Shown here: one piece after another, positions 1-19,395 of the stretch | Numbering within the stretch: the stretch's first letter is position 1 | Layout of the letters: the number at the start of each line of letters is the position of its first letter | Source: an uncultured Eubacteriales bacterium | Lineage (GTDB): Bacteria; Bacillota; Clostridia; Oscillospirales; Oscillospiraceae | Reading direction: 5' to 3' | DNA length: 19,395 nucleotides | NCBI GenBank assembly: GCA_900313295.1 | Contig: OMQS01000025.1 | Location: 1-19,395 of the forward strand | Made by a program: the position numbers and the translations under genes | Notes under the pieces: model-generated | Database searches by the model: none | What the model was told of the DNA's origin: nothing | Seen by the model: the letters and a program-made list of their open reading frames with translations, nothing else

Positions 1-2
1 AT

Positions 3-452
3 GAGATCGACGCCCGACGGTCGCAGGAGTTTTCCGTGCCGCAGGAGGCGTATGCCGCCGCTCCCGCGGCCTATGAAGCCGTGTCCGCAGAGGCCGTCCG
101 TGCCTTCACGCTGGCGCAGTTCGGCTTCTGGACAAAGGACGACTTTGCCGCGAATTTTCGCCGGATGCTCACGCTGGAGCAGTACCGCAGCGACGAGATG
201 GCGGCGCTTTACAGCCGGACGCTCACGGCGGGGCCGGTGGCATACATGGAGGATATTTTTCGGGAGATGATAGCGCGGGGCGTCCTCGAAAGCGCCGATC
301 CGCGCCAGCTGGCGGTGGAGTTCTATGCGCCCATGTATCTGCTGATGAACCTGCCCGACGAGGCGGAGGGCACGGCGCTGCTGGAGCGGCACATAGACAA
401 CTTCATGCGCTGCCGGATGGGCGGAAAAAGCGGTGGAAATCATGTTGGATAA
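3..452 (+). pseudogene. TetR/AcrR-type regulator, C-terminal part only
   Basis: This frame is open from the window edge to a TAA at 450-452 and encodes the ligand-binding half of a TetR-type repressor. The run FRRMLTLEQYRSDEMAALYS followed by a block containing REMIARGVLE is typical of the helical C-terminal domain in clostridial TetR proteins. No DNA-binding helix-turn-helix is visible. A GTG at 36 opens a frame but has no convincing ribosome binding site and would give an HTH-less protein. Either the N-terminus lies left of the window, or the gene was cut by rearrangement. A TetR N-terminal half lying on the opposite strand at about 941-1173 makes the second option attractive, because the two pieces break at about the same place in the family alignment. 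The function of the fragment cannot be stated. Confidence 0.6.
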
Positions 453-939
453 TGTTGCTTCAAATGCGGCTGCAAATGCGGCTGTGGACATGAAAATGTA
501 CGGTCTGCGGGAGCAAACAGCCTATGAAAGATCCGACGGCTGCCTCATTGGCCGCATTCTGTCCCAGGAAAAGGGGCAGTACCGCCTGATATGCGAAAAG
601 GACGAGAAGCTGCTGCCCTTTGTAAAAAGCGGCGGGTACATCTACATCGCCATCCCCGGCATGAAAAAGGACTGCCATGAGCACCTGCCGGCGGAGCTGC
701 TGCTGTCCTGGACGCCGGAGCAGCTGGACTATATGCACGACGCAGCGTACTGGCGGGACATGGTGAGCCGGTGCCGGGGCGCCGAGGTGCTGTCCGTCAG
801 TGAAATGGAGAGCAACGAGGAGGTCTGGGACGACTGGCTGCGGCAGGAGAACGAGTACGCCGTAGGCGACCGCAAAGCCATGGAGGCCGGCGGCGGGAAG
901 TATCTGAATTTCATTGCCATCGTGCTGCGGAAGAAGTGA
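442..939 (+). pseudogene. Chimeric ORF: RsgA-like GTPase N-terminus fused to methyltransferase C-terminus
   Basis: One open frame joins two unrelated protein pieces. Residues from MKMYGL (ATG at 490) to about LICEK (600) look like the first 40 residues of a clostridial ribosome-biogenesis GTPase A (RsgA/YjeQ), just before its OB fold. The OB fold, GTPase motifs and zinc site are absent. From about 607 the frame reads KLLPFVKSGGYIYIAIPGMK and later WTPEQLDYMHDAAYW and AVGDRKAMEAGGGKYLNF. This is the C-terminal half of a SAM-dependent methyltransferase of the cyclopropane-fatty-acid-synthase-like kind, without its SAM-binding GxGxG loop. The junction is near 600-607. The ORF overlaps the end of the upstream TetR fragment. 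Neither activity is expected, so this is probably a deletion product, although a misassembly could look the same. ATG 442 or ATG 490 could serve as the start. Confidence 0.65.
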
Positions 940-940
940 G

Positions 941-1173
941 CTGGCAGCATCCACGGGCGCTGCCTTAGCCGTATCCTGCTCGTACCGCTCCGCCGTCGCT
1001 TCCACTATGGCGTCAAAAATGGCGCGCTTGCCGGAAAAATGATTGTAAAGCGAAGGAGCTTTAACCCCCACGGCAGCGGCTATATCTCCCACGCTGACGG
1101 CATCATATCCCCGCTGCGAAAACAGCTTCAGAGCTTTGGCAAGGATCTTCTTTCGAGTGTCCTCTTGTTTCAC
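941..1173 (-). pseudogene. TetR/AcrR-type regulator, N-terminal HTH part only
   Basis: From a GTG at 1173, with GGAGGGGG three bases upstream, the minus strand encodes a classic TetR DNA-binding domain. It begins MKQEDTRKKILAKALKLFSQ, then GYDAVSVGDIAAAVGVKAPS and LYNHFSGKRAIFDAIV. After about residue 70 (ERYEQDT) the similarity stops. The frame stays open only by running antisense through the methyltransferase fragment, which is not credible coding sequence, so the end coordinate is the estimated breakpoint. The gene still has a near-consensus promoter and a palindromic operator directly upstream, so the truncated HTH may still be transcribed. The missing ligand-binding half may be the fragment at 3-452 on the other strand. 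Confidence 0.65.
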
Positions 1174-1185
1174 AATCCCCCTCCA

Positions 1186-1203
1186 CTAACTACCATTAGT
1201 TAG
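1186..1203. promoter_or_regulatory. Palindromic operator, CTAACTA-N4-TAGTTAG
   Basis: A perfect inverted repeat with 7-bp arms (1186-1192 and 1197-1203) and a 4-bp centre CCAT lies between the -10 box at 1212-1207 and the ribosome binding site of the minus-strand TetR fragment. The size and position suit a TetR-family operator used for autorepression. The binding protein is inferred. Confidence 0.65.
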
Positions 1204-1206
1204 GAT

Positions 1207-1235
1207 GTTATAATCTTTGACGAGGCAGCTGTCAA
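1207..1235 (-). promoter_or_regulatory. Sigma-A promoter of the truncated tetR
   Basis: On the minus strand TTGACA (1235-1230) is followed, after exactly 17 bp, by TATAAC (1212-1207). This is close to consensus and reads into the TetR fragment starting at 1173. The operator at 1186-1203 would cover the transcription start. Confidence 0.75.
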
Positions 1236-1303
1236 GGCAATTTTTTTGAACTTATTAAAATATAGATCTGCGCTCAGTTTTGCTGGCTTTTTCGGGGGCG
1301 GTG

Positions 1304-1312
1304 TGGTATAGT
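1304..1312 (+). promoter_or_regulatory. Possible extended -10 promoter of tex
   Basis: TGG followed by TATAGT (1307-1312) forms an extended -10 element 37 bp before the tex start. No good -35 box is present at the usual distance. This is a weak call based on motif and position only. Confidence 0.4.
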
Positions 1313-1348
1313 ATCAGGCAACGATATTTTTTTATGAAAGGATGGCCC

Positions 1349-3508
1349 ATGGATATTATTCAAACGCTGGCCCAGGAGCTGGGCAAGGAACCCCGCCATG
1401 TGGAAAACGTTGTGCAGCTTCTGGACGAGGGCAACACCATCCCCTTCATCGCCCGCTACCGCAAGGAGCTGCACGGCGCCATGGACGATACCTCCCTCCG
1501 CACGCTGGAGGAGCGGCTCCGGTATCTCCGGAATCTGGACGAGCGGCGGGAAACGGTGAAAAAGGCCATTGACGAGCAGGGCAAGCTGACGGAGGAGCTG
1601 GCCGCCGCCATTGACAGCGCCAAGACGCTGGCGGAGGTGGAGGATCTCTACCGTCCCTACAAGCAAAAGCGCCGCACCCGCGCCACCATGGCCAAGGAAA
1701 AAGGGCTGGAGCCGCTGGCGCAGCTGCTGCTGGCGCAGGAGCGGGACTGCCCGCGGCCGGAGGACGCCGCGCGGGAGTATGTCGACCCGAATAAGGGCGT
1801 AGAGAGCGTCGAGGACGCCTTACAGGGCGCCGGCGACATCATCGCCGAGCAGATCAGCGACGACGCCGCCATCCGCAAAAGCCTGCGGGCGCTGCTCATG
1901 CGGCAGGGGCGGCTGGTGAGCTGCGCCGCCACGGAGGAGGACAGCGTTTATCGGCTGTACTATGACTTCACGCAGGCCGTTTCCCGCCTGCAGGGACACC
2001 AGATCCTGGCCATCAACCGAGGCGAAAAGGAAGGAATGCTGAAGGTTTCCATCGCTCCGGAACGGGAGCAGGTGCTACCTTTGCTGCGGCGGGCGGTGGT
2101 GCGTCCCGCCTCGGCGGCCATGGAGTTTATTAAGTCCGCCTGCGACGATGCCTATGACCGGCTGATCTTCCCCTCCCTGGAGCGGGAGATCCGCAGCACG
2201 CTGACGGAGCAGGCCAACGAGGGCGCCATCGGGCAGTTCGCCCTGAATCTGAAGCCGCTGCTGATGCAGCCACCGGTGAAGGGCAAGGTCACCATGGGGC
2301 TGGATCCCGGCTACCGCATGGGCTGCAAGGTGGCTGTGGTGGACGGCACGGGCAAAGTGCTGGACACCGCCGTGGTATACCCCACCTACGGCCAGCGCCA
2401 GAAAGACGAGGCCATTGCCGCGCTGGCAAGGCTCATTAAAAAATACGGCGTGGAGCACATCGCCATTGGCAACGGCACCGCCAGCCGTGAAACCGAGCAG
2501 ATGGCGGCGGAACTTATCCGGCAGGTGAACGAAAGCGGCGCAAACGTCAGCTATATGATCGTTTCCGAGGCGGGCGCCTCCGTGTACTCCGCCAGCAAGC
2601 TGGCAGCGGAGGAATTCCCCCAGTTCGACGTGAACCTGCGCTCTGCCGTGTCTATTGCAAGGCGGCTGCAGGATCCGCTGGCGGAGCTGGTGAAGATAGA
2701 CCCCAAGGCCATCGGCGTGGGGCAGTATCAGCATGACATGCCCCCCAAGCAGCTGGATGAAGCCCTCAGCGGCGTGGTGGAGGACTGCGTAAACGCCGTG
2801 GGCGTGGACATCAACACGGCTTCCCCCTCTCTGCTGCAGCGGGTAGCGGGGCTGAACAGCACCACGGCGAAAAACGTGGTGGCCTACCGGGAGGAAAACG
2901 GCATTTTCACCTCCCGCGCGCAGATCAAAAAAGTGCCCAAGCTGGGTCCCAAGGCTTTCCAGCAGTGCGCAGGCTTTCTGCGGGTGCCGGAGAGCAAGAG
3001 CGTGCTGGACAACACTGCCGTCCACCCCGAGAGCTACGACGCCGCCAAGGCGCTGCTGGAGCTGACGGGACACACGGCGGAGGACGTGCGAGCCGGCCGG
3101 ATCGCCGACCTGCCGGAGCGTGTCAGAGCCTACGGCGAGGAGAAGGCTGCCGCTGCCGTGGGCGTGGGCGTGCCCACCCTGCGGGACATTGTGGCGGAGC
3201 TTCTGAAGCCCGGACGGGACGTTCGGGACGAGCTGCCCAAGCCCATTCTGCGCACGGACGTGCTGGAGATGAAGGATCTGAAGCCCGGCATGGTGCTCAC
3301 GGGCACCGTGCGCAACGTCATTGACTTTGGCGTATTCGTGGACATTGGCGTGCATCAGGACGGGCTGGTGCATATCTCGCAGGTATCCGACAGATTCATC
3401 AAGCACCCCTCCGAGGCTGTGTCCGTGGGGGACGTCGTGAAAGTAGCGGTGCTGGACGTGGACGAAAAGAAAAAACGTATCAGCCTCAGCATGAAGCAGG
3501 CAAAATAA
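1349..3508 (+). CDS. tex: Tex-family S1 RNA-binding protein
   Basis: Tex is a conserved cytoplasmic nucleic-acid-binding protein of the transcription-accessory family; its precise job is poorly settled. The product is 719 residues, the length of B. subtilis YdcI. The order of parts is typical: a helical Tex N-domain in the first 190 or so residues (NTIPFIARYRKELHGAMDD is a family hallmark), a YqgF/RNase H-like domain from about 311 (TMGLDPGYRMGCKVAVVDG), a helix-hairpin-helix region near 487 (DINTASPSLLQRVAGLNS), and an S1 domain at about 644-715 (GTVRNVIDFGVFVDIGVHQD, then GLVHISQVSDRF). ATG 1349 is chosen because AAAGGA (1337-1342) sits six bases upstream. The in-frame alternatives at 1280 and 1334 lack that support. 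The gene is monocistronic and followed by an intrinsic terminator. Confidence 0.95.
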   Translation: MDIIQTLAQELGKEPRHVENVVQLLDEGNTIPFIARYRKELHGAMDDTSLRTLEERLRYLRNLDERRETVKKAIDEQGKLTEELAAAIDSAKTLAEVEDLYRPYKQKRRTRATMAKEKGLEPLAQLLLAQERDCPRPEDAAREYVDPNKGVESVEDALQGAGDIIAEQISDDAAIRKSLRALLMRQGRLVSCAATEEDSVYRLYYDFTQAVSRLQGHQILAINRGEKEGMLKVSIAPEREQVLPLLRRAVVRPASAAMEFIKSACDDAYDRLIFPSLEREIRSTLTEQANEGAIGQFALNLKPLLMQPPVKGKVTMGLDPGYRMGCKVAVVDGTGKVLDTAVVYPTYGQRQKDEAIAALARLIKKYGVEHIAIGNGTASRETEQMAAELIRQVNESGANVSYMIVSEAGASVYSASKLAAEEFPQFDVNLRSAVSIARRLQDPLAELVKIDPKAIGVGQYQHDMPPKQLDEALSGVVEDCVNAVGVDINTASPSLLQRVAGLNSTTAKNVVAYREENGIFTSRAQIKKVPKLGPKAFQQCAGFLRVPESKSVLDNTAVHPESYDAAKALLELTGHTAEDVRAGRIADLPERVRAYGEEKAAAAVGVGVPTLRDIVAELLKPGRDVRDELPKPILRTDVLEMKDLKPGMVLTGTVRNVIDFGVFVDIGVHQDGLVHISQVSDRFIKHPSEAVSVGDVVKVAVLDVDEKKKRISLSMKQAK

Positions 3509-3527
3509 AACCGACAGATTTTCCGCA

Positions 3528-3555
3528 AAAAACGGAGCCAAACGGCTCCGTTTTT
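3528..3555. terminator. Bidirectional intrinsic terminator between tex and tetR
   Basis: CGGAGCC (3533-3539) and GGCTCCG (3544-3550) form a 7-bp GC-rich stem with an AAAC loop. It is flanked by an A-run on the left and a T-run on the right, so it can end transcripts from both convergent genes. Confidence 0.9.
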
Positions 3556-3577
3556 CTTATTTAACAGGATAAAATAA

Positions 3578-4198
3578 TTATTCTTCCGGCTTCTTTTCAA
3601 GGCCGGAGCGCAGCAGGATATAGAGGGCGCGGCGGATCTTCTCCATCTGCTCGGGGCCGGCGTCGTCCTCCGCCAGCACCTTCAGGCCGATGAAATTGCC
3701 GATGCCCATGTTGATGAATGACCAAATCATGGGATCCATCCCCTCCGGCAGGCTGCGGTTTTTGACAAGAGCGGGCACATACCGCTGGGCATAGAGATAG
3801 TAATACTGCAAAAACAGGTCGCGGTCGATATACAGCGACTCGAAAATGAGGTTGTAGCAGGCGGGGTTTTCATAGGCAAAGCGGATGAACTCCATGATAT
3901 AGCCCACCTGCACATCCACGGTGTCGCCGGTGATCTTCCCCGCGCGGGAGTCCAGATAGCCTTGCAGACGGCGGGCAAAGCTCTGCATGATGTAGACATA
4001 GAGCTGGTACTTGCTGCGGAAATAAATATAAAATGCGCCCACGGACAATCCGGCACTCCGGGCTATATCCTTGATGGTGGTGTTGCGGTAGCCCTGCTGG
4101 CTGAAGCAGTCCTCCGCCGCCTTCACCAGTTTGTCAAAGCTGCGGCGGCCCTCCTCGCTCTCGGGGATCACCACCACAAGATCCAGTTTGCTGTTCAT
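3578..4198 (-). CDS. TetR/AcrR-family repressor, probable regulator of the divergent importer/3HB operon
   Basis: This is a complete TetR regulator of 206 residues. The N-terminal HTH is clear: FDKLVKAAEDCFSQQGYRNT, TIKDIARSAGLSVGAFYIYF and RSKYQLY. The helical C-terminal domain carries the IMEFIRFAYENPACYNLIFE pattern common to regulators of fatty-acid and short-acid metabolism. ATG 4198 is chosen because AAGGAG lies eight bases upstream. The longer frame to 4267 would begin inside the -35 box of the gene's own promoter. The gene is divergent from livH with a 290-bp shared regulatory region that holds both promoters and a long palindrome. Repression of that operon, relieved by a substrate-related small molecule, is the likely role. 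The effector is unknown. Confidence 0.88.
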   Translation of the reverse strand: MNSKLDLVVVIPESEEGRRSFDKLVKAAEDCFSQQGYRNTTIKDIARSAGLSVGAFYIYFRSKYQLYVYIMQSFARRLQGYLDSRAGKITGDTVDVQVGYIMEFIRFAYENPACYNLIFESLYIDRDLFLQYYYLYAQRYVPALVKNRSLPEGMDPMIWSFINMGIGNFIGLKVLAEDDAGPEQMEKIRRALYILLRSGLEKKPEE

Positions 4199-4238
4199 CG
4201 ACCTTGCTCCTTCTTCTCCCATATAAAAACTTACATAT

Positions 4239-4267
4239 AGAATAGCGTGTTTTTTTCGGTCTGTCAA
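4239..4267 (-). promoter_or_regulatory. Promoter of the tetR gene
   Basis: On the minus strand TTGACA (4267-4262) and TATTCT (4244-4239) are separated by 17 bp and lie about 40 bp upstream of the tetR start at 4198. Confidence 0.65.
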
Positions 4268-4398
4268 TGAAAAATCCCTTGTTCCGCCGCCGCAGGCAAG
4301 ATAAACTATGATTCACATTATAAAACTGTTAAAAAATACAATTTTCTTCGATTTTTTTGTGCAGTATGAAAGAAAAAGCCAAAATACGCAAAATTATA

Positions 4399-4428
4399 TT
4401 GACAAATCCGTCACAAGCCATATATTAT
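4399..4428 (+). promoter_or_regulatory. Promoter of the importer/3HB operon
   Basis: A perfect -35 box TTGACA (4399-4404) is followed by TATATT (4421-4426, 16-bp spacer) or TATTAT (4423-4428, 18-bp spacer). The start of transcription would be near 4434, just before the palindrome at 4439-4460. Confidence 0.75.
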
Positions 4429-4438
4429 GAAGCCATAA

Positions 4439-4460
4439 CAGGTGAATGCATATTCACCTG
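4439..4460. promoter_or_regulatory. Palindromic operator in the operon leader
   Basis: A perfect inverted repeat has 9-bp arms CAGGTGAAT (4439-4447) and ATTCACCTG (4452-4460) around GCAT. It sits about 5-26 bases after the predicted transcription start and is not followed by a T-run, so it reads as a repressor site and not a terminator. The adjacent TetR protein is the obvious candidate ligand; that link is inferred. Confidence 0.75.
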
Positions 4461-4488
4461 CTGAAGACCACAAAGGAGGGATGCGCTT

Positions 4489-5424
4489 ATGTTTGCCGCA
4501 TTTTTATCCACGGTGTGCGCCTCACTGCTGAGCATCTGCGTGACGGCGCTGTCGGCGTTCTCCGTCACCATTATTTTCCGAACCTCCACCACGGCCAACT
4601 TTGCCCAAGGCTCCGTGGCGGCGTTCGGCTGCTATGTGGTGGCCAAATGCCTGAACCAATGGGGGATCCCCGTGTATCTCGGCGTGCTGCCGGGGATGCT
4701 GGTGGGCGTGCTCATCGGCCTGTTCATCGACCTCATGGTGTTCCGCAAGGGGCGCTATGTGGGCGAGCTGGGCAAGCAGATCATCACCATGGGCTTCGTG
4801 TCCCTGTTCTACGGCGGCATTCCCCTGATCTTCGGAAACCCCGAGTTCATCCCCTTTGAGTCGTTTTATAACACCACTAAGGCCGGAGTCGACTCCAATC
4901 TGGTGGTGAAGGCTTTCGGCGGCGAGATCGTTTTCACCAAGCACGCCCTCATTTGCACCGCCATTACCGCCGTGGTGCTGGCCGTCCTGTTTCTGCTGCT
5001 GAAATACAGCAAATGGGGGCTGGGCGTGCGCGCCACCGCCTCCAGCGAGTTTACCGCGGAGCTTATGGGCATTAACACCCACGTCATCACCGCCATCTCC
5101 TGGGCGCTGGCCTGCGCTCTGGGCGTGCTGGCCGCCGTGATGTACGCCGGCGGCGGCGCCATGATAAGCACCTCCTTCATGGGCACCATTCAGGTCAACG
5201 CTTTTCTGGCCTGCATTCTGGGCGGCTTTGCCACCTTCTACGGGCCTATCGTGGGTGCTGTGCTGATCCCCGTTCTGTCCAACTGCGTGGGATTTTTAGC
5301 CAATTTCCCCGCCTTTTACAACATCAGCCGCTGGCAGATGGTCATTGTGTATGTCCTGCTGCTGGCCATCATTCTCATCAAGCCCCAGGGTCTGTTTGGG
5401 AAGAAAGTGGTAAAGAAGGTGTGA
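4489..5424 (+). CDS. livH: ABC transporter permease, LivH type
   Basis: This is a 311-residue polytopic inner-membrane permease of the branched-chain amino acid (HAAT) ABC family, one of two subunits forming the channel. About eight hydrophobic segments are visible. Family features include TTANFAQGSVAAFGCYV near residue 35 and GLGVRATASSEFTAELMGIN near 170, the coupling-helix region that contacts the ATPases. ATG 4489 follows AAAGGAGGG (4472-4480) at eight bases. It is the first gene of the operon, two bases before livM. HAAT importers carry branched-chain amino acids but also urea, aromatic acids and other small carboxylates, so the family alone does not give the substrate. Confidence 0.92.
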   Translation: MFAAFLSTVCASLLSICVTALSAFSVTIIFRTSTTANFAQGSVAAFGCYVVAKCLNQWGIPVYLGVLPGMLVGVLIGLFIDLMVFRKGRYVGELGKQIITMGFVSLFYGGIPLIFGNPEFIPFESFYNTTKAGVDSNLVVKAFGGEIVFTKHALICTAITAVVLAVLFLLLKYSKWGLGVRATASSEFTAELMGINTHVITAISWALACALGVLAAVMYAGGGAMISTSFMGTIQVNAFLACILGGFATFYGPIVGAVLIPVLSNCVGFLANFPAFYNISRWQMVIVYVLLLAIILIKPQGLFGKKVVKKV

Positions 5425-5426
5425 CC

Positions 5427-6513
5427 ATGACTGATCTGAACGTAAAGCAGGAATACCTGCACCTTACTTATGTCGCCCACCGCAAGAAGAGCGCCGGAGA
5501 AAAAGTCCGGCAGCTTCTGGGCATCCCCCTGACGCAGTATCTGATCTTCGCCGTGGTGCTGGCCGCCTTTCCCCTGCTGGCGCAGGCGGGCGTGCTGACC
5601 AGCTCCTTCGTGTTCGCCGTCGGCAACACCATGATATACGCCATCATGGCCATCGGCTTCTGCCTGCTCATGGGCTATTCGGGTCTGGCCTCTCTGGGCA
5701 CAGCTGGCTTTGTGGGCATCGGCGCCTACATCGCCTACTACTTTATGCAGGTCTACGGTGCCCCCTTCGGCGCAGCGTTTATCGTGACGGTGATGGTGAG
5801 CCTGTTCAGCGGCGTGCTGGTGGGCTTCATCTCCCTGCGTATCGAGGGCATCTATCTGGCCATTCTGACGCTTGGGCTTTCGGAGATCCTGCGCAACACC
5901 TTTATCTCCCTGAAATCCACCATTAAGCTGGACATGTCCAAGGTGCGGCTTTTCGGCGTGAAGATCGGTGAGGATCAGGTGTACCTGCTGATTCTGGCGC
6001 TGTTCGTGGTGCTGCTGCTCATCACCTCCAACCTCATCCGCAGTCCCATCGGGCGGGCGCTGCTGTCGGTGAAAAACAGCACCTCCGCCGCCCAGGCCAT
6101 GGGCATCAGCCTTATGAAGTATCGGGTGCTGGCCTTTGTCATCTCCACGGTATACGCCGCCATCGCGGGGCTTATGTATATGATGCTCCTGCGGAACATG
6201 ACCACCTCCACCTCTACCCTGCTGAGCATGGCCACCTCCCTGAACATTCTGGGTGCTGTGGTCATCGGCGGAGCAAAGTCCCTGTGGGGCACTACCTTCG
6301 GCGTGTTCATCATCTACGGCCTGCAATCGACGTTTTTGAGCAAGATTCCCTTCTTTGTGGAAAACCCCGCCTTTATCACCATGATAACGGGTCTTCTTAT
6401 TATTCTCATTGTGATGTTCTTCCCCGGCGGCATAGCGCAAATGGTGGGGAATCTGGTGCAGAAGCGAAAGAGCAGCAAAGCCGCTGCCAAAGTGCAAAGG
6501 AGGGTGGACAGCT

Positions 6514-6527
<14 letters not shown>
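5427..6527 (+). CDS. livM: ABC transporter permease, LivM type
   Basis: This is the second channel subunit of the HAAT importer, 366 residues. A hydrophilic N-terminus of about 35 residues precedes the first membrane segment. Family motifs include GYSGLASLGTAGFVGIGAYI at about residue 85 and SPIGRALLSVKNSTSAAQAM at about 205, the ATPase-contact loop, then GGAKSLWGTTFGVFI. ATG 5427 is preferred over GTG 5421 because AAGAAGGT (5413-5420) is correctly spaced only for the former. The stop overlaps livG by 14 bases, which points to translational coupling. The C-terminus is unusually rich in Lys, Arg and Ala. Confidence 0.92.
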
Positions 6528-7919
<1,392 letters not shown>

Positions 7920-7920
<1 letters not shown>

Positions 7921-8633
7921 TGGCACTGTTGGAAGTGAGGAACCTGCAGGTGAATTACGGCCCCATTCAGGCCGTGAAGGGCATTGATCTGGACGTGGAA
8001 AAGGGCACCATCGTGGCGCTGCTGGGCGCCAACGGTGCCGGAAAGACCACCACCCTCCGCGCCATCACCGGCATGGTGAAGGGCTACGGCTCCGTCCGGC
8101 TGGAGGAAACAGAGATCCTGGGGCAGCGGGGGTATAAGACCGCGCGCATGGGCGTGAACATGTCGCCGGAGGGGCGGCTGATCTTCTCGGCGCTCACGGT
8201 GGAGGAGAATCTCAAGGCCGGCGCCTACTGCCTCAAGAGCGCCAAACAGTACCAGAAGAATCTGGAGCGGGTGCAGGAGCTGTTCCCCATTTTGAAGGAG
8301 CGGCGGCGCCAGCAGGCGGGCACTTTGTCCGGCGGCGAGCAGCAGATGCTAGCCATCGGGCGGGCATTGATGGCAGATCCCAGGATCCTGCTGCTGGATG
8401 AGCCGTCCCTGGGACTGGCGCCTCTTATTACGCAGGGTATTTTCAGAACACTGCAGGCCATTCGCGCGGAGGGCACCACTATTCTCATGGTGGAGCAGAA
8501 CGCTCTGGCCACGCTGAAGATCGCCGACTACGGCTATGTGCTGGAGCTGGGCAAGATCAGCATGCACGGCCCCGCCGGCCGGCTCATTCAGGATGACCGG
8601 CTCATCGAGGCCTATCTCGGCAACAAAAAGTAA
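7920..8633 (+). CDS. livF: ABC transporter ATPase, LivF type
   Basis: This is the second ATPase of the importer, 237 residues, a normal family length. Walker A GANGAGKTT is at about 36-44, the signature LSGGEQQML near 136, Walker B ILLLDEPSLGLAP near 157 and the H-loop region TILMVEQNA near 193. The stop of livG and the ATG overlap by one base (TAATG), and GAGGAGGTG (7903-7911) lies eight bases upstream, so livG and livF are translationally coupled and likely made in equal amounts. Unlike LivG it has no extension. Confidence 0.95.
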
Positions 8634-8639
8634 AGCGGC

Positions 8640-8669
8640 TTGACGCTCCCCGAGGAGCTTAGGCATATA
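8640..8669 (+). promoter_or_regulatory. Possible internal promoter ahead of the binding-protein gene
   Basis: TTGACG (8640-8645) and CATATA (8664-8669) are separated by 18 bp in the 69-bp gap after livF. A small hairpin GCTCC/GGAGC (8645-8658) overlaps the spacer. Binding proteins are needed in excess over the transporter, so extra transcription here would make sense, but the match is moderate. Confidence 0.35.
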
Positions 8670-8702
8670 CGATCAATAAAAACAAAAAAAGGAGAATGAA
8701 CC

Positions 8703-10022
8703 ATGAAAAAGTTTCTTTCCCTGCTGCTGGCGGCAGCGATGCTCTGCGTACTCCTGGCTGGCTGCGGCAAAAAGGACGACGAGTCCGGCAGCGACTACAA
8801 GCCCTTCGTAGCGGTGCAGGGTGTCACCGATGACACCATCCTCGTGGGTAACACCGCCGCCACCACCGGCGCCTACGCCACCGTGGGTGTTCCCTTCAAC
8901 GCCGGCATGGAAGCAGCCTTCAAGGCCTACAACGACGCCGGCGGCTTCCAGGGCAAAAGCATTGTCCTCAAGCACTATGACGACGGCTTCGACGGCGCAC
9001 AGGGCATGACCTACACCAAGCAGCTGGTGGAGACCGACAAGGTGTTTGCCATCGTGGGTCATTTCGGCACCAACACCGTGGGTGCTACGCTGGACTACCT
9101 GAAGGAAAAGGGCGTTCCCATGGTCTATGCCGCCACCGGCATTGACGATCTGTATCAGGAAGGCGCCAAGGGCAATGACGCCGTTATCTACTCCGTGCAG
9201 CCCATCTACAGCGCCGAGGGTCGCGTGCTGCTGGCTCGCGCCGTTGCTCCCACCGCTGACGGCATGGGTCTGGGCGGCACCAAGATCGGTGTCATCGCCA
9301 CCACCGACGACGCCGGCACCGGCCTGCTGGCAGGCGTGAAGCGTGAAAACGAGGATCTGAAGGCCGACATCACCGTGCAGGAAGTCGAGGCCTCCGCCAC
9401 CGACTTCTCCGCCGCCGTGAACGTGCTGAAGAATGCCGGCTGCGACGTGGTCATCGCCTGCATGAACCAGAATCCTCTGGCCACCCTCATGAACACCATG
9501 CGTGACGTGAACTACAACGTCAACGTGGTCACCTCCTATGTCAACGCCTCCGCCACCACTCTGGGCGCCTTCGTGGACACCGGCGCCATCACCGCAAACC
9601 GCATGGTCTACTGCACCGCATGGCTGGATGTCACCACCGAGCAGGGTCTGGCTGACTACACCGCCTTCTACACCGCCATGAGTGCCTGGGAGCTGGCCAA
9701 CGGTGAGTCCGGCAGCACCTACGCTCTGAACTCCTACGCCATGGCAGGCTACATCGCCGGCAATATCTTCGTGCAGGCGCTGCAGGCCGTGGACAAGGCC
9801 GGCGTGGAGCTGAACTATGCAAACTTTGCCAAGGTCATGGAGGAAACGAACTTCGCCATCCCCATGGGCGGCAGCATCAGCTATGCCAACGGCGACCGTC
9901 TGGGCGTGACCGCTCTGGCGCTGAACTGCGTGAGCCTTGAGAAGAACGAAGCGGGCGTGTATGCGCTGGTGCCCGTAAGCCCCATCATGTCCCTGGCGGA
10001 CGTGGTGGCCTCCACCAAGTAA
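8703..10022 (+). CDS. livJ: ABC transporter substrate-binding lipoprotein, LivJ type
   Basis: This is the extracytoplasmic binding protein of the importer, 439 residues. The N-terminus is a lipoprotein signal: MKKF, a Leu/Ala-rich core, then the lipobox LLAGC with the lipidated Cys at residue 21, followed by a short charged linker. The mature part has the periplasmic-binding-protein type I fold of the Leu/Ile/Val-binding family, with DTILVGNTAATTGAYATVGV near residue 43, where GAYATVG corresponds to the ligand-contacting loop, and VFAIVGHFGTNTVGATLDYL near 112. ATG 8703 follows AAAAGGAG at eight bases. It lies after the ATPase genes and before the hydrolases. A strong hairpin follows it. The ligand cannot be read from sequence alone; operon context points to 3-hydroxybutyrate or a derivative. 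Confidence 0.93.
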   Translation: MKKFLSLLLAAAMLCVLLAGCGKKDDESGSDYKPFVAVQGVTDDTILVGNTAATTGAYATVGVPFNAGMEAAFKAYNDAGGFQGKSIVLKHYDDGFDGAQGMTYTKQLVETDKVFAIVGHFGTNTVGATLDYLKEKGVPMVYAATGIDDLYQEGAKGNDAVIYSVQPIYSAEGRVLLARAVAPTADGMGLGGTKIGVIATTDDAGTGLLAGVKRENEDLKADITVQEVEASATDFSAAVNVLKNAGCDVVIACMNQNPLATLMNTMRDVNYNVNVVTSYVNASATTLGAFVDTGAITANRMVYCTAWLDVTTEQGLADYTAFYTAMSAWELANGESGSTYALNSYAMAGYIAGNIFVQALQAVDKAGVELNYANFAKVMEETNFAIPMGGSISYANGDRLGVTALALNCVSLEKNEAGVYALVPVSPIMSLADVVASTK

Positions 10023-10038
10023 ACCCCGGAATGATCTC

Positions 10039-10070
10039 CCTCTGCGGCTGTCTTCGGGCGGCCGCAGAGG
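10039..10070 (+). other. Intercistronic hairpin with UUCG tetraloop
   Basis: CCTCTGCGGC (10039-10048) pairs perfectly with GCCGCAGAGG (10061-10070). The interior extends the stem by four more pairs, two of them U-G wobbles, to a C(UUCG)G tetraloop at 10052-10057. No T-run follows, so it is probably not an efficient terminator. It more likely protects the 3' end of the binding-protein message or causes partial termination, giving more binding protein than downstream enzymes. Confidence 0.8.
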
Positions 10071-10094
10071 CAAAGCGAAAGGACGGTGGAACAT

Positions 10095-10910
10095 ATGCCA
10101 ACCTTTACCATGGACAGCAGACAGATCTATTATGAATCCCACGGTCAGGGCAAGCCTTTGGTGCTGCTCAACGGCATCATGATGTCCTGCGCAAGCTGGA
10201 AGCCCTTTATTGAGGCTCTGTCTGCCAACAACCGCCTGCTTTTGGTGGATTTTCTGGATCAGGGCCGCAGCGACAAGATGGTTGGGCAGGTCTATGACCA
10301 CGGCATTCAGGTGCAGGTGGTGCGCCGCCTGCTGGAGCATCTGGATCTGAAAAGTGCCTGCATCGCGGGCATCTCCTACGGCAGCGAGGTGGCGCTGGAG
10401 TTTGCCGTGACCTATCCGGAGATGACGGAGCGGCTGATCCTGCTCAACGCCACCGCCGCCACCGGCTGGTGGCTGGGAGACATCGGCAAAGCCTGGAATC
10501 TGGCCGCAGGCAGCGGCGAAGCGTATTACCACACCTCCATCCCCGTGATCTACTCCCCCGCCTTCTACACGGAGCGCCACGAGTGGATGGAAAAGCGCAA
10601 GGAGCTGCTGATCCCCCTGTTCGGAAACCCCGACTTCATCGGCGCCATGCAGCGCCTGACGGACAGCTCCGAAAACTACGACCTGCGGGGTCGGCTGGGC
10701 GAGGTGCAATGCCCCACGCTGGTGGTATCCTGTCAGGAGGACTATCTCACGCCCCTGAAAGAGCAGGAGTATCTGGCCGCCCACATAAAGGCCTGCCACC
10801 ATGTGATCCTGCCGAACTGCGGCCACGCCTCCATGTATGAGCAGCCCACGCTATTTGCATCGCTGATCGCAGGCTTTGCAGGTCTCAGTCACACGAAATT
10901 CGACATTTGA
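10095..10910 (+). CDS. Alpha/beta hydrolase, probable cytosolic esterase (first of two)
   Basis: This is a 271-residue alpha/beta-fold hydrolase without signal peptide. The oxyanion strand is PLVLLNGIMMS (residues 21-31), the nucleophile elbow is GISYG with Ser94, the acid is probably the Asp in CQEDYLTP, and the base is the His in NCGHASMYE, so a full Ser-Asp-His triad is present. ATG 10095 is chosen over GTG 10086, which would nearly touch the AAAGGA sequence at 10078-10083. It is ten bases from the next hydrolase and in the same operon as a 3-hydroxybutyrate dehydrogenase. From memory, similar hydrolases occur in clostridia, but the substrate is not established. Cleavage of a 3-hydroxybutyrate ester or oligomer is an inference from the neighbours. 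Confidence 0.85.
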   Translation: MPTFTMDSRQIYYESHGQGKPLVLLNGIMMSCASWKPFIEALSANNRLLLVDFLDQGRSDKMVGQVYDHGIQVQVVRRLLEHLDLKSACIAGISYGSEVALEFAVTYPEMTERLILLNATAATGWWLGDIGKAWNLAAGSGEAYYHTSIPVIYSPAFYTERHEWMEKRKELLIPLFGNPDFIGAMQRLTDSSENYDLRGRLGEVQCPTLVVSCQEDYLTPLKEQEYLAAHIKACHHVILPNCGHASMYEQPTLFASLIAGFAGLSHTKFDI

Positions 10911-10920
10911 GGAACGACCT

Positions 10921-11943
10921 ATGAGTTTATCCTATCAGACTATTACCACGCCTCGGCTCACCACGGCCTATCTGGCGGCGGGCACCCTCGGCAAGCCCCG
11001 CCTCCTGCTGCTCCACGGCAACGTGGCCTCCGCCGTGTTCTACCAGCGCCTCATGGAGCATCTGGCGGCGGACTTTGAAATGCTGGCTCCGGATTTCCGG
11101 TGCTTTGGCCATTCCTCCGCTCTGCCCATTGACGCCACGCGGGGCATGCGGGATTTTTCCGACGACGTGGAGGACTTTGTGACCGCCATGGGCTGGGATC
11201 GGTTCAGCATCATGGGCTGGTCCATGGGCGGCGGCGTGGCCATGCAGTACGCCATTGACCATCCGGAAAAGGTGGAAAGCCTGATCCTGCAGGCGCCGCT
11301 GGCACCCTTCGGCTTCGGCGGCAGCTACGGTGAAACGGGCACCCCCGTGGAGCCTGCGGGACTCGGCAGCGGCGCCGCCTGCGCCAATCAGGCACTGCTG
11401 CAGGCCATTCGCAACGGCGACCGCACGCTGCCCGGGCAGGTCATCGACAGCGTGTATGTGGCCGCCGGCTACAAGCTCCCCCAGGAGGATCGGGAGAAAT
11501 ACATCGACTCCGTGCTCCAGTGCAAGCTGGGGGACGACATGTGCCAGGGCAACAGCACCCCCTGCGCCCAGTGGCCGTATGCCATGGGCGGCGACAAGGG
11601 CGTGTCCAACACCATGTCCGTGCGCTACTGCGACCTGTCCGCTCTGGCGGAGGTGCAGCCGCAAATGCCCATTCTGTGGCTGCGGGGCGACAAGGACGTA
11701 ATGGTGTCCGACCACAGCGCCTGTGACGTGGCGGTGCTGGGGCAGATGGGCTTTTTGCCCAACTACCCAGGGGCGGACGTATTCCCCTCCCAGCCCATGG
11801 TGGCGCAGACGCGCTATGTGCTGGAGCGGTATCGCGCCAAGGGCGGCCGCTATGAGGAGCACGTCATCGCCGGCAGCGGCCACGGCTGCATGCTGGATCA
11901 CGAGGATGAGGTGGCCGCCCTGCTGCGGCAATTCATCCGCTGA
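10921..11943 (+). CDS. Alpha/beta hydrolase resembling Bacillus intracellular PHB depolymerase
   Basis: This 340-residue cytosolic alpha/beta hydrolase has the oxyanion region LLLLHGNVAS (28-37), PDFRCFGHS (57-65), the lipase box GWSMG with Ser101, the probable acid Asp in LRGDKDVMVSD and the base His in GSGHGCML. The box and its position closely match the GWSMG box with Ser102 recalled for Bacillus thuringiensis intracellular PHB depolymerase PhaZ, and the surrounding pattern (LLLHGN, DFRxFGxS, RDFSDDVEDF) is alike. This was judged from memory, not by alignment. The cap region (about 140-240) is longer than in small esterases and contains several Cys residues. ATG 10921 follows GAGGA (10909-10913) at seven bases. 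With the next gene it suggests intracellular release and oxidation of 3-hydroxybutyrate. Confidence 0.8.
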   Translation: MSLSYQTITTPRLTTAYLAAGTLGKPRLLLLHGNVASAVFYQRLMEHLAADFEMLAPDFRCFGHSSALPIDATRGMRDFSDDVEDFVTAMGWDRFSIMGWSMGGGVAMQYAIDHPEKVESLILQAPLAPFGFGGSYGETGTPVEPAGLGSGAACANQALLQAIRNGDRTLPGQVIDSVYVAAGYKLPQEDREKYIDSVLQCKLGDDMCQGNSTPCAQWPYAMGGDKGVSNTMSVRYCDLSALAEVQPQMPILWLRGDKDVMVSDHSACDVAVLGQMGFLPNYPGADVFPSQPMVAQTRYVLERYRAKGGRYEEHVIAGSGHGCMLDHEDEVAALLRQFIR

Positions 11944-11963
11944 AAGTTTAGGAGGAAACATCC

Positions 11964-12725
11964 ATGTTAAACGATAAGATCGCCATTGTCACCGGCGCTG
12001 CCAGCGGCATTGGCTACGCCGTGGCGCAGGCGCTGCGGCAGGAAGGCGCGCAGGTGGTCATGGCGGATGTCAACGAGGCGCTGCTGCGGGAGTCCGCCCG
12101 CAAGCTGGGCGGCGTTCCCTTCGTGGGCAACCTGACAAAGCGGGAGGACTGCCGGCAGCTGGTGGATTTCACCGCCCAGCGTTTCGGCCGCATCGACATT
12201 CTGGCCAATGTGGCGGGCGTGCAGCACGTGTGCCCCATTGAGGAGTTTCCGGAGGACAAGTGGGACTTCATCATCAGTCTCATGCTCACCGCCCCCTTCC
12301 TGCTGACCCGCTACTGCTGGCCTTACATGAAGGAAAACGGCTGGGGTCGCATCATCAACATGAGCAGCATCCACGGGCTGGTGGCCTCGGAATTCAAGAG
12401 CGCCTATGTGTCCGCCAAGCACGGCCTCATCGGCTTCACCAAAACCGCTGCCATGGAGGGTGGCTCTCTGGGCATCACCTGCAACGCCATCTGCCCCGCC
12501 TATGTCATGACCCCGCTGGTGGAAAAGCAGATCGCGGCGCAGGCGCAGACCCACGGCATTCCCGAGGACAAAGTCATCTCCGACATCATGCTCTCCAAGG
12601 CCGCCATCAAGAAGATGGTGCCGGCGGAAAACATCGGCGCCATTGTGAAATTCCTCTGCTCCGACGCCGCCGACTCCATTACCGGCATCGCCCTGCCCAT
12701 CGACGGCGGCTGGACAGCCAACTGA
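11964..12725 (+). CDS. bdhA: D-3-hydroxybutyrate dehydrogenase (SDR family)
   Basis: This 253-residue short-chain dehydrogenase oxidises (R)-3-hydroxybutyrate to acetoacetate with NAD, or runs the reverse reaction. The Rossmann motif TGAASGIG is at 10-17, NVAG (usually NNAG) at 82-85, and the catalytic Ser135, Tyr148 and Lys152 are in place. Residues known to bind 3-hydroxybutyrate in Pseudomonas 3HB dehydrogenase (Gln94, His144, Lys152, Gln196) have exact counterparts here at a constant offset of seven: Gln87, His137, Lys145 and Gln189. The family strings HGLVAS and TPLVEKQI are present. One difference is Tyr180 where that enzyme has Trp187. AGGAGG (11950-11955) lies eight bases before ATG 11964. 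It is the last gene of the operon, before a terminator. Confidence 0.88.
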   Translation: MLNDKIAIVTGAASGIGYAVAQALRQEGAQVVMADVNEALLRESARKLGGVPFVGNLTKREDCRQLVDFTAQRFGRIDILANVAGVQHVCPIEEFPEDKWDFIISLMLTAPFLLTRYCWPYMKENGWGRIINMSSIHGLVASEFKSAYVSAKHGLIGFTKTAAMEGGSLGITCNAICPAYVMTPLVEKQIAAQAQTHGIPEDKVISDIMLSKAAIKKMVPAENIGAIVKFLCSDAADSITGIALPIDGGWTAN

Positions 12726-12761
12726 CACGCATTTCCCCCTACCTCCCTCTCCGCATATAGG

Positions 12762-12795
12762 AAAAAGCCCGATGCCTGATGCATCGGGCTTTTTT
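12762..12795. terminator. Bidirectional intrinsic terminator
   Basis: GCCCGATGC (12767-12775) and GCATCGGGC (12781-12789) form a perfect 9-bp stem around CTGAT. A5 on the left and T6 on the right extend the stem and supply U-tracts in both directions, ending both the 3HB operon and the convergent CoA-transferase transcript. Confidence 0.93.
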
Positions 12796-12815
12796 CCTTG
12801 GTATAGAGAGGCAAA

Positions 12816-14138
12816 TCACCAGATATGGTTCTTTTCCGCTTCCTCCAGCAGCCACTCTCGGAAATCGGGATGAGCGATCTTCGTCAGCGCCTGCACCCGC
12901 TCGGCAATGGTCAGGCCGCGGAGCCACGCAATGCCGTACTCGGTGACCACATAGTCCACGTCGTTGCGGGAGGTGGTCACGGCGGCGCCGGACGTCAGCA
13001 TGGGGACGATCTTGGAGTGCAGCTTGCCGTCGCGGTCGGTGTAGGTGGAGTGCATGGCCAGAATGGACTTGCCGCCGGGGGACATCTGTGCGCCCTGAAC
13101 GGTCTCCGCCTGACCGCCGGAGCCGGAGAACTGCACAGGGCCTACGGATTCGCTGGCCGCCTGGCCGGTGAGATCCATCTCCAGCGTCGCGTTGATGGAC
13201 ACGAACTTGTTGTTGCGGCCGATGGTATAGGGGTCGTTGGAATAGGTGCTGGACTTAAAGAGCACCATGGGGTTGTCATCCAAAAAGTCATACAGCCGGC
13301 GGCTGCCCATGGTGAAAGAACAGATGCTCACGCCGTCGTTGAAGCCCTTTTGGGTGTTGTCCACGGCGCCGCACTCAATGAGATCCACCATAGTCTCCGT
13401 GAACATCTCCGTGTGGATGCCCAGATGCTTCTTGGACTTCAGCTCGTTGGCCACGGCATTGGGAATGTTGCCGATGCCCAGCTGGATGGTGGAGCCGTCC
13501 TCCACCAGAGAGGCCACATATTTGCCGATGACGGCGTCCTTTTCCGTGTAGGGCGCAGGATCCACGCACAGAATGGGACGGTCGGACTCCACCAGCGCCG
13601 TGACCTGGGAGATATGCACCATGGTGTCGCCGAAGGTGCGGGGATAATTGGGGTTCACCTCCACCAGCAGCACTGCGCCGGCGCGCACCACGTCCATCTC
13701 ATAAATGGAGCTGACAGACAGGGACATATAGCCCCGCGCGTCCATAGGGGACACGGTGGTCAGCAGCACGGGGCGGCGGTGCTCATGACGGATCCGATCC
13801 AGCGTTTTTCGCAGGATGCTGGTGGAGTGCTGGGGCACGGCGCTGACCAGATGCTGGGCGTTGGCCTTGCGCAGGCCGGCGGTGAAGAACCAACCGTGGT
13901 GCGCCATGACGGCCTGCATGGACGGATCGTGGAAGGCGGGATAGTCCATGGTGGGGATGCAGCTTTGCAGGATGAGATCCTTCACCCCCGTTTCCTTCAG
14001 GTGGGGCAGCTCGTTCATAAGTGCGTCGGGGCAGGAGGCGGCCATAGGCGTGAAAATGAAGTCGCCGCTCTGAATATGCTCCAGCACCTGACGGGCGGAC
14101 ATTTTCTTCCGATCATACTCTTGCTGATACTTGTTCAT
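12816..14138 (-). CDS. Acetyl-CoA hydrolase/transferase-family CoA-transferase (butyryl- or 4-hydroxybutyrate-CoA:acetate type)
   Basis: This 440-residue enzyme belongs to the family of Cat1, 4-hydroxybutyrate CoA-transferase and butyryl-CoA:acetate CoA-transferase. These enzymes move CoA between a short acid and acetyl-CoA through a glutamyl-CoA thioester. The CoA-binding stretch QLGIGNIPNAV (about 219-229), the catalytic Glu near residue 244 in GIHTEMFTE, NDGVSICSFTMGSRRLY, and the C-terminal FSGSGGQAETVQGA and MSPGGKSI motifs are all present, so it should be active. Which acid it uses is not fixed by these motifs. ATG 14138 follows AAAGGA at six bases. It converges on the 3-hydroxybutyrate operon and lies downstream of a LysR gene on the same strand. 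Coupling to 3HB or acetoacetate activation, or to butyrate formation, is plausible. Confidence 0.88.
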   Translation of the reverse strand: MNKYQQEYDRKKMSARQVLEHIQSGDFIFTPMAASCPDALMNELPHLKETGVKDLILQSCIPTMDYPAFHDPSMQAVMAHHGWFFTAGLRKANAQHLVSAVPQHSTSILRKTLDRIRHEHRRPVLLTTVSPMDARGYMSLSVSSIYEMDVVRAGAVLLVEVNPNYPRTFGDTMVHISQVTALVESDRPILCVDPAPYTEKDAVIGKYVASLVEDGSTIQLGIGNIPNAVANELKSKKHLGIHTEMFTETMVDLIECGAVDNTQKGFNDGVSICSFTMGSRRLYDFLDDNPMVLFKSSTYSNDPYTIGRNNKFVSINATLEMDLTGQAASESVGPVQFSGSGGQAETVQGAQMSPGGKSILAMHSTYTDRDGKLHSKIVPMLTSGAAVTTSRNDVDYVVTEYGIAWLRGLTIAERVQALTKIAHPDFREWLLEEAEKNHIW

Positions 14139-14187
14139 AAGCGTTCCTTTCCCTGCTTGGCAGAATTGTTTTCAGTTTTCTGCTATA

Positions 14188-14217
14188 AGCATAAACCATG
14201 GGAGAAAAAATGTACAA
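14188..14217 (-). promoter_or_regulatory. Possible promoter of the CoA-transferase
   Basis: On the minus strand TTGTAC (14217-14212) and TATGCT (14193-14188) are 18 bp apart, about 50 bp before the start. Both boxes are imperfect, as expected for a promoter that needs an activator. Confidence 0.35.
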
Positions 14218-14226
14218 TACACGTTT

Positions 14227-14241
14227 TTTATCCCTTATAAA
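14227..14241. promoter_or_regulatory. Candidate LysR-type binding site
   Basis: TTTAT-CCCTT-ATAAA is a 15-bp dyad that contains the T-N11-A pattern (14228-14240) typical of LysR-family sites. It lies just upstream of the putative CoA-transferase promoter and just after the lysR terminator, so the neighbouring LysR protein may act here. Confidence 0.4.
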
Positions 14242-14256
14242 TTGAAATTATGATGC

Positions 14257-14288
14257 AAAAACGGCGGCTCCGCCTACCGAAGCCGCCG
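14257..14288 (-). terminator. Intrinsic terminator of the lysR gene
   Basis: Read on the minus strand, CGGCGGCT and AGCCGCCG form an 8-bp GC-rich stem with an 11-base loop followed by TTTTT. It begins seven bases after the lysR stop and separates that transcript from the CoA-transferase gene. Confidence 0.8.
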
Positions 14289-14294
14289 CAGAAT

Positions 14295-15164
14295 TTACTG
14301 CCCGCACATATCCAGAAAATGCCGCATGGGCGCCGTGACGAACCTCCCTTTTCGGTAGGCCACAGACAGCGTCCACGGGGCGCAAGGCTCCCGCAGCCGC
14401 AGGCACACGGCCTCGGAGCGGGGGTGCTTGTCCATGAGCGCTTTGGGGAAAAAGGCCACGCCCTGCCCGTCGATGGCCATTTCATACAGAAGATCCCACT
14501 GGGAGCTTTCAAAAGCCACCTGCGGCTCAAAACCTGCCTCGCGGCACAGGCTCTCCACCACGCCGCTGAACATGAACTCCTGCGAGATCATCAGCAGCGG
14601 CTCCGTGCGCAGACGGGAAAAGCTGACGCTCCCCGCTCCCGCCAGCGGATGGTCCCGACTCACCACCGCCACGATCTCCGACCGCACGGCGGGCTGCGCC
14701 ACATAGTCCTCCCTGCTCACCGGCTCCAGCAGCACGCCCAGATCCAGCTCGCCCAGTTCCAAAAGGGAGAGGATCTGGCGGGAGGGCACCTCCATGATCT
14801 GCAGCGCGACCTCGGGATAGGCCGCGCGGAACTGGCTGATGAGGGTGTGGTAGTAAATGGAGCCGGAGGTGGGGGGAATGCCAATGCGGAGGGTGTCGGC
14901 GGCGCCGATCCGCTGGCGCAGCTCGCGGGTCTGGCCGTCCACAAAGGAGAGGATCCGCTGGGCGTACTCGCAGAACAGCTCGCCGCTGGGGGTAAGGGTG
15001 AAGTCCTTGGCGGTGCGGTCGACGAAGTCGGCGCCGAACTCCTGCTCCAGCAGGCGCACGCTCTTGCTCAGAGCAGGCTGGCTGACATGGAGCAGCTGCG
15101 CCGCGCGGGTAAAGCTGCGCTGGCGCACTACCTGGGTGAAATATTGCAGCTGATTCAGCGTCAT
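14295..15164 (-). CDS. LysR-family transcriptional regulator
   Basis: This complete LysR-type regulator has 289 residues. The N-terminal winged HTH is canonical: MTLNQLQYFTQVVRQRSFTR, then AAQLLHVSQPALSKSVRLLE. The C-terminal substrate-binding domain starts at about residue 90 (LRIGIPPTSGSIYYHTLISQ), with the usual LxxLxxGELDLG feature near 130. ATG 15164 follows GGAGGG at six bases. It lies upstream of, and on the same strand as, the CoA-transferase gene, with its own terminator between them and a dyad with the T-N11-A pattern in that gap. Control of the CoA-transferase by a short acid or its CoA ester is a reasonable inference. Its leader of about 160 nt contains a gene remnant. Confidence 0.92.
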   Translation of the reverse strand: MTLNQLQYFTQVVRQRSFTRAAQLLHVSQPALSKSVRLLEQEFGADFVDRTAKDFTLTPSGELFCEYAQRILSFVDGQTRELRQRIGAADTLRIGIPPTSGSIYYHTLISQFRAAYPEVALQIMEVPSRQILSLLELGELDLGVLLEPVSREDYVAQPAVRSEIVAVVSRDHPLAGAGSVSFSRLRTEPLLMISQEFMFSGVVESLCREAGFEPQVAFESSQWDLLYEMAIDGQGVAFFPKALMDKHPRSEAVCLRLREPCAPWTLSVAYRKGRFVTAPMRHFLDMCGQ

Positions 15165-15212
15165 GGTCTTCCCTCCCCTGCTTTGCAGCGAACATTTCTT
15201 ATAGGGGCGCTT

Positions 15213-15323
15213 TTACACGCCGCGTCCCAGCTGATACGCCTGCTCCATGGCGGGGGTGTTTTTCACCTCGCCCGCCTCATACACGCCGCTGCCTTTGTAG
15301 GTCTTCTCATCGTTGGAAATACA
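15213..15323 (-). pseudogene. C-terminal remnant of an unidentified gene
   Basis: A 36-codon stretch on the minus strand, ending in TAA at 15215-15213, has the look of real coding sequence: NDEKTYKGSGVYEAGEVKNT then PAMEQAYQLGRGV. It is GC-rich like neighbouring genes, whereas the DNA directly upstream (15324-15358) is AT-rich and carries a promoter. It has no start codon or ribosome binding site. It therefore appears to be the tail of a gene whose front was deleted up to the promoter. The parent family was not recognised; GSGVYEAGEVKNTP faintly recalls the C-terminal FAD-domain ends of flavoproteins, but this is only a guess. Confidence 0.5.
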
Positions 15324-15329
15324 CTATAT

Positions 15330-15358
15330 ATTATAACAATCTTATAGGATATTTGCAA
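15330..15358 (-). promoter_or_regulatory. Sigma-A promoter upstream of the remnant and lysR
   Basis: On the minus strand TTGCAA (15358-15353) and a perfect TATAAT (15335-15330) are separated by 17 bp. It reads through the gene remnant into lysR, whose start is about 160 bp further on. Confidence 0.7.
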
Positions 15359-15365
15359 GGCATGG

Positions 15366-15403
15366 TAGGCTGTCGGTCTATCAAATAATAGGCCGACAGC
15401 CTA
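15366..15403. other. Strong hairpin downstream of the MATE gene
   Basis: TAGGCTGTCGG (15366-15376) pairs perfectly with CCGACAGCCTA (15393-15403), and the stem extends inward to 16 pairs with a 6-base loop. It begins 13 bp after the MATE stop. No T-run follows it on the minus strand, so it may be an atypical terminator or a message-stabilising 3' end. Confidence 0.7.
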
Positions 15404-15416
15404 GTTTCAGCCTATT

Positions 15417-16733
15417 TTAGAGGGCTTTTGTATATTTCCGCATGGTGGTGGCGGCGTAGAGCATGACCAGCAGCTCCGTGATGGGCATGGCCAACCACAG
15501 AGACGAGGCTCCCGCCAGCTTCGGGAGAAGCAGGATCAGCGTGCCGCTGATGACAAGCCCCCGCGCCACCGACACGACAAAGGCCGCCTTGGGCTTCATG
15601 ATGGCCTGGAAATAGTAGGTGGAGAAAATGTTGAAGGGCAGGAGCAGGAAGGACAGGGCGTAGGTGCGGACGATGGTGGGCGCCATGGCCAGGATCTCCG
15701 GCGTGGGGGTCATGAAGATGCGGACATAGAGATCGGGGCAGGCCATGCTGAGGACTGTCCAGAAGACGCCGAAGAACGCCGCTGTCCAGAGGGCGAAGCG
15801 GAGGGTCTCGCGGATACGGTCTCCCTTGCCGGCGCCGAAGTTCATGGACATGATGGGCTGGGACGCCTGCCCGACGCTGTAGCCGCAGCACTGAACAAAG
15901 GTGCTGACCTGTATGATGGGGCCGTAGATGGCCAGAGCGTCGGTGCTGAGGCAGCGCATGATCTGGCGGTTAAAGAGCACGGTCAAAATGCCCATGGCCA
16001 CGTCTATGAAAAACGTGGAAAAGCCGGTGACGGAAATCTCGCAGAGCTTGCGGCGGAGCTTTTCCGGCTTTATGAGGCGGAGCGTATTTTTGCGGCTGAC
16101 GAAATGGGTCAGCTGGATGACCGTGGTTATGACGGCACCGATGGCGGTGGCCAAGCCGGCGCCGTAGATGCCCATGTCGCAGGTGAAAACGAAGAAGTAA
16201 TCGCCGAAAATATTGAAAATGCCGCCGCACAGGACGCCGAGGGTGGCAAGGCCGGGGCTTTTGTCATTGCGTAGGAAGGCCGCCACCACCTGATTAAAAA
16301 GATACAGGGGGAACACATATTTAATGGGGCGCATATACGCCTGCGCCAGCACCAGCAGGGAGTTGTCGGCGCCGAAGAAGGTGAGGATGGGGCGGTCAAA
16401 GAAGATGATGCCCACCCAGGCCGGCACAGCCAGCACCACGGCGCCGATGAGGGCCGCCGAGAAATACTGGTTTTCGCTGCCGTCGCCTGTTTCGCCGCCG
16501 CGGCGGATGCTGAAGAGAACGCTGCCGCCGGCGCCCATGAGCAGGCCGAGGCTATAGATGATGTTCCAGACCGGTGCAACGACGGCCAGCGCCGCCGTCC
16601 CCTCCGGCCCCTGATACTGCCCGACCATGGCCACGTCCACGATAGAATAGATCGAGGCGATCATGGCGACGCCAAAGGAGGCGGACAAATATTTGAAATA
16701 AATGGGCTTGATCCGATCGGTCAAAAAATCCAT
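15417..16733 (-). CDS. MATE-family efflux transporter
   Basis: This is a 438-residue inner-membrane protein of the multidrug and toxic compound extrusion family, which exports drugs or metabolites in exchange for sodium or protons. About twelve hydrophobic segments are visible. The first helix region, YSIVDVAMVGQYQGPEGTAA, is a MATE hallmark, and the halves repeat the pattern (GYSVGQASQPIMSMNFGAGK near 280). ATG 16733 is preferred over the frame to 16781 because AAAGGAGG lies seven bases upstream and the longer frame would start inside a leader hairpin. It is transcribed alone. An intrinsic terminator between its promoter and start codon implies control by attenuation. The substrate is unknown. 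Confidence 0.9.
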   Translation of the reverse strand: MDFLTDRIKPIYFKYLSASFGVAMIASIYSIVDVAMVGQYQGPEGTAALAVVAPVWNIIYSLGLLMGAGGSVLFSIRRGGETGDGSENQYFSAALIGAVVLAVPAWVGIIFFDRPILTFFGADNSLLVLAQAYMRPIKYVFPLYLFNQVVAAFLRNDKSPGLATLGVLCGGIFNIFGDYFFVFTCDMGIYGAGLATAIGAVITTVIQLTHFVSRKNTLRLIKPEKLRRKLCEISVTGFSTFFIDVAMGILTVLFNRQIMRCLSTDALAIYGPIIQVSTFVQCCGYSVGQASQPIMSMNFGAGKGDRIRETLRFALWTAAFFGVFWTVLSMACPDLYVRIFMTPTPEILAMAPTIVRTYALSFLLLPFNIFSTYYFQAIMKPKAAFVVSVARGLVISGTLILLLPKLAGASSLWLAMPITELLVMLYAATTMRKYTKAL

Positions 16734-16767
16734 ATTTACTCCTCCTTTTTTCACAGAATTCTGCACG

Positions 16768-16812
16768 AAAAAAACGGACAAGAAGCAGACATCTCAGTCT
16801 GACTCTTGTCCG
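16768..16812 (-). terminator. Leader terminator (attenuator) of the MATE gene
   Basis: Read on the minus strand, CGGACAAGA (16812-16804) pairs perfectly with TCTTGTCCG (16783-16775). Inside, after a 2x2 internal loop, CAGAC pairs with GTCTG around a 6-base loop. Seven Ts follow at once (16774-16768). The structure is a full intrinsic terminator placed upstream of the MATE ribosome binding site. Confidence 0.88.
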
Positions 16813-16832
16813 GCTGTTGCTTCTATGAACAA
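16794..16832 (-). CDS. Putative 12-codon leader peptide of the MATE attenuator
   Basis: From a TTG at 16832, with GGAGGG four bases upstream, the leader encodes MFIEATAGQESD and stops at TGA (16796-16794) inside the loop region of the terminator hairpin. Its last codons span the 5' arm of that hairpin. A ribosome moving or stalled there would disturb the terminator, as in antibiotic- or translation-sensing leaders. The start codon is not ATG and there is no conservation evidence, so this is a hypothesis. The SD sequence itself lies in a small CTCG/CGAG hairpin loop. Confidence 0.35.
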   Translation of the reverse strand: MFIEATAGQESD

Positions 16833-16856
16833 CTCGCCCTCCGAGCGAACGCATGC

Positions 16857-16885
16857 ATTGTAGCACAGTCGGCGGCAAAGGTCAA
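16857..16885 (-). promoter_or_regulatory. Promoter of the MATE gene
   Basis: On the minus strand TTGACC (16885-16880) and TACAAT (16862-16857) are separated by 17 bp. Transcription would start near 16850, giving a leader of about 115 nt before the MATE start codon. Confidence 0.8.
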
Positions 16886-17126
16886 GGGGTTTTTTTCGAC
16901 GTTTTTTTGCAGAAAAAATACGGCAAGAAGCCCAAAAGATCTATGATCTCACGGGCCTCCTGACAAAAGGGAAATGAAAAAAGAGATGTGGCTAATTCAG
17001 TTGGCTGCGCTACATCATAATTCTATTTTTTACAACAGCAGTATGGATAAATTTTTCATCATTATCTTCTGCGCCACGGAGCAGGGCGTTTTTTCACAGA
17101 GCAGATGCAAATCGGCGTGAAAAATC
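16886..17126. other. Intergenic stretch without a supported gene
   Basis: This 240-bp AT-rich region between the MATE promoter and the diguanylate cyclase terminator holds T- and A-runs and a weak imperfect hairpin with AGATC/GATCT near 16938-16950. It has only short open frames without good ribosome binding sites. One (+, ending 16975-16977) reads QEAQKIYDLTGLLTKGK and could be a decayed gene end, but this cannot be supported further. Confidence 0.5.
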
Positions 17127-17169
17127 AAAAAGCGCAGATCAGAGCATTTCAGACTCGATCTGCGCTTTT
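17127..17169 (-). terminator. Intrinsic terminator of the diguanylate cyclase gene
   Basis: On the minus strand AAAAGCGCAGATC and GATCTGCGCTTTT form a 13-bp stem around a 16-base loop, followed by TTTTTGATTTTT-type sequence. It begins five bases after the GGDEF stop codon. Confidence 0.85.
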
Positions 17170-17174
17170 CACTG

Positions 17175-17720
17175 TCATTTATTGGGTGAGAAATTATATA
17201 TGACGTCGTTTGCGGCCACGCAATCCTTTCCGCCGTTTTTGCCGACATAGAGTTGCCTGTCCGCTTTGGTGATGACCGATAGATCGCTCAGCTCCTTGGT
17301 GCTTCCGCAGGCGACTTCGAAAGATGCGGTAACAATGCTTTTATCCGGAAGATCCTCCCGCGCAATGGCGACAGCGCGCACAGCGCCAAGCAGCTCTCCG
17401 GCTATACGGCAGGCTTCGCCCGCCTCCACGTCCGGCAGGAGGGCAACAAACTCCTCCCCTCCGAACCGGAAAAGATACCAATCATCGCCCTCGAGCACAG
17501 CGGCCACGCTCTCGGCAATACGCTTCAGCGCTTCGTCGCCCTTCATATGGGAATAGTGATCGTTGTACGATTTGAAATCATCCACGTCAAAAATAATGGT
17601 GCTGACCCTTTCGGGCTGCATTTTTTCGGTAACAAACGCACAATACGTTTCCAGGGCCTTTTTGTTCAGTGTCCCCGTCATCACATCATTATAGGCAAGC
17701 TTGATAAAATCATTGCTCAT
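17175..17720 (-). pseudogene. Diguanylate cyclase, GGDEF catalytic half (frameshifted from the membrane half)
   Basis: This frame encodes a complete GGDEF domain, which makes the second messenger cyclic di-GMP from GTP. Seen are AYNDVMTGTLNKKALE (start of the domain), IIFDVDDFKSYNDHYSHMKG (metal and GTP binding), the active site RFGGEEF near residue 85, and ITKADRQLYVGKNGGKD. The RxxD inhibitory site normally found just before GGEEF is absent, so product feedback is not expected. The frame that ends here continues upstream of its ATG as ANDRFVQEM, joining naturally to the end of the membrane half in another frame. This shows that the two ORFs were one gene. The ATG of this half overlaps the upstream stop (ATGA), but AGGA is too close to it to be a good ribosome binding site. 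Confidence 0.82.
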
Positions 17721-18382
17721 TTCCTGAACGAACCGGTCATTGGCGGCCTGTCAAAGAAAGATATGCCGAAGGGCAATAAAACCGACAACAATGGAAAAAC
17801 GCAGCAGAAATGCTTGAATAAATTATAGTTTTCCGCATAGGGAAGCCGCGCGGGCAGCCAGCAGCTGAGGGCGATCAGGACGCATACGATCACGGTATCC
17901 GGGGTGCTGTACGTCGGCGCGATCATGATGACAAACAGGTAGCACATGGAGATGGAAAGGCCGATATTAAGGTAATTGCAGGAAACCATGAATATGGTAA
18001 CGGCGGCGATCACCACGGCATAAAATGCAGGCAGGACAAACCTCGCAAGCGGGGTGTCGTATTTCTTATAGAAAATCGTAAAAAGCAGCATCGCCAGGGA
18101 CGCAGCGACCATCATGTAAAGCGGTATCATGTCGAGGGGGAGCATCGTTTTCATGATGATGTTTTTGACCAGATAGAACCCGTTGGTCAGCAGAAACAAA
18201 ACGACCGCGCAAAATACGATGGAATAGTTCTGCCTCATGAAAATGCTCTGCTCGGTGGGGACTTCGTCGATCCTTATTCCGAGAACGCGGTCGCAAAAGC
18301 CCCTGAACCTGGCAAGAGCTGCCCCCGATATTCCGAGGGATACATCCCTCACGATGTCGGCTCTATCCCCTTTTCTTTCCAT
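17717..18382 (-). pseudogene. Diguanylate cyclase, N-terminal membrane half (frameshifted)
   Basis: This 221-residue piece starts at ATG 18382 with GGGAGG six bases upstream. A charged N-terminus of about 50 residues is followed by about six hydrophobic segments (for example NYSIVFCAVVLFLLTNGFYL and MIPLYMMVAASLAMLLFTIF), forming the membrane anchor and possible sensor of a GGDEF protein. It ends with GISFFDR, then the out-of-frame tail PPMTGSFRK. Loss of one base (or gain of two) at about 17741-17750 would explain the shift: adding one base restores an uninterrupted protein of about 408 residues. No homopolymer is present there, so a simple sequencing slip is not obvious. If the shift is real, membrane-linked control of the cyclase is lost. 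Confidence 0.8.
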
Positions 18383-18489
18383 ATGAGTCCTCCCGCAAGC
18401 AACGCTGTGATAATTGTCTGTCTATATGCCGTATCAGTCTTCTGCGCCTTGCCGGCCGCACCGGAGATCCGCTTTCCGGGCAGACGGTC

Positions 18490-18517
18490 TTGACATAAGC
18501 GTGCTTTTCCTTAAAAT
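18490..18517 (+). promoter_or_regulatory. Promoter of the merR gene
   Basis: TTGACA (18490-18495) and TAAAAT (18512-18517) are separated by 16 bp. Transcription would start near 18524, so the palindrome at 18530-18545 lies in the first 20 or so bases of the message, a position suited to autorepression. Confidence 0.6.
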
Positions 18518-18520
18518 AGT

Positions 18521-18551
18521 ATTATAACACGTTCACCTATGAACGAAGCAA
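18521..18551 (-). promoter_or_regulatory. MerR-type promoter of the diguanylate cyclase gene
   Basis: On the minus strand TTGCTT (18551-18546) and a perfect TATAAT (18526-18521) are separated by 19 bp, longer than normal. The spacer holds the palindrome at 18530-18545. A 19-20 bp spacer carrying the operator is the hallmark of promoters that MerR proteins activate by DNA distortion. Confidence 0.6.
18530..18545. promoter_or_regulatory. Probable MerR operator, CGTTCA-CCTA-TGAACG
   Basis: A perfect 6+6-bp inverted repeat with a 4-bp centre fills most of the 19-bp spacer of the minus-strand promoter and lies in the transcribed leader of merR on the plus strand. It lies between a MerR gene and its divergent neighbour, so the MerR protein is the likely ligand. 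Confidence 0.65.
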
Positions 18552-18571
18552 GCGGAACAGGGGGAAAATTC

Positions 18572-19378
18572 GTGGAAAAAGATACAAAAGCCCTCTTTCA
18601 GATCACCGAGGCGGCACACGCCTGCGGCCTCTCCCGCAGCACATTGATGCGTCTGGAGAAAAAGGGTCTTCTTGTGCCCGCCTATATTGCGCCGGAGAGT
18701 GGTCGGCGGTACTACGACAATTTCAATGTTGCCCGCATTCTGCAGGTGGAAAAATTCAAGGCCATGGGGCTGAACGCAGAGGAGATCTCCGCCTATTTCA
18801 TTCGCGGTGGCGAGGCATCTGCGCTGCTTGCGGCGCTGGAAAAACGCCTGCTGGAGCTGCAGCGGAGCGTGGAAGAAATGCGGCTGCGCGCCGCGGAAGG
18901 CCCCAGCATCTCCGTGCAGGTGATGCAGCTGCCCGCCGTGACCTGCTGCATACGCTGGTGCAAGGGCATCACCTATGAGGAGCGCTATGCCGCCATGTTT
19001 GCGTTTTACATCGAGTGCATCCGCAAGGGCTATGTGCTCTCCGACGAGCCGCTTTTCCAAATTTCGGATCGGAAGGACTATCTGGAGGGCTACATCAGCA
19101 GTGAGCCGTACTCCTACGCCGTCTGCGTTCCCGTGCGGCCGGAGACGGCGCCGGCAGATGCGGTGGTGCTGCCGGAATGCCGCGCACTGTCGGTGCTGTA
19201 CTGCGGCGACTATTCCGGCGTGGACGAAATGTGGCTGACACTGGGGCGCGAAGCTCGGGCGCGGGGGCTGACGCCTGCAGAGCCGCCCCGCACTCTGGGC
19301 ATCGTTGCGCCCTACACGGGGCGAGAGATCGAAATGCAGCGGTACTGCTCCCGACTTGTCCTGCCGTTGAAAGAGTGA
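18572..19378 (+). CDS. MerR-family regulator with GyrI-like effector-binding domain
   Basis: This is a 268-residue regulator. Residues 8-75 form a MerR winged HTH (LFQITEAAHACGLSRSTLMR, then GRRYYDNFNVARILQVEKFK). A helix at about 80-105 (LLAALEKRLLELQRSVEEMR) should form the dimer coiled coil. Residues 110-268 resemble the GyrI-like/BmrR effector domain that binds drugs or other hydrophobic compounds. GTG 18572 is chosen because AGGGGG (18559-18564) lies seven bases upstream. The in-frame ATG at 18539 has no ribosome binding site and sits inside the palindrome. It is divergent from the diguanylate cyclase gene, which it probably activates. The length is normal for BmrR-like proteins. Confidence 0.88.
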   Translation: MEKDTKALFQITEAAHACGLSRSTLMRLEKKGLLVPAYIAPESGRRYYDNFNVARILQVEKFKAMGLNAEEISAYFIRGGEASALLAALEKRLLELQRSVEEMRLRAAEGPSISVQVMQLPAVTCCIRWCKGITYEERYAAMFAFYIECIRKGYVLSDEPLFQISDRKDYLEGYISSEPYSYAVCVPVRPETAPADAVVLPECRALSVLYCGDYSGVDEMWLTLGREARARGLTPAEPPRTLGIVAPYTGREIEMQRYCSRLVLPLKE

Positions 19379-19395
19379 GCTGCCCAAAACGCAGC

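Follow-up and report, generated by a model that had tools for sequence, protein, structure and literature searches.

A HAAT-type importer operon as a candidate module for uptake and catabolism of 3-hydroxybutyrate oligomers or esters

By default, annotation treats importers of the HAAT family as transporters of amino acids. In a contig of an uncultured Eubacteriales bacterium (OMQS01000025.1) a complete importer of this kind is encoded together with two alpha/beta hydrolases, H1 and H2, and a dehydrogenase (SDR). We analysed the whole stretch of 19,395 nucleotides, here called the window. On balance we favour a reading in which the operon serves to take up and break down a short ester yielding (R)-3-hydroxybutyrate (3HB) or a very close 3-hydroxy acid. 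Its substrate would most likely be 3HB oligomers or simple 3HB esters. Among the papers that searches of one literature collection listed, none, judged by title and beginning of the abstract, describes such a module or 3HB import by a HAAT system.

The operon, its control signals and the importer

The genes for LivH, LivM, LivG, LivF, a substrate-binding protein (BP), H1, H2 and the SDR follow each other tightly from 4489 to 12725 on the forward strand. The preliminary description of this DNA had placed them in one operon, and this was borne out: the named genes of the module are complete frames in the ORF analysis, most have a clear ribosome-binding site, and the family of each is backed by Pfam. 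Overlaps and short gaps between the genes, a promoter-like site, an inverted repeat and a terminator-like hairpin support a single operon. The putative sigma-70-like promoter (TTGACA-16-TATATT, 4399-4426, forward strand) matches 11 of the 12 consensus bases, and the hairpin, a consensus match at 12774-12789 on the same strand, lies between the SDR gene and a convergent CoA-transferase gene. The module had been described as starting at 4199, a position that falls inside the divergent gene of a TetR-family regulator (3578-4267, reverse strand, called as an open reading frame).

By tblastn, this TetR gene has relatives at 82% in L034, the locus of the nearest relative (genome G018), 69% in L044, 54% in L045 and 60% in L049, and a gene of the TetR family is a recurrent member of module loci. 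Behind the promoter lies an inverted repeat of 22 bases, CAGGTGAAT-GCAT-ATTCACCTG (4439-4460, forward strand), a candidate TetR operator with a chance expectation of 0.01 in the window. Only one of 144 loci, L034, has an exact copy of GGTGAATNNNNATTCACC, located upstream of LivH, while near-variants of the repeat were seen by eye in L044 and L049. TetR would probably repress the operon from this palindrome until the substrate arrives. Scans of the window for tRNAs and Rfam families gave no matches.

The importer consists of a LivH-type permease (4489-5424; PF02653, 102.2 bits), a LivM-type permease with a GTG start and a weak ribosome-binding site (5421-6527; PF02653, 109.5 bits), a LivG-type ATPase (6514-7920; PF00005 from residue 224, and PF12399), a LivF-type ATPase with its ATG at 7920 (7920-8633; PF00005, 102.9 bits) and the lipoprotein BP of the HAAT kind (8703-10022; PF13458, 132.9 bits), all on the forward strand. 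Two BPD_transp_2 permeases, two ATPases and one type I BP are the set of a HAAT ABC importer, likewise found in LivJ/LivK-LivHMGF of E. coli. BP would capture the ligand outside the cell and LivHMGF would pump it in, a mechanism of ABC import that is established for the HAAT family. LivG is lengthened at its N-terminus by about 200 residues, a stretch absent from the preliminary description, and no Pfam match was found before residue 224.

BP has an LAGC lipobox, seen by eye, and its predicted structure (pLDDT 92.9) shows a HAAT-type fold. Structure comparison returned HAAT-type proteins with many ligands, Leu/Ile/Val-binding ones included, and favoured no single ligand. In the sequence search, the top solved chains carry the label Leu/Ile/Val-binding, at E 6.1e-9 or weaker, and the LivJ-type NCBIfam model NF011933 gave 47.1 bits against a cut-off of 477. 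We take Ser79, Thr102, Tyr150 and Glu226 of LivJ to be the amino-acid contact residues. At the equivalent positions the window BP has Thr, which is a conservative change, Gly, Ala and no acid; it thus differs from E. coli LivJ/LivK in lacking equivalents of Thr102, Tyr150 and Glu226, and does not carry their signature. We aligned 37 BPs (the window BP, 30 of the 120 listed relatives out of 977 found, and six from loci): Gly replaces Thr102 in all 37, Ala replaces Tyr150 in 33, and none has an acid at Glu226. In contrast, a second HAAT BP of the same genome retains Ser, Thr and Tyr at these positions, with an acid at the fourth. A binding pocket that has no place for an amine would be well matched to a simple hydroxy acid.

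The hydrolases, the dehydrogenase and the CoA-transferase

H1 (10095-10910, forward strand; Abhydrolase_6/1) has the motif GISYG at residue 92 with Ser94, and its nearest solved chain is 4q3l, MGS-M2 (E 1.7e-80). All 25 models listed for H1, out of 36 matched, score below their cut-offs; among these listed matches the top curated model is 3-oxoadipate enol-lactonase (PcaD), with 94.6 bits against 255.85. The protocatechuate branch (PcaD, PcaIJ, PcaF) was considered; this low score counts against it, as do the 3HB dehydrogenase residues described below.

H2 (10921-11943, forward strand; Abhydrolase_1, 81.9 bits) carries GWSMG at residues 99-103 with Ser101, the box that had been noted before and likened to that of PhaZ from Bacillus. 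In an alignment of 20 sequences, comprising the window H2 and 19 of 120 listed relatives (2476 found), Ser101, Asp259 and His321 are invariant and presumably form the catalytic triad. H2 thus has the lipase box and the Asp and His of an intracellular scl-PHA depolymerase, an alpha/beta hydrolase like H2 that provides both its best NCBIfam model (NF050089) and its best solved chains, the P(3HB) depolymerases 8ynv and 8ynw (8ynv nearest, E 6e-21). The score to this model is 122.2 bits, below the cut-off of 300, with 340 residues in H2 and 288 positions in the model. All 20 aligned sequences match this family, which has the lowest E-value among the families matched (6e-38, the next being 3.6e-18); nine further families are likewise matched by all 20. 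Unlike the known depolymerases, H2 is encoded downstream of importer genes, and no PHB synthase was detected in its genome. A signal peptide was not seen by eye in H1 or H2. Both would be cytosolic enzymes that hydrolyse esters through a Ser-Asp-His mechanism.

The SDR (11964-12725, forward strand) exceeds the curated cut-off of the D-3-hydroxybutyrate dehydrogenase model TIGR01963 (328.7 bits against 307.05) and also that of NF009093. In a search against solved chains, the first eleven rows were all labelled (D-)3-hydroxybutyrate or hydroxybutyrate dehydrogenase, with 1wmb as the best. Aligned to 1wmb, the protein has Gln87, Ser135, His137, Lys145, Tyr148, Lys152 and Gln189, presumably the substrate and catalytic residues of 3HB dehydrogenase; all of these except Lys152 had been read from the window earlier, exactly as found here. 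The same set occurs in 10 of the 11 other 3HB dehydrogenase-type SDRs of our loci and in none of ten FabG-type proteins. The cut-offs and residues support its assignment as a 3HB dehydrogenase, which would oxidise (R)-3HB to acetoacetate with NAD. It shares its substrate residues with the known enzyme, from which it differs in sharing an operon with an ABC importer and two hydrolases. The 10-kb liv region of Escherichia coli contains neither hydrolases of this sort nor such a dehydrogenase.

Convergent to the operon, and as previously noted, a separate unit encodes a CoA-transferase (12816-14138, reverse strand) and an adjoining LysR-family regulator (14295-15164, reverse strand; PF00126, PF03466). 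The former belongs to the superfamily of butyryl-CoA:acetate and 4-hydroxybutyrate CoA-transferases (PF13336, 205.1 bits). It reaches 307.6 bits with TIGR03948 (butyryl-CoA:acetate), below the cut-off of 674.8, and matches the solved 4-hydroxybutyrate CoA-transferase 3gk7 with E 3.1e-96. LysR also adjoins the CoA-transferase in L034 (77%) and in L044 (40%, cut by the end of the stretch). The CoA-transferase would move CoA from an acyl-CoA, for instance butyryl- or acetyl-CoA, to acetoacetate or 3HB. A thiolase, of which the window genome (G000) and G018 each have one gene on the chromosome, could then convert acetoacetyl-CoA to acetyl-CoA.

Recurrence in other genomes

Relatives of H2 were found near HAAT importer genes (at least three HAAT parts) in 25 of 80 H2 loci, which include short contigs, in Clostridia and, in another gene order, in Actinomycetota. 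Recurrent nearby genes encode a CoA-transferase, either a 3HB dehydrogenase or a KASIII-like enzyme (NF005308), FabG, thiolase and MaoC. By gene call, 18 of the 25 HAAT loci have the KASIII-like enzyme, four a 3HB dehydrogenase-type SDR (five with L115), none has both and three have neither; the gene caller dropped or merged some genes, and H1 in L052 as well as the SDR in L115 showed up in tblastn alone. Relatives of the CoA-transferase are present in 13 of the 25. Conservation of the importer-H1-H2-SDR order had been suggested as a check, and the exact order was found only in G018; elsewhere the SDR has moved (L044, L049) or is absent, and in the latter case a KASIII-like enzyme, in some loci accompanied by FabG, stands in its stead. 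By our reading of the loci, H1 and/or H2 come downstream of BP or of the CoA-transferase, in the same orientation, in 14 of these 25; in others the stretch ends before H1/H2 or the gene order is different. In the actinomycetotal locus L119, BP, LivGFHM, a ligase, TetR, 3HB dehydrogenase, a hydrolase, ScoA, ScoB and H2 stand together. L105 and L107, also Actinomycetota, combine 3HB dehydrogenase with 3-oxoacid CoA-transferase and thiolase, and no HAAT genes were found within these two stretches. Carriers include Proteiniclasticum ruminis DSM 24773 and ML2, Clostridium rhizosphaerae YIM B02515, Oceanirhabdus seepicola ZWT and Agromyces sp. H66. In P. ruminis DSM 24773 (L095) the genes form two rows, FabG-KASIII-LivHMGF-BP and MaoC-ACAD-EtfBA-H2. 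In our tree, 34 of the 85 rows bear a HAAT label, set by hand and with partial loci included.

The module is rare and patchy. Among 31 other genomes of the genus only G018 has a strong H2 match; a further 37 weak matches were not counted as H2, and eight of their places were mapped. Three of these (L035-L037), all belonging to this genus, have LivHMGF, BP (42-45%), CoA-transferase (41-43%), H1 (48-50%) and a weak H2-like frame, and in the other five (L038-L042) no HAAT genes were found. Across 197 genomes of the order, its own included, H2 occurs at E<=1e-60 in one and BP in three. Both other BP carriers also have module genes. L143 (genome G205) has the importer with KASIII, CoA-transferase, H1, MaoC and thiolase, and no H2 nearby. 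In L144, LivHMGF and BP accompany FabG, KASIII, thiolase, EtfB and acyl-CoA dehydrogenase, and the contig ends at BP.

Alternative substrates and the meaning of the module

The earlier reading of a module for 3HB compounds gains from the SDR, from the linkage across phyla, from the PHB neighbours of H2 in spirochaetes and from the lost BP signature; it is weakened by the score of H2, far below the depolymerase cut-off. Further points against it are the low scores of H1, the placing of the CoA-transferase in its own unit, the Leu/Ile/Val-binding proteins as top sequence matches of BP, the lack of H2 near the importer in L143, and the rarity of the module. There is a modest chance that the imported ester or lactone belongs to some other 3-hydroxy or 3-oxo acid, for instance 3-hydroxyvalerate esters, a butyrolactone or a C6 hydroxy-oxo acid, and that 3HB is at most an intermediate. 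In 18 HAAT loci a KASIII-like enzyme occurs without a 3HB dehydrogenase in the stretch, so the carriers might share a 3-hydroxy acid substrate other than 3HB; the below-cut-off enol-lactonase match of H1 and the many hydrolase families matched by both H1 and H2 agree with this. Against it stand the SDR of the window, with its score and substrate residues, the spirochaete H2 genes adjoining PHB synthase genes, and the enzyme sets of L105, L107 and L119, where 3HB dehydrogenase accompanies 3-oxoacid CoA-transferase.

It is unlikely that the importer takes free 3HB and that H1 and H2 act as esterases on side substrates or on thioesters. The gene content of L144, as far as its contig reaches before any hydrolase genes could follow, and the match that a pocket lacking an amine site would offer to a simple hydroxy acid speak for such a role, but the placing of H1 and/or H2 in 14 HAAT loci out of 25 is difficult to account for unless the substrate is an ester.

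We consider it very improbable that an ordinary branched-chain amino acid importer stands by chance beside lipid-type enzymes. Its family, the weak LivJ-type match and the Leu/Ile/Val-binding proteins among its sequence and structural matches would allow this, but the 37 aligned BPs no longer carry the amino-acid contacts, which the second BP of the genome keeps, and on this ground a plain importer of this kind was rejected. Moreover, the linkage of HAAT genes with H2 recurs in two phyla, and no aminotransferase was found among the recurrent neighbours scanned. Leucine fermentation was also considered; 2-hydroxyacyl-CoA dehydratase was not among these neighbours.

That H2 mobilises the cell's own PHB beside an unrelated importer is scarcely credible: H2 adjoins phaC-phaE-type genes in four of the 80 loci, all from spirochaetes, but it lies within the importer operon here, PhaC or PhaE exceeded the cut-off in only three of 28 non-spirochaete genomes (a search that left out L107), and neither was found in G000 (77% complete) or G018 (97%), on which ground a PHB storage cycle was rejected for the window. 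The HAAT carriers with PHA synthase genes are L053 and L061 (PhaE) and L085 (PhaC), and in those three a stored polymer is a possible substrate.

Among known systems comparable with the module is hbtABC, a TRAP-type system and not an ABC importer of the HAAT kind, for which we know of no hydrolase partners. In Ruegeria pomeroyi it takes up 3HB (PMC10130141). Anaerobes such as Ilyobacter, another bacterial group, ferment 3HB to acetate and butyrate, and the excerpt describing this contains no HAAT-kind importer (PMC10096456).

More tentatively, and with somewhat less confidence than for the operon itself, a hitherto unrecognised HAAT branch may carry short (R)-3HB oligomers or esters into anaerobes and some Actinomycetota, mostly without a visible PHB synthase. 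Such cells would scavenge the ketone-body polymers of other organisms, through 3HB dehydrogenase or else by an (R)-specific CoA route that uses FabG, the KASIII-like enzyme, MaoC and acyl-CoA dehydrogenase/Etf. Named carrier strains, for instance P. ruminis DSM 24773, make the module directly testable. If the reading is right, a conserved module tying a HAAT branch to 3HB chemistry would correct many annotations. Bacteria would then have a second type of system for taking up 3HB, and there would be a hint as to how PHB fragments or esters of ketone bodies are used by anaerobes in the gut and rumen.

Operon layout and regulatory signals

On the plus strand, the genes for LivH, LivM, LivG, LivF, a lipoprotein substrate-binding protein of HAAT type (BP, 8703-10022), two alpha/beta hydrolases (H1, 10095-10910; H2, 10921-11943) and a short-chain dehydrogenase (SDR, 11964-12725) follow each other in an operon reaching to 12725, with short or negative intergenic gaps and a clear ribosome-binding site at most starts. 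A TetR gene (3578-4267) is divergent from the operon, a promoter-like site at 4399-4426 matches 11 of 12 consensus positions, and a terminator-like hairpin is located at 12774-12789. Genes for a CoA-transferase (12816-14138) and a LysR protein (14295-15164), both on the minus strand, are convergent on the operon. The 22-base inverted repeat CAGGTGAAT-GCAT-ATTCACCTG (4439-4460) lies 13 bases behind the -10 hexamer; 0.01 copies would be expected by chance in the window. An exact copy of its core was found in one of 144 loci, before LivH in L034 of the nearest relative genome (G018), and near-variants were seen by eye in loci L044 and L049. The repeat is a candidate TetR operator.

The N-terminus of LivG is extended (6514-7116) by about 200 charged residues, for which Pfam gave no match. 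LivG is likewise long (456-494 residues) in L034-L037, L044, L050 and L052, and has 263-270 residues in L049, L075, L095 and L102. Between the window's genome and G018, the extension is 61% identical and the ATPase part 93%. By eye, the region upstream of the TetR gene (1280-3508) encodes a Tex-like S1 RNA-binding protein, and that downstream of the LysR gene (15417-16781) a MATE-like efflux protein. On the minus strand (17175-18382), two adjoining frames resemble, again by eye, a diguanylate cyclase with a GGEEF motif and a membrane part, divided over two reading frames.

Family placement of the enzymes

Pfam placed all ten proteins in the families named in the preliminary description. SDR passed the curated cut-offs of two 3-hydroxybutyrate (3HB) dehydrogenase models (TIGR01963, 328.7 bits, cut-off 307.05; NF009093, 316.2 bits, cut-off 258), and 3HB or hydroxybutyrate dehydrogenases fill the first eleven places among its solved relatives. 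The residues Gln87, Ser135, His137, Lys145, Tyr148 and Gln189 are present as had been claimed, and so is Lys152; we take their functional roles to be those of 3HB dehydrogenases. All seven are kept in 10 of 11 further 3HB dehydrogenase-type SDRs from the loci, the exception being L098 with Asn for His, and none of ten FabG-type SDRs keeps Gln, His and Lys. The CoA-transferase belongs to the butyryl-CoA:acetate / 4-hydroxybutyrate group (TIGR03948, 307.6 bits, below the cut-off of 674.8; solved chain 3gk7, E 3.1e-96). The window's genome encodes two paralogues of it (37% and 34%) and one thiolase over cut-off.

The top model for H2 was the intracellular short-chain-length PHA depolymerase (122.2 bits, below the cut-off of 300). 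This model matched all 20 members of the H2 alignment, and its E-value was better than that of every other family; nine other hydrolase families likewise matched all 20. The closest solved chains are the poly(3-hydroxybutyrate) depolymerases 8ynv (E 6e-21) and 8ynw (1.6e-20), followed by one at 2.8e-13, and Ser101, Asp259 and His321 are invariant across the alignment. For H1, the closest solved chain is 4q3l, named MGS-M2 (E 1.7e-80), on whose substrate nothing was found in the literature searched. In P0130, a protein of 595 residues, the Pfam domains show an H2-like hydrolase joined to a short-chain dehydrogenase; its hydrolase part is 84% identical to H2 over 74% of H2, and the protein is either a natural fusion or reflects a stop codon lost from an assembly.

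Gene neighbourhood across relatives

The H2 alignment was run against 84,980 species, each represented by a single genome; from 395 confirmed stretches, the best 80 loci were retained. Of these 80, 25 had three or more of LivH, LivM, LivG, LivF and BP inside the fetched stretch, a raw count over contigs that are in many cases short. Assemblies of Clostridia, Oscillospiraceae and Lachnospiraceae were among those that gave named relatives of BP and H2. Genes were predicted with a home-made caller and labelled by best BLAST match, so that presence counts are approximate: among the 25 HAAT loci, a KASIII-like gene (NF005308) occurred in 18, a CoA-transferase in 13 and a 3HB dehydrogenase type in four (five counting L115, by tblastn), the KASIII-like gene and 3HB dehydrogenase never together.

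In Clostridia and one Atopobiaceae genome, the common order was KASIII-like-LivHMGF-BP-CoA-transferase-H1-TetR-H2, in some loci with FabG preceding KASIII and in some with genes for MaoC hydratase, acyl-CoA dehydrogenase and EtfBA or thiolase in the vicinity (representatives annotated). Other Actinomycetota showed the order BP-LivG-LivF-LivH-LivM with two alternative gene sets: H2, TetR, KASIII-like and ligase beside the HAAT genes (L065, L069, L070), or ligase, TetR, 3HB dehydrogenase, hydrolase, ScoA, ScoB and H2 (L119). The catabolic genes of L119, plus a divergent thiolase, also occur in L105 and L107, without HAAT genes in the stretch. The KASIII-like enzyme (also PRK06840; e.g. L075:7936-8958, L050:353-1432) often adjoins LivH, and to our knowledge no reaction has been assigned to it. 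A gene clustering with CoaD-type pantetheine-phosphate adenylyltransferase follows H2 in L047:1268-1735 (over the NCBIfam cut-off), L050:11044-11508 and L052:11045-11521.

The order importer-hydrolases-dehydrogenase with convergent CoA-transferase, from which the preliminary description had read a module for 3HB esters or oligomers, is literally kept in G018 (H1 87%, H2 84%, SDR 94%, CoA-transferase 95% identical) and rearranged in L044 (CoA-transferase-SDR-TetR-LivHMGF-BP-H1-H2) and L049 (LivHMGF-BP-H2-CoA-transferase-SDR-TetR). Loci of shared descent are not independent; the best independent evidence comes from two phyla in which the module recurs with differing gene orders.

An even sample of 197 genomes from the order, counting the window's own, yielded H2 at E<=1e-60 in that genome alone and BP in three. 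Of the other BP carriers, L143 has KASIII-LivHMGF-BP-CoA-transferase-H1 with divergent MaoC and thiolase, without H2, and L144 has acyl-CoA dehydrogenase, EtfB, thiolase, FabG and KASIII-LivHMGF-BP up to the contig end; therefore this BP type accompanies 3-hydroxyacyl enzymes in all three. In the genus, one of 31 other genomes (G018) gave a strong H2 match. Eight weak H2-like places were mapped, L035-L037 with HAAT genes, BP, CoA-transferase and H1, and L038-L042 without HAAT genes.

Link to PHB and proposed route

In four spirochaete loci (L064, L066, L074, L081), two H2 frames, one of which runs off the stretch in L064, stand in tandem beside PhaC- and PhaE-type genes of the class III PHA synthase kind (L066, by Pfam: PhaE 110.6 bits; PhaC_N 24.7, cut-off 23.7). 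In a tree of 85 H2 sequences, those of the spirochaetes group as a single clade nested in a 35-row clade (100/99), which also holds 19 HAAT-labelled rows, the window included. Over cut-off, PhaC_N was found in five of 32 genomes (the four spirochaetes and that of L085) and PhaE in six (the four spirochaetes and those of L053 and L061). No PHA synthase gene over cut-off was found in 25 of the 28 non-spirochaete genomes, including the window's (77% complete) and G018 (97%), the two with completeness given. Because H2 is linked to PHB genes in spirochaetes and most other genomes searched gave no PHA synthase gene over cut-off, H2 looks like a 3HB-ester hydrolase, which in HAAT carriers would mostly act on something imported.

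The genes, families, residues and linkage observed suggest a route. BP would bind and LivHMGF import a 3HB oligomer or ester, which H1 and H2 may hydrolyse; SDR would yield acetoacetate, the CoA-transferase would form acetoacetyl-CoA, an acyl-CoA paying for it, and thiolase would lead to acetyl-CoA. Relatives that have FabG, KASIII-like, MaoC and acyl-CoA dehydrogenase/Etf would begin with the CoA-transferase, acting on 3HB; (R)-3HB-CoA might then be oxidised in part (FabG, thiolase) and in part reduced to butyryl-CoA (MaoC, acyl-CoA dehydrogenase). By gene call, L079 is the most complete single stretch and contains FabG, KASIII, thiolase, MaoC, acyl-CoA dehydrogenase, EtfB, CoA-transferase, HAAT genes and H2; it is without H1 and ends at the CoA-transferase. 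This split route would fit the way in which 3HB is known to be fermented, with acetate and butyrate as products (PMC10096456).

By title and start of abstract, none of the papers in the literature searched describes HAAT-type import of 3HB or its esters. The parts of the module are of known kinds, with 3HB oligomers or esters as its putative substrate.
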